A program made the position numbers and the translations under genes. Shown piece after piece: positions 1 to 64,000 of a stretch of DNA of 64,000 nucleotides. Source of the stretch: Phytoactinopolyspora halotolerans (GTDB lineage: Bacteria; Actinomycetota; Actinomycetes; Jiangellales; Jiangellaceae). The DNA is taken from positions 1 through 64,000 of the forward strand of contig NZ_JAAGOA010000026.1 of the NCBI RefSeq assembly GCF_010550675.1, written 5' to 3'. Every line of letters starts with the position of its first letter. Position 1 is the first letter of the stretch. Under the pieces are notes generated by a model. It was given only the letters and a program-made list of their open reading frames with translations, was not told the DNA's origin and did not search any database.

Positions 1-1
1 C

Positions 2-127
2 AACGCCAAAATCCGCGCCTTCATCGACGGCTGGAACGACCGCTGCCACCCCTTCGTCTGGACCAAGACCGCAGACGAGATCCTCAAAAAAGCCAACCGT
101 CAGCCAACTTCAAACACGGATCACTAG
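2..127 (+). CDS. C-terminal end of an IS630-type transposase (partial)
   Basis: The window opens inside this frame, which reads NAKIRAFIDGWNDRCHPFVW and ends with a TAG stop at 125-127. The FIDGWNDR segment and a following TADEILKKA stretch are typical of the extreme C-terminus of IS630-family DDE transposases. The catalytic domain lies outside the window, so I cannot tell whether the gene is intact. It marks the left edge of the window as an accessory region. Confidence 0.6.
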   Translation, partial: NAKIRAFIDGWNDRCHPFVWTKTADEILKKANRQPTSNTDH

Positions 128-136
128 AGTTGCCAG

Positions 137-787
137 GTGGATTGGCACCGGTGGCATCAGGGCTATCAAGAGGGCGGCAAGCTGCAGGAACGCCTGCGGA
201 TCGTGCAAGATCAGCTTCGCCTTGCGCTTGCCGCGGTGCCGCCCGGTCCTGTGCAGATCATCAGCGTATGCGCGGGGCAGGGACATGATGTCGTAGGCAT
301 GGTCTCCGGCTCAGAACGGCGTGGTGATGTCCGTGCATGCTTAGTCGAGCTCGACGGCCGGAACGTCGCGGAGGCGCAGAGACGGATCGACGACGCCGAC
401 CTGCAGGGTTTCGAGGTCCGGCAGGCCGACGCCGGGATCACGGACACTTACGATGGCGCTGCGCCTGCTGACATCGTCTTGCTATGCGGCGAGTTCGGAA
501 GTCTTACTGATGACGATGTCGAGTCGACCGTCGCCACGCTTCCACAGCTATGCAAAGAGCGAGGACAGGTCATCTGGACTGCGCACCGTGCGGCGCCAGG
601 TCTGTTCGAGCACGCATCGGCGGCATTTGAGCGGCACGGCTTTGTTCCGGTCTGGAAGGACCCAAATGACCCCTTCGGCGTTGCCAGGGACCAACTCGTC
701 GCTCGGCCGCGTGAGTTCCGGACTGGCCAACGCATGTTCAGCTTTGCCGACGAGCAGACGCTCATCGCCCTGGGCCGCACCATTTGA
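137..787 (+). CDS. Class I SAM-dependent methyltransferase-like protein
   Basis: This 216-residue protein starts at a GTG ten bases after the transposase stop. Residues 36-52 (PGPVQIISVCAGQGHDV) look like the SAM-binding motif I of a Rossmann-fold methyltransferase, with a glycine-containing turn after a hydrophobic strand. An acidic residue after the next strand (ACLVELDGRN) would bind the ribose, and ADIVLLCGEFG could be motif IV. No substrate-recognition domain is evident, so the substrate is unknown. It has no operon partner downstream on the same strand closer than 118 bases. The fold assignment is fairly good; the activity is inferred. Confidence 0.65.
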   Translation: MDWHRWHQGYQEGGKLQERLRIVQDQLRLALAAVPPGPVQIISVCAGQGHDVVGMVSGSERRGDVRACLVELDGRNVAEAQRRIDDADLQGFEVRQADAGITDTYDGAAPADIVLLCGEFGSLTDDDVESTVATLPQLCKERGQVIWTAHRAAPGLFEHASAAFERHGFVPVWKDPNDPFGVARDQLVARPREFRTGQRMFSFADEQTLIALGRTI

Positions 788-905
788 TCGTGGAACCTGT
801 GTGTGCGTGTCAGCGTGGCGAGCGATGCGTTCTTCAAGGAGGCTGTCGGTAATCGACATCGTGTGCTGAGGTCGTGAGGCAAACGTCGCTGAGGAGGAGA
901 GGCGG

Positions 906-1265
906 ATGGGTGTTTTCATAGGGGCCGTGGTGCTGAACGCGTCGAACAACAGAAGGGCAGCGGCGTTTTGGGCCGAAGCCCTCGGATATGTTCGAGAGCC
1001 CCGGAATCCTGACTTCCTTCACCCGGAGGAATGGAGTCCTCCGTCGGCTACTCGACAAGATCACGGCCCTGGCGCACACGTTCATCTGGACAGGGACGAC
1101 AAGATGCATCTCGACCTCTGGGTTGACCAGGACTCCGATGTGCACACCGAGGTAGAGCGGCTCGTCTCTCTCGGCGCCAAACGGGTCGACTGGGTGTATC
1201 AGGACGGCGCTCAGCACGTGGTGCTCGCTGACACCGAGGGCAACCTGTTCTGTCTCTGCGCCTGA
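906..1265 (+). CDS. VOC-family (glyoxalase/bleomycin-resistance fold) protein
   Basis: A 119-residue single-module VOC protein. The N-terminus (VVLNASNNRRAAAFWAEALGY) has the characteristic helix of the first beta-alpha-beta-beta-beta half. The second half contains a histidine-rich strand (HVHLDRDDKMHLDLWVDQD) and ends in a DTEGNLFCL strand, the usual DPEGNxFCL motif that supplies a metal-binding glutamate in active members. A strong GAGGAGGAGAGG ribosome site precedes the ATG. Many actinobacterial paralogues of this size have no assigned substrate, and none can be assigned here. Confidence 0.8.
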   Translation: MGVFIGAVVLNASNNRRAAAFWAEALGYVREPRNPDFLHPEEWSPPSATRQDHGPGAHVHLDRDDKMHLDLWVDQDSDVHTEVERLVSLGAKRVDWVYQDGAQHVVLADTEGNLFCLCA

Positions 1266-1410
1266 ACGGCGAGATTGTGGACGGCAACGAACACATCCTG
1301 GAGATCAGGTGATGCGGCGATCGCCCTGGGGAACGGAACGTCAGGGCGATCGCCGAATGCACACGCCTGCTTTATGAACTGTTCGTAGCCGCCCCGCGGC
1401 TGTTCGGTTG

Positions 1411-2409
1411 CTAGACGACGCTCCGATCATCGCTTCGTGGATCGTTGTGGACCACGTGATGTTCGTAGATGCCTGTACGGGCCTTCCGTCTCCAGGGCCG
1501 TGCGAAGTCGTTCGGATCATCGTAGATCTCGGTGGTGGTCACGGAGGGCAACTTCTCATATGAGCATTGGGCCGGCCACTCGCCTCGTGGAGAGATCACG
1601 CCCGACGGTGAGTCGGCCGCGTGGCGCGCGTCCACCGCAAAGCTGACCCAAAAGCTATTCGTGACCGCATGGGCTTGGGCTTCGGTCGCGAAGATCTGTG
1701 CTCCCGGTTCGGGAGGGCCGGCGGTAGAGAAGAGCACACAGTCGACGTCGAGCCGCTCATACTCGATGAAGATCTCCGGGAAATGCACCTCTATGCCCAA
1801 CGAAAGGCCGAACCGTATGCCGTCGACATCGAACGTCACCGGCACCGACCCCGGTGAGTACATGTAGGTGATCTTCGTATTCGACAGCAGGCGCTCGTCG
1901 TAACGCGTTGCAACTTTTCCCCGATCGGAAATGACATACAGGCTCAGGTGCGGACGGTGTGGCGGCGTGAGACGGTGGATCGAGCCGACAACCGTCCAGA
2001 GCCTGAGCTTCCCCGCTAGTTCCACGATCTGGGCCAGCTCATCGCGCAACACGTCCCAGTTGGCCCGGTTCCAGTCGGCCGGGCCGATCTCCTCCGGGCC
2101 ATTGACGGACATCTTGAGCTTGTGTGCCCAGCACAGTGCCCCTTCGGGGAAGTGAATCAGGCGCGCGCCCAAGTCGCGCGCCTCGCGCATCAGGCGTCGG
2201 ATCTCCTGTCCACTCGCGCGTATCGCGGCTACGTCGCTGGGGTCGTCACCAATGACGACCTGTGCGACCGCAATGCGCATGCGCTTTGTCTCCGGCATGA
2301 CATCTCCATTCGCCGTTGATCGGAAGTGCCGGAGGGCAGCGGTGTACGACTCGCCGGTCTTGGCAGCTCGAGCTCGGACACGGCGCTTGAAGTTCCTGTT
2401 CGCTGTCAT
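1411..2409 (-). CDS. Nitrilase-superfamily (carbon-nitrogen hydrolase) protein with substituted catalytic residues
   Basis: The protein has the alpha-beta-beta-alpha nitrilase fold: MRIAVAQ opening strand, HFPEG carrying the conserved Glu, and an IEVHFPE block. Catalysis in this superfamily uses a Glu-Lys-Cys triad. The Glu is present, but the Lys position in the YDKR-type motif reads YDER (E172), and the nucleophile position before IEVHFPE is glycine (G205, codon GGC) where Cys (TGC) is expected. Each change is one base from the canonical codon. I chose the ATG at 2409 (MTANRNFKRR) because GGAAGG precedes it; an upstream start at 2478 is open. The basic N-terminal leader of about 37 residues is extra to the fold. 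It is probably a pseudoenzyme or a recently inactivated gene. Confidence 0.75.
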   Translation of the reverse strand: MTANRNFKRRVRARAAKTGESYTAALRHFRSTANGDVMPETKRMRIAVAQVVIGDDPSDVAAIRASGQEIRRLMREARDLGARLIHFPEGALCWAHKLKMSVNGPEEIGPADWNRANWDVLRDELAQIVELAGKLRLWTVVGSIHRLTPPHRPHLSLYVISDRGKVATRYDERLLSNTKITYMYSPGSVPVTFDVDGIRFGLSLGIEVHFPEIFIEYERLDVDCVLFSTAGPPEPGAQIFATEAQAHAVTNSFWVSFAVDARHAADSPSGVISPRGEWPAQCSYEKLPSVTTTEIYDDPNDFARPWRRKARTGIYEHHVVHNDPRSDDRSVV

Positions 2410-2690
2410 CTGGCCTTCCATGCCTCGTACGCCGATCCCCCAGCGATCATGGCGTCCGAGACGGACAGACCAGGACAACGACCCTGAGACGCATCATCCC
2501 TTTGCCTCCGGAGAACGACCATGCTGGGGATGCTCGATGGAGGTTAGGCGTAGGGCCACGCCACGATGGACGCTACCAACCTCCGCCGCATCGGACAACC
2601 GACCCGCCGAGCCGACGCGCAAGTCCGATCGAGAGCTGCACATCGGTCCGCGGGGGAAGCGGGCGGCGCGGGTCTGTTGTCGACAGTGAC

Positions 2691-3200
2691 CTATTCTGTT
2701 CCGTGGCTATCGGTCAGAAGTGGCTTCTCGAAGTGGACCACCGTCCAGTGCCATTCGCGACGCGTTTCCGTGCGGACGTCGTGGTAACCCAGCGCGCGGT
2801 AGAACGCTACCGCTTCCGGCTGGTTGGTGGCGGTGTTCAGCACGGTCCTCATGTACCCCAAGGCGGCGGCTCGTTGTTCAAGCGCGGTCATCAGGCGGCG
2901 ACCGATACCTCGACGCCGGGTTGCCGGATGCACCCGGACGAATACAACCTCGGCGCGGTCGTCTCCGTGGTCCTGCAGCCCGCCTGTCGCGACGACGTGG
3001 CCATCAAGATCGCCAACAAGGAAGGTTCCTCTGGGCAGCCTCTCGGGGCACGCGAGTGCGGGGAAAGCTGCAGGCGGCTCGGCGGCCGCCGGGAGCGGCA
3101 GCGGAGCCAACGGATCGGCGGTGTCGCCAACGTTGGGTAGCGTCGCCATGGTCCACACCTGGGGAAGATCGCTGCGCCGGTGCTCCCGAATCGTCACCAT
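2691..3200 (-). CDS. GNAT-family N-acetyltransferase
   Basis: The 169-residue protein has the GNAT acetyl-CoA site: a beta4 strand (AEVVFVRVHPATR) followed by the pyrophosphate-binding loop RRRGIGRRL (motif A, R/Q-x-x-G-x-G/A). Motif B is NQPEAVAFYRALGYHDV, with the usual aromatic pair near the C-terminus. I prefer the start MVTIREHRRSD at 3200; an in-frame ATG at 3224 adds eight residues. The acyl acceptor cannot be predicted. It stands alone on its strand. Confidence 0.8.
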   Translation of the reverse strand: MVTIREHRRSDLPQVWTMATLPNVGDTADPLAPLPLPAAAEPPAAFPALACPERLPRGTFLVGDLDGHVVATGGLQDHGDDRAEVVFVRVHPATRRRGIGRRLMTALEQRAAALGYMRTVLNTATNQPEAVAFYRALGYHDVRTETRREWHWTVVHFEKPLLTDSHGTE

Positions 3201-3612
3201 GGAACACACCGTGGTCGCGAACACAACTCCGGCGCAACTGATTTCGCGCCACCAGTCGGCCTCGGAAGAGCGCTCGGCGAGCGAACGCTTGCCCGCCCGA
3301 TGCCCGGCCTAGGACCGCCGTTGCGTGAGCACGACGAGCGCGTCGGTGTCTGCGATGATCACATCAGCGGTACATAGCCGATGCAGTCGCTGACGACGAT
3401 TGACCGCTGGCAGCGCCGTACCGAGTGGTGCTCGCGCGATGAAACCTCCGTATGACGAGTGAAGTTGTCCGCTGGCTGGAACGTCTTGTGGCGTTCCCCG
3501 TCGTTATCGTCAGTGACTCGGATGACAACCGTGGGCAGAGTTGCGCTTGATCCCGTTGGGCGGGGCCCACACCGTCGCGACCGTTCTGGGCCAGGTTTGG
3601 TCTCGTCAGAGG
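3201..3612. other. Intergenic stretch without a convincing gene
   Basis: About 410 bases separate the acetyltransferase from the toxin-antitoxin-like pair. Open frames here are arginine/serine-rich shadows without ribosome sites or family motifs. The right end contains the promoter of the pair. Confidence 0.5.
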
Positions 3613-3648
3613 TTGCGTCAGGCGCGTATGACAACCTATCTTGTCAGT
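3613..3648 (+). promoter_or_regulatory. Promoter and inverted-repeat operator of the toxin-antitoxin-like pair
   Basis: A TTGCGT (3613-3618) and a TATCTT (3638-3643) fit -35 and -10 boxes 19 bases apart. The perfect inverted repeat TGACAA-N6-TTGTCA (3629-3646) overlaps the -10 box and ends two bases before the ATG at 3649. The layout suggests a leaderless mRNA repressed by its own antitoxin. This is inference from spacing only. Confidence 0.4.
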
Positions 3649-3876
3649 ATGCGGATCGGTGAGCCGGCTCGGAAGCATGGCGTCGATGATGACGACATCC
3701 TTCACGTCTGGCGTAATCCGATGCGGCGGGTCGACAGTGACGACAACCTCACGATGCTGATCGGTCCTGACATGGCTGGTCGCATGCTGGAGGTCGGCGT
3801 GTTGGGCATCGATAGTGACGATCCGGTGGCCATCCATGCGATGCCGCTGCGACCGAAGTTCTACGAGTTCCTCTGA
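3649..3876 (+). CDS. Small BrnT-like putative toxin
   Basis: A 75-residue protein, MRIGEPARKHGVDDDDILHV and onwards, with the pattern of small beta-rich toxins of the BrnT/DUF4258 type. A helix precedes a NPMRRV turn, then come strands around LTMLIGPD and GRMLEVGVLGI, and a final IHAMPLRPKFYEFL. The family match is by pattern, not by a catalytic signature. The ATG at 3649 has no ribosome site and probably sits at the mRNA 5' end; an in-frame ATG at 3628 is the alternative. It is followed after 16 bases by an antitoxin-like gene. Confidence 0.55.
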   Translation: MRIGEPARKHGVDDDDILHVWRNPMRRVDSDDNLTMLIGPDMAGRMLEVGVLGIDSDDPVAIHAMPLRPKFYEFL

Positions 3877-3892
3877 GGAGGAGGTGATAACG

Positions 3893-4165
3893 ATGCGACA
3901 CAGTGATGAAGAGATCCGTGAGGCCGCCGAGCGGTTTGAGAAGTGGGCCGACGAACTGGACCCCGCCACGGCGGACGTGTCGGACGTGTCGGACTTACGG
4001 GCCGTTGCCGAAGCGGCCGATGCGGTGCGAGCCAATGAGGCACGCCTGACCGAGGCTGTTTCCGTAGCCCGTGCGCATGGGCGAAGCTGGACTCGGATAG
4101 CCGAGTCTATGGGCGTGTCCCGCCAGGCCGCCCGGCAGAGGTTCTCCGACAAGATTGGCGCGTGA
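3893..4165 (+). CDS. Antitoxin-like HTH protein
   Basis: A 90-residue acidic protein with a C-terminal helix-turn-helix (SWTRIAESMGVSRQAARQRF) typical of small DNA-binding antitoxins and regulators. The N-terminal half is helical and acidic (DEEIREAAERFEKWADEL), the part that usually wraps the toxin. A near-perfect ribosome site (GGAGGAGGTG, 3877-3886) precedes the ATG, so it should be translated much more efficiently than the toxin upstream. That is the expected stoichiometry for a toxin-first module. Confidence 0.6.
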   Translation: MRHSDEEIREAAERFEKWADELDPATADVSDVSDLRAVAEAADAVRANEARLTEAVSVARAHGRSWTRIAESMGVSRQAARQRFSDKIGA

Positions 4166-4428
4166 ACGTCACGCCGTTCTCATCTATGGCGAGTCCATGG
4201 ATAAGTGAGTGTTTGCGGTACGCGGTGATCTCGATTGCGTCGTGTTCTAGATCATGGTCACGTAGCCAGTCGTCGGCCACGCTGTCTACAGAGTCCCGAT
4301 CGTTGCCGGGCGCCTTTGCGCCCCTTGTCCGGGTCAGACGACAACTGAATGCTGGACAACGGGCCGTCGAAGTGGTCGTCTGTATGGCTAAAAGTGTCCG
4401 CTACCTGAGCGCCGTGCTCAACGCTTAG
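4107..4428 (-). pseudogene. Possible decayed reading frame abutting tRNA-Phe
   Basis: Read on the minus strand from the tRNA-Phe 3' end there is protein-like sequence in two frames: VADTFSHTDDHFDGPLSSIQ followed after one frameshift by VADDWLRDHDLEHDAIEI and YRKHSLIHGLAIDENG. Removing one G from the four-G run at 4321-4324 joins them. There is no start codon between the joined frame and the tRNA, so the 5' end is missing. The composition is normal for a protein, unlike the plus-strand frame here. I do not recognise the family. It may be an insertion scar at the tRNA. Confidence 0.3.
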
Positions 4429-4441
4429 GCAGCGTTCCTGC

Positions 4442-4517
4442 TGGTGGACAGGGCCGGCATCGATCCGGCGACCTTCCGCTTTTCAGGCGGACGCTCTACC
4501 AACTGAGCTACCTGTCC
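4442..4517 (-). tRNA. tRNA-Phe (GAA)
   Basis: The minus strand folds into a complete cloverleaf. The acceptor stem GGACAGG pairs with CCTGTCC, the D arm is GCTCAGTTGGTAGAGC, the anticodon loop CTGAAAA carries GAA, the T arm is present and the 3' CCA is encoded. The gene is intact. Its 3' end faces the accessory stretch on the left, but I found no second copy of its 3' end there. Confidence 0.95.
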
Positions 4518-4571
4518 TGGTGGAGCGAGTCGAGTCTAACGTATGGCAACACCGGCGTGAAAATCCCCGGG

Positions 4572-6584
4572 TCAGTCCACTCGCTCTCGCTTCGCGGCCT
4601 GTGCGTTGAGCTTGGCCAAGTACTCATTGTAGGCCTTGCGCTCGGCCTCCTCCTTGCCTTCCTTGCGGTCGAACCGGCGGGCTTCGCGTTCGTCGGAGCG
4701 GGCCCACTGGACGAAGATGGCGATAACGACGATGAGCGCCGGGAGTTCGCCGAACCCCCAGGTGATCTGCCCTGCGAGGATCTGGTCGTCCAGTCTGTCC
4801 GGCAGCCACGCGATCTCCGTGCCGAGCTCCTGGTAGTAGGAGCCGGCGATCAGCATCGACGACTCCATGATCGCCAGCCCGAAGATCGCATGGAACGCCA
4901 TCGACAGCAGCAACACGACGATCCGGGCCGGAAATGGCGGCCGTTTCGGCAGCGGGTCGATGCCGATCAGCATCTCGAAGAAGATGTAGCCGACGAGCAG
5001 GAAGTGCAGGCTCATCAGCATGTGTCCGGTGTGGTCACGCATCGCGGCTTCGAACAGGCCGCTGAAGTACATGACGAATGAGCCGGACACGAAGAGCGTG
5101 AGTGCGACGACGGGGTGGGTCAAGACCCGCGCCACCCGGCTGTGCACGGCCGCCATGATCCACTCCCGCGGACCCTGCTCACCCCGCCTCGCCGGTTTGA
5201 TCGCCCGTAGTGCCAGGGTGATCGGACCGCCCATGACCAGCAGCATGGGGCTGATCATCATCAGGGTCATGTGCTGGACCATGTGTACCGACAGCATCGT
5301 CATGCTGTACGTCATGACACCGGACAGCTCGACGAACGCGACAGTGGCGATACCGAGCAGCCATGCGATCGTCCGGCCGACCGGCCAGCTGTCGCCACGC
5401 TTGCGCAGCCGCCACACGCCGCCCAGGTAGAGCAGGACCGCGACGAAGCATCCGATCGAGAACAACGCGTCTGGATATGTCTCGGTGAACACCCGGGAGA
5501 GACTGAACTCGTCCGGTATCGGATAGCCCAACAGGTCCCGGACGGCGGAGACGCTCAGATCCTCCGGCACCGGAGGTTCGGTGCGCCCGAGCGCGACGGC
5601 GAGACCGATGGCCGCGGCCATCACCGTGATCTCCCCGGCGGCGAGCCGACGGAACTGGCGCGGTTTTCCGGTATCGAGTGCCCGCAGCGTCCGCTCGCGA
5701 TGGAGGTAACCGAAGCATCCGAGGGCGGCCAGTGCGACCACTTTGCCCATCAACAGCCAGCCGTATTCCGTGCTGAACAACTCGGTGAGCGAGCTCATCC
5801 GCACCCACGCGTTCAGCACCCCACTAGCCGCGATCAGCACGAAGCATCCGAGCGCCACCGAAGAGTACACACGTGCGACGCGACGAAGCTCCCGACCCTG
5901 CTGTGCTGCGTACCAGGCCACGGCGACCAGGCCACCGACCCACAGCGCCATGGCAACCAGGTGGATCAAGATAGACGTGGTCGCGGAGTGGTGATAGTCG
6001 CCGCTGGACGAGTGGCCCACCAGCGCGGGCGGCACCAGCGTGGCGAGCCCCAGGCACAACAGCGCGATGCTGCCGCCGTGCCCGAGCGTGAGGCGTGTGG
6101 CCGGGATCATGGCGAGCGCCAGCACGACGACGGCAGCGTACGCCTGCCCTTGTTCGACGCTGGCGGTATACGAGCGGAATCCCTCACCTCCGAGCGCCTC
6201 GAGCAGTGGTTGCCCGATCAGGTCCGACAGCGTCAACAGATGCACGGCGGCAGCCGCCACCGCCCACACCAGCGCCCCCCACGTCGCCGCGCGCAGCACG
6301 CGGAGCGCGTCGCCGCCCAGCTGGCCACGTTCCGGTGGCAGAACCGTCGCCAGCCCAAGCAGACCGATGGTCACGGCGGAAGCGCCGTCGAGCACGGCCC
6401 GGGAGACGGGAAGCCCCCAACGGGTGAGGTCTCCAGGATCTCCGAGCCCGGGCACGGCCAGTGCGGTGCCGCCGCCTCCGACGATCAACGCAGCCACAAG
6501 CGTCGCCAGGCCGGCAGCGACAGCTGTGGTGCCCCAGCGGCGGACCGACGGCGGCGGGGCGGTGGGCACAGGTGTGGGGGTCAT
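4572..6584 (-). CDS. CopD copper-transport domain fused to CtaG cytochrome c oxidase assembly factor
   Basis: A 670-residue polytopic membrane protein. The N-terminal half has about eight membrane segments with the CopD pattern, including the histidine motif LIHLVAMALWVGG. The C-terminal half is a caa3-type CtaG domain with the histidine cluster YSMTMLSVHMVQHMTLMMIS and further His residues around MLMSLHFLLVGY. The fusion is common in actinobacteria and is thought to deliver periplasmic copper to cytochrome c oxidase. It starts four bases after the copC stop, so the two are one operon. The charged tail (DEREARRFDRKEGKEEAERK) is cytoplasmic. Confidence 0.9.
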   Translation of the reverse strand: MTPTPVPTAPPPSVRRWGTTAVAAGLATLVAALIVGGGGTALAVPGLGDPGDLTRWGLPVSRAVLDGASAVTIGLLGLATVLPPERGQLGGDALRVLRAATWGALVWAVAAAAVHLLTLSDLIGQPLLEALGGEGFRSYTASVEQGQAYAAVVVLALAMIPATRLTLGHGGSIALLCLGLATLVPPALVGHSSSGDYHHSATTSILIHLVAMALWVGGLVAVAWYAAQQGRELRRVARVYSSVALGCFVLIAASGVLNAWVRMSSLTELFSTEYGWLLMGKVVALAALGCFGYLHRERTLRALDTGKPRQFRRLAAGEITVMAAAIGLAVALGRTEPPVPEDLSVSAVRDLLGYPIPDEFSLSRVFTETYPDALFSIGCFVAVLLYLGGVWRLRKRGDSWPVGRTIAWLLGIATVAFVELSGVMTYSMTMLSVHMVQHMTLMMISPMLLVMGGPITLALRAIKPARRGEQGPREWIMAAVHSRVARVLTHPVVALTLFVSGSFVMYFSGLFEAAMRDHTGHMLMSLHFLLVGYIFFEMLIGIDPLPKRPPFPARIVVLLLSMAFHAIFGLAIMESSMLIAGSYYQELGTEIAWLPDRLDDQILAGQITWGFGELPALIVVIAIFVQWARSDEREARRFDRKEGKEEAERKAYNEYLAKLNAQAAKRERVD

Positions 6585-6588
6585 CGGA

Positions 6589-7248
6589 TTACCTGTCTCT
6601 CTCGTCGTCCGAGGTCGGCCCGTCCTCGGACGACTCGCGCAGCCGACGCCGGCTGCGACCGACGATCAGCGCGAGCCCGGCGAGGACGGCGATGACGATT
6701 CCGCTCCAGATGGCCGCGGCGCTATCGTCGCCGTCGCCCGACGCTTGCTCAGACGCGGTTTCCGCCTCGTCGCCGTTGGCCACGTCGCCGGACATCCCGG
6801 TCGCCATCGTGAACTCGATGGTGCCGCTCACCGGGTGGCCGTCGGCGGACACGATCCGGTAGGAGATGGTGTAATCGCCGTCCGGCAGTTCGGAGACGTC
6901 CTGCCGCACACGGTTCCCGTCGACAACCGGATCCGCGGTGTGGAACTCGTTCTCGTCCGCGTCGAGCACCGCCATCTGGGTGAAATCGGGCTGGTCCTGG
7001 ACGTTCTCGTTGAACACGAGTTCCACCGTCCCGGGCTGTTCCTCCACGGTGGCGCCGTCCTCCGGCGACGACGACACGAGCGAACTGTGTGCGGACGCCG
7101 TCGGTGTGCCGAGTGCGAAGGCGAGGACGGCGGTCAACGCGACGGTGACCGCGGTGCGGGCCGCCCGCGCCGTGCTGCCGCGTACTCGTCCGGTTGGTGG
7201 GCTATCGCCGGTTCGGAAATGCATGGTTGTGGGGGGATAGGTCAGCAT
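6589..7248 (-). CDS. copC: CopC-domain copper-binding protein
   Basis: A 219-residue exported protein: a basic N-terminus and hydrophobic core (VALTAVLAFALG) end at ASA-HSS, leaving the N-terminal His of mature CopC, a Cu(II) ligand. The CopC beta barrel follows (SSPEDGATVEEQPGTVELVF), with the second ligand region SADGHPVSGTIEF. After an acidic Ser/Gly linker there is one C-terminal membrane helix (IWSGIVIAVLAGLALIVG) and an arginine-rich stop-transfer tail, so the domain is membrane-anchored. AAGGA precedes the ATG. It is the first gene of the copC-copD/ctaG operon. Confidence 0.9.
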   Translation of the reverse strand: MLTYPPTTMHFRTGDSPPTGRVRGSTARAARTAVTVALTAVLAFALGTPTASAHSSLVSSSPEDGATVEEQPGTVELVFNENVQDQPDFTQMAVLDADENEFHTADPVVDGNRVRQDVSELPDGDYTISYRIVSADGHPVSGTIEFTMATGMSGDVANGDEAETASEQASGDGDDSAAAIWSGIVIAVLAGLALIVGRSRRRLRESSEDGPTSDDERDR

Positions 7249-7310
7249 CGGTATGTCCTTGTTGTGGCGTCGAGCGTCGACTATTCATGCGCGCGCTGTG
7301 CGCGCCACCG

Positions 7311-7328
7311 ATGATCGACCGTTCGATC
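7311..7328. promoter_or_regulatory. Inverted repeat upstream of the copC operon
   Basis: A perfect inverted repeat TGATCGA-CCGT-TCGATCA lies about 60 bases upstream of the copC start and 50 bases past the stop of the next gene on the same strand. It could be an operator for the copper operon or part of a hairpin that ends the upstream transcript; it has no T-run. Confidence 0.3.
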
Positions 7329-7377
7329 ATGATCTTTCGACCTTGTCACGGCTATGACCTCGACAGTGTCGACACAT

Positions 7378-7944
7378 CTACCCGGTCGCGTTCGAGACCA
7401 TCGGCATGGCCACCCGCGGTGGGCCACGCCACGGCACAGCGTCTCCGACGAACGCGGCGTACGTGCCGCGCGACTCCCGAGGCGACGGAATCAGCGTCCA
7501 CCGCGAAGGTCCGTCGGCCAGTGGCTGACACAGCAGCCGGTCGAGGTGGTGCAGCCGTGCGGTCGACGACAGTGCCGCCATTGCCCACAACACGGCTTCG
7601 AGCCCAGAGAGCAGCACGGTCAGGACGACGGCGGACACCACATGCGCGCCTAGCATCGACGCGCCACCCACGGTGGGGCCGTGGTCGCCACCGGCCATCG
7701 TCAGCAGCACATGTAGTGCCGGTTGAGACAGCACCAGCGCGGCGCCGATCTCGCCGGGGTTTCTGCGCCGGTCCGCCAGCGCGACGCACGCGACACTGAG
7801 TAGCCCGGCGGCGAACAGGAACTCAACGTGCACCGGCAGCCCGCCGCCGGCCGTCACGTGTGCGCCGGCGGGCAGGAGCAGGCATGCCGCGGACATGACG
7901 AGCCCGCGGGCCACACGCATCCGTCCTTGGCCCGGCTTCCGCAC
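7378..7944 (-). CDS. Hypothetical multi-pass membrane protein next to copper genes
   Basis: A 188-residue protein with about four hydrophobic helices: VMSAACLLLPAGAHV, VEFLFAAGLLSVACVAL, GAALVLSQPALHVLLTMAG and GAHVVSAVVLTVLLSGLEAVLWAMAAL. A soluble tail of about 60 residues follows. Several His residues lie in or near the helices. It is on the same strand as copC, 129 bases upstream, and may be co-regulated. I do not recognise a characterised family; similar small proteins are often found beside actinobacterial copC. A role in copper handling is only a context inference. Confidence 0.6.
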   Translation of the reverse strand: MRKPGQGRMRVARGLVMSAACLLLPAGAHVTAGGGLPVHVEFLFAAGLLSVACVALADRRRNPGEIGAALVLSQPALHVLLTMAGGDHGPTVGGASMLGAHVVSAVVLTVLLSGLEAVLWAMAALSSTARLHHLDRLLCQPLADGPSRWTLIPSPRESRGTYAAFVGDAVPWRGPPRVAMPMVSNATG

Positions 7945-8065
7945 ATAGGCCAGCGTATGTGAAGGTCGCGTCCTGGAGATTCGTGGGCTGGAACTGTGGC
8001 CACGGCATGGACGTTAAGGAGACGATTGGGGGGAGTGCGGTCTGGCCACGACGGATGGGAGAGCC

Positions 8066-8794
8066 ATGCATCGTACGGCGCAGCGGGGGCGGCGGAAGGC
8101 ACAGAAGACACCGCCGCGGCGGAGTGTACCGGCGATGATCGCGGGCGGGCTGGGCGAATTGATGCTCACCGCGGGCGCCATCGTGCTGTTGTTCGTTGTC
8201 TACACCCTCTGGGGTACCGGCCTGCAGACCGCGGCGGCCCAGGATGACCTGCGCGGACAGCTCGGGTTCGGCGGCGGCCAAGACAGCACTCAGCAGGGGG
8301 ATCCCACCTCTCCGAGCGAGACCGACCTGGGCGACGCGTACGGCATCATTCGGATCCCGCGCTTCGGCGACGACTGGGAATGGGTGATCGTCCAGGGCGT
8401 CGAGGACGCGGACCTGAAGAACGGTCCTGGCCACTATCCCGACAGCGTCGACCCGGGTGAGTTGGGGAACTTCGCGGTTGCGGCACACCGAGCCGGACAC
8501 GGCGAGCCGTTCGCCCAGTTCCCCGAGTTGCGCGTCGGCGACGTAGTCGAGATCGAGACCGCGGACGGGATATTCACCTACGAGCTCGACGACGCTCCGG
8601 ACGGTGACTCCGACGGCAACAAGATCGAGATCCAGGACAGCTGGGTCGTCGATCCGGTGCCGGGGGAGCCGCGGAGCACCGAGCCCACCGAACGGCGGAT
8701 CACGCTGACCACCTGCTGGCCGCGGTGGGGATCGTCGCATCGCATGTACGCGACGGGAACGCTGGTGGACGAGCAGCCGCGCGGCGACGCATGA
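8066..8794 (+). CDS. Class E sortase
   Basis: A 242-residue membrane-anchored transpeptidase. A basic N-terminus and one membrane helix (LMLTAGAIVLLFVVYTLWG) act as a signal anchor. The sortase barrel starts at YGIIRIPRFG. The catalytic His is in AVAAHRAGHGEPFAQF, the nucleophilic Cys in LTTCWPRWGSSHR, and the catalytic Arg closes that motif (HRMYATG). The TTCWP context is the class E pattern, which processes LAxTG-type signals in high-GC Gram-positives. A GGGAGAG ribosome site precedes the ATG. No sortase substrate gene is adjacent. Confidence 0.9.
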   Translation: MHRTAQRGRRKAQKTPPRRSVPAMIAGGLGELMLTAGAIVLLFVVYTLWGTGLQTAAAQDDLRGQLGFGGGQDSTQQGDPTSPSETDLGDAYGIIRIPRFGDDWEWVIVQGVEDADLKNGPGHYPDSVDPGELGNFAVAAHRAGHGEPFAQFPELRVGDVVEIETADGIFTYELDDAPDGDSDGNKIEIQDSWVVDPVPGEPRSTEPTERRITLTTCWPRWGSSHRMYATGTLVDEQPRGDA

Positions 8795-8832
8795 CGTGCT
8801 CGCGTCAGGACACTCACCGCAGGCCGGAGTCG

Positions 8833-8906
8833 GGCCGGACATCGTCACGGGCGGGTGAGGCCGGACATCGCCACGGGCGGCGTGAGGCCGGACTTCGTCG
8901 CGAGCC
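8833..8906. repeat. Three imperfect tandem repeats, about 26 bp
   Basis: The unit GGCCGGACATCGTCACGGGC recurs at 8833, 8859 and 8886, with small changes and a shorter last copy. It lies between the sortase stop and the convergently transcribed pepE. The phase (26-27 bp) is not a codon multiple and the stretch has no gene. Confidence 0.7.
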
Positions 8907-8940
8907 GAGCTCAGTCGCGACCGTAGGCGCTGCGGCGCAG

Positions 8941-9663
8941 TCAGACGTCGAAGCGCGGCGTCGTCTGCAGTAGTGGGCTCAGGTCGGTGCCGGTGGAGAG
9001 TTCCGCGGGATCCGCGTCGCGGCGGAACAGTCGTGCTCCTGCTTCGATCCCGCCCAGCGTGAGCAGGTCGTCATGGCGGCGCAGCCAGGTGCCCTCGCGC
9101 AGCCCCACCACCGGGGTGTCGTTCTCCTCCAGGAACTCCAGCAGTCTCCGCTCACGCGTCTCACCCATGTGCGTGTCGCCCGGGATCGTATCGACGTAGT
9201 GCGGATTGATCTGAAACGGCACCAGCCCGAGGGTGTCGAAGCTCGGCGGCTGCACGATGGGCATGTCGTTGGTGGTGCGCATGGTCGGCCCGGCGACGTT
9301 CGTGCCGGCGCTGGAGCCGATGTACGGCATGCCGGTGTACACCCGTCGCCGGATAACCTCGACCAAGCCGTGCCGGTACAGCGCTGTCACCAGGCGGAAC
9401 GTGTTCCCGCCTCCGACGAAGACCGCGTCGGCACGATTCACGACGTCGGCGGGCTCCCCAGTGTGCGCGCCGACGACCTCGACGCCGACCGGGCGCAGCG
9501 CGTCCGTGACGGTCTTCGTGTAATCGTCGTGGTCGGCCAGCGCGAACGGTACGAATGCCACGGTGCGTGCGTCGCCGAGGACGTCGCGCAGCACCGCATG
9601 CGCGTGTTCCAGGGGCCCGTAGCCAGGAGCGATGGAATTGGACAGCAACAGAAGTCTCATCAT
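8941..9663 (-). CDS. pepE: Peptidase S51 (dipeptidase E-like)
   Basis: A 240-residue cytoplasmic peptidase of the PepE/cyanophycinase fold, related to class I glutamine amidotransferases. The nucleophilic Ser is in IGSSAGTNVA and the catalytic His in FQINPHYVD. The strand motif AVFVGGGNTFRL binds the substrate carboxylate. PepE cleaves dipeptides with an N-terminal Asp. Length and motif order match the family throughout. An ATG-ATG pair at 9663/9660 makes the start uncertain by one residue. Confidence 0.9.
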   Translation of the reverse strand: MMRLLLLSNSIAPGYGPLEHAHAVLRDVLGDARTVAFVPFALADHDDYTKTVTDALRPVGVEVVGAHTGEPADVVNRADAVFVGGGNTFRLVTALYRHGLVEVIRRRVYTGMPYIGSSAGTNVAGPTMRTTNDMPIVQPPSFDTLGLVPFQINPHYVDTIPGDTHMGETRERRLLEFLEENDTPVVGLREGTWLRRHDDLLTLGGIEAGARLFRRDADPAELSTGTDLSPLLQTTPRFDV

Positions 9664-9690
9664 GTTCTCCGCGCTTACCGTTGGTGGCCG

Positions 9691-10587
9691 CTAGGGGTCA
9701 CGCGAAGGCCAAGGGTTGGGGCGGCAACCTTCGAGCGACTTCGTCTGTTGCACCATCACCGGTGCCGCCGCGCCGTCCTCTGGGCAGTTCACATGTCCGT
9801 GTCCGAGGCCGTGGCCGACCTCATGGTTGATCAGATACTCCCGGTACGTGAGGAGATCGTCACCGAACGTGTCCGAGCCCTTGCCCCACCGCTCGGCGTT
9901 GATCACGGCTCGGCTGCCGTTCCAGCAGGAGACCCGGCCGCGGGTGAGCAACGGATAGCACTGTTGGTCGGTGAGGTCGGCACTGGACAACGAGACCCGA
10001 ATCGACACTTGACCGGAATCGACCCGTCGGAACCGGACGCTGCCGTCGTGGCCCCAGCCCCGCTCGTCGTTGAGGATGGCGTGTACCTGGTCGGCGAACG
10101 CCTCCGGGTCGAACGGCAGTCCTTCCTCGACCTCGACGATGTAGCGCCGGACGTCGCCGGAGAGCCGGTCGGGAGCCGGATCGGTACCGGACACGATCTG
10201 GTATGTGCCATCGCCCGACTGTGGCGGATCGACCCGGGCGGGCTGACGGCGCCCATTCACCTCCGGTCCCGAGACCTTGACTGAGACCGTGGGACCGATC
10301 TGCGGCTGCGGCGGCCGGTCGGTGACGGATCGATCAGCGCCGCGGCTCGGTGCGTCACCGGTTGCGGATCGGTCTCCATCGCGTTCGGTGGCGGGCACGT
10401 CGGGCGTGTCGTCACCGGCGGCCATCTGCTGGGTACCCGCGGCGGGCAGTGCCTTCCCGGCGGGCGGATCTCCGATGGGGGTGACCACGTATGCGGCCGC
10501 TGCGAACATAGCCACGGTCGCGGCGACGCAGAGCACAGGACGCGGTGCCATGCGGCGTTCCCGCCCGCGGCGATGAGCGCCTACCAT
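9691..10587 (-). CDS. Exported DUF3152 protein with a zinc-metalloprotease motif
   Basis: A 298-residue protein from the ATG at 10587, which has a strong AAGGAGAGAC ribosome site (an upstream in-frame ATG at 10626 is less likely). A basic stretch and hydrophobic segment (VLCVAATVAMFAAAAYVVT) form a signal or anchor. About 80 low-complexity residues follow, then the DUF3152 domain. Near the C-terminus (about residues 255-265) HEVGHGLGHGH matches the extended zincin motif HExxHxxGxxH, and four Cys suggest extracytoplasmic disulfides. The family is actinobacterial and usually called a putative metallopeptidase; no substrate is known to me. Confidence 0.85.
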   Translation of the reverse strand: MVGAHRRGRERRMAPRPVLCVAATVAMFAAAAYVVTPIGDPPAGKALPAAGTQQMAAGDDTPDVPATERDGDRSATGDAPSRGADRSVTDRPPQPQIGPTVSVKVSGPEVNGRRQPARVDPPQSGDGTYQIVSGTDPAPDRLSGDVRRYIVEVEEGLPFDPEAFADQVHAILNDERGWGHDGSVRFRRVDSGQVSIRVSLSSADLTDQQCYPLLTRGRVSCWNGSRAVINAERWGKGSDTFGDDLLTYREYLINHEVGHGLGHGHVNCPEDGAAAPVMVQQTKSLEGCRPNPWPSRDP

Positions 10588-10962
10588 GTCTCTCCTTGTT
10601 GCCGGCTCCGTGCCCGTGGCCGGCACTCATGCTAACGCCTCGAGGGCGGAGGCGTCCGATGAACTCCACCACCTGGACAGCTGCCGACCGCATCCGACGA
10701 TGACGGCCGCGGCCGCTGCTGACGGCAGTCGCCGACGACAGCCGCGGCAAAACCGCGCGTACGGGATGGGAGCGGCGTGTCTCGGTCTTGACGCCGCAGT
10801 GGCTGCGGAGGAGGGTCATCTCACCGGGCCGGTAAGGGTAACGGCTCGGTGAGGGTGGTGACGCGATCGACAAACGGCGCGCGCCACACCACCCGGAAAC
10901 GCCACCATGGTGGCTACGGTCGGGTAGGCAGACCTCCACGTGAGGCGTGATGTGAAGGCGGT
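10588..10962. other. Divergent intergenic region
   Basis: About 375 bases between two divergently transcribed genes. I see no RNA gene, repeat or clear promoter pair; a GAAGGCGG ribosome site for the downstream oxidoreductase lies at the right end. Confidence 0.5.
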
Positions 10963-12330
10963 GTGGACGCGATGAGCGAACAGGTCGATGTGATCGTCCT
11001 CGGATTGGGCGTCGGTGGTGAGTCGGTGGCCGGTTCGCTGGCTGAAGCGGGCCTCGACGTCGTCGGGATCGAAGGCAACCTGGTGGGTGGTGAGTGCCCG
11101 TACTGGGGGTGCATCCCGAGCAAGATGGCGATCCGGGCGGCGGACCTGCTGGCGGAGACGCGTCGGGTCGATGGCATGGCCGGCCATGCCGAGGTCAGCC
11201 CGGACTGGGCGCCGGTCGCCGCGCGGATCCGGGACGAGGCGACGACGGACTGGAACGACCAGATCGCCGTGGACCGGCTCACCGACAAGGGCGTCCGATT
11301 CGTCCGTGGCTGGGGCCGGCTGGCCGGTCCCGGACGGGTCGAGGTCAACGGGAGCACCTTCGAGGCTCGGCAGGGCGTCGTAATCGGCAGCGGCACCGCT
11401 CCGGTGGTCCCGCCGATCGAAGGGTTGCCGGACACGCCGTACTGGACCAACCGGGATGCCCTGGAGACCAAGGAGCTGCCGGAGTCGCTGATCGTGCTCG
11501 GGGGCGGTGCGGTCGGTCTGGAGCTGGCGCAGGCGTTCGCCCGGTTCGGCTCCCGCGTGACCGTCGTGGAAGCCGTCGACCGGTTGCTCTCCTTCGAAGA
11601 GCCGGAATCGTCCCAGCTGGTGCAGTCGGCGCTGGAAGCCGACGGTATCGGGGTGCACACCGGCAACAGCGCCACGATGGTCAGCCATGACGGCGCCGAG
11701 TTCGCCGTGACACTGGGCGACGGCACCGACCTGGCAGCGCAACGGATGCTGGTGTCCGTCGGGCGCCGGCCGGATCTGGACGCGTTGGGAGCGGACACGG
11801 TGGGCCTGGACCCGTCGGCACGCGCGATCGAGGTGGATGACCGGCTTCGCGCCGGCGAGAGGCTCTGGGCTGTCGGCGACGTCACGGGACGTGGCGCGTT
11901 CACCCACGTGGCGACGTACCAGGCGGACATCGTCGTCCGCGACATCCTCGGCCACGACGGACCGCCGGCCGACTACCGGGCATTGCCGCGAGTGACGTTC
12001 ACCGACCCGGAGATCGGCGCGGTGGGCAAGACCGAGGCGCAGGCGCGCGAGGCCGGCGTGAACGTGCAGGTCGGGATGGCGCAGGTGCCGTCGACGGCGC
12101 GCGGGTGGATCCATAAGGCCGGAAACGACGGGTTCATCAAATTGGTCACCGACGCCGACCGCGGTGTGTTGATCGGCGCGACATCGGCCGGGCCGACCGG
12201 TGGCGAGGTGCTGAGCGCACTGGCGGTGGCGGTCCACGGCGAGGTGCCGCTGGAGAAGCTGCGACACATGATCTACGCGTACCCGACGTTCCATCGGGGT
12301 ATCCAGGACGCGCTGCGCGACCTCTCCTGA
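10963..12330 (+). CDS. Class I pyridine nucleotide-disulfide oxidoreductase (FAD)
   Basis: A 455-residue flavoprotein of the lipoamide dehydrogenase/mercuric reductase group. The FAD motif is IVLGLGVGGESVAGSLAEAG. The redox-active disulfide is in GGECPYWGCIPSK, with four residues between the Cys pair as in this class. A second Rossmann motif (LIVLGGGAVGLELAQAFARF) binds NAD(P)H. The AVGDVTGRGAFTHVA motif binds FAD, and the dimerisation domain ends with HRGIQDAL. It lacks an N-terminal HMA domain and the C-terminal Cys pair of mercuric reductase. With no lipoyl enzymes nearby the substrate is open. GTG at 10963 or ATG at 10972 can start it. Confidence 0.9.
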   Translation: MDAMSEQVDVIVLGLGVGGESVAGSLAEAGLDVVGIEGNLVGGECPYWGCIPSKMAIRAADLLAETRRVDGMAGHAEVSPDWAPVAARIRDEATTDWNDQIAVDRLTDKGVRFVRGWGRLAGPGRVEVNGSTFEARQGVVIGSGTAPVVPPIEGLPDTPYWTNRDALETKELPESLIVLGGGAVGLELAQAFARFGSRVTVVEAVDRLLSFEEPESSQLVQSALEADGIGVHTGNSATMVSHDGAEFAVTLGDGTDLAAQRMLVSVGRRPDLDALGADTVGLDPSARAIEVDDRLRAGERLWAVGDVTGRGAFTHVATYQADIVVRDILGHDGPPADYRALPRVTFTDPEIGAVGKTEAQAREAGVNVQVGMAQVPSTARGWIHKAGNDGFIKLVTDADRGVLIGATSAGPTGGEVLSALAVAVHGEVPLEKLRHMIYAYPTFHRGIQDALRDLS

Positions 12331-12336
12331 CCTCGC

Positions 12337-12387
12337 ATGATCATGAACAGTTACCGTGCTATACGAACGGGAACCGTTCATGATCAT
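12337..12387. repeat. Inverted repeat with ATGATCATGAAC arms
   Basis: Twelve-base arms ATGATCATGAAC (12337-12348) and GTTCATGATCAT (12376-12387) are perfectly complementary; the pairing continues imperfectly inside. The repeat starts six bases after the oxidoreductase stop and ends just before the epimerase ribosome site. It could be an intergenic terminator, an operator or a mobile palindromic repeat. The outer nonamer ATGATCATG recurs in the larger inverted repeat at 13137-13228. Confidence 0.65.
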
Positions 12388-12406
12388 GGGAAGGGACGGT
12401 GCACAA

Positions 12407-13120
12407 GTGCGGGTACTCGTCGTCGGTGGTTCCGGCAAGGTCGGCCGGATGGTGGTGCCCGTCCTGGCCCGGCACCATGAGCTGCGACTCCTGGACCTGG
12501 TGCCGCCCGCAGAGCCGGGGCACGGAGGTTTCGTCGAAGGCAGTGCGCTCGACGCCGACGTCGTCCGTGAGGCTGCTGAAGGACAGGACGCGCTCATCTA
12601 CCTGGCCATGGGGCGGCAGACAGATTGGGGCACCACCCCGGACTGGGCCAAGAGCCATTTCGACGTGAACGTCACCGGTGTCCACCTGACGCTGCGGGCC
12701 GCCGCCGAGGCCGGCGTGCGGCAGGCGGTCTACACCAGCAGCGGTTCGGTCTTCTCAGAGTATCTGGCGCAGGACCACACGGCTGATCCGGTGCCGGACG
12801 CCGACGACGTCTACGGGCTCACCAAGCGGCTGGGCGAGCAGGTGTGCGCCGCGGCTGCCCGGCGGCACGGCATGTCGGTCACTGCGTTGCGTCTCGTCGC
12901 CCCGGTTCCGGACGACGAGTGGCCGACGTACGACGGGCCGCACCGAGCCGGCGCCACCGCGGCGAGTGACGTGGCGCGCGCGTATCTCGGTGCGCTGGAG
13001 CGCCCGCGTCCCGGATTCCACGCGTACATCGTCGCCGGTGACGTGGAGCGCCGTTGGATCGATTGGAGTCACACGGAGCGTGACCTGGGCTGGCGTCCGA
13101 CGTCACGTCCCCCACAATGA
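12407..13120 (+). CDS. NAD-dependent epimerase/dehydratase (extended SDR-type)
   Basis: A 237-residue Rossmann protein. VLVVGGSGKVGRMVVPVL is the nucleotide-binding motif (GxxGxxG type). The catalytic Ser lies in VYTSSGSVF and the YxxxK pair in VYGLTKRLGEQ, so the catalytic set is complete. It is shorter than typical sugar-nucleotide epimerases (about 310 residues) and has a small C-terminal substrate part ending in a W-R-P motif. I chose GTG 12407 because GGGAAGGGA precedes it and the Rossmann strand starts at once; ATG 12380 and 12386 are in frame upstream. Substrate unknown. Confidence 0.8.
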   Translation: MRVLVVGGSGKVGRMVVPVLARHHELRLLDLVPPAEPGHGGFVEGSALDADVVREAAEGQDALIYLAMGRQTDWGTTPDWAKSHFDVNVTGVHLTLRAAAEAGVRQAVYTSSGSVFSEYLAQDHTADPVPDADDVYGLTKRLGEQVCAAAARRHGMSVTALRLVAPVPDDEWPTYDGPHRAGATAASDVARAYLGALERPRPGFHAYIVAGDVERRWIDWSHTERDLGWRPTSRPPQ

Positions 13121-13136
13121 GCCGCTCCGCCACGCC

Positions 13137-13228
13137 CTAAATGATCATGTGAAGTAGGTTTTCTCGTGCCGTGACAGGTCTGCAGACATGGTGGGGCACG
13201 AGAAAACCTACTTCACATGATCATTTAG
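13137..13228. repeat. Long perfect inverted repeat (34-bp arms)
   Basis: The left arm (13137-13170) and right arm (13195-13228) are exact reverse complements over 34 bases, separated by a 24-base loop. The outer ends begin CTAAATGATCATGTGAAG; the inner ends are CTCGTGCC and GGCACGAG. There is no coding frame or T-run. It lies between two genes on the same strand and looks like a mobile palindromic (REP or MITE-like) unit; it may also act as a terminator. Confidence 0.85.
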
Positions 13229-13327
13229 GAGGGTGTTTCCGCGGGGGTGAGTGGGGTGGGGGTGGGTTATCCACAGTTGTGTGTGGGGGCTTGTGGTAGC
13301 GGGTGATGGCCGTGAAAGATCTGAGGT

Positions 13328-14299
13328 ATGACTAGATCGAAATCCCGTTCGCGTAAGCGTCGCCATCAGCGACGAGGCCACCACCAACAACAGCAGGCGT
13401 CCGATCTCGTGCATGAGACGGGCGCTCGGGACGCCGACATCCCATTGGAAGATCTCGAAGGGATGCTGGAGAGCCGGGACCGGTTCCTGCTCGCCGAGGC
13501 GATGGCTGCGGAGCAACGCGGCGAACTGGACCGCGCGCTGGACTACGTGCAGCATATGAGCGTGCTGCCCGAAGGGCGCTGGGCCAGCCAACTCGCCGAG
13601 ATGATCGAGATCGGGGAGCATGCCGAGCCGTGGCATTGGGCCAGGTTCGCGGTCGCCGCCGCGGGCCGGTGGATCACGTCGATGCCGATGCCTCTGGTGG
13701 CCCGGGCTCAGCGTGAGATCGGTGCGGCCGCAGAAGGTGCCGCCGGCTCGCCGGTGCCGGAGTATCCGGGGTGGGTCGCGGGACGTGCGGCGCTGTCCTC
13801 GGCGATCGCCGACTTCATGTTGTTCGACAATCTCATGATCGAGGTCTTTCTGGTGCAAGTCGCTCCGTCCCTCGCCGAGGGCGCCGGCGGCGGCCGAAGT
13901 TGGGCGATGACGCCGGGCAGGGTGTATGAGCTCGCCGGAGCCGACGGACTCGAGCTCCATCTGCGCGATCGTGCCGATGGAAGCGAGCAGACGGCTCGGC
14001 ACCTGAGCGAGATGGTCGGTTTGAGCCGGGGTGATCTCGTCTACGGCCGGCTGGTGGAGATACCGGGTGACCCCGGTCGCATCTTCGCCGCGCCGCCGAT
14101 CGCGATCGACGAGGTGGCCGCCCAGCGCCTCGGACGGATCACCGATACCGATGACTTGCTGGAGGACGAGCCGGTCGACGCGCGCTGTGCGAATCTGGGC
14201 GCGGCTGTGAGGTCGGGGAACCGATATCGACGGGCGGAAGCCGTCTCGAAGGAGGAGCCGGCGTCGACCGTCCGGGCGTTTGAGCGGCGTCCGTCCTGA
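13328..14299 (+). CDS. Conserved-looking hypothetical protein
   Basis: A 323-residue soluble protein I cannot assign. The first 25 residues are very basic and Gln-rich (TRSKSRSRKRRHQRRGHHQQ) and may bind nucleic acid. The middle is helical and acidic with many Trp residues (AEPWHWARFAVAAAGRWIT). No membrane segment, signal peptide, P-loop, metal site or HTH is visible. Codon use and GC match the neighbours. It follows the long inverted repeat by about 100 bases and is convergent with the ClpC-like gene. Real gene likely; function unknown. Confidence 0.65.
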   Translation: MTRSKSRSRKRRHQRRGHHQQQQASDLVHETGARDADIPLEDLEGMLESRDRFLLAEAMAAEQRGELDRALDYVQHMSVLPEGRWASQLAEMIEIGEHAEPWHWARFAVAAAGRWITSMPMPLVARAQREIGAAAEGAAGSPVPEYPGWVAGRAALSSAIADFMLFDNLMIEVFLVQVAPSLAEGAGGGRSWAMTPGRVYELAGADGLELHLRDRADGSEQTARHLSEMVGLSRGDLVYGRLVEIPGDPGRIFAAPPIAIDEVAAQRLGRITDTDDLLEDEPVDARCANLGAAVRSGNRYRRAEAVSKEEPASTVRAFERRPS

Positions 14300-14368
14300 A
14301 GGTGCCCGCACACGAGGGTGCCCGAAATGCCGGGCCCGGCGGAGTCTCGGTCCGCTGTTCCCGTCCGG

Positions 14369-16948
14369 CTAGAGATATCCGCCGGGCCCGGGCTCCTCTC
14401 GCTGTACCGGATCGCGACCGACTCGCTCCTGCGGCTGCTCTTGCTCTTCGGGTTGGGTGCGGTCGGCCGGCAGGACGGTGAAGGCCAGGTCCTGATCGAC
14501 GACGCCGATGTGGATCCGTTGGCCGCCCCCGACCACGCCGTTGAGCAGCATGCGAGACAGCGTGTTGTCCACCTTGCGCTGGATCGTCCGCCGCAGTGGC
14601 CGCGCGCCGAACTCCGGTTGGTAGCCCTGCTCGGACAGCCAGCGCACGGCAGCGTCCTCGATGTCGAGGGTGATGTCCTGAGAGTGCAGACGCCGTCGGG
14701 TCTCCTCCAGCAGCATCCCCGTGATCTCGTTCAGCTGGTCGGCCGTCAGGCTGCGGAAGATGATGATCTCGTCGATCCGGTTCAGGAACTCCGGCCGGAA
14801 CGCGCGGTGCAGGCGCTGCATCAGCTGCGGCCGAAGCCGTTCGGGTGGCTCGCCTGCGTGGCCCATCACGATGTCGGCACCGATGTTCGAGGTCATGATC
14901 AGGACCGTGTTCTTGAAATCCACGGTGTTGCCCTGGGCATCGCTGAGGCGGCCGTCGTCGAGCACCTGCAACAGCATGTTGAAGACGTCCGGATGCGCCT
15001 TCTCGATCTCGTCCAACAGCACCACCGAGTACGGGCTGCGTCGCACCGTCTCGGTGAGCTGACCGGCTTCTTCATAGCCGACGTACCCGGGTGGTGCGCC
15101 GACCAGCCGGGAGACGGTGTGCCGCTCCTGGAACTCGCTCATGTCCAGCCGGACCATCCGATCCTGGTTGCCGAACAGAACCTCCGCCAGAGCCCGGGCG
15201 AGTTCGGTCTTTCCGACCCCGGTGGGTCCGAGGAAGAGGAAGGAGCCGACCGGGCGGTGCGGATCGCCCATGCCGGCGCGGGAGCGCCGGACGGCCTCGG
15301 CGACGGCTTCGACGGCCTCGTCCTGCCCGACCACCCGCTCGTGTAGGTGCTGCTCCATCGACAGCAGCCGTTCCTTCTCCTCCTGGGTGAGCTGCGTGAC
15401 GGGGATACCGGTGGCGCGCGAGACGATCTGGGCGACGTCGTCCTCGGTGACGGTGGAGACCTCGCGGCGGTCATCCCGGCTCTGGTCGAGGCGTCCGCGC
15501 AGCTCTTCGACCTGGTTGCGCAGCTCGGCGGCGCGTTCGTACTCCTCCCGGGCGACCGCCTGGTCCTTCTCTCGCTGCCGGTGCTCGAGCTCTTCTTCGA
15601 TCTGCCGGGCGTTCCCCGGCGCGGTTCCGGCCCGCAGCGCCACTCGGGCACCGGCCTGGTCCATCAGGTCGATCGCTTTGTCCGGCAGGAACCGTCCCGT
15701 GACGTACCGGTCTGACAACTCGGCGGCCGCGATCAGCGCCTGGTTGCTGAAGCGCACTTGGTGGTGCGCCTCGTACCGGTCGCGCAACCCGTGCAGGATC
15801 TCGATGGTGTCGGCGACGGTCGACTCCGGGACGAGGATCGGCTGGAACCGCCGCTCGAGGGCCGCGTCCCGCTCGATGTGCCGACGGTACTCGTCCAACG
15901 TGGTGGCCCCGATGGCGTGCAGGTCGCCGCGAGCAAGCGCCGGCTTGAGCATGTTGGACGCGTCCATGGCGCCTTCCGCGGCACCGGCACCGAGCACCGT
16001 GTGCAGCTCGTCGATGAAGACGATGAGCTCTTCGCTGTGCGCGCGGATCTCGTCCATCGTCGTCTTGAGCCGCTCCTCGAACTCGCCGCGGTACTTGGTG
16101 CCCGCCACCATGCCGGCCAGATCGACCTGGACCACTCGACGGTTGCGCAGCGCGTCGGGCACCTCACCATCGACGATCCGCTGCGCCAGGCCCTCGACGA
16201 TCGCCGTCTTGCCGACGCCGGGTTCACCGATCAGCACCGGGTTGTTCTTCGTCCGCCGCGAGAGGATCTCGACGGTCTGGGCGATCTCGTCGTCGCGGCC
16301 GATGACCGGATCGATGCGTCCCTCGCGTGCCTGCGCGGTCAGATCGCGGCCGTACTCGTCCAGCGTAGGTGTCGAGCTCGGTGCCGTCTTGGCCTCCGTG
16401 CGCGCTCCGAGACCCGCCGCCTCGGCGGGCATCGACTGCGCCGTCACGCCCTGATCGCGCAGGATGCGCCCGGCGGTCGATTCCGGGTTGGCGGTCAGCG
16501 CCAGGACGATGTGCTGAGCGCCGATGTATGAGGTGCCGGCCGCCCTGGCCAGTTGGTGAGAGTCGAGCAAGGCACGTTTGGCCGCCGGTGCCAGCGGGAC
16601 GGGGCCCTCCCGCCCCTGGCCACGCGCGACGACCTCCTCGACCTTGAGGGCGATTGTGTTCGGGTCGGCCCCGGCGTGTCTCAGCAGTTCCTTCGTGGCC
16701 TCGTGCTGGGTGGCGGCCCACAACAGATGTTCGCTGTCCAGGTAGGGGCTGCCCCACTCCACGACCTGGCGGGCCGCCGTGCGTAGCAATTCGGTCGCGT
16801 CTTCGCTCAGTAGCCGACCGAGGTCGATCCGCCGGGCGAACTGCGATGGTCCGAAGCCGGCGGGTCCGGGCTGGCCGAAGAAGCGGGCGAAGAAGTCCTC
16901 CATCGGGCTATGGCCGAAGTCGGGAGGCCAGAACTCGCCGCTGGTCAT
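14369..16948 (-). CDS. ClpC-like AAA+ unfoldase (HSP100 family)
   Basis: An 859-residue double-AAA+ protein. The Clp_N double repeat (from about residue 45) follows a non-standard N-terminal segment rich in Phe, Pro and Gly ([21 protein letters not shown]). The first ATPase has GEPGVGKTA and an [12 protein letters not shown] Walker B. A UVR-like helix pair ([20 protein letters not shown]) separates the modules, as in ClpC rather than ClpB, which has a longer coiled coil. The second ATPase has [11 protein letters not shown] and [14 protein letters not shown]. It would unfold proteins for ClpP. The unusual N-terminus and isolation suggest a second paralogue besides the housekeeping clpC. Confidence 0.88.
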
Positions 16949-17081
16949 GGAATCCTCCAGGAGACGTCACTGCCAATGCTGGCTACGCTTCCCGATTCGT
17001 CGCCTGACAAACGCGCCGGGAAGCTGCCGGGAGCGTGCCCGGCGCCTTCCGTAGTCATGGACGTGTAGCGGCTGCGGGAGG

Positions 17082-17133
17082 GTGATCGTCAACGATCGGC
17101 CGCCATCCGCCGCGGCTGATCGTTGGCGATCAC
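17082..17133 (-). terminator. Hairpin at the end of the TetR gene
   Basis: Two 20-base arms (17082-17101 and 17114-17133) pair with two mismatches around a 12-base loop. The hairpin overlaps the last bases of the TetR gene and lies downstream of it in the direction of transcription. There is no U-run, as is common for actinobacterial terminators. An alternative is an operator for the adjacent ClpC-like gene. Confidence 0.5.
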
Positions 17134-17711
17134 GACGGGGAGACAGACGCGGCGTCGATGACCCCGGCGATGGCGCGGCGAACGTGGTCCGGCGCGTCGC
17201 CGGGATCGGGACGTCCGGCGTCAAGCCAGGCAAGGATGGCTTCCACGGCGACGACGGGAGCCAGCTGCGAGGCCCACGCGGCCCACGACGTTTCGCCGAC
17301 GAGTTCGGTGATCTGTAGGCGTGCCGCCTCGGTCATCGCGTTCCGGAACGTCTCCATCTGCGCACGGAACTCGGGTTCGCGAGCGGCGTGCCGGAAAAGC
17401 AGCCGGAATCCATCCGGATCGTCGCCTGCGTAGCTGATCAGGGCATCGATCGCGGCGTCGGTATACGTGCCGGGTTCCTCCCCGACAGCCGTGGCGAGCC
17501 TGGTGCATGCGCGGTCCAGCACGCCCCGGTACAGGTCGGACTTCGACTCGAAATGCCGGTAGAGGATGACCCGTGTCACGCCGGCTTCGGTAGCGATGTC
17601 GTCCAGGCCGGTCGCGGCGAATCCACGACGGGCGAACGCGGTGGTGGCAGCAGCCAGGATCTGTTCCCGACGTTCGGCCCGTGGCAGCCGCCGTGTGGTC
17701 GCTGTCTGCAC
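17130..17711 (-). CDS. TetR-family repressor
   Basis: A 193-residue regulator. The N-terminal HTH reads REQILAAATTAFARRGFAAT, then LDDIATEAGVTRVILYRHFE, the canonical TetR pattern. The rest is the helical ligand and dimer domain. It starts at a GTG and is divergent from a DrrAB-type ABC exporter, with 93 bases between starts, so it very probably represses that exporter and itself. The ligand, likely an exported hydrophobic compound, cannot be named. Confidence 0.88.
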   Translation of the reverse strand: MQTATTRRLPRAERREQILAAATTAFARRGFAATGLDDIATEAGVTRVILYRHFESKSDLYRGVLDRACTRLATAVGEEPGTYTDAAIDALISYAGDDPDGFRLLFRHAAREPEFRAQMETFRNAMTEAARLQITELVGETSWAAWASQLAPVVAVEAILAWLDAGRPDPGDAPDHVRRAIAGVIDAASVSPS

Positions 17712-17732
17712 CTCTCCACCCCGCCAATCTAG

Positions 17733-17777
17733 TTGACTCCCGAGTGTACTGCGCCGTATGTTTACAACAGAGTGTAC
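17733..17777 (+). promoter_or_regulatory. Promoter and probable TetR sites of the ABC exporter
   Basis: TTGACT (17733-17738) and TATGTT (17757-17762), 18 bases apart, fit a sigma-70 promoter. The heptamer AGTGTAC occurs at 17743-17749 and 17771-17777, in the spacer and just downstream of the -10 box. It is a candidate half-site for the divergent TetR protein. Confidence 0.45.
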
Positions 17778-17804
17778 ATATTCGGATATACATGTGGAGT
17801 CGTG

Positions 17805-18812
17805 ATGGCGGAACCGATCATCGAGGTCGACGGCCTGGTCAAGGTCTTTCGGGGCAATGTCCGGGCGCTGGACGGCCTCAGTCTGCAGGTTGAGCAGGGC
17901 ATCGTGTACGGCCTTCTCGGGCCCAACGGTGCCGGCAAGACCACACTCATCCGGGTGCTGACGACGTTGCTGGCCGCGGATGCAGGCTCAGCCTCGGTGG
18001 CCGGGATCGACCTCAACGCAGACCCGCAGGCCGTCCGTTCCCGGATCGGACTCGCGGGTCAGTTCGCGGCCGTCGACGACTATCTGACCGGCCGCGAGAA
18101 CGTCGAGTTGGTCGGCCGGCTCTACGGGTTCTCCCGGCGCGACGCGCGGCAGCGGGCCGCTACCGTGCTGGAGCGGATCGGCATGCTCGACGTCGCGGAC
18201 CGTCAGGTCAAGACCTATTCCGGTGGAATGCGCCGACGGATCGACCTGGCGGCGTCCCTCGTGGGCTCGCCTCAGGTGCTCTTTCTCGACGAGCCGACCA
18301 CGGGGATCGATCCGGCGAGCCGTCGCAGTCTGTGGGAATTGATCAGGCATCTCCTCGACGACGGAACGACGATCGTGCTGACCACGCAGTACTTGGACGA
18401 GGCCGATCAACTGGCCGACCGCATCGCCGTCATCGACCACGGACGGCTGGTCAGCGAGGGAACGACGGCCGACCTGAAGAATCGAGTGGGCGGCACCGTC
18501 CTCGATCTGTCGGTCTCCCAGGCGGATCGTCCCAACGCCCTCGCCGTGCTGGAGGAAGCGGTGGTGGGTGGGGTCACGGTCGATCCCGGCCGCGACACCA
18601 TCGTGTTGCCGGCGAGTGACGGCGTGACCACCTTGTACGACGTGCTCGGCCGTCTTGACCGGGCGCGGATCACGCCGACGGACGTGGCTTTGCACAGACC
18701 CACCCTCGATGACGTCTTCCTCGCCCTGACCGGAAGCGTCCCCGGTAATGAGGCGGCAGCAGGCGCGGCCGTCGGCGCCGGGACCGACCGTGAGACTGGA
18801 GCTGATCGATGA
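17805..18812 (+). CDS. DrrA-type ABC exporter ATP-binding subunit
   Basis: A 335-residue ATPase of the daunorubicin-resistance (DrrA) group. Walker A is GLLGPNGAGKTTLIRVL, the signature is TYSGGMRRRIDLAASL, Walker B is VLFLDEPTTGIDP and the switch region is VLTTQYLDEADQLADR; all are intact. The C-terminal DrrA-type tail is present (LHRPTLDDVFLALTG). The ATG at 17805 has a GGAG site. The last four bases overlap the permease start (ATGA), so the two subunits are coupled. A role in drug or metabolite export follows from the family. Confidence 0.92.
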   Translation: MAEPIIEVDGLVKVFRGNVRALDGLSLQVEQGIVYGLLGPNGAGKTTLIRVLTTLLAADAGSASVAGIDLNADPQAVRSRIGLAGQFAAVDDYLTGRENVELVGRLYGFSRRDARQRAATVLERIGMLDVADRQVKTYSGGMRRRIDLAASLVGSPQVLFLDEPTTGIDPASRRSLWELIRHLLDDGTTIVLTTQYLDEADQLADRIAVIDHGRLVSEGTTADLKNRVGGTVLDLSVSQADRPNALAVLEEAVVGGVTVDPGRDTIVLPASDGVTTLYDVLGRLDRARITPTDVALHRPTLDDVFLALTGSVPGNEAAAGAAVGAGTDRETGADR

Positions 18813-19633
18813 ACACCGTCATTGCTGTGCCGAGCCTGCGCCGCACCACCGCTCACGCGGCCGTGCTGGCCAGGCGGAACCTGATGAGCAGCATCCGTCG
18901 GCCCGACGTGCTGCTGTTGTCGACGATCCAGCCGATCGTCTTCATGCTCATGTTCCTCTACGTATTCGGCGGAGCCATCGAGTTCGCTCTCCCGGGCGCG
19001 GCCAACGGTGACTACGTGAACTGGCTTGTCCCTGGCATCCTCGCTCAGTTCGCCGTCTTCGGAGCCAGTGCGACCGCGTTCGGGCTCAACGACGACCGGA
19101 CCAGCGGCGTGCTCGACCGGTTCAGGTCGCTGCCGATGGCGCGGTCCGCGGTGCTTGCCGGGCGGACGACCGCCGACCTGATGCGCGCCGCCGTCATCCT
19201 GCTGCTCCAGCTCGCCGTCGGGATCCTGCTCGGGTTTCGCTGGCAGAACGGCGTGCTCGGGCTGATCGCCGGCGTGGGCCTGGCGCTCGCTTTCTGTTAC
19301 GCCTGTACCTGGATCACGGCGACGCTCGGCATGGTGGTGCGGAGTACCGAGGCGATCCAGGCGGCGGTGTACATGGTGGTCTTTCCGCTGACGCTGGTCA
19401 GCTCGGTGTTCTTGCCCACCCAGACGATGCCTGGATGGCTGCAGGCGTTCGCCGAGCATCAGCCGATCACGGCAATCGCCGACGCGCTGCGCGGACTGAT
19501 GCTGGGTGCCGGGGCGCTGCCGCCGGGCCAGACCGTTGCCGGGCAGGCCATGGTGGCGCTCGCCTGGATCGGCGGGATCACCGCCATCTGCGTACCGCTC
19601 GCCGTCCGTGCCTACCGGCGCGCCGCCACCTGA
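18809..19633 (+). CDS. DrrB-type ABC-2 permease
   Basis: A 274-residue ABC-2 membrane subunit with six hydrophobic segments, including VLLLSTIQPIVFMLMFLYVF, VPGILAQFAVFGASATAFG and YMVVFPLTLVSSVFLP. The conserved loop after the last one (PTQTMPGWLQAFAEHQPITAI) is the ABC-2 signature near the C-terminus. It overlaps the ATPase gene by four bases and would form the membrane channel of the TetR-regulated exporter. Confidence 0.9.
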   Translation: MNTVIAVPSLRRTTAHAAVLARRNLMSSIRRPDVLLLSTIQPIVFMLMFLYVFGGAIEFALPGAANGDYVNWLVPGILAQFAVFGASATAFGLNDDRTSGVLDRFRSLPMARSAVLAGRTTADLMRAAVILLLQLAVGILLGFRWQNGVLGLIAGVGLALAFCYACTWITATLGMVVRSTEAIQAAVYMVVFPLTLVSSVFLPTQTMPGWLQAFAEHQPITAIADALRGLMLGAGALPPGQTVAGQAMVALAWIGGITAICVPLAVRAYRRAAT

Positions 19634-19650
19634 CGGCACGCGGCGGGGCC

Positions 19651-20115
19651 TCAGGCGAGTGCGCGCTCGATCACCCCGGAGATCCGGCGTGCAGTGCCGG
19701 TCCAGCCGCCGCCCGCGGTTCCGCCGCCCATGATGCGTCGCGACAGCGCCTGGTACGGGTCATCCGGATCGAAGCCGTCGTGGACGATGAACAGGCGGGT
19801 CCCGGTTCCCTCGGGCTCGAGGGTGAACGTGACCACCGAATCCAGGGAGCTGACGTCGTCGGGCGCAGCGCGCCAGGCGATGCGGAGCATCCGCTCATGT
19901 TCGAAGTCGAGAACCTCAGAGTGTCCGACGCCCCCGAAGCCGACGGCGGGAAAGGGGGTGGTATGGAAGGTGAAGCGGTGCCCGATCTCCAGCTTGAAGT
20001 CGTTGGGCATCAGCCACTGGGCCATCAGGTCGGAGTCGGTCAGGGCCACCCATACCTTAGACGGCGGGTGCGGGAGGAACTCGTCGACCCGGATGGTCCT
20101 CGGGTCGTCGGTCAC
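19651..20115 (-). CDS. SRPBCC/AHSA1-type START-fold protein
   Basis: A 154-residue helix-grip protein of the Aha1-like SRPBCC group. DEFLPHPPSKVWVALTDSDL opens the fold, MAQWLMPNDFKLEIGHRF is the characteristic second block, and the long C-terminal helix is present. It is the third gene of a VOC-ArsR-SRPBCC operon; its start overlaps the ArsR stop by four bases. In many actinobacteria an ArsR repressor controls such an AHSA1 gene. The bound ligand is unknown. Confidence 0.85.
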   Translation of the reverse strand: MTDDPRTIRVDEFLPHPPSKVWVALTDSDLMAQWLMPNDFKLEIGHRFTFHTTPFPAVGFGGVGHSEVLDFEHERMLRIAWRAAPDDVSSLDSVVTFTLEPEGTGTRLFIVHDGFDPDDPYQALSRRIMGGGTAGGGWTGTARRISGVIERALA

Positions 20116-20426
20116 ATCTCCTCCAGGACGTCACGCAGCGCCTTTGCGCGTGCGCGCCAGAAACGCTCGTACGGGTGCAGCCATTCTTGCAGTTCCATCA
20201 ACGGCTCGGCCTCCAGCTGGTAGTGGCGTTCCCGGCCGACCTTGCGTTCGCTGACCAGCCCGGCGTCGCGCAGGATCTTCAGATGCTCGGACACGCTCGG
20301 ACGACGCATGTCGAAATGGGAGGCCAGATCGTTGACGGTGCGCGGGCCGTCGAGAAGGAGGCGCAGGAGTTCGCGCCGCGCCGGACTGGCCAGCGCGGCG
20401 AAAACGTCGTCGGTGAGGGTGGTCAT
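20112..20426 (-). CDS. ArsR-family winged-helix regulator
   Basis: A 104-residue ArsR/SmtB-fold repressor: FAALASPARRELLRLLLDGP, then VNDLASHFDMRRPSVSEHLK as the recognition HTH and ERKVGRERHYQLEAEPL as the wing. None of the classic metal-binding Cys motifs is present, so it is probably not a metal sensor. It overlaps the genes on both sides by four bases, so the three-gene operon is fully coupled. The paired GTAGG/CCTAC repeats upstream are its likely operator. Confidence 0.88.
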   Translation of the reverse strand: MTTLTDDVFAALASPARRELLRLLLDGPRTVNDLASHFDMRRPSVSEHLKILRDAGLVSERKVGRERHYQLEAEPLMELQEWLHPYERFWRARAKALRDVLEEM

Positions 20427-20779
20427 GCAGCGGATAGTACGAACCCGTTTCCGTCCGGGTCACTGAAGGTGGCCTGCCGTCCCCAGGGCTGGTCGACCGG
20501 ACCCTCGATCTCGACGCCGGCCTGCCGCAGCCGGGTGCAGTCGGCGTCGATGTCGTCGGTGGTGAGCAGCACACCCTGCAGGCTGCCCGGTGTCATCTCG
20601 GGGTGGCCGCCGAGGACGAGTGTGGTGGCGGCGCCGGGTGGCGTGACCTCGAGCCAGCGCACCGGCCCCATGACGTCGTCGCCGATGACGTCGAAACCGA
20701 GCTGCTCGGCGTAGAAGGCCTTCGCTCGATCGTGATCGCTGACGGGGACGTTGAACGTCCGAACATGTGTGATTGTCAT
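20423..20779 (-). CDS. VOC-family protein
   Basis: A 118-residue VOC protein: FNVPVSDHDRAKAFYAEQLG in the first half and ATFSDPDGNGFVLSAA at the end. The usual metal-ligand Glu of the DPxGNxxEL motif is replaced (Val), so metal-dependent catalysis is doubtful; many such proteins bind drugs or are uncharacterised. It is the first gene of the ArsR-controlled operon. Confidence 0.85.
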   Translation of the reverse strand: MTITHVRTFNVPVSDHDRAKAFYAEQLGFDVIGDDVMGPVRWLEVTPPGAATTLVLGGHPEMTPGSLQGVLLTTDDIDADCTRLRQAGVEIEGPVDQPWGRQATFSDPDGNGFVLSAA

Positions 20780-20791
20780 GGTGGTGAGATT

Positions 20792-20834
20792 AGGTAGGGG
20801 ATCGCCTACCTGTCAAGCGTAGGTAACCTCCTAC
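20792..20834. promoter_or_regulatory. Tandem inverted-repeat operators of the ArsR operon
   Basis: AGGTAGG-N6-CCTACCT (20792-20811) and GTAGG-N6-CCTAC (20819-20834) share the same half-site and lie immediately upstream of the first gene of the operon. Two copies in the promoter region are a typical ArsR-family operator arrangement. The stretch to the right (20880-20945) contains short direct repeats (GGCTCTGGCGACCG) without a gene. Confidence 0.6.
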
Positions 20835-20998
20835 CGGTTTGCCGGCCGGGCGATGTTGTGGATTCCGGCTTCCAGGCGACCGTGGTGGTTCGGGCGACTG
20901 TGGCGGCTCTGGCGACCGAGGGCTCTGGCGACCGTGGGCTCTGGCTGCGGCTGAATGGACGCGGCTGAATGTCGGTGCCGGCCGGTACCGTGCGGGGC

Positions 20999-21595
20999 AT
21001 GGACGATGACCATACGGCAGGCCGGGATCTTGCCAGCGAGCTGCAGCGCTACCTGCAGCAGGGCCGCGACAACCTGGTCGCCAAGCTGGAGGGCCTTTCC
21101 GAGTACGACATCCGGCGTCCGATGACGCCCAGCGGCACCAATCTGTTGGGGTTGGTGAAGCATCTGATCGGCATCGAGCTGGGATACTTGGGCGCCTGCG
21201 TCGGACGTCCGGCGCCCGTCACCCTGCCGTGGGTCGAGGACGGCTCGGTATGGGAAAGCGCCGACATGTGGGCCAAGGCCGACGAGTCGCGGCATTACCT
21301 CGTCGATCTCTATCGGACGGCGTGGCGGCATTCGGATGAGTCGATCGAGCGGCTGGGACTTACCGCCGCCGCTCACGTCCCGTGGTGGCCGGAGGAACGT
21401 CGGGACACCACGTTGGGTGCACTGCTGGTGCGGACGGCGACGGAGACGGCCCAGCACGCCGGGCATGCGGACATCGTCCGGGAGATGATCGACGGCCGTG
21501 GTGGCAAGGACCATGACGACATGGGCGACGCCCGGTGGTGGTCGGACTACGTCGGCCGCATCCAGAACGCGGCCGACGCCTTCCGCAACGGGTGA
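20999..21595 (+). CDS. DinB/DUF664-fold protein
   Basis: A 198-residue four-helix-bundle protein of the DinB/DUF664 group. NLLGLVKHLIGIELGYLGA supplies the first metal-binding His, and TATETAQHAGHADIVREMID has the closely spaced His residues of the second helix pair. Actinobacterial members are metal-dependent, often mycothiol- or bacillithiol-linked, transferases; the thiol link is known only for some relatives. I start it at the ATG 20999; an upstream frame start at 20969 adds ten residues. Confidence 0.8.
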   Translation: MDDDHTAGRDLASELQRYLQQGRDNLVAKLEGLSEYDIRRPMTPSGTNLLGLVKHLIGIELGYLGACVGRPAPVTLPWVEDGSVWESADMWAKADESRHYLVDLYRTAWRHSDESIERLGLTAAAHVPWWPEERRDTTLGALLVRTATETAQHAGHADIVREMIDGRGGKDHDDMGDARWWSDYVGRIQNAADAFRNG

Positions 21596-21644
21596 GATCG
21601 GCCAGCCAAGGGGTCGACCGGCGCGTAGCGCGGTCAGCCAGGAG

Positions 21645-21668
21645 TAGAATCTTCCAAATATATTTGGA
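21645..21668 (+). promoter_or_regulatory. -10 box and perfect 16-bp palindromic operator
   Basis: TAGAAT (21645-21650) is a good -10 box. It is followed by the perfect palindrome TCCAAATATATTTGGA (21653-21668), which would cover the transcription start and the GGAG ribosome site of the short ORF below. The AT-rich palindrome stands out in this GC-rich DNA. A dimeric repressor bound here would block both transcription and leader translation. No local regulator gene is an obvious owner. Confidence 0.55.
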
Positions 21669-21671
21669 GTA

Positions 21672-21779
21672 ATGGATGACCGTGTGTGGCCAGCGCCTAG
21701 CTGTGGTGTTCGCCGGTTGCAGGACAGCATGCCGGAGGGGCTACCAGCGGATTTCGCGGTCGCGGTAAGGAGCAGCTGA
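21672..21779 (+). CDS. 35-residue leader ORF coupled to the cysteine desulfurase
   Basis: A short frame (MDDRVWPAPSCGVRRLQDSM and on) starts five bases after a GGAG and ends with a TGA that shares its A with the ATG of the cysteine desulfurase (TGATG). The coupling suggests it is translated. It has one Cys (residue 11) and no recognised domain. It might be a regulatory leader peptide or a small protein. Too short for a statistical coding test by eye. Confidence 0.4.
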   Translation: MDDRVWPAPSCGVRRLQDSMPEGLPADFAVAVRSS

Positions 21780-22954
21780 TGGCGATGGATGATCCGGCAC
21801 GCCTGCGTGAACCGATCTACCTGGACTACAACGCGACGACACCGGTCGATTCGCGAGTGGTGGACGCGATGCTGCCGTACCTCACCAGGTACCCCGGCAA
21901 CCCGTCCAGCGGCCACTGTTGCGGGACCAGTCCACGGGAGGCGGTCACCGCCGCGCGGTCCCAGGTCGGGTCGATCGTCGGAGCGAGCGGTGCTGATGTG
22001 ATCTTCTGCGGTAGCGGCTCGGAGGCGAACAACCTGGCCATCCGCGGCACCGTGCTGGCCAGCACGGCTGCACGGCGACACGTGGTCACCCAATTGACCG
22101 AGCACCCCAGCGTGCTGGCGGCGTGCCGGTCGCTGGAACGGCTGCATGGCGTCGAGGTGACGTATCTCCAGGTCGACGGCGACGGGCGGGTGGACCCGCA
22201 AGTACTGTCCGAGGTGATCACGCCCCGGACCGTCCTGGTGTCGATCATGCATGCCAATAACGAGACCGGAGTCGTCCAACCGGTGGCGGATCTGGCACGT
22301 ATCGCCCATGATCGCGGCGCGCTGTTCCACACCGACGCCGCGCAAACTGTCGGAAAGGTACCTGTCAGCGTGCCTGACCTCGACGTGGACCTGCTCACCA
22401 TCGTCGGCCACAAGATGTACGCGCCCAAGGGCATCGCGGCGCTGTACCGGCGGCCGGGGGTGTCGCTGGAGCCCATCGTCTACGGCGGGGGTCAGGAGCA
22501 CGGCCTACGCGCCGGAACCGAGAACGTCGCGGGCGTCGTCGCGCTCGGTACGTCCGCGGAACTCGCCGCGCGCGAGTTGGCCTCCGGTCGTGCCGAAGAG
22601 CTGCGGGAACTTCGTGATCTGCTCTTCCGCCATCTGGAGGAGCGGCTTCCTGGCCGCGTGCAGGTCAACGGAGACCGCGAGCATCGGCTACCGCATGTTC
22701 TCAACATGAGCCTCGACGGCATCGATGCGGACGAGCTTCTGTCGGCCACGTCGTCGTCGCTCGCGGCGTCCACCGGATCCGCGTGCCATGCCGGTGGCAC
22801 TGAGCCGTCACCGGTGCTCACAGCGATGGGCGTCGACGACCGTCGGGCCCGCGGCACGCTGCGACTGTCGATCGGCCGCTGGACGTCCGTGGACGACGTC
22901 GAGCGCGCCGCCCACCTGATCGCTACCGCGGCTGCGTCATATGGGGCGCCGTAG
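21779..22954 (+). CDS. Cysteine desulfurase (NifS/IscS-type, PLP-dependent)
   Basis: A 391-residue aminotransferase-V enzyme that takes sulfur from cysteine. IYLDYNATTPVD opens the fold; the PLP-binding region has EHPSVLAAC and HTDAAQTVGKVPV; the Schiff-base Lys is in IVGHKMYAPKG. The catalytic Cys sits in STGSACHAGGTEPSPVL, the long-loop group I context. No IscU, SufU or tRNA-thiolation gene is adjacent. AAGGAG precedes the ATG at 21779, six bases away. Its 3' end overlaps the convergent thioredoxin gene by 18 bases. It may serve a non-housekeeping sulfur-transfer role. Confidence 0.92.
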   Translation: MAMDDPARLREPIYLDYNATTPVDSRVVDAMLPYLTRYPGNPSSGHCCGTSPREAVTAARSQVGSIVGASGADVIFCGSGSEANNLAIRGTVLASTAARRHVVTQLTEHPSVLAACRSLERLHGVEVTYLQVDGDGRVDPQVLSEVITPRTVLVSIMHANNETGVVQPVADLARIAHDRGALFHTDAAQTVGKVPVSVPDLDVDLLTIVGHKMYAPKGIAALYRRPGVSLEPIVYGGGQEHGLRAGTENVAGVVALGTSAELAARELASGRAEELRELRDLLFRHLEERLPGRVQVNGDREHRLPHVLNMSLDGIDADELLSATSSSLAASTGSACHAGGTEPSPVLTAMGVDDRRARGTLRLSIGRWTSVDDVERAAHLIATAAASYGAP

Positions 22955-23290
22955 GGCGTCGTCGATCTCGGCGAGCAGGCGTGCCTTGGGTCGTGCGCCG
23001 ACGACGGTGTGCACGACCTCGCCGTCGCGGAACAGGATCAGCGTGGGCAGTGACAGCACCCGGTACGACGCGCCGGTGACGGGGTTCTCGTCGTTGTTGA
23101 TCTTGCGGATCAGCAGTGAGCCTGCCCGTTCGCGGGCGATCTGGTCCAGCGTCGGCGCGAGCATATGGCACGGTGGGCACCACTCGGCCCAGAAGTCCAC
23201 GAGCACCGGTACGTGCTGATTCAACACATCCTCGGCGAACGTGTCGTCAGTGATCGCCAGGGCTTGGCCGGAGAGGTCAGTTGTCCGCAT
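22937..23290 (-). CDS. Thioredoxin with WCPPC active site
   Basis: A 117-residue thioredoxin fold: VLVDFWAEWCPPCHMLAPTL contains the redox Cys pair, and the cis-Pro is in RVLSLPTLILFRDGE. The active site is WCPPC instead of the usual WCGPC, which normally changes the redox potential, so it is likely a specialised thioredoxin. No signal peptide is present, so it is cytoplasmic. It follows a MerR-type regulator on the same strand (87 bases) and is probably co-transcribed. Confidence 0.9.
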   Translation of the reverse strand: MRTTDLSGQALAITDDTFAEDVLNQHVPVLVDFWAEWCPPCHMLAPTLDQIARERAGSLLIRKINNDENPVTGASYRVLSLPTLILFRDGEVVHTVVGARPKARLLAEIDDALRRPI

Positions 23291-23377
23291 CGGCTTCCTC
23301 CGAATCTGTGTGTGCTGGCTGAAAGTGCGAGCGTCACCTGTGGGACCGGCGCGATGTCACCGCTAGGAGCGAGGTGT

Positions 23378-23797
23378 TCAGGGCTGGGGCGCCCTCTCGT
23401 CGTCCAATCGCGCGGCTATACGATCGCCTACTTCGCATGGACTGGGTTGCCTCGCCAGGGCTTCGGTGAGCTTGCCCACCAGGCTCTCCCGCGCCGCGCT
23501 GAGGCGTTCCAGGCAGGCGTCGACCTCGGCGAGCTTGCGCCGATAGGTCTCGATCGAGTCGGCACAGTCGTCCCCGGACTCGTGCCCGGTGCGCAAGCAC
23601 TCGACGAACGGCCTGGTGTCGTCGAGGCTGAAGCCGATGCTCTGTAGCATCTGAATCTCTCTGACGAGCCGGAACTCTTCCTCGCCGTACTCCCGATAGC
23701 CATTCGGGGAGCGTTGCGCGCTGAGCAGCCCTTGCGATTCGTAGAACCGCAGGGTTCGCGTCGTCGTTCCGGCTCGTTTGGCGAGATCACCGATTCG
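23378..23797 (-). CDS. MerR-family regulator
   Basis: A 139-residue MerR protein: MRIGDLAKRAGTTTRTLRFY and ESQGLLSAQRSPNGYREY form the winged HTH, followed by the long dimerisation coiled coil. Five Cys lie in the effector half (EC, DDC, AC, PC), but not in the SoxR CxxCxC cluster or a known metal motif. I start it at the ATG 23797; an upstream start at 23842 would run through its own operator. It precedes a thioredoxin gene, so a thiol or redox signal is plausible. Confidence 0.88.
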   Translation of the reverse strand, partial: RIGDLAKRAGTTTRTLRFYESQGLLSAQRSPNGYREYGEEEFRLVREIQMLQSIGFSLDDTRPFVECLRTGHESGDDCADSIETYRRKLAEVDACLERLSAARESLVGKLTEALARQPSPCEVGDRIAARLDDERAPQP

Positions 23798-23815
23798 CAT
23801 GACTTCGACGATAGA

Positions 23816-23835
23816 CCTTGACGTTGACGTCAAGG
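23816..23835 (-). promoter_or_regulatory. MerR-type palindromic operator
   Basis: CCTTGACGT-TG-ACGTCAAGG is a perfect inverted repeat 18 bases upstream of the merR-type start. CTTGAC...GTCAAG is the typical shape of MerR-family sites embedded in their promoter. It probably controls the merR-thioredoxin pair. Confidence 0.65.
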
Positions 23836-23943
23836 CAAGCATCGAGAACGCCGCATACAGGTGTCCGCCCCGGCGGTGGGTGTCACCGGGGCGGACACAT
23901 CACACAGTTCGGATACCCGGCGTGCCGGGTCGAAGAGTCTCGA

Positions 23944-25137
23944 CTAGCCGTTCTGCAGAGACCTGAATGACTCGAGCCAGAACCCGGGAGCGGCCATCCC
24001 GGACCCGCGCGACGCGACTGTGTAGGGCGCGAAGACGCTGTTGAGCAGCCACGGATCCTTGTTCGGGCTCCAGTTCCGGACCATCAGGTTGTCCTGTTTG
24101 AAGCCGTAGGTGGCGACGGCGAGCCGGCCGGTCTCCCGATACATCGCCATCTGGTCATGCAGGAACGTGGCCTGCTCCATGAACCACGCGCTGCTGGTGA
24201 GGAAATCGTGCCATTGCCGCTCGCTGAACGGCTCCTCGATCGCGGCGCCGATCACCTCCCAGACCTGGGTGTCGGTGTGGAATCCGTACTTCTGGGCGAA
24301 CTCGGGCGAGATCGTGTCCTGCAGATGCTGTTTCCAGTACCAGACCAGCGAGAACTCGGTGACGAGGAAGGTCTGGTCGGCGCGCATCCGCGGAAGGATG
24401 TAGTCCAGGAACGCCTGCACATTGTCGCCATCAGGGACGTGCGGGTGAATGTCCACGCCTTCGATCTCCGGCGTCTCCCGGACGAACCGCATCCAGCGCT
24501 CGGTTGCCGGCGTCCGGCGGTTCTCCAGATCGAGCCGGTTCAACGCCCCCATGTAGAGCGTTGTCGCGCAGTTTTGGCCGCACTGCTCGGCACGGTGGTC
24601 GATCACGTGCCGGGCCACGGTCTCGTAGAACTCGTTGAGCCGGTGGTCGCGCTCTGCCGGCAGGCTTTCGATGAACGGCTCGTTGCCGATCGTGATGATG
24701 TCGACCTTCCCCATGACGGTCGGCAGGACCTGATCCAGCCGGTCCAGTTCGGCGTCCATCTCCGCGCTGCCGGGTTCAGGGAACGATGCGTTGTTGTAGG
24801 GGAACTTCAGACTCAGGATGGTGTCGTATCCGCGCTCGGATGCGTCCGTGATCGTGTCGATGGCGAAATGGTCGGCCGGATCGCCGTCGTCCGTGGCGGG
24901 CATGGGGAAGAACCCGCGGACCCATTGTGCGCGGGCCAGCTGTAACTCCCGGTAGTCCAGTGCGTCGAGATTCTGGTTGAAGTTCGCGCCGAGCGCGCCC
25001 TGAGCGTGGTCGAGGGGTTTGCCGATGCTGGTGTCGTCCTCCTTGTTAAGGGATGGGTCGCCGTACGCGGCGAGATGGGGCATGGCCAGGGCGGCTACGG
25101 CCACGGTCGTGGCGGTTATCGATAGACGACGCGACAT
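23944..25137 (-). CDS. Secreted clan GH-A-like glycoside hydrolase, copy 1
   Basis: A 397-residue protein with a signal peptide (MSRRLSITATTVAVAALAMP, predicted cut near LAA-YG). The rest reads as a TIM barrel. IITIGNEPFIES (E153) is the NEP acid/base motif of clan GH-A, and FLVTEFSLVWYW (E261) fits the strand-7 nucleophile. HPHVPDGDN and ASFPEPGS are other loop motifs. I cannot place it in a numbered GH family. It is 80 percent or so similar by eye to the next gene, a tandem duplicate. It sits at the end of a LacI-controlled glycan locus. The GTG at 25146 and ATG at 25143 are alternative starts. Confidence 0.65.
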   Translation of the reverse strand: MSRRLSITATTVAVAALAMPHLAAYGDPSLNKEDDTSIGKPLDHAQGALGANFNQNLDALDYRELQLARAQWVRGFFPMPATDDGDPADHFAIDTITDASERGYDTILSLKFPYNNASFPEPGSAEMDAELDRLDQVLPTVMGKVDIITIGNEPFIESLPAERDHRLNEFYETVARHVIDHRAEQCGQNCATTLYMGALNRLDLENRRTPATERWMRFVRETPEIEGVDIHPHVPDGDNVQAFLDYILPRMRADQTFLVTEFSLVWYWKQHLQDTISPEFAQKYGFHTDTQVWEVIGAAIEEPFSERQWHDFLTSSAWFMEQATFLHDQMAMYRETGRLAVATYGFKQDNLMVRNWSPNKDPWLLNSVFAPYTVASRGSGMAAPGFWLESFRSLQNG

Positions 25138-25271
25138 GTACATCACTCCCGGAGTGCCTCACGGATGGGTCCTGCACGATGCATCGATGCAAGACACGAC
25201 GTCGAGCTGTCGAAACCTCCCTTCATGTGGATCGGGCGATCTGATGGCGGACGTGACGTGGGCGGTCCGTG

Positions 25272-26444
25272 CTAGACGTTCTGCAGCGATCTGAAAGCGT
25301 CCAGCCAGTACCCGGGAGCGGCCATGCCGGAGTCGCGGGACTGGGCCGTGTAGGGGGCGAACACGCTGTTGAACAGCCACGGATCCTTGTCCGGCCCCAT
25401 GTTCGTGGTCATGTCTTCCTGCTGCCTGAATCCATAGGTGGCGACCGCGAGCCGGCCGGTGTCCCGGTACAGCCTCATCTGTTCCTGCAGAAACCCGGAC
25501 TGCTGCATGAACCAGTCACAGCTGGTCAGAAAGTCGTGCCACTGATGTTCACGGAACGGATCGTCGATCGCGGCCTGGACCACCTCCCAGATCTTCGTGT
25601 CCGGAGCGAAGCCGTATGTCGAGGCGAAGCCGGCCGAGACGGTGTCGCTCATGTGCTGCTTCCAATACCAGACCAGCGAGAACTCGGTGACGAGGAAGGT
25701 CTGCCCGGCGCGCATCCGCGGAAGGATGTAGTCGACGAACGGCCGTGCGTTCTCGCTGCCGGGGATGTGCGGATGGATGCTCACGCCTTCGATCTCCGGC
25801 GTCTCGCGGACGAACGTCATCCAGCGTTCCGCTGCCGGCGTGCGGTTGTCCTCCAGATCGAGCCGGTTGAGCGCGCCCATGTAGAGCGTCGTCGCGCAAT
25901 TCTCGCCGCAGTGCTCGGCGCGGTGGTCGATCACGTGCCGGGCCACGGTCTCGTAGAACTCGTTGAGTCTATGATCCCGCTCTGCCGGCAGGCTCTCGAT
26001 GAACGGCTCGTTGCCGATCATGATGATGTCGACCCTGCCCATGACGGCAGGAAGGACCCGGTCCAGCCGGTCCAGTTCGGCGGCCGCCGCTTCGCTGCCT
26101 GGTTCGGGGAACGATGCGTTGTTGTAGGGGAACTTCAGGGTCAGGATCGTGTGGTACCCGCGCCGAGCGGCGTCCAGGATGCCGGCGATACCAACGTGCT
26201 CGGCGGGATCGACGTCGTCGACCTCCGGCATCGGCAAGAAACCGCGGACCCACTGCGCGCCCGCCAGCTGTAGCTCCCGGTAGTTCACCGCGCCGAGGTT
26301 CTCGTTGAAGTTCGCGCCCAGGGCGCCGTGAGCGGTATCGAGAGGTCTGCCCATGCTGGAGTGATCCTCCTCATCGAGGGATGGTGCGCCGTACCTGTGG
26401 CGCGGGAGATCATCGAGGCGACGGTGTCCGTGCCATCGATCCAC
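25272..26444 (-). CDS. Clan GH-A-like glycoside hydrolase, copy 2, without a signal peptide
   Basis: A paralogue of the downstream gene over its whole length, including IIMIGNEPFIES and FLVTEFSLVWYW, so both candidate catalytic Glu are kept. Homology starts at RYGAPSLDEED, but the residues before it (MDRWHGHRRLDDLPRH) are not a signal peptide. In copy 1 the same position follows a hydrophobic leader. Comparison of the two DNA stretches suggests a frame change just upstream of the GGTACGGC segment. Translation could start at GTG 26444 or at ATG 26354 (GAGGAGG upstream). The enzyme may stay in the cytoplasm or be a decaying copy. Confidence 0.6.
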   Translation of the reverse strand: MDRWHGHRRLDDLPRHRYGAPSLDEEDHSSMGRPLDTAHGALGANFNENLGAVNYRELQLAGAQWVRGFLPMPEVDDVDPAEHVGIAGILDAARRGYHTILTLKFPYNNASFPEPGSEAAAAELDRLDRVLPAVMGRVDIIMIGNEPFIESLPAERDHRLNEFYETVARHVIDHRAEHCGENCATTLYMGALNRLDLEDNRTPAAERWMTFVRETPEIEGVSIHPHIPGSENARPFVDYILPRMRAGQTFLVTEFSLVWYWKQHMSDTVSAGFASTYGFAPDTKIWEVVQAAIDDPFREHQWHDFLTSCDWFMQQSGFLQEQMRLYRDTGRLAVATYGFRQQEDMTTNMGPDKDPWLFNSVFAPYTAQSRDSGMAAPGYWLDAFRSLQNV

Positions 26445-26451
26445 GACACCA

Positions 26452-26479
26452 TGTTTGCGCTAACTTGGCTTTGCGTCAA
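26452..26479 (-). promoter_or_regulatory. LacI-type operator upstream of GH-A copy 2
   Basis: On the minus strand GTTAGCGCAAACATG (core 26452-26464) is identical over 14 bases to the operator at 29255. A TTGACG (complement of 26474-26479) lies just upstream, preceded by the same CGGGTC as at the other site. TTAGCGCAAA is a LacI-type near-palindrome centred on CG. Confidence 0.7.
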
Positions 26480-26517
26480 GACCCGAAGGGCTCAGTGCTC
26501 GGTCAATGCGCCCCGGA

Positions 26518-27555
26518 TCAGCGGCGCGGCGGCGCCGTGGAGGAGCGAACCACCAGCTCAGGATGGACCAGGCGGCTGGCCGCCGGGGCCGGCGGAGCCC
26601 CGGCGGGTGTCTCGATCATGGCGAGCAGATGATCGAGACACCGGCTACCGACGGCGCCCAGGTCTTGGCGGACCGTCGTCAGCGGCGGCGAGAAATACGG
26701 CGTGATGTCGAGGTCGTCGTACCCGACCACGCTCAGATCCTCCGGCACCCTGCGCGCGAGCTCCTCAGCGGCACGGAGGACACCGGCGGCCATCTGATCG
26801 TTGGCGGCGAAGACGGCGGTGGTGGTCTCGTCGGACAGGAGTTGACGCGCGGCTTGATAGCCCGATTCCGGAGACCAGTCGCCCACCACAGGCTGCGGTA
26901 CCGGTCGGCCGGCTCGCTGCAGCATCCGCTTCCAGGCTGCCCGGCGGCGTTCCGCCGGATTGGATCCGGGAGGCCCGGCCACGTGGTGGACCGTCCGGTG
27001 CCCGAGCTCGAGGAGGTGGCCGACCGCGGCGCGTGCGCCGGCCGCCTCGTCCATGCCGAACGTCGGATGCTCGTGCGTCGACCTGCTGTCCGCGATGACG
27101 ACGGGCACCTCCTCGGGCAGCTGGAGGTGCGGCGTGTCGAGGACGCGCGCCTCGATCACGATCACGCCGTCGACGGCGCGGTCGGTGAGTCCGCGGACGG
27201 CGGCACGGACGTCCTGCTCGGTGGGTGTGTCCACCACGGCCAGGCTCACCGAGTATCCGCTGGCCTGCGCGCCGGCGATCACCGACTCGACGATGCGGAT
27301 GTTGCCCACGGCAGTGAGGTTGAAGGTCACCACACCGATCGTCGCGAACTTGCCCGTGGCCAGGGCTCTGGCGGCGACGTTGGCGCGATAGCCGAGCTGT
27401 CTCATCGCCGCCTCGACCTTGTTCCGCGTCTCGGCCGTCACCCGGGTGTTCCCATTCGCCACCCGGGAGACGGTCTGGCCGGAGACGCCGGCGAGCCTGG
27501 CGACGTCCGCCATCGACGCCCCCTTGGACGCCCGCGTGCCTGGTCGTCGAGTCAC
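26518..27555 (-). CDS. LacI-family repressor of the glycan locus
   Basis: A 345-residue regulator. The HTH reads MADVARLAGVSGQTVSRVAN with the hinge helix AMRQLGYRANVAARALATGK, then a type I periplasmic-binding fold (FATIGVV, VDGVIVIEA, TAVFAANDQMAAGVL, LSVVGYDDL). I place the start at GTG 27555, fourteen residues before the HTH, with GGAGAGGAG upstream. A longer open frame to 27708 lacks a ribosome site and would overlap the sulfatase. It lies between the GH-A pair and the sulfatase. Three matching LacI-type operators occur at promoters of this locus, so it is probably their repressor. Confidence 0.9.
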   Translation of the reverse strand: MTRRPGTRASKGASMADVARLAGVSGQTVSRVANGNTRVTAETRNKVEAAMRQLGYRANVAARALATGKFATIGVVTFNLTAVGNIRIVESVIAGAQASGYSVSLAVVDTPTEQDVRAAVRGLTDRAVDGVIVIEARVLDTPHLQLPEEVPVVIADSRSTHEHPTFGMDEAAGARAAVGHLLELGHRTVHHVAGPPGSNPAERRRAAWKRMLQRAGRPVPQPVVGDWSPESGYQAARQLLSDETTTAVFAANDQMAAGVLRAAEELARRVPEDLSVVGYDDLDITPYFSPPLTTVRQDLGAVGSRCLDHLLAMIETPAGAPPAPAASRLVHPELVVRSSTAPPRR

Positions 27556-27623
27556 GCTGCGCGGTCTCCTCTCCTTGGCCGGCTGTCGCTGAGCACACGA
27601 GCATTCTGCCGTGCCGCGACGGT

Positions 27624-29123
27624 TCACGCCTGGTGGTGTACGCCCTCGAAATCGCTCAGCGACGTGTCGTAGTCCTTGCCGCCGACCTGATACATCGAGG
27701 TCATCCAATGGTGGAAGTTGTCCCCGGATGCCCGGAGCCGCTCGTAGAGCCGATGCAGCAGATCGACGCGGATCTCGTTCAGCTGGGGATCGTCGTAGCG
27801 ATTGGTCAATTCGTGTGGGTCATCCTGCAGATCGTAGAGCTCGTTGACGCTCTCCGGGTTGACCACCAGCTTGTAGCGTCGCGTGCGCAGCATGCGCTGC
27901 GGGTACGGGAAGTGGTGGCCGTGGAACTCGGCGGTGATGTCATCGCGCCAGTCCGCCGGCTCGTCGCCGGTGGCCAGTGGCACCAGGCTGCGGCCGTCGG
28001 CGTCCGGGTCGGGATCGATGCCGGCGAGATCGAGGATCGTGGCAGTGTAATCGACCAGGCTCACGAAGGCGCCCGTCGAGTGGCCTCCGGGTGAACCCGG
28101 CACCCGTAGCAGGCCGGGAATCCGGTAGATGTCGTCGTACATCGCCGGACCCTTGTCGTGCAGCCGGTGTGAGCCGGTGAACTCGCCGTGGTCGGCCGTG
28201 AACGCGACGGCGGTGGAGTCCCACAGGTCGAGGCGGCGCAACGCGTCGAGCAGGCGGCCGACCTGCTGATCGATGAGCGTGGTGTAACCCCAGTACGCCG
28301 CGATCAGCCAGCGCCAGGTGTCCTCGCCGAGCGTGTCGTACGTCCAGTGCTCCGAGTAGCGGCGCTGTACCAGCGGCTTGTTCTCGAACGTCTCCGCCAG
28401 CGACGGCGGGAGCTCGACATCCTCCGGCGAGTACATCTCCAGGTACTCGCGGGGAAGCAGGTACGGCAGGTGCGGTCCGTAGAAGTGTGTGGCCATGAAG
28501 AAGGGCCGGCCGTCGCGATGGTGGTCCCGGGCGTACTGCTCTAGTCGCTCGATGGTCCGGTCGGTCAGGAAATGCTCGAACGTCGCCTCGGCCGGCTGGT
28601 GGACGACGCCGGCCAGCAGGTTGCCCGGCTCGCCGTTCGGGAACACGCCGCGGACCTCGTCGCTGATCGTCGGCGACGGGAAGCCCTGGCGGGCGAGCCA
28701 TGCCCGGTAATCCGGATGTCCGATCGGGTTGTGCCAGCCCGGGTAGTGAGCACCGTCGAATCCGAAGTCACCGGGGCCGCGATTCTTGCCGACATGCCAT
28801 TTGCCCTCGATGCCGACGTTGTAGCCGACCTCGCGTAGCCGCCGGGAGAACGGGGTGAACTCGTCGGAGAGCTCCTCGGCATAACCCACGTTCCGTTCGT
28901 AGTTCGCCAGCAGGCGGTGGCGGAACGGCATGACGCCGGTGAGGAGGCTGGCGCGGGCAGGGGTGCAGATGGCGGACGGAGTGAAGCACGCATTGAAGCG
29001 GGTGCCCGAAGCGGCGAGCGCATCCAGGTGAGGTGTCCAGACGTGTGGATTGCCGTAGCACCCCAGCGTATCGGTCCGGTGCTGGTCGGTCATCAGGAAC
29101 AGCATGTTCGTCGGCGAACTCAT
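27624..29123 (-). CDS. Type I sulfatase (formylglycine-dependent), copy 1
   Basis: A 499-residue alkaline-phosphatase-fold sulfatase. MLFLMTDQHRTDTLGCYGNP supplies the metal aspartates. The formylglycine signature is CTPARAS (C53), in the C-x-P-x-R form matured by a formylglycine-generating enzyme. GKWHVGKN and FTADHGEFTGSHRLHDKGP are the other metal and sulfate motifs. No signal peptide is evident, so it may act on imported oligosaccharides. I start at ATG 29123 with GGAGGG upstream; the longer frame to 29189 runs across the LacI operator. It is divergent from the ABC importer. Confidence 0.88.
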   Translation of the reverse strand: MSSPTNMLFLMTDQHRTDTLGCYGNPHVWTPHLDALAASGTRFNACFTPSAICTPARASLLTGVMPFRHRLLANYERNVGYAEELSDEFTPFSRRLREVGYNVGIEGKWHVGKNRGPGDFGFDGAHYPGWHNPIGHPDYRAWLARQGFPSPTISDEVRGVFPNGEPGNLLAGVVHQPAEATFEHFLTDRTIERLEQYARDHHRDGRPFFMATHFYGPHLPYLLPREYLEMYSPEDVELPPSLAETFENKPLVQRRYSEHWTYDTLGEDTWRWLIAAYWGYTTLIDQQVGRLLDALRRLDLWDSTAVAFTADHGEFTGSHRLHDKGPAMYDDIYRIPGLLRVPGSPGGHSTGAFVSLVDYTATILDLAGIDPDPDADGRSLVPLATGDEPADWRDDITAEFHGHHFPYPQRMLRTRRYKLVVNPESVNELYDLQDDPHELTNRYDDPQLNEIRVDLLHRLYERLRASGDNFHHWMTSMYQVGGKDYDTSLSDFEGVHHQA

Positions 29124-29138
29124 AGACCCTCCGATCGT

Positions 29139-29152
29139 GTTATCGCAAACAT
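29139..29152 (-). promoter_or_regulatory. LacI-type operator upstream of the sulfatase
   Basis: GTTATCGCAAACAT on the plus strand differs by one base from the 14-mer found at the other two sites. It lies 16 bases upstream of the sulfatase start, next to its ribosome site. Confidence 0.6.
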
Positions 29153-29228
29153 ATCTTCTTCCAGGTCGTAGCGCGAATAGCGAGGCCACATTGGTTTCTG
29201 GTCCTGATAGTCCACATCTCTTCGGGTC

Positions 29229-29268
29229 TTGACGGCAGCCTGGAACGGTCGTAGGTTAGCGCAAACAT
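29229..29268 (+). promoter_or_regulatory. Promoter and LacI-type operator of the ABC importer operon
   Basis: TTGACG (29229-29234) and TAGGTT (29252-29257) are 17 bases apart and form a good sigma-70 promoter. GTTAGCGCAAACAT (29255-29268) overlaps the -10 box and the expected transcription start, which is a repressing position. The 100-base leader to the ATG at 29373 has no other feature I can support. Confidence 0.72.
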
Positions 29269-29372
29269 GAATCCGTGGCCATGCGCCCCGGCTATGCATC
29301 GTTTACCACGGCCCTGAACTGGGCCGGCGGAAGAGTCCGGTACCGAGTCGACGACGACTAAGAGGAGTCCCC

Positions 29373-30914
29373 ATGGGGCAGCATCACCGAATTCTTGGAA
29401 CCCGTCACGGGGCTGCGCGCGTCGGACGTGACATCAGCCGACGCAGGTTCATCGGTGGTTCGAGCGCCGGTGTGCTGGCGGCCGTCCTTGCAAGTTGCAC
29501 CGGGGGCGGCCAGTCGAGTGAAGAGAACGCGGCGGCCGGCGGAGAATCCAGCGGGCCCGGCGGGCCGCTGCAATGGTGGGATCAGTTCCGGCCGTTGACC
29601 GAAATGTTCGAGCGGGACCTCTTCGGCCCGTACATGGAGGAGCACCCGGACGTTACCATCGAGCGTCGTCAGATGGATGCGCCCGACCTGGGCCAGGCGC
29701 TGCAGGTCGGCCGGCGGAGCAGCCAGCTGCCCGATGTCCATTCCGTCGCCGGCCTCGGCAGCTCACCCGCGGCGTTGGTCAGCGAGGGATGGTTCCAGCC
29801 GATCGGAAGTCATGCGGACTTCGAGGGCAGCCCGGTGGCCGATCAGATCTTCGACGGCATCCACCGGTTCGACGGGGAGATCTACTCCTTCGCGCCCTTC
29901 TCCGGCCGCCGGCACGAGGCGGCGCCGTGGTTGAACACGGAGCTACTGGCTGAGGCCGACGTCGACCCGGAGCAGAGTCCAGCCACGTGGGACGACTTCC
30001 GCGCCGCGGCCCGTCGTGTCCAAGACGGTACCGGGGACGGCGTGCACGGCGTCTTGATCCCGACTCAGGACCCGATCTATCTGGATGCGCTGGTGCACCG
30101 GCTCGCCACGGCCGCCGGCGCACCTGGCCCGGGTGCCATCGATTGGGCGACCGGGGACTACATCCATGACTCGCAGCCGTACCTGGACGCCGTCGAGTTC
30201 CTCGTCTCATTGCAGGCCGACGGTGTGGTCCATCCCGCGTCCGCCTCCATGGGTCCGCGCGACGCCCGGGCCCGATGGGCCGCCGGCGAGGCCGCCATTT
30301 ATCCGTGGGGGCCCTGGTTCATCGGCGGCCTGCTGGTGGAGGAGCCGGAGGCGGTGGAGCGCGGCGTCGGCGTGTGGCACGTCCCCACGCCCGAGACCAC
30401 TCGCAACTTCGTGTACTCCAGCCCGGCTCCCGGCGTGTTCTGGGTGTCCAGCGAGTCGGACCAGCCGGAGTTGGCCGCAGACCTCCTCCTGCAGATGACG
30501 ACGCGGGAGTTCCAGGCCAAGCTGGCCGCCGCGATGGACCAGCCTCCCGCGCTGCTCGATGTGGTGGCGGAGGCGGACGTACACCCCACCTACGCGCAGA
30601 ACGTGTCCTTCTTCGAAGAGGACGTCCGGATCGGACCGGTGCCGGAGGTGGCCACACCGGGTGTGTGGCGGGTGCTCGCCGAGATGCGCGACATCCACCC
30701 CAACCTCGGTGAGATCGTCCAGGCCGTGCTGACCGGTTCGACCGACGACGTCGCCGGCGACCTGAGGCGATACAAGGACGAGCTGAGCGCCGAGCGAGAG
30801 CGTGCCCTGGAGGTCGTCCAAGGCGAGGGGGTCGAGGTCGACCTCGACGCGTGGGTCTTCTCCAACTGGGACCCCGCCACGGATTACGACCAGCAGGCCT
30901 ACGCCGAGCGCTGA
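29373..30914 (+). CDS. Sugar ABC importer: Tat-type substrate-binding lipoprotein
   Basis: A 513-residue extracellular solute-binding protein. The leader has a twin-arginine motif (SRRRFIGGSSAGVLAAVLAS) ending in a lipobox Cys (LASC), so it is probably exported folded and lipid-anchored. The mature part has the cluster B fold used for oligosaccharides, with Trp-rich regions (PLQWWDQF, WAAGEAAIYPWGPWFI) that could stack on sugars. AGGAG precedes the ATG. It heads an operon with two permeases and no dedicated ATPase; such importers normally share an MsiK-type ATPase encoded elsewhere. Confidence 0.88.
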   Translation: MGQHHRILGTRHGAARVGRDISRRRFIGGSSAGVLAAVLASCTGGGQSSEENAAAGGESSGPGGPLQWWDQFRPLTEMFERDLFGPYMEEHPDVTIERRQMDAPDLGQALQVGRRSSQLPDVHSVAGLGSSPAALVSEGWFQPIGSHADFEGSPVADQIFDGIHRFDGEIYSFAPFSGRRHEAAPWLNTELLAEADVDPEQSPATWDDFRAAARRVQDGTGDGVHGVLIPTQDPIYLDALVHRLATAAGAPGPGAIDWATGDYIHDSQPYLDAVEFLVSLQADGVVHPASASMGPRDARARWAAGEAAIYPWGPWFIGGLLVEEPEAVERGVGVWHVPTPETTRNFVYSSPAPGVFWVSSESDQPELAADLLLQMTTREFQAKLAAAMDQPPALLDVVAEADVHPTYAQNVSFFEEDVRIGPVPEVATPGVWRVLAEMRDIHPNLGEIVQAVLTGSTDDVAGDLRRYKDELSAERERALEVVQGEGVEVDLDAWVFSNWDPATDYDQQAYAER

Positions 30915-30919
30915 CCACG

Positions 30920-31885
30920 ATGGCGACGATTCAACAGCCGAGCCGCACCACACCGCCGGGTCCGCTTCCACAGCGCCGGGGACGGCTGCGCCGCATCCGC
31001 CAGGACTGGTGGATCTACCTCTTCCTGCTGCCCACCATTCTCGGCTACGGCGCCTACACCGTCTATCCGCTGGTGGCCTCGTGGTGGTACGCGTTCCTCG
31101 ACTGGCCGGGGTTCGCGGCGACCGGAACGTTCGTCGGCATCGAGAACTTCGAACGCCTGCTGGAAGACGACCTGTTCTGGAACGCGTTCTGGAACTCGAT
31201 CGTCTTCCTCGTGGTAGCTGTGCCGCTCCGCGTGGGGCTGGCGTTGGCCCTGGCGTTGGTGCTGAACCGGGCGAAGACGCCGTTCAAGGGGTTCTTCCGT
31301 ACGTTGTTCTTCCTGCCCGTCGTCACCACCGGCGCCATCATCGGCATCGTGTTCACGCTGCTGCTCGACGCCGGAGGCCCGGTCAGCCTGGCCATGGTCA
31401 AGTCCGGGCTGCTCGACTCGCCCGCCAACTTCGTCGCGGATCCCGACACCTCGCTCTACGCCGGGATCGCGGTCTGGGTGTGGAAGTGGCTGGGCATCAC
31501 CATGATCTACTGGCTCGCCGCCCTCCAGACCATTCCGCGGGATGTGCACGAGGCCGCCATGATCGACGGCGCCGGCGGCTGGCGGGAATTCCGGCACGTG
31601 ACGCTGCCGCTGCTGGTGCCGTTCCTGGTCATCATCACCCTGATCGACACGGTGGCGGCGCTCAACGTCTTCGACCTGATGCAGACCCTCACCGGTGGCG
31701 GCCCGTCGTTCTCCTCCGAGGTGATCGAGATCTTCATCTTCCGCACGGCCTTCCAGGCCACCGTCCCTGAGCTCGGCTACGCTTCGGCCGCGGCGGTGCT
31801 GTTCGGACTGCTGACGATGGCCATCGCCGTCGTCCAGGCTCTCGGCTTCCGCTGGGCTCGGCGCCAGATGGGAGGGGCACGATGA
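30920..31885 (+). CDS. Sugar ABC importer permease 1 (MalF-type)
   Basis: A 321-residue MalF/UgpA-type permease with six membrane segments (WIYLFLLPTILGYGAYTVYP, TLFFLPVVTTGAIIGIVFTL and others). The EAA loop reads EAAMIDGAGGWREFRHVTLP and would dock the shared ATPase. It starts five bases after the binding-protein stop and overlaps the next permease by four bases, so translation is coupled. Confidence 0.92.
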   Translation: MATIQQPSRTTPPGPLPQRRGRLRRIRQDWWIYLFLLPTILGYGAYTVYPLVASWWYAFLDWPGFAATGTFVGIENFERLLEDDLFWNAFWNSIVFLVVAVPLRVGLALALALVLNRAKTPFKGFFRTLFFLPVVTTGAIIGIVFTLLLDAGGPVSLAMVKSGLLDSPANFVADPDTSLYAGIAVWVWKWLGITMIYWLAALQTIPRDVHEAAMIDGAGGWREFRHVTLPLLVPFLVIITLIDTVAALNVFDLMQTLTGGGPSFSSEVIEIFIFRTAFQATVPELGYASAAAVLFGLLTMAIAVVQALGFRWARRQMGGAR

Positions 31886-32796
31886 CGCCTCCGCGCATCG
31901 AGACCGCACCCGAGTCCGGCCGCGGCCTGGCCGCGCCTCCAGCTCAGAAGCGCTCGTCGCGATTCCTGCGCCGTCCGCGCCCGGGGCAGACCATGGTGTT
32001 CGTCGGGCTGCTGGTGCTGGCGGGACTGTGGATCTACCCGTTCATCTGGCTGGTCTCGGCGTCGCTGAAATCGTCGTCGGAGATCTTCGGCCGCGGGCTC
32101 AACCTGTTCCCGGAGGACCCGGTCTGGGAGAACTACAGCCAAGCCTGGACCGAGGTCGGCTTCGACAGGTACTTCCTCAACAGTGTGCTCATCACCGGCG
32201 GCACCGTCCTGCTGATCGTGATCCGCAGTGCCCTCGCCGGGTACGTGCTGGGCAGGTTCGACTTCATCGGCAAGAAGCCGCTGATCGCCGTCTTCCTGAT
32301 CACCTTCTTCCTGCCCGAGGGTTACACGATCATCCCGATCACCCAGTTGACCGACCAGCTCGGGCTGCTCAACACCCACCTCGGTGTGATCCTGGGTCTC
32401 GGCGCCGGGGGACAGATCGCCTCGACCCTGCTGTACGCGGGCTACTTCCGGCAGCTGCCGAAGGAGTTGGAGGAGTGCGCACGCCTGGACGGGGCCGGAC
32501 ACTTCAGGATCTTCTTCCAGGTGATGTTCCCGCTCGCCTGGCCGATCACCGCCACCGTGACCATCCTGACGTTCCTGTTCGCCTGGAACACCTACCTGCT
32601 GCCGTTGGTCTTCACGCTCAGCGAGCCCGGTCTGCGGACGCTCGCGGTCGGCATGACCGTGTTCGTCGGCGAATACGACACCGACTGGTCCGGGATGGCC
32701 GCCGCCGCGGTCATCTCGCTGCTGCCGGTGATCGCCGTCTTCGTCGTCCTGCAGCGGAAGTTCGTGGACAGCATCGCCGGAGCCGTGAAGCAATGA
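31882..32796 (+). CDS. Sugar ABC importer permease 2 (MalG-type)
   Basis: A 304-residue MalG-type permease: about 35 Pro/Arg-rich residues, then six membrane segments. The EAA loop reads EECARLDGAGHFRIFFQVMF. FAWNTYLLPLVFTL is the family's penultimate-helix motif. It pairs with the upstream permease as a heterodimeric channel and is followed after 37 bases by the arabinofuranosidase, likely in the same operon. Confidence 0.92.
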   Translation: MTPPRIETAPESGRGLAAPPAQKRSSRFLRRPRPGQTMVFVGLLVLAGLWIYPFIWLVSASLKSSSEIFGRGLNLFPEDPVWENYSQAWTEVGFDRYFLNSVLITGGTVLLIVIRSALAGYVLGRFDFIGKKPLIAVFLITFFLPEGYTIIPITQLTDQLGLLNTHLGVILGLGAGGQIASTLLYAGYFRQLPKELEECARLDGAGHFRIFFQVMFPLAWPITATVTILTFLFAWNTYLLPLVFTLSEPGLRTLAVGMTVFVGEYDTDWSGMAAAAVISLLPVIAVFVVLQRKFVDSIAGAVKQ

Positions 32797-32833
32797 CCGG
32801 AACAACCGCATGACTGGATTGGAGCCTTCTCAC

Positions 32834-34489
32834 ATGCCTGACCCCCACCATCAGGACCGTGCCGCCGGCCGGGAGGCGGTCGTGACCGTCGACACTCGCC
32901 ACCCGGTCGGGAAGGTCGAAGACGACATCTACGGCCACTTCCTGGAGTCCGCCTTCTTCGGCAACATCGAGGGCGGGGTGTTCGACGAGGGCTCGCCGCT
33001 GTCCGTTCAGGAGCCCGGTCACCTGAACGGTATCCGCGCCGACGTGCTGGAACTCTGCCGGGAGCTGCAGCCCGGCGCCATCCGCTGGCCCGGCGGCAAT
33101 TTCGCCTCGCCGTACCACTGGATGGACGGCATAGGCCCACGCGACGAGCGTCCGACCCGGCTCGAGCTCGCCTGGGGAGAGCTGGAGACCAACCGGTTCG
33201 GCACCGACGAGTTCCTGGCCTGGTGCGAGGCGGTGGGCGCGGATCCGTACCTGGTTCACTCCGCCCGCGACGTCGACGAGGCGGTGCGCTGGGTGGAATA
33301 CACCAATTCCGCCCGGGAGACGACGCTGGCGCGGCGACGTGCCGAGAACGGGCGCGCCGAGCCGTGGAAGGTCAAGTACTGGGGCGTGGGCAACGAGGTC
33401 TACGGCCGGTGGCAGATGGGCCACCGCAGCGCCGAACAGTACGCCGCGGATGCCCTTGAGCACGCCCGCTTCATGCGCGCCGTGGACCCCGACATCAGAC
33501 TGATCGGCGTCGGCTTCCACCAACGCCAGGATTGGACCGAAGAAGTGGTCGCACAGGTCGGCCGGTTTCTGGACTACCTGTCCATCCACCTGTACGGGGC
33601 GAGCACCCGGCTGTGGACGGGGGACGACTACGACGACGTGGTCGCGCAGGCGCTCTACTTCGAACAGGAACTCAACACGTATTCTCAGCTGGTCACCGAG
33701 ATCGCCACGAGCGCCGGGCTGGACCGTCCGCCGGCCCTGACGCTCGACGAGTGGACGATGCGACACCTCGAGCCCGCGGACTGGCCGCAGCCACAACCCG
33801 GCGATGACGGCGGCGTCGCACCCCGCGAGACACCCGAGCCGAACGGGCCTGTGGACCGTTTCCGGGTCAACCGATACAGCCCGCGGACCATCGCTGACGC
33901 GGTCTTCTGCGCCGGAGTGTTCCACGCCATCCACCGCACGGCTGGTCGTCCTGCCCCGGTGTCGATGGCCAATCCGGTGAACCTGGTCAACGCCAACGGC
34001 CTGGTGGTCGCCCGTCCCAAGGGGGCGCTGCGGTCGGCGATCTACCACGTCTGGCATCTGTACCGGCATCACACCGGCCGGACGGTGTTGCCCAGCGAGG
34101 TGGACGGCCCGGCGCGGTCGACGACGGTCACCCGGGGCGACGAGCGGGACCGTACCGGCCGCCACGTCTCCACGCCGATGACGGTGCCGTATGTCGACGT
34201 GTGCGCCACTCGCGCCGACGACGGGTCGGTGCGCCTCGCCGTCGTGAACCGGCATCGTGACGAGACGGTGCGGGTGCGGCCTGTGTTCGACGGTGCCGCG
34301 GACTCCACGCCGGGGCGAGCGCACGTCCGTACGCTCGGCGGCGACATCCCCGACCTGTACGCGGTCAACGATCTGAGCGCGCCGGATACCATCGGCGTCC
34401 GCGACCTCGGAGAGGTGGAGGCGACCGGCGGCGCCTGGGTGCTGCCGCCGCACTCGGTGACGGTGCTGACACTGGGAGGCGAGGCGTGA
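32834..34489 (+). CDS. Alpha-L-arabinofuranosidase (GH51-type)
   Basis: A 551-residue intracellular enzyme that releases terminal arabinofuranose. The family motifs are IYGHFLESAFFGNIEGGVFD, IRWPGGNFASPYHW, WGVGNEVYGRWQMGH with the acid/base Glu (E188) and LTLDEWTMRHLEP with the nucleophile (E306). The C-terminal part is the usual beta sandwich. There is no signal peptide, so it would act on imported oligosaccharides. I chose ATG 32834, which has GGAG upstream; an ATG at 32810 is in frame without a clear site. It lies just after the importer genes. Confidence 0.9.
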   Translation: MPDPHHQDRAAGREAVVTVDTRHPVGKVEDDIYGHFLESAFFGNIEGGVFDEGSPLSVQEPGHLNGIRADVLELCRELQPGAIRWPGGNFASPYHWMDGIGPRDERPTRLELAWGELETNRFGTDEFLAWCEAVGADPYLVHSARDVDEAVRWVEYTNSARETTLARRRAENGRAEPWKVKYWGVGNEVYGRWQMGHRSAEQYAADALEHARFMRAVDPDIRLIGVGFHQRQDWTEEVVAQVGRFLDYLSIHLYGASTRLWTGDDYDDVVAQALYFEQELNTYSQLVTEIATSAGLDRPPALTLDEWTMRHLEPADWPQPQPGDDGGVAPRETPEPNGPVDRFRVNRYSPRTIADAVFCAGVFHAIHRTAGRPAPVSMANPVNLVNANGLVVARPKGALRSAIYHVWHLYRHHTGRTVLPSEVDGPARSTTVTRGDERDRTGRHVSTPMTVPYVDVCATRADDGSVRLAVVNRHRDETVRVRPVFDGAADSTPGRAHVRTLGGDIPDLYAVNDLSAPDTIGVRDLGEVEATGGAWVLPPHSVTVLTLGGEA

Positions 34490-34526
34490 GTACGGATCGC
34501 CGAGGAGGTGGGCGGTCCAGCGCCCG

Positions 34527-35966
34527 ATGAGCCTCCCCAACATCCTGCTGATCTGCACTGACCAGCAGCGGTTCGACGCCGTCGGCGCGTATGGGAACCC
34601 GGACATCGCGACGCCGAACCTGGACCGCCTGGCCGAGCAGGGCGTGCTGTTCGAGAACTGCTACGTGCAGAACCCGGTGTGCGGACCGTCCCGAGCGAGC
34701 CTGATGACGGGGCGGTACGTCCCGTCGCACGGGCTGTACGCCAACGGCGTCGACCTGGAGCCGCACGAGGTGTTGTTCAGTCGGCTGTTGGCCGAGTCCG
34801 GCTACGACTGCGGGCTGGTCGGGAAGTTCCATCTGGGCGCCTGCCAAGGGGGCCGGTCCGAGCCACGGCTGGACGACGGCTTCCGGGTCTTCCGATGGGC
34901 GCACGACCCGTACCCGGGGTCGTCGGAGAACGCCTATCATCGCTGGCTGAAGGCGCGCTTCCCGGATCTGCACGAGGCGGTGGTGCGTCGCGACGGCCCG
35001 TACACCTGGGACACACTGCCGACCGAGGCGCACTACAGCCACTGGATCGGGGAGGAGACCGTCGACTTCCTCAGCTCCTCCCGGGAGCTGGACAAGCCGT
35101 TCTTCTTCGTCGCCAACTTCTTCGATCCGCACCACGGGTTCGGTGCGCCGGAGGAGTATGCGCGGCGCTACGATCCGGCGGCGCTGCCGCGGCCGGTCAC
35201 CCGCGACGGTGAGCTGGACGGCAAGCCGCCCATCTTCACCGAGGCGTCCAAGGTCTCCTACGGCGGGGCCGCCCGTGGCTACGTGGACTACACCGAGGAC
35301 GAGTTGATGGAGGTCCGGCAGGCGTACTACGCCATGGTCTCCCTCGTCGACGACGAGGTCGGCCGGATCCTGGACGCACTGGATGAGACCGGCCAGGCCG
35401 ACAACACGATCGTGGTGTTCACCAGTGATCATGGCGAGATGCTCGGCGACCATCAGCTGATGCTGAAGGGCCCGTTCATGTACGAATGTGCGGTCCGGGT
35501 GCCGCTGATCGTGCGCTGGCCGGGTGTCACCGAGCCGGGGAGCCGCCGTACCGAGCTGGTGCAGTGGATCGACCTCGCGCCGACGTTCCTGCAGGCCGCG
35601 GGGGTGGAGGTCCCGCAGCGGATGCAGGGTGAGAGCCTGCTGAAGCTGATCCGCGACGACGACGCGACGGGCTGGCGGGACTGGGCACTGTGCCACTACC
35701 GGAACAGTGGGCACCCATACGATCCCGCGGTCCACGTGACGATGCTGCGCCACGATCGCTGGAAGCTCGTCGTCCATCACGGCGCGCCGGCCAGCGCGCG
35801 CGGGCGCACCGGGGAACTGTACGACCTGGAGACCGACCCGAGCGAACTGACCAACCTCTGGCACGAGGACGCACACCGGGACATCCGCCACGAGCTGCAA
35901 GAGATGTTGATCGACGTCATGGTCGCCGTCGAGGACCGCGGCAATCCCCGGTTGGCGAATTGGTGA
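34527..35966 (+). CDS. Type I sulfatase (formylglycine-dependent), copy 2
   Basis: A 479-residue sulfatase. ILLICTDQQRFDAVGAYGNP supplies metal ligands, the formylglycine signature is CGPSRAS (C52), and GLVGKFHLG and VVFTSDHGEMLGDHQLMLKG are the remaining active-site motifs. It is not a duplicate of the first sulfatase: the two belong to different subfamilies by their signature regions (CTPAR versus CGPSR) and loops, so they probably remove sulfate from different positions. No signal peptide. The stop overlaps a GTG that could start the GH2 gene. Confidence 0.9.
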   Translation: MSLPNILLICTDQQRFDAVGAYGNPDIATPNLDRLAEQGVLFENCYVQNPVCGPSRASLMTGRYVPSHGLYANGVDLEPHEVLFSRLLAESGYDCGLVGKFHLGACQGGRSEPRLDDGFRVFRWAHDPYPGSSENAYHRWLKARFPDLHEAVVRRDGPYTWDTLPTEAHYSHWIGEETVDFLSSSRELDKPFFFVANFFDPHHGFGAPEEYARRYDPAALPRPVTRDGELDGKPPIFTEASKVSYGGAARGYVDYTEDELMEVRQAYYAMVSLVDDEVGRILDALDETGQADNTIVVFTSDHGEMLGDHQLMLKGPFMYECAVRVPLIVRWPGVTEPGSRRTELVQWIDLAPTFLQAAGVEVPQRMQGESLLKLIRDDDATGWRDWALCHYRNSGHPYDPAVHVTMLRHDRWKLVVHHGAPASARGRTGELYDLETDPSELTNLWHEDAHRDIRHELQEMLIDVMVAVEDRGNPRLANW

Positions 35967-36019
35967 CCACGCCCGTCCGAACGACACATAGAACCACTGC
36001 GAAGCACGAGAGGGAATCC

Positions 36020-37852
36020 GTGACGATCGACTCCGAGTATCCCCGTCCGTTGCTGGTCCGTTCGGCCTGGCAGGACTTGTCCGGTGCGTGGGGATTCGCG
36101 ACGGACGAGAAGGACGCCGGCCGGTCGAGCGGCTGGCACCACGATCCCACCCCGTTCACCCGTACGATCACCGTGCCGTATCCGCCGGAGAGCGAGTTGT
36201 CCGGGGTGCACGACCGGGACTGCCCAGCGGTGGTGTGGTACCGCCGCGACGTGCGCCTGAACCGGGCGCCGGGACCGGACGAGCGGCTTCTGCTGCACTT
36301 CGGCGCGGTCGACTACCAGGCACATGTGTGGTTCAACGGGGTGCACGTCGGTGAGCACGAGGGCGGTCACACGCCGTTCACGCTGGACGTGACCGACGCC
36401 GTCGTCGTCGGTGAGGAGCAGGTCGTCGTCGTCCGTGCCGAGGATGAGCGCGACGACGCGACCCAGCCGCGCGGTAAACAGGACTGGCGCGACGAGCCGC
36501 ACGCCGTCTGGTATCACCGGACCACCGGGATCTGGCAACCGGTCTGGGCGGAGGTGGTGCCGGCGCTGCACGTGCGACGGTTGCACTGGATGCCGGACGT
36601 GCCCGCCGCCGCGGTGACGCTTGAGGTGGAGCTGTCCCGCCGGCCGGAGACCGCCGTCGACGTGCACGTCGTTCTCAATCTGGGCGACGAGGTGCTGACG
36701 GACCAGACGTTCCGTGCTACACAGCGAGACAGTCGATGGACGATCTCCGTCCCCGCCGCCCGGCATCAGTTGGAGCAAGCCCGGCTGTTGTGGAGCCCGG
36801 AGACGCCGACGCTGCTGGATGCGCGCGTCGAGCTACTCGATGGCGGCTGTCGCGTGGACGCGGTCTCGTCCTACGTCGGCATGCGCAGCGTCGGGATCAA
36901 AGATGGGCGGTTCCTGCTCAACGGGCAGCCGCGTTTCTTGCGGATGGTGTTGGCGCAGAATTACTGGCCGGACTCGCATCTGGCCGCGCCGTCTGCCGAC
37001 GCGCTGCGCCGCGACGTGGAACTGGCCAAGGAACTCGGGTTCGACGGCGTCCGGATCCATCAGAAGATCGAGGATCCGCGATTCCTGGCCTGGTGCGACC
37101 GGCTCGGCATGCTGGTGTGGAGCGAGCTGCCCAGCGCCTACGAGTACGCGCCGCGGACGGTCGAGCGGCTGACCCGGGAGTGGCTGGAGAACGTGGCGCG
37201 GGACCGTAGTCATCCGTGCGTGGTGACGTGGGTTCCGTTCAACGAGAGCTGGGGCGTCTGGCACGGCCTGGACGTCGCGGAGCAGCGGCACGCCACCACC
37301 GCGCTGTACCACCTGACCAAGGCGCTGGACGGCACCCGGCCGGTGATCTCCAACGACGGATGGGAACACACCGAGAGCGACATCTGGGGTCTGCACGATT
37401 ATGCGCCGACGGGAGAGTCGATCCGCCGCCGCTACGCCGACCGGGACGGGATCGCCCGCATCCTCGGGGACCGTCCTCCGGCCCGGCGCACCGCGTTGCT
37501 CGGCGATCCGGTCCACCGGGGGCAACCCGTCATGCTGACGGAGATCGGCGGGCTCAGCCTTCGGCCGCGGGCCGAGGAGGCGTGGCACGGGTATGGCACG
37601 GTCGGCTCGGTCGAGGAGCTGGCCGAGGGGTTTCGAGGGCTGGTGGATGCGGTACTCGACAGCCCCGAGCTGGCCGGCTTCTGCTGGACCCAGTTGACCG
37701 ACACCGAGCAGGAGCGGAACGGTCTGCTCACCGAAGACCGCGAGCCTAAGCTCCCGGCGGAGGTGGTCCGGAGCATCGTCGCCCGGCCCGCCCGGTCGGT
37801 ACCTGCCGAGGCGATCGACGCCGCGCGCCGGGCGGCCAGAGCCCCCGGCTGA
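36020..37852 (+). CDS. GH2-family glycoside hydrolase
   Basis: A 610-residue enzyme with the GH2 order: N-terminal sugar-binding jelly roll (VWYRRDVRLNRAP, HVWFNGVHVGEHEGGHTPFT), immunoglobulin-like domain, and TIM barrel. The acid/base is in VPFNESWGVW (E409) and the nucleophile in VMLTEIGGLSL (E508). GH2 includes beta-galactosidase, beta-glucuronidase and beta-mannosidase; context favours a galactosidase or arabinosidase-type activity, unproven. I use GTG 36020 (GAGAGGGAA upstream). GTG 35963 overlaps the sulfatase stop (GTGA) and would add 19 residues. No signal peptide. Confidence 0.87.
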   Translation: MTIDSEYPRPLLVRSAWQDLSGAWGFATDEKDAGRSSGWHHDPTPFTRTITVPYPPESELSGVHDRDCPAVVWYRRDVRLNRAPGPDERLLLHFGAVDYQAHVWFNGVHVGEHEGGHTPFTLDVTDAVVVGEEQVVVVRAEDERDDATQPRGKQDWRDEPHAVWYHRTTGIWQPVWAEVVPALHVRRLHWMPDVPAAAVTLEVELSRRPETAVDVHVVLNLGDEVLTDQTFRATQRDSRWTISVPAARHQLEQARLLWSPETPTLLDARVELLDGGCRVDAVSSYVGMRSVGIKDGRFLLNGQPRFLRMVLAQNYWPDSHLAAPSADALRRDVELAKELGFDGVRIHQKIEDPRFLAWCDRLGMLVWSELPSAYEYAPRTVERLTREWLENVARDRSHPCVVTWVPFNESWGVWHGLDVAEQRHATTALYHLTKALDGTRPVISNDGWEHTESDIWGLHDYAPTGESIRRRYADRDGIARILGDRPPARRTALLGDPVHRGQPVMLTEIGGLSLRPRAEEAWHGYGTVGSVEELAEGFRGLVDAVLDSPELAGFCWTQLTDTEQERNGLLTEDREPKLPAEVVRSIVARPARSVPAEAIDAARRAARAPG

Positions 37853-37926
37853 CGAGATGTGTCGGACCGTATCGGGCGGCTAGGCATCTGCTTCGGGCCG
37901 GCCGGCGGGCGGTCGTGGCGACCGTA

Positions 37927-38028
37927 AGCTTCCATACGGCTCGAGCGGAACAGCAGCGAGCTTCCACACGATCGTTATAGGGACATCAAGCTTCCACGCT
38001 GCTGAAGGGGCGCGGCAGTAGGCTTCCA
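37927..38028. repeat. Four AGCTTCCA repeats at 30-32 base spacing
   Basis: AGCTTCCAYRC-like units start at 37927, 37959, 37989 and 38021 (the last reads GGCTTCCACGC). The regular spacing of 32, 30 and 32 bases is close to three helical turns. The stretch lies between the convergent GH2 and aldehyde dehydrogenase genes. The sequence between units is not conserved, so it is not a CRISPR array. Confidence 0.6.
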
Positions 38029-38059
38029 CGCTGCACCCTGTGGGCGACCGTGATGCTCG

Positions 38060-39475
38060 CTACGGCTTGAGGACGATCAGCTTCTGCCGGACCATCCCCT
38101 CGACCGCGTACTTCACGCCCTCGGTCCCCTGGCCGGATTCCTTCACGCCGCCATAAGGCATGTGGTCGGCGCGGAACGACGGGGGCATGTTGACGAGCAC
38201 GCTGCCAGCCTGCGCCTGCTGTGCGTAGCGCATCGCGGTGCCGAGGTTGGACGTGTAGATGCTGGTGTTGAGTCCGTAACGGCTGGCGTTGACCGCGGCG
38301 ATCGCGTCGTCCAGCGTGGCCACCTCCACGACGGTGATCACCGGTCCGAACACCTCGTCGCAGACCAGCCGATCGTCCGCGGCCGCGCCGACGACGACGG
38401 TGGGTGCGACGACGCCGTCCATCTCGGTGCCGCCGGCCACCACCCGCGCGCCGCGATCCTGGGCGTCTTGGACCCAGGCCAGCACTCGCTTGGTGTCGTC
38501 GTCGGTGATCAACGGCCCCACGACGGTGCCCGGGTCGGTCGGATCGCCGAACGGGACATCGGCCACCGCATGCGCGAGCCGGCCGACGAACTCCTCCGCG
38601 ACGTCAGCGTGCACGTAGACGCGCTGCAGCGAGACGCAGGCCTGCCCGGAGTTGGCGAACCCGCCGGTGACCGCGTCCGCGACCGCCCGCTCCAGGTCGG
38701 CTTCAGCGTCGACGACCATGGCGGCGTTCGAGCCGAGCTCGAGGACGTGTTCCTTGCGCGGAGACTGAGCCTTCAGCTGCCAGCCGACCCGCGAGGACCC
38801 GGTGAACGTGACGACCTCCACCCGCGGATCATCCTGCCAGGCGCCGACGACGGCCGGAGCGTCACCCGTGACCAGATTCAGCCAGCCCGCCGGCAGCCCG
38901 GCCTCGACGAACGCCTCGACCATCAGCCCCGCCGTCATCGGCGCCCGGTCCGACGGTTTGAGGACCACCGGGCAGCCGGCCGCGAGCGTGGGCCCGACCT
39001 TGTGTGCGACGAGATTCAGCGGGAAGTTAAACGGTGTGATCGCGGCGACGATGCCCCGCGGCTCCGACCGGGTGAACGCGAACGTGCCGGCGGCGGCGTC
39101 GACCGCGTCCAGCGGAACGGCCTCACCGGGCAGCCGCGTGGCCTCCTCGGAGGAGAGCCGGAAGGTGAACACGGCCCGCGCGACCTCGGTGCGCGCCGCG
39201 CTGATCGGCTTGCCGGTCTCGGCGCGGATCATCTCGGCGAACACATCCGCCCGTGATTCGACGAGGCCCGCGACGGTCCGCAGGATCTCCGCCCGGCGGC
39301 TGACCGGGATCGGTTGGGTGAAGGCGTGCGCCGCTGCGTCGACCGCGCGCGTCGCCTCCGGCGCTCCGGCCTCCGCGACCCGACCGATGTCCGCTCCGGT
39401 CCATCGGTCCACGATGGTACGGCTCTCCGGTGCGGGAACCCAGGTGCCGTCGATGAACAGGTCTTGCTGCCGCAT
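38060..39475 (-). CDS. NAD(P)-dependent aldehyde dehydrogenase
   Basis: A 471-residue ALDH superfamily enzyme. The catalytic Cys is in FANSGQACVSLQRV and the general-base Glu in HVLELGSNAAMVV; ITPFNFPLNLVAHK and FTGSSRVGW are the cofactor-binding motifs. It resembles the succinate-semialdehyde, lactaldehyde and glycolaldehyde branch, which also contains sulfolactaldehyde dehydrogenases. It is the last gene of a four-gene operon with an aldolase, a DeoR repressor and a hydroxyacid dehydrogenase. The aldolase product is therefore a good guess for its substrate. Confidence 0.88.
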   Translation of the reverse strand: MRQQDLFIDGTWVPAPESRTIVDRWTGADIGRVAEAGAPEATRAVDAAAHAFTQPIPVSRRAEILRTVAGLVESRADVFAEMIRAETGKPISAARTEVARAVFTFRLSSEEATRLPGEAVPLDAVDAAAGTFAFTRSEPRGIVAAITPFNFPLNLVAHKVGPTLAAGCPVVLKPSDRAPMTAGLMVEAFVEAGLPAGWLNLVTGDAPAVVGAWQDDPRVEVVTFTGSSRVGWQLKAQSPRKEHVLELGSNAAMVVDAEADLERAVADAVTGGFANSGQACVSLQRVYVHADVAEEFVGRLAHAVADVPFGDPTDPGTVVGPLITDDDTKRVLAWVQDAQDRGARVVAGGTEMDGVVAPTVVVGAAADDRLVCDEVFGPVITVVEVATLDDAIAAVNASRYGLNTSIYTSNLGTAMRYAQQAQAGSVLVNMPPSFRADHMPYGGVKESGQGTEGVKYAVEGMVRQKLIVLKP

Positions 39476-39487
39476 CTCGATGTCTCC

Positions 39488-40600
39488 CTAGCTGAGCGTG
39501 GTGCTGCCGGCGGACACGGTGGATCCGGTGGCGGTGAACTCTTCTGCCCGGCCGTCGATCTCCGTCAGCACCGCACGGGTGAACTCGGCGGTCGTCGCGG
39601 TTCCGCCCAGGTCCGGGGTGGAGATGCCGCCCGCCAGCACGGCCTCGAAGGATGCCTGCAGGTGGTGGGCCGCGTCGGCATGGCCGAGGTGGTCGAGCAT
39701 CATCACCACCGACCAGATCTGCCCGACCGGGTTGGCCACGCCCTTCCCGGCGATGTCCGGGGCGGAACCGTGCACCGGCTCGAACAGCGACGGATAACGG
39801 CGCTCCGGATTGAGGTTGGCGCTCGGGGCGACACCGATCGAACCGGTGAGGGCACTGCCGAGGTCGGAGAGGATGTCGCCGAAGAGGTTGGAGGCGACCA
39901 CCACGTCGAACGTCCACGGCTTGAGCGCCATCTTGGCGGCGAGCGCGTCGACCAGCACGGGTTCCAGCTCGACTCCGCCGACGTCGGCGACGGTCTCGGC
40001 GACGACCTCGTCCCAGAACGGCATGGTGTGCACGATCCCGTTGCTTTTGGTCGCCGACGTCACCAGCCCGCGTCGGCCGCGGGCGAGCTCGGCGGCGAAC
40101 CGGGCCGCACGCGCGACGCCCTGACGGGTGAAGATGGCCTCCTGGATGGCGGTCTCGTTCTCCCGCCCGCGGTACATCCGGCCGCCGACCTCGGAGTACT
40201 CGCCCTCGTTGTTCTCCCGCACAATGACGAAGTCGATCGGCTCGGTGGTGGACAGGGGACCTGTGACACCGGCCAGGGTGCGCACCGGGCGCAGGTTGAT
40301 GTACTGCTCGAAGCCCCGACGGATCGGGATCAGCAGCCCCCAGAGCGTCTCCGTGTCTGGAATGTCCGGCACGCCGACCGCGCCGAGCAGCACGGCGTCG
40401 TGCGCGGCCAAGGTCTCCAGGCCGTCGACCGGCATCATCCGGCCGTGCGCCCGGAAGTACTCCGACCCCCAGGGATAGCCCACCAGGTCGAAGGTGAGCC
40501 CGTGGGCGGAGGCGACCGCATGCAGGCAGTCCAGCGCGGCCGGCACCACCTCGGTGCCGATCCCGTCCCCGGCGATGACCGCGATGCTCTGCTGTGTCAC
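39488..40600 (-). CDS. Tartrate/D-malate/isopropylmalate-type decarboxylating dehydrogenase
   Basis: A 370-residue member of the isocitrate/isopropylmalate dehydrogenase superfamily. VIAGDGIGTEVVPAALDCL opens it, REN-NEGEYSEVGG is the substrate loop typical of tartrate/D-malate enzymes (rather than LeuB), and VDALAAKMALKPWTFDVVV and NLFGDILSDLGSALTG carry the metal aspartates. It starts at GTG 40600 and overlaps the DeoR stop by four bases. It oxidises a 2-hydroxyacid with a 3-carboxylate or similar group; the true substrate here is unknown. Confidence 0.85.
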   Translation of the reverse strand: MTQQSIAVIAGDGIGTEVVPAALDCLHAVASAHGLTFDLVGYPWGSEYFRAHGRMMPVDGLETLAAHDAVLLGAVGVPDIPDTETLWGLLIPIRRGFEQYINLRPVRTLAGVTGPLSTTEPIDFVIVRENNEGEYSEVGGRMYRGRENETAIQEAIFTRQGVARAARFAAELARGRRGLVTSATKSNGIVHTMPFWDEVVAETVADVGGVELEPVLVDALAAKMALKPWTFDVVVASNLFGDILSDLGSALTGSIGVAPSANLNPERRYPSLFEPVHGSAPDIAGKGVANPVGQIWSVVMMLDHLGHADAAHHLQASFEAVLAGGISTPDLGGTATTAEFTRAVLTEIDGRAEEFTATGSTVSAGSTTLS

Positions 40601-41457
40601 TCGATGGCTCCCGTCTGTGTTGCTTGTGAGGGCTGGGTGGCGGCGACGGTGATGACTTCGATGCCGTGATCGACCAGTGCGGTGTGCCGCTCGTCGTCGA
40701 GCCCGTCGTCGATCACGATCGTGCCGATCGCGTCCCACCCGCAGATCTTCGCCAGTGCGCTCGTGGCGAACTTCGAGGAGTCCGCGACGAGCACCACCCG
40801 GTCGGCGATGTCGATGAGCGCCCGCTTGGTGACCGCGTCGTAGTCGTTCGCGCAGAACGCGCCCTTCTCGTTGAGCCCGGAGGCGGCCAGAAAACACGTC
40901 TCCACGTGCAACGTCGACGCCGCGCTGACGGTGGTGGAACCGGCGAAGGAGAGCGAGTCGCGGTGCAGCAGACCGCCGAGCGCCGCGATGTCCACACCCG
41001 GCTTGTGTGCCAGCGAGGTGATCACCGGCAGCGATGCCGTCACCACGGACAGCCGCATGTCGTCCGGGATCTGCTGCGCCAGTGACGCGACCGTGGTGCC
41101 GGCGTCGAAGGCGACGGCGCTGCCGGACTCGACCAGGTCGAGCGCGCGGGCCGCGAGCCGGGTCTTCACGTCGCCCTGCCGGGCGGCGCGGGTGGTGTAG
41201 GCGCTGCCGATGAAATCGCGCTGCGGGAGGGTGCTGACCCCGCCGTGGAAGCTGCGTAGCCTGCCGTCGTCTACGAGCGTGCCGACATCGCGCCGGATGG
41301 TCATCTCGGAGACGCCGAACAAGGCGGAGAGTTCGGCGACGGTGCAGTAACCCTGGTCCTCCACGACGCGCACCAGTTCCTTGCGCCGCTCCGGCGCCGA
41401 GAGGCCGTGCAGCTGTCCGGCCGGCCTCGCCATCGGTGTCTGGCTTCCGTGCGTCAT
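40597..41457 (-). CDS. DeoR-family repressor
   Basis: A 286-residue regulator. The N-terminal winged HTH reads VAELSALFGVSEMTIRRDVG; the C-terminal DeoRC sugar-phosphate sensor has AFDAGTTVASLAQQIP, VVTASLPVITSL, AALGGLLHRDSLSFAG and VVLVADSSKFATSALAKI. It is inside the operon it probably controls, overlapping both neighbours by four bases. The inducer would be a phosphorylated sugar or related metabolite, as for other DeoR proteins. Confidence 0.9.
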   Translation of the reverse strand: MTHGSQTPMARPAGQLHGLSAPERRKELVRVVEDQGYCTVAELSALFGVSEMTIRRDVGTLVDDGRLRSFHGGVSTLPQRDFIGSAYTTRAARQGDVKTRLAARALDLVESGSAVAFDAGTTVASLAQQIPDDMRLSVVTASLPVITSLAHKPGVDIAALGGLLHRDSLSFAGSTTVSAASTLHVETCFLAASGLNEKGAFCANDYDAVTKRALIDIADRVVLVADSSKFATSALAKICGWDAIGTIVIDDGLDDERHTALVDHGIEVITVAATQPSQATQTGAIE

Positions 41458-42353
41458 GCCTGGGCGGCGTCGACGATACCGGTCAGCTGCTGCAGGCGCG
41501 GGATGGATATCTGGGCCAGCATGCTGGGTGTGTCCGCGGAGCCGACGAGGTCGGCCCAGACGGCGCGGCCGGCGAGGAAACCCTTGGCGCCGCCGCGGAC
41601 GGACTCGCGTACCGCGTCCGCGAAGTCTTCCCGGGCGATGCCGTTGGACAACACCACCCAGTCGGTGCCGACGATCTCCGTGATGGTGCGAGCCTGGTCC
41701 GCGACCCGGGAGAGATCACCCGGGACATAGCCGGGCACCTGTGCCTTGTACAGATCGGGGCGGTATGGGGCGATCTCCTCGGCGGCGGCGAAGATGGCCT
41801 GGTGTCGTTCGGCTTCGCTCGGCCACGGCGAGCCGTCATCGGTGGCGACGATCGCTTCCACCAGGCTGGCGACGCCGGCGTCCCGGGCGACCTCGACGGT
41901 GCGGGCGACCACATCGGCGCGTTCCTCCTTGCCGGTGCCGGGGCGCCAGATCACCAGGAACTTGATCGCGTCTGCACGCACCCGGTGCAGGAACTCGACC
42001 GTGACCTGCTCGTCGAACGTCGTGTTCCGCACGGGACCGCCGGTCTGCTGGTCCAGCGCGTCGGCGGCGACGATCAGGCCGTACGCGTCGCTGACCCAGT
42101 CCGGTCGGTGACCGTCGATGGCGTAGGGGCGGTCGAGTAGCACAGCAGATGCGTGCGGCGCGAGGACCTCGGTGGCCTGGCGCTTGAACCGGCGCAGCTC
42201 GTCGTCGTCGACCCAGGAGCCGTCGGCGCGCTGGCCGAACATGGCCCGCAGCGATTCGCGCTGGTCGAGTGCGAGCATCGCGTATCCGCCGGCGGCGGTG
42301 CGCAGTTTGGGCTTGCCGGTGGCGATGGTCCCAGGTGTCGCGGCGTCGTTCAT
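41454..42353 (-). CDS. Class I aldolase of the LacD/YihT type
   Basis: A 299-residue TIM-barrel aldolase. GGYAMLALDQRESLRAMF, HASAVLLDRPYAID, DAIKFLVIWRPG and WVVLSNGIAREDF match from memory the blocks of E. coli YihT (sulfofructose-phosphate aldolase) and LacD (tagatose-bisphosphate aldolase). The Schiff-base Lys is expected in PDLYKAQVPGY. GFLAGRAVW and the C-terminal LQQLTGIVDA tail also match YihT. Product would be DHAP plus a three-carbon aldehyde. It is the first gene of the operon; I use ATG 42353 with GAGGGATGAG upstream. The exact substrate is not decided by sequence reading. Confidence 0.82.
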   Translation of the reverse strand: MNDAATPGTIATGKPKLRTAAGGYAMLALDQRESLRAMFGQRADGSWVDDDELRRFKRQATEVLAPHASAVLLDRPYAIDGHRPDWVSDAYGLIVAADALDQQTGGPVRNTTFDEQVTVEFLHRVRADAIKFLVIWRPGTGKEERADVVARTVEVARDAGVASLVEAIVATDDGSPWPSEAERHQAIFAAAEEIAPYRPDLYKAQVPGYVPGDLSRVADQARTITEIVGTDWVVLSNGIAREDFADAVRESVRGGAKGFLAGRAVWADLVGSADTPSMLAQISIPRLQQLTGIVDAAQA

Positions 42354-42713
42354 CTCATCCCTCGGGCGAATCCGATACAGCACGCGGGCGTCACCGCTGC
42401 ATGTTTATACTTTCACACTGATGTTGGAAAAACAACGCCGTACCTGTGGGCATATGAACATCGCACGCGTGTGTCGGGTCGGGCGCGAGTTATGGGTCCG
42501 TGGATGGCGGCCAGACACGGTAGGGGCGAACCGCGGCGCGACGACGGATGTTTCCGCTGGTGTACTCAGGCGCCTCGACATTCCGACCCGAGACGGCGTC
42601 ATTTTCCGGAAGCAGCGCGATGACGCGGCTTTCGGGCAAGGCAGACGCGAAGCATGCGCGGTCTGGCGTCGAGGCTCCGCCCGGTGTCCGGCGTGGTCAG
42701 GCGTCCGGCCTGG
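42354..42713. other. Leader and promoter region of the aldolase operon
   Basis: On the minus strand a TATAAA box lies at about 42400-42405 and the small inverted repeat GTTG-N6-CAAC (42424-42437) lies about 20 bases upstream of it; either could be part of a DeoR-controlled promoter. The remaining 270 bases to the next gene hold no frame or RNA I can support. Confidence 0.35.
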
Positions 42714-42995
42714 TCAGGCCGTTTTCTGGGTGAGGGTGTCGATCACCCGGTGCACGTCGGCGAGGCGCACCGTCGGCGAGCGTTCTGCGCTGCTCAGGCC
42801 GGCATCGACGAGGTCACGGATCACCTCGCTCGGCGTGACTCCCCGTCGCTCGGCCTCCTGGTGGAGCCGCTCGGTGAGGTTGCGCGACATGCGGACCGAA
42901 TGCACGACCGTGGCCTTGCGGGGCTCCCGACGGACTTCGGCTGTGGACCAGTCGCGACTTTCCAACGCCACGTTGGCCTTGTCGATCTTGCTCAT
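42714..42995 (-). CDS. Ribbon-helix-helix antitoxin-like protein
   Basis: A 93-residue protein. The centre reads HSVRMSRNLTERLHQEAERR, then GVTPSEVIRDLVDAGL, a clear ribbon-helix-helix (CopG/Arc) DNA-binding fold. A basic N-terminal arm precedes it. It overlaps the upstream toxin-like gene by four bases and is translated second. It most likely binds that protein and represses the pair. Confidence 0.7.
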   Translation of the reverse strand: MSKIDKANVALESRDWSTAEVRREPRKATVVHSVRMSRNLTERLHQEAERRGVTPSEVIRDLVDAGLSSAERSPTVRLADVHRVIDTLTQKTA

Positions 42996-43276
42996 CGCTC
43001 CTCCTTCTCGATGATGCGGGTGATCGCGTCGATCTCGTCATCGTCGAGGTGCCGTGCGCCGGTGACCGTGTAGGTGTCGTCGTCGTCATCCTCCACCAGA
43101 GCCACGGCCAACCAGGCGCCGTCGCGGTCCTGGCCGGCGACCTGCAATGACGAGCCGAAATGGCGGCGGACGGTGGGCGTGCTGTACAGGACGTCGGTCA
43201 CCGCCAGCGGCGGTATCCCGGATGTGGCCAGATTCTCGTAGGTCTTCTCGACGAAGAGATACGAGTCCATGACCAT
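42992..43276 (-). CDS. Small BrnT-like putative toxin, second module
   Basis: A 94-residue protein with the same layout as the toxin-like gene at 3649. A helix (TYENLATSGIPPLAVTDVLY) leads to STPTVRRHF, then strands around SLQVAGQDRDGAWLAVALVE and YTVTGARHLDDDEIDAI. The TGARHL segment matches the TARDM-type strand of BrnT-fold toxins. Translation starts at ATG 43276 or 43270. The acidic DDDDD loop is unusual. The family call is by pattern and context with the RHH gene. Confidence 0.6.
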   Translation of the reverse strand: MVMDSYLFVEKTYENLATSGIPPLAVTDVLYSTPTVRRHFGSSLQVAGQDRDGAWLAVALVEDDDDDTYTVTGARHLDDDEIDAITRIIEKEER

Positions 43277-43403
43277 GCGACCAGTGTATGACAACTGTAA
43301 ACGCCCTGGAAAGATGACGTCCTGACTCTTCATTCGGCTCCCGATGGCGGAACAGCGTATCGCCGTGGATCGGTGGGGTGACGGCCACACCGATCCACGA
43401 CGG

Positions 43404-44345
43404 TCAGGCGTCGTGCACGGCGTTCAACAGCTCGTCGAGGACCCGTCGGGTGTGCGGCTCGGCCAGCATCTCCTCGACCCCCGCTGCCGCCTCCGCGCGA
43501 TCAGCGGAGCCCGGGTCAGCGTGGAGCCAGGTAGCGGCCGCGGATTCGGCGATGTGCCCGAGTTGGGCGATGAGCATGGAGAAGTGTCCGCGACGCGTCA
43601 CCTCAGCCGGTCCGCCGGCGTCGTGGTACGCCGCCATGAGGGCACGAGCACGGTGGGGCGCGGAGCGGGCGAACTCGAAGAGGACACACGCGAGCTCCTG
43701 GCTCTGGTTGGCCGGGCCACTGCTCTCCCAGTCGATGACGCAGACGCCGCCGGCCGCGGTAGGTCGCACGTTGTCTGCCCAGAGATCACGGTGGCAGGTC
43801 CGCAACTCCGCGGATGGCTCGACCCAGGACTCCAGCGCGACCAACTCGTCGCGGAGATCCGACAACCGCCTCGCGAACGGCGCCCTCGCGTCGCGGAGGT
43901 CCGCGACGAGTCCGTCCCACGCAGCGGCACCGACCGGTCGGCTGTACCAGTCGGCGACGGGGCCGTGGGCGGACTCCGACATCACATGAATGGTGGCCAG
44001 GACGGATCCCACCATGACCGGATCCAGTCGCGGATCCGGGCCGCCCAGATCGACCCACTCATACACACGCAGCTGGGTGCCGTGCACCTGGGCGAGGACG
44101 GATCCCGCCACGGTCCGCCGCAGCTGCGGTGCCGGAATTCCGGCGCGCACGGCAGCCTCCTGGAACGCGGCCGCTGCTCGGATGTCGTTCTCCTGGACAG
44201 GGTAGAGAGGCACCTTCACTGCCCAGCGGCCGTCCGACGTGTCGAGGCGCCATACGACCCCTTGCTTGCCGCGCGCCACCGGCTGGTCCGACAGTCTGGC
44301 TGAGCGGCCGAGACCAAAGCGGTGGGCGATCTCCGCAGCGTCCAT
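43404..44345 (-). CDS. Aminoglycoside/choline-kinase-like phosphotransferase
   Basis: A 313-residue APH-fold kinase-like protein. RGKQGVVWRLDTSDGRWAVK carries the nucleotide loop and the Lys. LRTCHRDLWADNVRPTAAGG is the catalytic HxDxxxxN loop and VCVIDWESSG the metal-binding Asp, so it appears active. The start at ATG 44345 is set by the stop of the DinB-like gene 11 bases upstream, with which it forms a two-gene operon. The substrate (aminoglycoside, homoserine, sugar or other alcohol) cannot be told. Confidence 0.85.
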   Translation of the reverse strand: MDAAEIAHRFGLGRSARLSDQPVARGKQGVVWRLDTSDGRWAVKVPLYPVQENDIRAAAAFQEAAVRAGIPAPQLRRTVAGSVLAQVHGTQLRVYEWVDLGGPDPRLDPVMVGSVLATIHVMSESAHGPVADWYSRPVGAAAWDGLVADLRDARAPFARRLSDLRDELVALESWVEPSAELRTCHRDLWADNVRPTAAGGVCVIDWESSGPANQSQELACVLFEFARSAPHRARALMAAYHDAGGPAEVTRRGHFSMLIAQLGHIAESAAATWLHADPGSADRAEAAAGVEEMLAEPHTRRVLDELLNAVHDA

Positions 44346-44356
44346 GGTGAACGTCG

Positions 44357-44896
44357 TTACTCGCCGGTGAGCCCGTCGATCGATTCGCGGATCAGGTCGG
44401 CGTGGCCGTTGTGCCGCGAGTACTCCTCGACCATGTGGCAGAGAATCCATCGCACGTTGGGCGCCCGACCATCGGGCCAGGTGCGCTTGGCGAGTTGGTC
44501 GAGACCGCCCGTGGCGAGCGCCTGTTTCGTGAGCGCGCGGGACCTGGCGACTGCGTCGTGCCACAGCGCGAAGAGCTGCTCAGGTGTGTCCTCGGCGGCC
44601 GAATTCCAGTCCCAGTCCGGGTCCGCCTTCCAGTCCACCGCCTTCCACACGGGCAGAGGGTCGTTCCCGTGCAACCATTCGGAGAACCAGTAGTTCTCGA
44701 CCCAGGCCAGATGCTTGAGCATGCCGCCGAGCGTCATCGACGACCTGCCGACCGTCGCGGACAATCCGGTGGCGTCCAGCCCCGTGCACTTCCACTCAAG
44801 GGTGGCGCGGTGGAACTCGAGGAACCCGAGCAGCGTGCCGGACTCGTCGGCGGTGAGAGGCGGTTCCGGGCGACCTTGCTCATCGATGTCGGTCAT
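44357..44896 (-). CDS. DUF664/DinB-type four-helix-bundle protein
   Basis: A 179-residue protein of the DinB/DUF664 group. TLGGMLKHLAWVENYWFSEW carries the first His, and ILCHMVEEYSRHNGHADLIR the two in the last helix, an intact metal site. Such proteins are predicted thiol-dependent transferases in actinobacteria. ATG 44896 is chosen for the family's usual N-terminus; longer frames have no better ribosome site. It precedes the phosphotransferase gene in a two-gene operon. Confidence 0.82.
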   Translation of the reverse strand: MTDIDEQGRPEPPLTADESGTLLGFLEFHRATLEWKCTGLDATGLSATVGRSSMTLGGMLKHLAWVENYWFSEWLHGNDPLPVWKAVDWKADPDWDWNSAAEDTPEQLFALWHDAVARSRALTKQALATGGLDQLAKRTWPDGRAPNVRWILCHMVEEYSRHNGHADLIRESIDGLTGE

Positions 44897-45143
44897 GTGC
44901 GACGAGTCCAATCTGGGAATCTTGGTCGTGGCTTCTGCCGGGCCGGAGCAAGCTGATCGGGGACGCGCTGAGGCGTCGGTCGGCTGGCGCACGGCCGGCG
45001 GTTACCGCAGGAGCATACATTCGGGTCGTGATCACAACCTGAATGTCGTTCGTTGCCACGTCAGTGCCGTACGTCGTCCGCATTCTGGATGGTTGTCGAT
45101 CCTCAGAGGCTGAAGGGCGGCATGATAGCGCTCGGAGGTTGCC

Positions 45144-48100
45144 GTGCGCTTTGAGGTGCTGGGCCCGGTCCGGGCCGTCCACGATGCGCGGGTCTTGGGA
45201 CCTGTGTCGGAGCATCGACGTCGCCTTCTGGCTGCACTGCTGATCCGGGCCAATCGACCAGTGAGCACGGACATCTTGGCCGAAGCGCTTTGGGGTGACG
45301 ACCTGCCGGCGAAGTCCGCCAAGGGCCTGCAGATGCACGTACATCGCCTCCGGCATGTGCTAGACCGTCCGGATCGGTTGGTCGGCGTGGCCGGCGGCTA
45401 CGTGCTGGAGGTGGGCCCGGACGAACTCGACGCGGACGTGTTCGCCCGGCTGCACACGGAGGCTCGGCAGGCTCGGGAAGCCGGTGATCTGGACACGGCG
45501 GTTGCGGGATTCCGAGCGGCGCTCGCGTTGTGGCGGGGCCGCGCGTATGCGGATGTCGATGGCCTCGCGGTGGTGGGTTCGGAGGCGAGGCGCCTGGCTG
45601 AAGCTGGTGTCATCGCTCGGGAGGAGTTATACGACGCCGAGCTGGCGCGTGGTAGCACACGCGAGATCGTGCCGGAACTGATCGAGTCGGTGGCGGAGTT
45701 CCCACTGCGAGAACGGTTCACAGCCCAGCTGATGCTGGCGTTGTACCGCTCGGGGCGGCAGGCGCGGGCGTTGACGGCGTTCCGGGCGGCCCGACAGCGG
45801 CTGGCCGACGAACTGGGGACGGAGCCCGGCCGCGAACTGCGCGAACTGTACGACGCGATCCGTGCCGAGGATCCCAGCCTGCTGCATGACCACGGAGACG
45901 GGACGGTCTCCGCGGTGGATGACGGATCGTCGGTGACCGGGGGAAGGATGATCCCCGGGCAGCTGCCGCCGCCGCCCGGCGCGTTCGTCGGGAGGGAGGC
46001 AGAGCTGGCCGAACTCGAGCAGGTCGGGATGGCGGATGACGCCCGTGTGGTGGTGATCTCCGGCATGGCGGGGGTCGGGAAGACGGCTCTGGCGATTCGC
46101 TTCGCCAACGAGGTCGCGGATCGGTTCGGAAACGGTCAGCTGTACATCGATCTTCGTGGCTACTCGTCCGCGCCGGCTCTGGAACCCATGGAGGCGCTGG
46201 CACGGATGATGCGTGGACTCGGGGCGGAAGCGGTACGGCCCACCGCGACGCTGGAGGATGCGACAGCCGAGTATCGGTCCCTGATCGCGGGCCGGAAGAT
46301 GCTTGTCCTGCTGGACAACGCGGTCTCGGCCGAACAGGTGCGGCCGCTGTTGCCGGCGACGCCTGGATGCCTGGTGCTGGTCACCAGCCGGAACCGGTTG
46401 TCCGGTCTGGTGGCTCGGGAGGGTGCCCGACGGATCAGTCTCGGCGTGCTGCCGTCGGCGGATGCCTGGACCCTGCTCACGCGGATACTCGGGCAGGAGC
46501 GACTGTCCCGGGCGCCGGAACACGGCACGGCATTGGTCGAGGCCTGCGCGGAGCTGCCCCTGGCGTTGCGGATCGCCGCAGCTCAGCTAGCCGATGAACC
46601 GTACCGCGGGCTGGACGACTACCTGGCGGAGTTTCATGAACGCGGACTGGCGGCTCTGGCGTTGGACGACGACGCGGAGTTGTCCGCAGTGACGGCGGCG
46701 TTCGACTCGTCGTATCGGCGGCTCGACCATGACACCAAGCGCCTGTTTCGCCTGTTGGGGCTGGTTCCAGGGTTGGATTTCACCGTTGACGCGGCGGCTG
46801 CGTTGAGCGGTGCGAGTGTGGCCGGAGTGCGGGTGCATATACGCCGTCTAGTCAACGCCCACCTGCTGGACGAGCACGCTCCGGGCAGGTACCGGTTTCA
46901 CGACTTGGTGCGAGATTACGCTCGGTATTGCGCTGAGCATCAAGACTCGACGGATTCGCGCACGGACGCCCTTGAACGGTTGTACACCTGGTACTACCTG
47001 GGCAAAGAAGCCGCCACCGATCTGGGCTTCGCGAACGGTCGAGAGGGACAGCCGGCAGTTCCGCTCTCGGAGGCCGTTCCGGAGATTGTCTTCTCCGACG
47101 GGCAAGAGGCGGCGGATTGGCTGCTGGCCGAGTTCCACAACATCGTCGCCGCCGTGTGGTCGTCGTTGGGGAGCGAACGTGTGCATTGGTCGTGGCACCT
47201 CATGCTGGGTCTAGCGCCCTTCATGGGGCACCGGGGCTTCCTCGCTGAGGTGCTCGCGCCGATGCAGTCCGCAGCCGACGCCGTGCGCGCCGCTGGCGAT
47301 GGCGATGCGATCGCGCCGACTTTGGGTGCGCTCGCGATCGTCCGAAGCCACGCCGGTCTGCCGGTGCCAGACGATGTGCTGACCGAGTTAATCGCACATG
47401 CCGAACGCCTCGGTCGCCCGTCGTTGCTCGGTGACAGTCTCGGCATCGCTGGCCTGGTCAACCTCCGCCGGGGAGACATCGATGCTGCCGACGAGGTGTT
47501 CACTCGTGCGCGCGCCGCTTTTTGCGAAGCTGACGATCGGGACGGGCAGGGGCAAGTGCTCAACCACCTGGCCAACATCGCCGTGCTACGCGGCGACCTT
47601 TCCCGCGCCGAACGGCTGCTGGAACAGAACCTCCTGTTGCAGGACGGAGCACCTGTGTCGTGGCTCCTGATTGCGATGATAGAGCTGCTCAAAGTCCGGA
47701 CCATGCTCGGCCGGATGGACGGCCTCGAGGAGCTGGACGGACAGGCCGAGCAGGCGCTCAGAGAGCTCGGTGACCGGTCGAAGGCGGCGATGCACACCAT
47801 CAACCGAGCCCGCTGGGCCCGTGTGACCGGTCGGGCAGAGCAGGCACGAGAGCTGGCGGCGACAGCGAAACAGGTCGGTGACGACCTCGAGTTCGTGCGT
47901 CATCGTTGGGAGGCGAGGCTCGAGCTGGGCATGGCGTATCTGTCGTTGCGCGATCCAACTGCGGCCAAGACGGAGTTCGAACAAGTCATGGAGATCGTGC
48001 ACGCGGCCGGAGTGCGCGAAGCCACTGCCCCGGCCGCGTGCGGGCTGGCCGAGTGTGAGCTGGCCGCCGGCGCGCTGCGGAAGGCCGAGGAGCATGCCCG

Positions 48101-48452
48101 GGAAGCGGTCGAAGCCGCCCGCGGATGGAGTCCCGTCCAGTTGGCGGAGGCATTGGTCGCCCTGGCGCGGATAGAACTGGCGGACGGTCGGGTCACAGAT
48201 GCGATCACCCATGCTGACGAGGCGCTGGCCATCCAACGCAAGACCGGGCACTACCTCGGTCAGGCGCACGCGCACCGGGCGGTGGGGGAAGCACATATTG
48301 CGGCTGATGATCCTGCCTCGAAATCCCGGGGGATCGACCACATGCGCGAAGCACTGCGTATGTTCAAGAGTGTTGGCTCCTGGGAGGCCACTGACGTGCG
48401 GCAACTGCTACATGCGACTGCTAGGCCTGAGTCTCGGGCTTCCGATGCCTAG
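45144..48452 (+). CDS. AfsR/SARP-type regulator with BTAD, NB-ARC and TPR domains
   Basis: A 1102-residue regulator starting at GTG with CGGAGG upstream. Residues 1-90 are an OmpR-type winged helix (SEHRRRLLAALLIRANRPVS, LQMHVHRLRHVL). A bacterial transcriptional activation domain runs to about 245 (ALALWRGRAYADV, ARQRLADELGTEPG). The NB-ARC ATPase has Walker A GMAGVGKTALAIRFANE near residue 307 and MLVLLDNAVSAEQVRPLLPA. Tetratricopeptide-like helices fill 640-1090. SARP/AfsR proteins activate secondary-metabolite genes by binding direct repeats at promoters. No biosynthetic cluster is adjacent, so the target is unknown. Confidence 0.9.
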   Translation: MRFEVLGPVRAVHDARVLGPVSEHRRRLLAALLIRANRPVSTDILAEALWGDDLPAKSAKGLQMHVHRLRHVLDRPDRLVGVAGGYVLEVGPDELDADVFARLHTEARQAREAGDLDTAVAGFRAALALWRGRAYADVDGLAVVGSEARRLAEAGVIAREELYDAELARGSTREIVPELIESVAEFPLRERFTAQLMLALYRSGRQARALTAFRAARQRLADELGTEPGRELRELYDAIRAEDPSLLHDHGDGTVSAVDDGSSVTGGRMIPGQLPPPPGAFVGREAELAELEQVGMADDARVVVISGMAGVGKTALAIRFANEVADRFGNGQLYIDLRGYSSAPALEPMEALARMMRGLGAEAVRPTATLEDATAEYRSLIAGRKMLVLLDNAVSAEQVRPLLPATPGCLVLVTSRNRLSGLVAREGARRISLGVLPSADAWTLLTRILGQERLSRAPEHGTALVEACAELPLALRIAAAQLADEPYRGLDDYLAEFHERGLAALALDDDAELSAVTAAFDSSYRRLDHDTKRLFRLLGLVPGLDFTVDAAAALSGASVAGVRVHIRRLVNAHLLDEHAPGRYRFHDLVRDYARYCAEHQDSTDSRTDALERLYTWYYLGKEAATDLGFANGREGQPAVPLSEAVPEIVFSDGQEAADWLLAEFHNIVAAVWSSLGSERVHWSWHLMLGLAPFMGHRGFLAEVLAPMQSAADAVRAAGDGDAIAPTLGALAIVRSHAGLPVPDDVLTELIAHAERLGRPSLLGDSLGIAGLVNLRRGDIDAADEVFTRARAAFCEADDRDGQGQVLNHLANIAVLRGDLSRAERLLEQNLLLQDGAPVSWLLIAMIELLKVRTMLGRMDGLEELDGQAEQALRELGDRSKAAMHTINRARWARVTGRAEQARELAATAKQVGDDLEFVRHRWEARLELGMAYLSLRDPTAAKTEFEQVMEIVHAAGVREATAPAACGLAECELAAGALRKAEEHAREAVEAARGWSPVQLAEALVALARIELADGRVTDAITHADEALAIQRKTGHYLGQAHAHRAVGEAHIAADDPASKSRGIDHMREALRMFKSVGSWEATDVRQLLHATARPESRASDA

Positions 48453-48472
48453 GATCCGGTGTGGATACCCGG

Positions 48473-48859
48473 TCAATCAGTGGGCCAGCGTTTGATGACC
48501 TCATTCTCGTAGACCACCCAGATTTCCGGCCCGGCATGGCTTGTGACGTCCCAGATCCTTGTTCGTGAGTTCTCGAGCCACCGCACCATCTGCGTGATGC
48601 TGAGGTTGCCGTTGCTGAGACGGAACATCACACCGTGCGTGAGCGCAGAGCGTTCCCATTCGCGGTATCGGATGCGTCGGTCCTTGGTCAGCAGCGACCA
48701 ACCGCGCGAGATTCCCTCTTCGATCCAGTCTTCATCTGGGATGTCCTGGGCGTCATCCGCGTAGTGGTCGGCAATGCGGTGGATGATCCAGCCCCGGTCT
48801 CGTAGGTGCTGTGCCACGAGTTTGCCGAGGCTGCGGTCGAGGAAGAACTCAGGCCGCAA
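48473..48859 (-). CDS. DUF5615-type PIN-like ribonuclease (VapC45-like toxin)
   Basis: A 128-residue PIN-like protein. EFFLDRSLGKLVAQHLRDRG has the first acidic residue, DIPDEDWIEEGISRGWSLLT the second pair, and TKDRRIRYREW the TxD/K motif of the DUF5615 subgroup. Such proteins are toxin RNases of VapBC45-like modules. The start is a TTG at 48859, overlapping the end of the antitoxin gene by 11 bases. It is convergent with the AfsR-like gene. Confidence 0.78.
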   Translation of the reverse strand: MRPEFFLDRSLGKLVAQHLRDRGWIIHRIADHYADDAQDIPDEDWIEEGISRGWSLLTKDRRIRYREWERSALTHGVMFRLSNGNLSITQMVRWLENSRTRIWDVTSHAGPEIWVVYENEVIKRWPTD

Positions 48860-49490
48860 CTCTGCAGATCGATTCGACGGTCGCAGGCGAAAGATCGAAC
48901 TCCTCGGCCACGACGGTCATGGGTTCGCCTGCGCGCCACAGATCGACAACCGCGTGTACTGGAACCTTCTGGTCTGCCACGACGGGAGCGCCCCAGGCAA
49001 ACCTCGGATCGATGATCACCTCGGCCGCATCGGCATACCGCCGGAGTCTGAGTCTGCCCGGGGATCCGTCTTGGTCGAAGGTGATGTCTCGCAGATAGTC
49101 TTCAAGCACTTCCCGGATTGGCACCTGTTTGTCGCCTACTCGGGTGTACTCGTCCGGGGAATGGTGGATGAACAGGTCGACTCCGTCGGTGACGATCCGC
49201 TTGGACGCCAAAGCATACGGAGTGTCGAAAGCGTCGCGGACCTCAAGGGCGGCTTGCCTGATCACGGCTTTCGACAACCCGAGGTCGCGAAGTGAACGGA
49301 GGACGAATGCCTCGATCACGGCGACGAAAGGCATGGTCGGATATCCACGTTTGCGAGCGGGAACCTCATGCACCAACGGACCGCCAGGTGCATCATCCTT
49401 GAGCCACGACTGCAGCGTCGTGCGTGGGATGCCCAGATGCCTCGATGCTTCAGCAGCCGTCAGCAGGGGATCGGCAAACTTGTCGACCAT
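48849..49490 (-). CDS. HTH/DUF433 antitoxin (VapB45-like)
   Basis: A 213-residue protein with two DNA-binding-like parts. The N-terminus (LLTAAEASRHLGIPRTTLQSW) is a MerR/excisionase-like HTH. The C-terminus (VIIDPRFAWGAPVVADQKVP, then VVDLWRAGEPMTVVAEEFDL and a VESICR helix) is a DUF433 domain. This pairing with a DUF5615 PIN protein is the usual VapBC45-type antitoxin arrangement. GGGAGGTGG gives a good ribosome site. It probably autoregulates the pair. Confidence 0.8.
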   Translation of the reverse strand: MVDKFADPLLTAAEASRHLGIPRTTLQSWLKDDAPGGPLVHEVPARKRGYPTMPFVAVIEAFVLRSLRDLGLSKAVIRQAALEVRDAFDTPYALASKRIVTDGVDLFIHHSPDEYTRVGDKQVPIREVLEDYLRDITFDQDGSPGRLRLRRYADAAEVIIDPRFAWGAPVVADQKVPVHAVVDLWRAGEPMTVVAEEFDLSPATVESICRVAA

Positions 49491-49598
49491 GTCCGGCCAC
49501 CTCCCTAACGACGCCTGATCTTAGGCACTCCCAGCATGACATGCGTCACCGACCGGGTCCCTACATTTCCGTGGGTAGCGCAGACCATTGGAGATGTC

Positions 49599-49617
49599 GC
49601 GGACTGTGTGGCGGACT
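49599..49617. repeat. Arm-type repeat pair outside the element's left end
   Basis: Two GCGGACT heptamers start 12 bases apart (49599 and 49611). The same paired heptamer occurs inside both ends of the mobile element (49824/49835 and 63495/63506). Pairs of short direct repeats near an attachment site are typical arm sites of tyrosine integrases. This pair lies outside the present element. Confidence 0.5.
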
Positions 49618-49630
49618 GCGCTTGACATAG

Positions 49631-49660
49631 CAGAGGCTCACCGGAACCGATGAGCCTCTG
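49631..49660 (-). terminator. Hairpin 3' of the tRNA-Asp fragment
   Basis: CAGAGGCTCA (49631-49640) and TGAGCCTCTG (49651-49660) are perfectly complementary, with a further partial pair inside the 10-base loop. It lies 10 bases past the CCA end of the tRNA-Asp fragment, as would a tRNA terminator. A diverged copy sits at the same distance from the intact tRNA-Asp. Confidence 0.6.
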
Positions 49661-49670
49661 ACCTCCATGT

Positions 49671-49719
49671 TGGCGGTCCTGACGGGACTTGAACCCGCGA
49701 CCTCCGCCTTGACAGGGCG
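49671..49719 (-). other. Left attachment site: duplicated 3' part of tRNA-Asp
   Basis: These 49 bases are identical to 63571-63619, the 3' part of the intact tRNA-Asp from CCA through the anticodon loop. The 5' part of the tRNA is absent and the next base differs. This is the attL-type repeat left when an element integrates into a tRNA gene and restores it at the other end. Confidence 0.9.
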
Positions 49720-50156
49720 CTTCAGTGGCTCCCTGAGCTGGGCTGACATAGATCGATATGCCCGCAAACAGGGTTTTCACGATCGCTCACCGGTAGTCCA
49801 CGGTGAGTGTTCTCGAGCATCTCGCGGACTCTTTGCGGACTGGATGATCTAGGTCGAGTCGGCCGTGTTCGCCGCTCTGGAGCGTGCGCTAGGGCAAGAG
49901 GGCCGTTGGGGTAGTGCTGCTCCTGTTCCAGCGGGCAGCCTGAGCCTGGCAGCGAAGCCTTCGCTCGTCCTCGTCTTATCGTGCCATCACCCATGCCAAG
50001 ACGCGCCCTCATCGCCCCTATTGTCAAGTTGGTTCTCGCCGGTAAGCTACAGATTCTCAGCATTCGGGTGGGGATCTGACTGCGGCAGCCGATCGTTCGG
50101 GTCGCAGCCTCCCGCCATTGTGGAAGCGCTGGAGTCTGGACTGGGGGAGCATCGCG
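49720..50156. other. Left inner end of the element: arm sites and promoter region
   Basis: About 430 bases without a convincing gene. GCGGACT heptamers at 49824-49830 and 49835-49841 are likely integrase arm sites. The rest must hold the promoter of the ATPase/HEPN operon; I cannot pick out a clear -35/-10 pair. A GGGGGAG ribosome site lies at the right end. Confidence 0.5.
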
Positions 50157-51965
50157 ATGCCGAAGACGCGGGTTCACGAGCTCGCCGCAGAGCTCGGGCT
50201 TGAAGTGAAGGTCGTCTTGGCGCGTCTGAAGGAGATCGGTGAGTATGTGCGTAGCGCGTCTTCTACCATCGAGGCTCCGGTTGCGAACAAGCTGCGGGAG
50301 TCTTTCGGTGTGCATGACCAGAGACCCGAGCCTGGAACTTCGCCGGCGCTCCGAACACAGGATCGTCCGCATCAGGCGGCAGCGGCCTTCGATGCCACCA
50401 CGCCTTCTGCGAGGCAATTTGGGTGGCGCGCAGGCGCGGTCAAGCGACCACAGCATCCCGACCTGCTCAATAATATTGAGCGGGTAAGCAAACGGTTCCC
50501 CGCCTTCCGCGACCACATTGACGCGCTTGCCCGCCTCGGCTCACAGATTGTATACGCTGGCATGTGCCTCCAAGAAGCGTTCAGGGGTTGTGCAGTTGCG
50601 CATGTGCGCTTCAGCGGCGCTATCGAGGCGGGCTTTGGTTTCACACGAGAAGTGATGCTCTTCTACAGCCCTTACGAGGATCTCCAAGCGCGGACATTCG
50701 AAGCTGCCGTTCGTGAACTCAAAGGCAGCGATAGATCGGTGACGCCGGACACGTTCTTCATGTGGTCACCGGATCAGCGGTTAAGAGTCAAGCTCAACGA
50801 TTGGTCGCGGCCGTCGCGACTCGCAATTCCACTGTTGATTGAAGCAGAAGACGACCTATCGCTAATCACGCTTCTGCGTGACTACGTATACGCGCGGGAC
50901 CTGTTCTATATCACCACTCCGGTCCACGGCGCGAGTTTCTTCGGACGGAAGACTCTCCTGCAGTCGCTCCGCGGTGACGCGCTCAGTCAGCGTGTCAGCG
51001 GAATCTTCGGCCTGAGGAAATCGGGGAAGACGAGCATTCTGATGCAGTTAAAGGAGCAGCTGCAGGAGGACAAGGTAGTTACCATACTGATGGATCTCGA
51101 GACATTCCCGTCCCCACCCGAAGACCCGACAGACGATCTGGTAGCGGAACTGCGCCGTAGACTCATCGCGGAGTTGAAGGCTCACAATCTGCGCACACGG
51201 GAACTCTCCGAGACATCCTCACGTCCGACCATCCTTGAGCTGAAGAACGCGCTGCAAGATGTTCTGAAAAGCCTGAACCGAGACGGAAATCGCGTACTGC
51301 TGCTGCTCGACGAGATCGAATATCTTACTCCGGCCGATCGGATCGATATAGCAGAAGGCGACATGCCGCGAATAGCGCAACTGCTGTCCGCCTTGCGAAG
51401 CATAGTTCAAGAAACCGAAAACTTCACGTTCATCCTCTCGGGTCTGACAAGCGCGATCATTGAAGGTGGACGACTTTATGGTCGCCCGAACCCCTTGTTT
51501 TCGTGGGCAAAAGGAATCTACGTCAAACCATTTTCGCGAGAGGAAGCGGACGACCTAGCTGGCACCGTCGGTGGGAAGATGGGGATCCAAATCGAGCCTG
51601 GGGCCCTTGAAGCACTACATGAAGCATCGGGAGGTCATGCGTTCCTATATCGGAACTTGAGTTCTGCGGTGGTAGCCAACCTTCCGAAGAATGATTTCCA
51701 GCGCACGATGACCCGTGCCGCGGTACTCAGGGAGCTCGGCGACTGGAAAAGTCGCGTTCGGGGGAACATCGAGGAGATGATTCAACACGTCAAGCGCTAC
51801 TACGCCACCGAGGCAGTCCTGCTTGAACTGCTAATGGAGCACCCGAACGACTTCAGGGACCTAGTGGATAGCGAGCCGGTCGCAGTTCGCAGGTTGAAAG
51901 ACCTTGGACTTATTTACGAGACGAACGGTGAGTTCGAGGTCAATGTAATTCTGGAGCTCCTATGA
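50157..51965 (+). CDS. IF2-N domain fused to a P-loop ATPase (defence-like)
   Basis: A 602-residue protein. Residues 1-50 ([20 protein letters not shown], then [20 protein letters not shown]) match the IF2-N helical domain of translation initiation factor 2, out of its usual context. A 230-residue middle region follows. The ATPase has Walker [18 protein letters not shown] (about 282-298) and Walker [13 protein letters not shown] (about 379-390); [12 protein letters not shown] fits a sensor strand, and a helical C-terminal region ends in a winged-helix-like [19 protein letters not shown]. This resembles STAND/ATPase conflict proteins. The stop overlaps the HEPN gene by four bases. ATG 50157 has GGGGGAG upstream. 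Confidence 0.75.
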
Positions 51966-53071
51966 ACGAGGTCGACTACTCTCAATGGCTCGAGTCCATT
52001 TTCCGAAAGGTGCGGCGTTTCTCGGTCCTGTTTCTCCAGATTGGTGCCAGCAGCGAACCAGCGCGGCGAGCACTGAGGGCGTCAAACCTGACGGTTATCT
52101 CTGTCGCTGAATACCTAGTTTGTGAGAGTGCCGATGCGCATCGTTTGATCGTCATCGACGAGCTTGAGTCCATGCTACGGTCAAGCGCTGAGATCTCCAT
52201 GGGAGCTTTGCGAGAGCGTGTTCTTGCTGATGTCGACTCAGGTTGTGGGGTGATTCTCCTTTCGCGTGCACCCCGCGTTGCTTTCCCGCCGGTTCCCGGG
52301 AGTTCGCTTCTGGATGACGCGAGTTTCGGCCATGCGCCGTTGGATGGAGTGACGGCACCTGGTCAGTTACCCACGTGCGTAATCGACGGCGTCGCGGTTG
52401 ATGAGGTCATCCGCACGGCACTGACTGAGCTTGGTCCGGAGGTTTGCGCCTCCCTAGACAGGGTCGTCTATGAGAATCTGCTCGTGGGTAAAGCCGCACT
52501 TGATCAGCTCGACGCAAGGGAGCTTGAGGCACTCGACGGCGTTGGTTTCACGTCGATCCGCAATCAGAAGCGATCGTGGAACTTCCCAAAGTACCTGAAA
52601 CCCTTGAAGGAATCACTTGATGCTGTACTTGCGGGCCATGTCGAGCCGCAAGCCCAGCTCGCGGAAATTGGCAGTGGGCTGTGGCAGATCGAACGGATGA
52701 TTCGACGCGCTGTACGCCAACGTGCTGTTGCCGCTTGGGGAGACAAATGGCGCAGCCAATGTCTCAATGGAGCCCTTCCGCGCGTTGTCCTCGAGCGAGC
52801 GACTGACTCGGCATACTACGGCGCAGTTTCGTTGAAACAACTCCGCGACCCGCTGGAGTGGCTGACACTCAGCGAATTGCTTAGCCTAAAGGATCGCAAG
52901 GAGATCGGAGACCTCGGGTTGAAGCCGGCCATGTGGCGCCACTTTGCAACACAGATTATGCCGATCCGAAATCGGCTGGCGCATATGCGAATGCTCCGAC
53001 CGGAAGACTCTGCCGAAGTGGCGAAGTGGCTTCGCGTGCTGGAGCTGAAGCTATTTGTCGAGGGTGCCTAA
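51962..53071 (+). CDS. HEPN-type protein, probable RNase effector partner
   Basis: A 369-residue protein coupled to the upstream ATPase gene. The C-terminal third is helical and contains [14 protein letters not shown]336-N-R-L-A-H341 is the R-x4-H motif of HEPN ribonucleases, in a Swt1/abortive-infection-like context. Residues 20-130 alternate strands and helices ([47 protein letters not shown]) like a P-loop domain without a Walker A. The middle 200-300 is helical and charged. I infer that it is the effector and the ATPase the sensor or regulator. The family beyond HEPN is not recognised. Confidence 0.68.
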
Positions 53072-53108
53072 ACTGATTTTACGCGCGTTCGTGCTTCCAT
53101 TGATGCCG

Positions 53109-53375
53109 CTATTGTGTGTCGCTGTTGCGGGCTTGGTCGACGAATGCTTGGACGTCGTGGTGGGCGTAGAGGACGCGTCGGCCGATCTTGAATGAGCGTG
53201 GGCCTTTGCCGACGTGTCGCCAGTAGCGGATGGTCTCGACCGGTGTCCGCAAGAGTTCGGCAACTTCTGTAGTGGTTAGGTATGCGTGGCCGTCAGCGCT
53301 GTCGTACGCACTCATGGTGCGCTGGATTGAACGCTGCGGCGCTCCGGAGGCGTGTAGCGCGTCATTGATGGTCAT
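53109..53375 (-). CDS. Excisionase-like HTH protein
   Basis: An 88-residue protein with a MerR/HTH_17-type winged helix: YLTTTEVAELLRTPVETIRY, then WRHVGKGPRSFKIGRRVLYA. This is the usual fold of actinobacterial excisionases (Xis) that accompany tyrosine integrases. It is convergent with the HEPN gene and lies seven kilobases from the integrase, an unusual distance; some actinobacterial integrative elements do separate them. ATG 53375 is used (GAGAGCAG upstream); ATG 53315 is possible. Confidence 0.75.
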   Translation of the reverse strand: MTINDALHASGAPQRSIQRTMSAYDSADGHAYLTTTEVAELLRTPVETIRYWRHVGKGPRSFKIGRRVLYAHHDVQAFVDQARNSDTQ

Positions 53376-53880
53376 CTGCTCTCACCTCTGCTGGCCATTC
53401 TTGATGTGGCTTGACTCTGTGGAGGTGAGGTACGCGAGTCGTCCCCAGACGCCTTGCGGTGCCGTCGATTCGACGGCACCGTGGATCTAGTCTTTCGCGG
53501 TGCCGCCACCTTGGCGGCAACGTCCGACCTGCGATGTTGTCTCGGTTCGCATAACGCGGCGTAAGGAGGCATCTGGTCGATTAGCTCCACAAATCGGATG
53601 CGACAGGTTCCACGTTACCGGAGGCGACCGATATAGTCACGCGTCTCGTCACGCCGATTCGCAGCGCGCTGACGCGCGTACAACAAGCCCGGCGCAGATG
53701 ACCACCGCGAGGCGATGGCCTCGTCACCGCTGTGTCGGCCGCCCCTGCTGGTCTCCGTCGCCTCTGACATCGTCTTGCCAAACTTCTTGTTGATCTTTAG
53801 ACGCGTCTTGCAGATCGAGGACCGCCGGGCCGTGGCGCGCACTTGTACGGCATGGAAACGGTGCGGGACAGGGCCGAGCG
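53376..53880. other. Intergenic region upstream of the relaxase
   Basis: About 505 bases between the divergent excisionase-like and relaxase genes. Two inverted repeats (annotated separately) are its main structure. Small open frames on both strands have no ribosome sites or recognisable domains. An origin of transfer and the relaxase promoter would be expected here. Confidence 0.5.
53457..53519. repeat. Two inverted repeats upstream of the MobF relaxase (candidate oriT)
   Basis: IR1: CGGTGCCGTCGA-T-TCGACGGCACCG (53457-53481), 12-bp perfect arms. IR2: TGCCGCC-N5-GGCGGCA (53501-53519), 7-bp perfect arms. Both share GGTGCCG at the left arm. Inverted repeats beside a MobF relaxase gene are a common oriT layout, but IR1 could instead terminate or regulate the flanking genes. 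Confidence 0.5.
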
Positions 53881-56800
53881 GTGACGGTGTCGATGCGGGT
53901 GATGTCGGCCGGTGCCGGGTTTGCCTACTTGCTCAAGTCCGTGGCTGCGGGTGACGGTGACCGGAAGCTGGGGACGCCGTTGACGCGGTATTACGCGGAG
54001 AAGGGCACGCCGCCGGGGCGGTGGCTCGGGTCAGGGGTGGCTGATCTGGGTGATGGGCGCCTAGTTCCTGGCGACGTGGTGGGTGAGGAGCAGTTGCGGC
54101 TGTTGCTGGGCGAGGGCCGTGACCCGGTGACGGGTGAGGCGTTGGGCCGCGCGTACCCGCAGTACACAGCAGCGAGCGACAACGCCCCCTCCTGGACTGC
54201 GCGAGCCGCCGACGGGTCGTCGGCACGTGTGCGTTCCGGCACGCCCGGATCGAGCAATGGCGATGATGTCGGGCATGGTCGGCGGCGTGCGGTGGCGGGC
54301 TATGACTTCACGTTCTCGGTTCCGAAGAGCGTGAGCGTGCTGTGGGCGCTGGCGGACGCGGACACGCAGGAGGTGATTGCGGCGGAGCATCATGGCGCTA
54401 TCGCAGACGTCATGGCGTTGGTCGAGCGTGACATCGCGGCGACGCGTACGGGTCATGCCGGGCCGGATGGTGCGGTGGCGCAGGTGGATGTCACGGGTGT
54501 GATCGCCACGGCTTACGATCATTTCGACTCGCGTAGCGGTGATCCGCAGTTGCACACGCACGTGGTGATCTCGAACAAGGTCCGCACCGTGCGCGACGGC
54601 GTATGGCGATCGCTGGACGGGCGGCCCTTGCATGCCTCGGTGGTCGCGCTGTCCGAGCATTACCGCGCGGTCTTGGCCGATCGGTTGACGCGTGCGCTCG
54701 GCGTGCGCTGGGTGCAACACCTGCGTGGCCCGGATCGCAACCCCGCCTGGGACATTGCGGGTGTGCCGGATGAGCTGCTGCGGGAGTTTTCCACCCGCTC
54801 GACGCAGATCGACCGCGCCAAGGACGTTCTCCTTGCGCAGTATGTCGCGGCGCATGGCCGACAACCCAGTGCGCAGACGGTGATCCGGCTACGTGCGCAA
54901 GCAACACTGGCGACGCGGCCGGAGAAGACCGTGCGTTCGCTGGCCGAGCTCACCGTCGAGTGGCGACACCGCGCCGAGGCGGTGCTGGGTGAGGATGCGA
55001 CAGTGTGGACGCGCCGCATCCTCGCATCGCAACGCCCGCGCGCGACGGTGCAACATGAGCGAGACGTCGCACCGGACGATGTTGCGGCGCTCGCCGACGC
55101 CGTCGTGCGATCTGTTGGGGAGAAGCGTTCGACGTGGCTACGGTGGAACCTGCACGCCGAGGCCTCCCGGCAGATGATGGGCATCCGCTTCGCCTCGACT
55201 GCGGATCGAGACGCGACGATGACACGGGTGGTCGACGCCGCCGAGCAGCGTTCGCTGCGGCTGACCCCACCCGAGGCCGCTTCGACGCCGGAGGAGTTCC
55301 TGCGTGCCGACGGCAGCTCGGCGTTCAGGCCCAGGCATGGCGCGGTGTTCACCTCGGCCGAGCTGCTCGACGCCGAAGACCGCCTGCTCGCGCACGCGAG
55401 GACCTCGACCGGGCCGGTCATCGACGAGGGAGCGGCCGCGATACTCCTGCGCCGTGGTCAGGGTCGGCGGTTGGCGGGTGATCAGCGCCGCGCCGTGACG
55501 CGGGTGGTCTCATCTGGGCGGGTCGTGGATGTGCTGGTGGGTCCGGCCGGGGCGGGGAAGACCAGCACGATGACCGCGCTCCGCACGGTGTGGGAACACG
55601 TCCACGGCCACGGGACGGTGGTCGGGTTAGCCCCGTCGGCGGCGGCCGCGCAGGTCCTCGCCGACGATTTGAGCATCGCGTGTGAGAACACCGCGAAATG
55701 GCTGCACGAACACCGCCACCGGCGCGCCACGCTGGACCGGAACCAGCTCGTCATCATCGACGAGGCATCCCTGGCCGGCACGTTCACCCTGGATGCAATC
55801 GCCTCGCACGCCGCCGATGCCGGAGCGAAGATCCTGCTGGTAGGCGACTGGGCACAGCTCGGCGCGGTCGAGGTCGGCGGCGCCTTCGCCCTGCTCGCCC
55901 GCGACCGGGACGACGTCGCCGAGTTGAACGAGGTCCGACGATTCCGCCACGACTGGGAGAAACACGCCTCGCTACGGCTGCGCTCTGGCGATGCGGACGT
56001 GATCGACAGCTACCAGGCCCATGGCCGCATCATCGACGCCAGCACCGATCACGCGCTCGACGCCGCCTATTCCGCGTGGCGGGCCGACGTCACGGCTGGC
56101 AGGGCGAGCATCATGGTTGCAGACACGCACGACACCGTGACCGCGTTGAACACCCGCGCCCGCGCCGACCGCATCGAGTCCGGCCGGGTGAAGCCGGGCG
56201 GCGATGTGGCGTTGCGCGACGGCACCAGGGCCGGCGTCGGCGACCGTGTGATCACAAGACGGAACGAGCGCCGTCTCACCACCGGCGACCGGTGGGTGAA
56301 GAACGGCGACCGATGGACGGTGACCGCCACGCACGCCGACGGCTCCATCACAGTGCGCCGGGCCGGACGTCAATACGGCGCCACGACTACGTTGCCCTCC
56401 GCGTACGCGGCCGAGCAGGTCGAGTTGGCCTACGCCGTCACCGCCCACCGCGCCCAGGGCGCCACGGTGGACACCGCCCACGCCATTGTGACCTCGGCAT
56501 CCATGACCCGAGAGGCGCTGTATGTCGCAATGACCCGCGGACGCGAACGCAACACCGTCTACGTCGCCACCGACCAGCCCGACCTCGAAACCCACCTGAA
56601 GACACCGGACGAGGAGCTGACCGTCCGTCACGTGCTCGAGGCGGTCCTGCAGAATGTCGGCGCGGAGGCCTCCGCACATGAAACCCTCGCCGCCGAGCAA
56701 GACCGCCACACGAACATCGCCCAGCTGGCCGCCGAGTACGACACCATCGCCGCAGCCGCCCAACGAGAACGCTGGGTCTCCCAACTCACCCGGTCAGGCC

Positions 56801-57441
56801 TCACCCCTGACCAGGCTGATTCTCTGTCCCGATCGGCGGCTCTCGGCCCGCTCACCGCTGCCCTGCGGCGGGCCGAGGCCCACAACATCGACCTCGACCG
56901 CGCGCTCCCGCAACTGGTCAGTCAGCACAGCCTCACCGACGCCCACGACGTCGCCGCCGTGCTGCACAAGCGCCTCACCACCGCGCTCGTACGCCACCAG
57001 CCACGCATCCATAGCCGTACCCGTGCGGGATTCGTTGCCGGGCTCATCCCGCGCGCCACGGGAGCAATGACCGACGAGATGCGAACCGCGCTACTCGAAC
57101 GCGAACACCTCATCGAACAACGCGCCCGCTTCCTTGCAGAGAACGCCATCCGTCGCCGCGAACCCTGGACACGACACCTCGGCCCGCCCCCTCTCGGCGG
57201 CCAGCAGCGCAACGCGTGGCTGGACGCGGTCACCACAATCGCGGCCTACCGAGACCGACACGCCATCACCGAACCGTTGCCCCTCGGCCCGACCGGGACC
57301 GACGACCACCGGCACATCGACACCGCCTATGCCCGGGCCGCACTCGACGACCTACGCCGACTCGCCAACACCCACCAACCGACGTCGACAGAGCCGATCT
57401 CCCGGCCGCAACCCGATCGAACCATCGGACCAAGCCTGTGA
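53881..57441 (+). CDS. MobF-type conjugative relaxase-helicase (TraA/TrwC-like)
   Basis: A 1186-residue protein starting at GTG. The TrwC relaxase domain has an N-terminal Tyr region (FAYLLKS, LTRYYAEKGTPPGRWLGSG), the conserved YDFTFSVPKSVSVLWALAD and the metal-binding HTH in GDPQLHTHVVISNKV (H225, H227) with an earlier His. The helicase has Walker A GPAGAGKTSTMTAL (about 554), Walker B QLVIIDEASLAGT, then VGDWAQLGAVEVGG and the late motif AYAVTAHRAQGATVD. It nicks the element's oriT and unwinds DNA for transfer. No coupling protein or mating-pair genes accompany it. Confidence 0.9.
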   Translation: MTVSMRVMSAGAGFAYLLKSVAAGDGDRKLGTPLTRYYAEKGTPPGRWLGSGVADLGDGRLVPGDVVGEEQLRLLLGEGRDPVTGEALGRAYPQYTAASDNAPSWTARAADGSSARVRSGTPGSSNGDDVGHGRRRAVAGYDFTFSVPKSVSVLWALADADTQEVIAAEHHGAIADVMALVERDIAATRTGHAGPDGAVAQVDVTGVIATAYDHFDSRSGDPQLHTHVVISNKVRTVRDGVWRSLDGRPLHASVVALSEHYRAVLADRLTRALGVRWVQHLRGPDRNPAWDIAGVPDELLREFSTRSTQIDRAKDVLLAQYVAAHGRQPSAQTVIRLRAQATLATRPEKTVRSLAELTVEWRHRAEAVLGEDATVWTRRILASQRPRATVQHERDVAPDDVAALADAVVRSVGEKRSTWLRWNLHAEASRQMMGIRFASTADRDATMTRVVDAAEQRSLRLTPPEAASTPEEFLRADGSSAFRPRHGAVFTSAELLDAEDRLLAHARTSTGPVIDEGAAAILLRRGQGRRLAGDQRRAVTRVVSSGRVVDVLVGPAGAGKTSTMTALRTVWEHVHGHGTVVGLAPSAAAAQVLADDLSIACENTAKWLHEHRHRRATLDRNQLVIIDEASLAGTFTLDAIASHAADAGAKILLVGDWAQLGAVEVGGAFALLARDRDDVAELNEVRRFRHDWEKHASLRLRSGDADVIDSYQAHGRIIDASTDHALDAAYSAWRADVTAGRASIMVADTHDTVTALNTRARADRIESGRVKPGGDVALRDGTRAGVGDRVITRRNERRLTTGDRWVKNGDRWTVTATHADGSITVRRAGRQYGATTTLPSAYAAEQVELAYAVTAHRAQGATVDTAHAIVTSASMTREALYVAMTRGRERNTVYVATDQPDLETHLKTPDEELTVRHVLEAVLQNVGAEASAHETLAAEQDRHTNIAQLAAEYDTIAAAAQRERWVSQLTRSGLTPDQADSLSRSAALGPLTAALRRAEAHNIDLDRALPQLVSQHSLTDAHDVAAVLHKRLTTALVRHQPRIHSRTRAGFVAGLIPRATGAMTDEMRTALLEREHLIEQRARFLAENAIRRREPWTRHLGPPPLGGQQRNAWLDAVTTIAAYRDRHAITEPLPLGPTGTDDHRHIDTAYARAALDDLRRLANTHQPTSTEPISRPQPDRTIGPSL

Positions 57442-57743
57442 ACCAGATGCAGCGGTGCTTGTCTCCGACGTCTTGCCCGTTCCCCTCAGTCGCCCCATTC
57501 TCGGCCTCCGCTGTGCGCGTCAAGAGCGCTCGCTGGGCTCGCGTCACTCACGTGATGATCTTCGATCACCCTTGACCCGCTTCGCTCCGGCCTACAAATG
57601 GCAGCGATCAGGGAACGTCTCAGAGTGGCCATCGTGCGTCATCGATACACGCCCCCCGCGTTCCTCGAGCGTCTCGCACCCACGATGGATGCACACCAAC
57701 GCGTCTTGTGGTCATCGGCATCGTTGTGGGGCAGACTAGAGGT
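57442..57743. other. Intergenic region after the relaxase
   Basis: About 300 bases. The imperfect inverted repeat GTGATGATCTTCGATCAC at 57551-57568 could end the relaxase transcript. I see no gene. Confidence 0.4.
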
Positions 57744-58067
57744 ATGAGCCAGGCCATGAGACGGTTCACACGGCCTTACGTTGCCGCGGAAGCGCTGGAC
57801 GAGCTGCGCGGGCCGACGCGTGGCATACTCACCTTGCCTCGCCGCATGGACTGGGGACCACAGCGTCCGTTCGATCTCAGCAACGATCGCCACTTGGTGA
57901 TCATGTACGAGACAGTGCTGAACGAGGCACGCCAGATCGGCGACGTTCGGCAATACATTAACGGCGAGACCCTGGTACGGCTCTGGGACCGCCTCACGCT
58001 TCCGCCAGATGTTCGCCGTCTGTGGGAAGAGCGCATACCCGAGTTGCGTAAGCGCTTCGCCGCGTAA
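57744..58067 (+). CDS. Small partner protein of the AbiEii-type toxin
   Basis: A 107-residue protein, MSQAMRRFTRPYVAAEALDE and on, ending in PELRKRFAA. It has a basic N-terminus and a helical rest; there is no HTH I can point to. It sits exactly where the antitoxin of AbiEi/AbiEii modules lies and its stop overlaps the toxin start (TAATG). It is shorter than AbiEi and lacks its winged-helix domain, so it is a different partner family. The antitoxin role is inferred from context. Confidence 0.6.
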   Translation: MSQAMRRFTRPYVAAEALDELRGPTRGILTLPRRMDWGPQRPFDLSNDRHLVIMYETVLNEARQIGDVRQYINGETLVRLWDRLTLPPDVRRLWEERIPELRKRFAA

Positions 58068-58834
58068 TGGATGCGTTCCACCGCAGGCTGATCGAGATCG
58101 GTCTGAGCGCCGCCGCCCAGCACGGCTTTGCCCTGGCCGGCGGATACGCCGTGCAAGCGCATGACGTCGTCGACCGAGTCAGCGAAGACGTCGATCTCTT
58201 TGCTCCGTACGAGCGTCGTGCAGAGATGAACGAGGCGGCAGAGCACACGATCCAGGCGTATCGAGCCGCCGGATTGACGGTGGACACAGAGGTCAACACC
58301 GAGACCTACGTCAGGTTGTGGATATCGGACCCCACGACGAATCCCACGGCCGACCCGGAGTACGCGACCAAAGTGGAGCTTGTCGCCACACCGTTGGTTC
58401 ATGCCCCCGTGCAGCTGAGTATCGGCCCGGTTCTTCACCGCGACGACATCGCCACTGGGAAGATGGGCGCGCTGTACACGCGCGCCGCAGCACGCGACTA
58501 CATCGACGTCGCGTCGTTGCTGATCGGCGGGCACTACACGGCCCAGGAATTGATCGATCTCGCCACCGCTGATGACGTCGGCTTCGACAAGACCTACTTC
58601 GCCCAGATGCTGGCACGCATCACACGCTTCGACGACGAAGACTTTCTGCGATACCAGATCACACCCGCGTACCTGCACGACGTGCGAACCCAAATCGCGG
58701 CCTGGCACCGAGATCTGACGGAGGGCAATCACGACGGCCGGCCTCGCACCAGTCAACTGCGACACAACGTCTCACCCAGCGCCCAGCCACCTCAGCACCC
58801 ACCGTCATCCATGCCCGGGCCAAGCCTGACCTGA
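58067..58834 (+). CDS. AbiEii/AbiGii-type nucleotidyltransferase toxin
   Basis: A 255-residue nucleotidyltransferase. GFALAGGYAVQAHDVVDRVS and EDVDLF form the GG...DxD motif (GS/GG-x9-13-DxD) of the polymerase-beta superfamily. KMGALYTRAAARDYIDVASL is the family's downstream motif with the conserved Lys and RD-x-D. AbiEii toxins transfer nucleotides to tRNA and act in type IV toxin-antitoxin and phage exclusion. The last 25 residues are Pro/Ser-rich and non-conserved in look. Confidence 0.82.
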   Translation: MDAFHRRLIEIGLSAAAQHGFALAGGYAVQAHDVVDRVSEDVDLFAPYERRAEMNEAAEHTIQAYRAAGLTVDTEVNTETYVRLWISDPTTNPTADPEYATKVELVATPLVHAPVQLSIGPVLHRDDIATGKMGALYTRAAARDYIDVASLLIGGHYTAQELIDLATADDVGFDKTYFAQMLARITRFDDEDFLRYQITPAYLHDVRTQIAAWHRDLTEGNHDGRPRTSQLRHNVSPSAQPPQHPPSSMPGPSLT

Positions 58835-58866
58835 TTCGAGGACGCCAGGCCCGATGACGGTCGCCT

Positions 58867-59106
58867 TCAGCGCGACCTTCCCTCGGCAATCTGCTGGACC
58901 CTGTTTCGATGCAATCCGAGAGCCTGTCCGATCTCGCCGTAAGAGTTGCCACGTTCGCGTAGCTGGAGCACGGCCTCGCGACGCAACCGGAGAAGCTCCT
59001 CTTCCAGGCCGACGACGTCGTTCAACATCTTTGCGATCTCTATCGCGCGTTCCAACGGGTCCTCAAGGGCCTTGAGGCGTTCAAGATCAGACTCCGGATT
59101 CTCCAC
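58867..59106 (-). CDS. Small HTH protein, probable element regulator
   Basis: A 79-residue protein: a helical acidic N-terminus (LERLKALEDPLERAIEIAKM) and a C-terminal sigma-70-region-4-like HTH (NSYGEIGQALGLHRNRVQQI). It is divergent from the small-gene cluster at 59346, and the region between contains nested inverted repeats that could be its operators. A role as a repressor of element gene expression is inferred from this. Confidence 0.7.
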   Translation of the reverse strand: MENPESDLERLKALEDPLERAIEIAKMLNDVVGLEEELLRLRREAVLQLRERGNSYGEIGQALGLHRNRVQQIAEGRSR

Positions 59107-59132
59107 GCAGCGAGCCTAATCGCTCACCAAAG

Positions 59133-59197
59133 TGTAGCGGCCCCTTGTCGTGCGCGATGGAGCGCGCTACATTGTTCCGCGTAGCGGGGCCGCTACA
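59133..59197. promoter_or_regulatory. Nested inverted repeats in the divergent control region
   Basis: TGTAGCGGCCCC (59133-59144) and GGGGCCGCTACA (59186-59197) are exact complements. The right arm is itself part of the perfect inverted repeat GTAGCGG-GG-CCGCTAC (59181-59196), and GCGCTACA occurs between. Four GTAGCG half-sites in 65 bases suggest a multi-dimer operator or a structured control region. Confidence 0.6.
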
Positions 59198-59345
59198 ATC
59201 CGACCCGACTTCGGTGCAAACTCCGACCGCGGGGCTCACGCATCCAGACAGGAGGGTCGACCTATTGCCAGGCGGGACCGTCACGGAGGTGCAACTCCGT
59301 GACGATCCCTTGATCCCCTCACTGAACACAGCAGGAGGAGACCCG

Positions 59346-59654
59346 ATGAGCAGAATATCGGTGACCACACTCGACGACCGGATCAGCGACACGATCAAGC
59401 TCGATGCACTCCAGCAACGGCTGGTCTCGGACCTGATCGCCTGGGACGGCGGGCGATTCGACCCGGAATGCCGCCGCCAGCGCGACGCAGCATCAGAAGC
59501 CGTCGAGACGATCGACACCATGCGGCGCAAGCTCGATCAGCTGCGCACCGAGCTTGTCACCGAGATCCGCCGGTACGACGACGAATCAGCTCGGCGCACC
59601 GACGAGCTGCTCGCCCGTGTGCGCGCCGAGCGGAACGCGCGGGTGCCTCGATGA
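59346..59654 (+). CDS. Hypothetical helical protein of the element
   Basis: A 102-residue protein with AGGAGGAGA upstream of the ATG. It reads as a long helical, charged protein (LDDRISDTIKLDALQQRLVS, then DTMRRKLDQLRTELVTEIRR), likely coiled coil. I do not recognise it. It is the first of four genes that overlap by four bases each, so it is made together with a GntR-like and an HTH protein. Confidence 0.55.
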   Translation: MSRISVTTLDDRISDTIKLDALQQRLVSDLIAWDGGRFDPECRRQRDAASEAVETIDTMRRKLDQLRTELVTEIRRYDDESARRTDELLARVRAERNARVPR

Positions 59655-59791
59655 GTGACCCACAGATCCGCGAGCAGGTCGAACGCATCGGCGAAACGTA
59701 CGCCGAGGTGAAGAACGCCATGGCAGACCTCGACCGAGAAATGGTCCGGCTGGAAATCCTGCTCTCCCCGTGGGGTGGCGATAAGCCATGA
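59651..59791 (+). CDS. Very small helical protein of the element
   Basis: A 46-residue protein (MSDPQIREQVERIGETYAEV and on) predicted to be one long amphipathic helix. Both ends overlap its neighbours by four bases (ATGA), which is good evidence that it is translated. No family recognised. Confidence 0.5.
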   Translation: MSDPQIREQVERIGETYAEVKNAMADLDREMVRLEILLSPWGGDKP

Positions 59792-60090
59792 CGGCGAACA
59801 CCTTCGACCCCAACGCCGGGGGACCAGGCTACATCTACCTGAAGCTCGCCGACCACGTCGTCGCCCTGATCGACGCAGGCCGACTACGGCCTGGTGCCCA
59901 ACTGTGGCCCGAGCGGCAGATGGCCACCCGATTCCGCGTGTCCATCGGGACCGCTCGCCGCGCCACCGAAGAACTTCGCCAGCGCGGACTCGTCGTCACC
60001 CTGCCCGCCAAAGGAACCTACATCACGTGCCCGGCCGGACCCACCGAGCCGGACCCGGAGCAACCGAGCAACGGGCAGGGCTCACGATGA
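59788..60090 (+). CDS. Small GntR-type winged-helix regulator
   Basis: A 100-residue protein with a GntR winged helix: YIYLKLADHVVALIDAGRLR, PGAQLWPERQMATRFRVSIG, TARRATEELRQRGLVVTLPA, KGTYIT. It has no effector domain after the wing, as in short GntR proteins (KorSA-like) of actinobacterial integrative elements, which regulate transfer genes. It overlaps the neighbours on both sides by four bases. Confidence 0.8.
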   Translation: MTANTFDPNAGGPGYIYLKLADHVVALIDAGRLRPGAQLWPERQMATRFRVSIGTARRATEELRQRGLVVTLPAKGTYITCPAGPTEPDPEQPSNGQGSR

Positions 60091-60548
60091 CCGAGACCGA
60101 CGTCGACGGGACGGCTCTTGTGTCCGGCGACGAGCAGGCCCGACGGGTGTTCACGTGTACCCCGGAGCGCGACGGCGATCACTGGCTGGTCCGGTGTGAT
60201 CAGTACCCGGGCGTCTGTACCCGAACACGAGCCCTCGCCCAAGCGATCGACAATCAGCGACGAAGCCTCGCAGCCATTCTCGATGTCCCACCGGAACACA
60301 TTGCCGTCGAACTGCGACCGAGACTCCCGGGCGACGCCGCTGAACACGTGAGTAGGGCACGCGAGCTACGCAGCACCGCCGCCTGGGCCAACCACGCCGC
60401 CGCACAAGAGATCCGCGCCGCCGCCCGCATCCTGGCCGAGGCCGAACTGTCGCTGCGCGACATCGGCACCATCCTCGGCATCTCCTACCAGCGCGCCCAC
60501 CAATTGGTCCACAACCGGAAAGCACTGCACAAGCGCAGGCGGTGTTGA
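60087..60548 (+). CDS. HicB-like domain plus HTH protein
   Basis: A 153-residue protein. The first half (RVFTCTPERDGDHWLVRCDQ, then YPGVCTRTRALAQAIDNQRR) has the HicB-antitoxin-like partial RNase H fold. The second half is a helix (AAAQEIRAAARILAEAELSL) and an HTH (RDIGTILGISYQRAHQLVHN). No HicA toxin lies nearby, so it is more likely a regulator of the element than half of a HicAB pair. It ends 73 bases before the integrase. Confidence 0.68.
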   Translation: MTETDVDGTALVSGDEQARRVFTCTPERDGDHWLVRCDQYPGVCTRTRALAQAIDNQRRSLAAILDVPPEHIAVELRPRLPGDAAEHVSRARELRSTAAWANHAAAQEIRAAARILAEAELSLRDIGTILGISYQRAHQLVHNRKALHKRRRC

Positions 60549-60621
60549 TGGCGCCCCAGCCGAGGGCTCGTCCTGCGTACCTACGAGATGCGACCCGCAT
60601 CCGGCGAATGGTGAGCTGTCC

Positions 60622-61764
60622 ATGTCCAGTATTAAGAAACGATCGAACGGTAAGTGGCGGGCACGCTACCGCGATCCCGCAGGCAAGGAGCACGCACGCC
60701 ATTTTGACCGCAAGGTCGATGCGCAGCGCTGGCTCGACGGGGTCACGACGAGCCTGGTGACCTCTACCTACGTCGATCCCAAACTCGGCGGTATCACCGT
60801 GGCGGAGTGGGCTGAGCGCTGGTTGACCACGAAGGTCAACATTGCCAAGTCCACGGTCGACCGATACCAGGGCATCGTGGCCACGCACATTTCGCCTATC
60901 TGGGGTGAGGCCAAGATTGCGGACGTGACTCATGACGGCGTCCAGCGGTGGGTTTCCGACCTTTCTGCGGCCGGGCAGTCTCCGGCATCGGTCGTCAAGA
61001 TTCACCGAGTGTTCAGCCAGCTTCTCAAGTACGCCGTGAAGTCAAAGCGACTCACCGCGAATCCGGCGGAGGGGGTGAATCTGCCCAGAGTCACTGTCCC
61101 TGAGAAGCGTTACCTCAGCGCCGTTCAGGTAGACGCATTGGCTCGGGCGGTGGTCGCGATTCGTCCTGAAAGTGGCAGGGCTATAGAGCCGCGAGTACAG
61201 CGTGGGCGTGCCACGATGGTTTATGTTCTCGCGTACTGCGGACTCCGATGGGGTGAACTTGCCGCGCTCCGAGTATCGCGTACTGACCTGTCCAGGCGGC
61301 GCCTGCATGTCGCTGAGAACGTCGTCGAGATCGAAGGTGGCAAGCTCGATTGGAAGCTCCCCAAGGGCAACGAACGTCGCTGGGTACCGATTCCACAATT
61401 CCTAGTACCTCTCATCACGGAGCAGCTGGACGGCAAGGACCCCGGTGATTTAGTCTTCACTTCGACTGAAGGCGCGGTCCTGCGAGTGGGCGGTGCGCGT
61501 CGATCGTGGTTCGACCGAGCCGTTGTCGAGTCTTCCGCACCCCACGGTTTCCACCCTCATGAACTACGCCACACGTCGGCGTCCCTGGCCGTCTCCGCGG
61601 GAGCGAACGTCAAGGCGCTGCAGCGGATGCTCGGCCACGCGAAGGCGTCGATGACCCTCGACGTTTACGCCGACCTGTTTGACGACGACCTCGAAGCTTT
61701 GGCCGAGCAGCTCGACGCGATCGCTCGACGGTCCGCCGAGACTGGTGGTTGGACATCCTGCTGA
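60622..61764 (+). CDS. int: Tyrosine-type site-specific integrase
   Basis: A 380-residue phage-type integrase. The N-terminal AP2-like arm-binding region (IKKRSNGKWRARYRDPAGKE) binds the arm sites; a SAM-like core-binding domain follows (VAEWAERWLTTKVNIAKSTV). The catalytic set is complete: R209 in YCGLRWGELAAL, H313 and R316 in HPHELRHTSASL, a His in RMLGHAKASMT and the nucleophile Y349 in LDVYADLF. It should integrate the element into the tRNA-Asp 3' end 1.8 kb away. The two cargo genes lie between it and the att site, an unusual order. Confidence 0.92.
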   Translation: MSSIKKRSNGKWRARYRDPAGKEHARHFDRKVDAQRWLDGVTTSLVTSTYVDPKLGGITVAEWAERWLTTKVNIAKSTVDRYQGIVATHISPIWGEAKIADVTHDGVQRWVSDLSAAGQSPASVVKIHRVFSQLLKYAVKSKRLTANPAEGVNLPRVTVPEKRYLSAVQVDALARAVVAIRPESGRAIEPRVQRGRATMVYVLAYCGLRWGELAALRVSRTDLSRRRLHVAENVVEIEGGKLDWKLPKGNERRWVPIPQFLVPLITEQLDGKDPGDLVFTSTEGAVLRVGGARRSWFDRAVVESSAPHGFHPHELRHTSASLAVSAGANVKALQRMLGHAKASMTLDVYADLFDDDLEALAEQLDAIARRSAETGGWTSC

Positions 61765-61934
61765 GTACGCCAGATACGAGACGACACTCACCTGAACCAC
61801 CGAGCCTTGATCGCAAAGCACCAGAGAGATGTCATAGCGCAATGCACGATATGTCGAAGCTGGTCCACGATTGGGTGAACCTTCACCCACGACCGTTACT
61901 GCTGGTTGGTGACCTTCAGCCAAGTGTCCTATAT

Positions 61935-62402
61935 TCAGGCCGCGAACGGCTCGCCGCATATAAGGCAGTGGATGTGGCCGGTTGAGTCTTCGGGCACCTT
62001 GACCGGCTCATTGGGATGGCACGGCGGTTCGACGATGACCATGTCATCGGGTTCGTGGAGAGGTTCGGGCGTGGGCAAGTCGAGGCTGAAGTTGCGGTTT
62101 GGCTTGAACTCGATGTTCTTCGCCCCCTTGAACATGTCCGCCATAGAGTCCTGGACGATCTGATCGATCTGTGGACCAGCCATCCCTTGGGCGTGATCTA
62201 GCTGCGCCGGTGTCCACCACGAGTCCGTATCCGCAGATACGCCACACAACGGGCAGAAATACTGGTCCGCCAATTCAGCATCCGTGTCGCCCTCATCGTG
62301 GCTGAACCACTTGAACTCTCTTTCGCATGTCGGGCACTCTCGGCGCAGGAAGCCGTCCGAGTCGAGGGGAAGGCTTACAGATACCCGGATCTCGTCATCC
62401 AT
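61935..62402 (-). CDS. Zinc-ribbon protein paired with the TIR effector
   Basis: A 155-residue protein I cannot assign to a named family. It has three Cys pairs: RRECPTCEREFKWF, YFCPLCGVSAD and IHCLICGEPF, which could form one zinc ribbon plus a C-terminal knuckle. Between them SWWTPAQLDHAQGMAGPQID and a long helix lie, then an acidic Pro-rich stretch. The start is four bases after the TIR gene stop, so they are co-transcribed. It may be a sensor, adaptor or regulator of the TIR protein. Confidence 0.65.
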   Translation of the reverse strand: MDDEIRVSVSLPLDSDGFLRRECPTCEREFKWFSHDEGDTDAELADQYFCPLCGVSADTDSWWTPAQLDHAQGMAGPQIDQIVQDSMADMFKGAKNIEFKPNRNFSLDLPTPEPLHEPDDMVIVEPPCHPNEPVKVPEDSTGHIHCLICGEPFAA

Positions 62403-62406
62403 CGGA

Positions 62407-63342
62407 TCATCCGTTCACATCGAGGAACACATCTTGCGAGAATCGCTCGCCGCTCTCTGTGCGGGCAGTGATCGTCAGGTCGAAGGCACTCTTGAGATGA
62501 GATCCCCCGAAGAACCGGTTCTGATTCATGGCATCAACGGTCACGTACTTGCCTTCGCCGGGGATTTTGTCAATGACGTCAACTCGTTGGAGGTCGAGGG
62601 CTGTTTCAGCGGGCGCGGACAGGGCGACCTCGTAAGCCGTCTCAGTTCCTCGGTTGATGATCTGGAGCTTTCCCAGCTTGTTGCCGCCCTGATCCAGGTA
62701 CTTGACATCGAAGTCGATCGCTGACCGCGTACGGCCCGTGCTCGGCACACGTCGACCAAGTGGTAGCCCATCGCCCGGCGGCGGTGGAGCGGTGAAATCC
62801 CCTGTGGACTGCCAATCGGTGCCGTTCAAGTCGACGGGGCATCCGGCCGTCTTTAGCCGGGCGGCCAGAGCCTGACGCTGGGCAACGTTGTCGGACAGGC
62901 GTACGGTGTGCCGGCCAGCCACGTCGCTGAAGGGGCGGACAGTTCCTACTTCGACCAGGACGGTTCGGTCGGGACTTCGTCCCAGCGCCATACCCGCTTC
63001 GAAGAGCACGTTCGGACGAGCCTGTGCCGCCGCATGAATGTCTGGATCATCCTCGCCGTGCCCGTAGCGGGGCTGGAGGTATGCCACCTCGTCAGGAGTC
63101 ATAAGGACAACAACAGCCTGTGCATGAGTGAACGCCGCATCGAGGATCTCGCCGATGTACGGAGAGCCTTTTCCGGTGAGTTCGACGGCGCGTGTCCACT
63201 CCATCGGCTTGAGATCGATGCTGCGGAGGAAGTCGAACAGTGCTTTCCTCAGCGCTTCATTGCGTCCGTGAACCACGAAAACGCTCCGCTTGTCGATCTT
63301 CGTGATCAGTTCAGCGGCTGTGCCGTCGTTGGTAGTGGCCAT
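62407..63342 (-). CDS. TIR-like nucleotide-binding effector (CAP12/Pycsar-type TIR)
   Basis: A 311-residue protein. Residues 15-150 form the TIR-like domain of predicted nucleotide-binding proteins: KRSVFVVHGRNEALRKALFD, AQAVVVLMTPDE, and PNVLFEAGMALGRSPDRTVL, where the Glu of FEAGMALG is the expected catalytic residue for NAD cleavage. In known systems this domain is fused to STING or a cyclic-nucleotide sensor. Here the C-terminal part (about 205-311) looks like a beta sandwich instead (KLGKLQIINRGTETAYEVAL). I start at ATG 63342, with GGAAG upstream. No cyclase gene is nearby. Confidence 0.75.
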   Translation of the reverse strand: MATTNDGTAAELITKIDKRSVFVVHGRNEALRKALFDFLRSIDLKPMEWTRAVELTGKGSPYIGEILDAAFTHAQAVVVLMTPDEVAYLQPRYGHGEDDPDIHAAAQARPNVLFEAGMALGRSPDRTVLVEVGTVRPFSDVAGRHTVRLSDNVAQRQALAARLKTAGCPVDLNGTDWQSTGDFTAPPPPGDGLPLGRRVPSTGRTRSAIDFDVKYLDQGGNKLGKLQIINRGTETAYEVALSAPAETALDLQRVDVIDKIPGEGKYVTVDAMNQNRFFGGSHLKSAFDLTITARTESGERFSQDVFLDVNG

Positions 63343-63494
63343 GTCTTCGCTTCCGTCGAGAGATCGCCCGTGTTGGTCTCGCGATGAGACCGCAACAACC
63401 ATAGCTGTCGGCCCCGACAGAATTGTGGCGACCGATATCGGCTGCCTCTGATACCACGGCGGACGGCGTGCGAATGTAGACCGCTGGGCATCTT

Positions 63495-63512
63495 GCGGAC
63501 TGTGTGCGGACT
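63495..63512. repeat. Arm-type repeat pair at the element's right inner end
   Basis: GCGGACT starts at 63495 and 63506, 11 bases apart, about 60 bases inside the right att site. It matches the pair at 49824/49835 inside the left end and is a likely integrase arm site. Confidence 0.55.
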
Positions 63513-63527
63513 GCGGCGGATATGAGG

Positions 63528-63555
63528 AGAGGCCCATCGGAATCGATGAGCCTCT
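63528..63555 (-). terminator. Hairpin 3' of tRNA-Asp, supplied by the element
   Basis: AGAGGCCCATCG (63528-63539) and CGATGAGCCTCT (63544-63555) pair at 11 of 12 positions with a four-base loop, 15 bases past the tRNA-Asp CCA. It is similar but not identical to the hairpin next to the left att site. The element seems to carry its own terminator for the restored tRNA. Confidence 0.6.
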
Positions 63556-63570
63556 GACCTGCGGTGATGC

Positions 63571-63648
63571 TGGCGGTCCTGACGGGACTTGAACCCGCGA
63601 CCTCCGCCTTGACAGGGCGGCGAGCACTCCAGACTGCTCCACAGGACC
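63571..63648 (-). tRNA. tRNA-Asp (GTC), restored by the integrated element
   Basis: A complete cloverleaf on the minus strand: acceptor GGTCCTG with CAGGACC, anticodon stem CCGCC/GGCGG, loop CTGTCAA with anticodon GTC, T arm GCGGG/CCCGT and encoded CCA. The 3' 49 bases are exactly duplicated at 49671-49719. The 5' part is chromosomal and the 3' part came with the element. Confidence 0.95.
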
Positions 63649-63705
63649 TTGCTTGCATGCATGTGACTGCCGCCCCAGTATGTCATGCCACTGAGAGGCA
63701 CCCAG

Positions 63706-63778
63706 CATCCCCAACGGGATTCGAACCCGCGTTGCCGCCTTGAAAGGGCGGAGTCCTAGGCCGCTAGACGATGGGGAC
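63706..63778 (-). tRNA. tRNA-Glu (TTC)
   Basis: A complete cloverleaf: acceptor GTCCCCA with TGGGGAT, anticodon stem CCGCC/GGCGG, loop CTTTCAA with anticodon TTC, T arm GCGGGTTCGAATCCCGT. CCA is not encoded. It lies 57 bases upstream of tRNA-Asp on the same strand, forming a Glu-Asp tRNA cluster. Confidence 0.95.
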
Positions 63779-63911
63779 TAGCCCATTGACGATGTGGCCC
63801 TTGGCTCATCGCCGTCGGGGACTCATGAATCATAGGATGCCGAGGCGCGGAAATCCAAACCGACAGCGTACGGGCCTGCGACCAGGGATTTCGCCTGTTC
63901 AGCGGCTCGGC

Positions 63912-64000
63912 TCACGGGCTGGGGTCCGGGTTCGGCTCGGTCGTGTTCTCGGCTTGGTCCTCGTTCGGCGTCGGAGTCGGGGTCGGGGTCGGGAGCTCGA
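63912..64000 (-). CDS. C-terminal tail of a Pro/Thr-rich protein (partial)
   Basis: The minus strand from the window edge is open and reads ELPTPTPTPTPNEDQAENTT, then EPNPDPSP and a TGA (63912-63914). The PT repeats and acidic end suggest a linker or tail of a larger protein upstream of the tRNAs. Nothing more can be said from the fragment. Confidence 0.5.
   Translation of the reverse strand, partial: ELPTPTPTPTPNEDQAENTTEPNPDPSP

Follow-up and report, generated by a model that had tools for sequence, protein, structure and literature searches.

We conclude that a LacI-family protein of Phytoactinopolyspora halotolerans, encoded at 26518..27555 (minus strand) of the window, that is, of the whole 64,000-nucleotide stretch of DNA that we analysed, very probably acts as a local repressor that would block RNA polymerase at the promoters of an arabinofuranose-glycan system. 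The protein (345 aa) has a helix-turn-helix domain (PF00356, 64.9 bits) and a sugar-binding domain (PF13377, 127.6 bits), both over the cut-off, which places it in the LacI family. All 20 NCBIfam matches listed for named LacI subfamilies (PurR, RbsR, CcpA, GalR and others) scored below their curated cut-offs, the best among them being PRK09526 with 269.5 against a cut-off of 340. The helix-turn-helix segment VSGQTVSRV was identical across the four orthologs aligned. E. coli LacI has a C-terminal tetramerisation tail; the window LacI, with its 345 residues, appears to have no room for a tail of that style and is probably of dimeric type. Without inducer, a dimer of this protein would bind CG-centred near-palindromes (ATGTTTGCGCTAAC) lying on the core promoter and thus block RNA polymerase. 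The inducer is probably an oligosaccharide that contains arabinose and enters through the importer of the same system.

Three sites in the window are predicted to be bound by this protein. The exact 14-mer GTTAGCGCAAACAT was found at 26451..26464 (minus strand), before the gene for GH-A copy 2 (25272..26354, minus), and again at 29255..29268 (plus strand), in the promoter of the importer operon, where it overlaps the -10 box. The third site, GTTATCGCAAACAT at 29139..29152 (plus strand), differs from the 14-mer by one mismatch, reads ATGTTTGCGATAAC towards sulfatase 1, and is located 15 bp upstream of the sulfatase 1 start codon (ATG), at a distance of 116 bp to the importer operator. Our pattern scan thus confirmed the two exact sites and the one changed site that a preliminary description had reported, and the earlier coordinates and gene calls (LacI at 26518-27555, sulfatase 1 at 27624-29123, the importer from 29373) also stand. 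The operator is a CG-centred near-palindrome with the halves ATGTTTGC and GCTAACTT, in which two of the eight pairs are mismatched. Because the scan found no separate operator for GH-A copy 1 (23944..25137, minus) in the window, we read this gene as co-transcribed with GH-A copy 2. Phytoactinopolyspora endophytica has a two-mismatch site for GH-A copy 1 (L134:12431).

The preliminary description had proposed a search of the whole genome with the 14-mer. In the 7.3 Mb of this genome we found five sites with at most one mismatch, versus none for a reversed-pattern control, and all five stand before related genes, three in the window and two before a GH43 gene unlinked to it. At two mismatches there were 12 sites versus 4 in the reversed control, so that sites this loose are unreliable on their own, and seven such matches elsewhere in the genome (on C2, C3, C9, twice on C16, C23 and C31) were not counted as members. 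Within the window alone, three allowed mismatches gave five matches against a mean of 1.86, a weak result as 5 of 100 shuffles reached five; we therefore relied on sites with at most one mismatch, on whole genomes and on relatives.

To find relatives, a species-genome collection was scanned with two peptide patterns taken from four orthologs. This gave 13 loci, 12 of which encode an orthologous LacI (72-85% identity); the remaining one, from a Planctomycetota MAG (29%), was dropped. The 12 ortholog loci belong to one Phytoactinopolyspora (P. endophytica, contig NZ_ML142854.1), one Haloactinopolyspora, one Streptosporangium, eight Nonomuraea and one Candidatus Ruania. A site with at most two mismatches was present in all 12 loci in the promoter of the hydrolase gene beside lacI, and likewise in all 12 in the divergent importer-side promoter. 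The hydrolase beside lacI is a GH-A protein in 11 of the 12 loci and a GH43 ortholog (70%) in Candidatus Ruania (L141), and an importer gene was detected at 11 of the 12, the exception being Nonomuraea montanisoli (L142).

We also determined whether the exact motif follows the regulator in a class-wide sample of 393 genomes, where a close LacI ortholog was defined as the window's own protein or one at least 78% identical. Such an ortholog was found in four genomes; 13 more passed the search threshold with 51-55% relatives only. The exact 14-mer occurred in 4/4 of these genomes, P. halotolerans itself among them, but in only 3/389 of those lacking a close ortholog, and the reversed control gave none among the rows listed. 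These numbers bear on the possibility that the sites belong mainly to a paralogous LacI-family regulator encoded elsewhere, with a different target for the adjacent LacI. Binding by a paralog is conceivable, as LacI-like matches number 75 in the genome (a count in which some entries are fragments of a single gene), and related palindromes, GTTAGCGCTAACA(T), are located upstream of other genes in several of these genomes. Besides the tracking of the ortholog by the exact motif, however, the site flanks the lacI ortholog gene in 13 of 13 loci, and the SGQT recognition helix was absent from all 10 helix-turn-helix segments read among 29 other paralog loci. Taking both sides, we regard the paralog as a very improbable owner of the sites and the adjacent LacI as the very likely one.

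As for the three genomes that carry the exact motif without a close ortholog, one is an AT-rich genome in which the site has no recognised target; in another, the exact site and the symmetric GTTAGCGCTAACAT form a tandem upstream of a gene of the arabinofuranosidase B type (PF09206); and in the last, the exact site precedes a GH30-like gene. Other actinobacterial regulators that act on glycan genes thus seem to rely on operators of a related sequence. The adjoining GTTAGCGCAAACAT and GTTAGCGCTAACAT of the tandem (L196:1499-1529) point to a related LacI motif family.

The 13 ortholog genomes contain 22 exact sites, 21 of them preceding an importer, a GH-A or a GH43 gene. Among these targets are two unlinked GH-A genes (G398:C600 and G403:C25; 61% and 66% identity to copy 1) to which the motif alone had led. 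The 22nd site (G398:C600:28899) keeps the GH-A promoter flank CGATCAAG, lacks TTGAC and a recognised target, and is perhaps a relic. The one-mismatch motif is less private than the exact one: 22 of its 34 sites in these genomes are outside the regulon, 16 being the symmetric GTTAGCGCTAACAT and 6 other variants, and the other 12 are at lacI or GH43 loci. We treated the outside sites as chance occurrences or as sites of other LacIs. Four of the six non-symmetric ones were inspected (L110, L111, L192, L193); they lie within or next to genes that do not resemble the reference set. The one inspected of the 16 symmetric ones (L113) is located where a gene next to ABC-permease-like genes starts. Among the results of a search across the order were two symmetric one-mismatch sites and one variant (L099, L102 and L097), which we treated likewise. 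In Nonomuraea sp. MG754425, 68 bp separate an unlinked operator-bearing GH-A gene from a downstream open reading frame of NPP1 type (necrosis-inducing) on the same strand (L190:8655-10764), hinting at a plant-derived substrate.

The GH43 gene of P. halotolerans has two sites, C63:238681 (minus) and C63:238774 (plus), 93 bp apart and together spanning C63:238681-238787 (L013). Its product has a signal-peptide-like start and is endo-arabinanase-like (PF04616, 164.2 bits); against the NCBIfam model AbnA it scored 135.5 bits, below the cut-off of 480. Orthologs of at least 70% identity were present in 3 of the 13 ortholog genomes, and all three have the site (with two mismatches in L141), while the GH43 relatives of 39-45% identity were absent from the exact-motif matches in these 13 genomes. 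The P. endophytica ortholog has two sites 200 bp apart, the distal one with two mismatches. In both Phytoactinopolyspora an extra, auxiliary site is located upstream of the -35 box of the GH43 gene. Some 3.5 kb past the operator-bearing GH43 gene of P. endophytica, on the opposite strand, there are a second copy of sulfatase 2 and an arabinofuranosidase copy, the latter split in two open reading frames (L109:15388-18719). The regulon is therefore larger than the three transcription units first proposed, with the unlinked GH43 gene here and an unlinked GH-A gene in each of two Nonomuraea.

The position of the sites relative to the promoter elements was analyzed next. The -35 box TTGACG of the GH-A2 promoter (26474..26479, minus) is part of CGGGTCTTGACG, which had been described as common to the DNA upstream of both exact sites. 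It is indeed present at both, but its distance to the operator differs (9 vs 20 bp), and relatives keep only its TTGAC and not CGGGTC. At the importer promoter, TTGACG (29229..29234, plus) ends 20 bp before the operator, and the operator-overlapping TAGGTT (29252-29257, plus) is therefore a -10 box with 17-bp spacing. At the GH-A2 promoter TTGACG ends 9 bp before the operator, which puts the operator's own last six bases, AAACAT, at the same 17-bp spacing; they are likely to be the -10 element, a weak one by sigma-70 standards. The site would thus begin inside the -10 box at the importer promoter (TTGACG-17-TAGGTT, with GTT shared), whereas at the GH-A and GH43 promoters it would fill the spacer and its end AAACAT would serve as the -10. 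All 13 importer-side promoters (the window and the 12 ortholog loci) have 20 bp between TTGAC and the operator, and all 17 hydrolase promoters (13 at lacI loci, window included, and 4 unlinked) have 9 or 10 bp. The registers are offset from each other by 10-11 bp, roughly one turn of the helix.

Because the sites overlap -10 boxes, the repeats could be conserved promoter elements and not operators, or else remnants of gene duplication, given that GH-A2 and GH-A1 are duplicates and flanks can be copied. Yet the site is common to the promoters of unrelated genes (importer, GH-A and GH43), in two registers and with diverged DNA around it. Moreover, a 21-kb slice of the window together with the 12 ortholog loci contained 28 sites with at most one mismatch in 270,407 bases, and 20 first-order Markov simulations gave none. 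We thus consider it very unlikely that the repeats are anything other than operators. In all 30 promoters compared, the main site is downstream of the -35 box, on the spacer or the -10 box, which fits steric repression; sites overlapping the -10 or -35 box were likewise taken as repressive in a study of bifidobacterial regulons (PMC5928203). Simple occlusion leaves the role of the extra upstream GH43 site unexplained, and this site in both Phytoactinopolyspora would suit an activator or a dual regulator; dual action is what PMC5928203 predicts for AraQ, another actinobacterial LacI-family protein. Against this stands the downstream position of the main site in every promoter compared, and we give activation or dual action very little chance relative to simple repression by the window LacI.

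The sulfatase-side site is the weakest part of the regulon. With up to two mismatches, a second site was found in 7 of the 13 divergent regions and was missing in 6; Streptosporangium (L135) has sulfatase 1 beside the locus and lacks the second site. The suggestion that LacI represses all three units is thus supported by footprinting, by the co-occurrence of motif and ortholog and by core-promoter position, but its sulfatase side is the least conserved. As lacI is probably part of the sulfatase 1 unit, the site at 29139 would be autoregulatory, and this third site probably gives autoregulation of the regulator. In the seven regions the distance to the importer site was 116, 116, 117, 117, 115, 112 and 118 bp, i.e. 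115-118 bp in six of the seven. When three mismatches were allowed, 10 of 13 regions had a second site, the three additional ones at 98, 118 and 71 bp (the last in L144); about 0.1 such sites are expected by chance in the 4.2 kb of these regions (from 1.86 per 64 kb). Outside the promoter, the spacers of different genera align about like shuffled ones, a few pairs slightly better (L144 left out). Since the distance is kept although the spacer is poorly conserved, the data suggest a constraint, such as a loop or a cooperative contact that spans about 11 turns. The distances depart from perfect helical phasing (112, 98 and 71 bp in the divergent regions, 93 and 200 bp in the GH43 pairs). A further reading, that the dimeric-type LacI closes an 11-turn repression loop from the importer operator to the sulfatase/lacI operator and so governs a partly sulfated, arabinan-like glycan pathway built around a GH-A hydrolase without Pfam or NCBIfam model, is tentative and in our view rather unlikely. 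The E. coli gal operators OE and OI, looped by GalR, are similar in that two operators about 11 helical turns apart share one regulatory region; there, however, both serve one transcription unit, whereas the window sites serve divergent units and their loop is putative.

The genes predicted to be under this control encode an importer and several glycan-active enzymes. The importer operon (plus strand) comprises the genes for the ABC solute-binding protein (29373..30914), permease 1 (30920..31885), permease 2 (31882..32796), a GH51-type alpha-L-arabinofuranosidase-like enzyme (32810..34489), sulfatase 2 (34527..35966) and, probably as its last gene, a GH2-type hydrolase (35984..37852; start uncertain). 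The GH51-type enzyme scored 265.7 bits against NCBIfam ArfA, below the cut-off of 625, and the relatives of solved structure bear the name arabinofuranosidase or arabinosidase. Type I formylglycine sulfatases have the active-site motif C-X-P-X-R, and both PF00884 proteins carry it: CTPAR at position 53 in sulfatase 1 (27624..29123, minus), the gene of which is upstream of lacI, and CGPSR at position 52 in sulfatase 2.

Clan GH-A enzymes are (beta/alpha)8 barrels with glutamates at the ends of strands 4 and 7. The model of GH-A copy 1 (mean pLDDT 72.4) is a TIM barrel with eight strands, in which E153 (GNEP) follows the fourth and E261 (TEFS) the seventh, placing the protein in this clan; the GNEP and TEF glutamates were invariant in 14 sequences. 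Neither copy had a Pfam or NCBIfam match above cut-off. Among the matches listed, the model gave Z scores of 17.5-20.0 with beta-glucosidase, GH5, GH164 and GH10 chains, and Foldseek also returned tRNA-guanine transglycosylase barrels. Because the fold matches are spread over several glycosidase families and sequence named none, we claim no family for the two copies. Copy 1 keeps a signal-peptide-like N-terminus. In copy 2 the open frame runs to 26444, and the likely start is ATG 26354 behind AGGAGG, without a signal peptide; in both Phytoactinopolyspora (25272-26444 and L134:11094-12362) the signal peptide of copy 2 is seemingly lost, its remnant being eroded or out of frame, and an internal ATG follows an SD-like stretch rich in purines. 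It is possible that the copies became a cytoplasmic and secreted pair after duplication.

Because sulfatase genes differ among the loci, sulfate removal appears to be an option added to a core that is an arabinofuranose-glycan system, and we infer that the substrate is an arabinofuranose-containing, sometimes sulfated glycan. Sulfated arabinogalactan is described as a nutrient of Bacteroides plebeius (PMC8406133). Beside the regulon, on the minus strand at 38060-42383, there is a cluster encoding an aldehyde dehydrogenase, a tartrate-dehydrogenase-type enzyme (TIGR02089, above cut-off), a DeoR regulator and a DeoC/LacD-type aldolase, possibly a sugar-acid or sulfosugar pathway; the window pattern scan gave no operator match within it.

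CG-centred even palindromes are usual in the LacI family, and so is autoregulation, reported for 72% of the transcription factors studied (PMC4052901). The window regulon resembles the local sugar-utilisation regulons described there in its CG-centred near-palindrome, promoter position, apparent autoregulation and sugar-utilisation targets. Relative to those regulons, its own features are the clan GH-A hydrolase without Pfam model, the GH51-, GH43- and GH2-like enzymes, the sulfatases, the unlinked targets and the strictly fixed promoter registers. The bifidobacterial BauR and AraQ regulons for arabino-oligosaccharides and arabinose (PMC5928203) likewise show LacI-family control of arabinofuranosidase, transporter or arabinose genes, with repression also inferred from overlap with -10 or -35 boxes; the available text mentions neither a sulfatase nor such a GH-A hydrolase, and the likeness is one of description. 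A literature search by title and abstract start, which included the sequence strings TGTTAGCGCTAACA, TTAGCGCAAAC, GTTAGCGCTAAC and TTAGCGCTAA and had most subscription journals outside its coverage, found no work on this regulon. The regulon is new; the kind of bacterial sugar switch is ordinary and already known.

These results provide a regulon, supported by footprinting, for a glycan system of Phytoactinopolyspora, Haloactinopolyspora, Nonomuraea and their relatives, to which a GH43 gene and GH-A genes at unlinked positions are now tied. Because their spacing is kept, looping between the divergent sites is simple to test, and the GH-A proteins, a family lacking a Pfam or NCBIfam model, are nominated for a substrate test.
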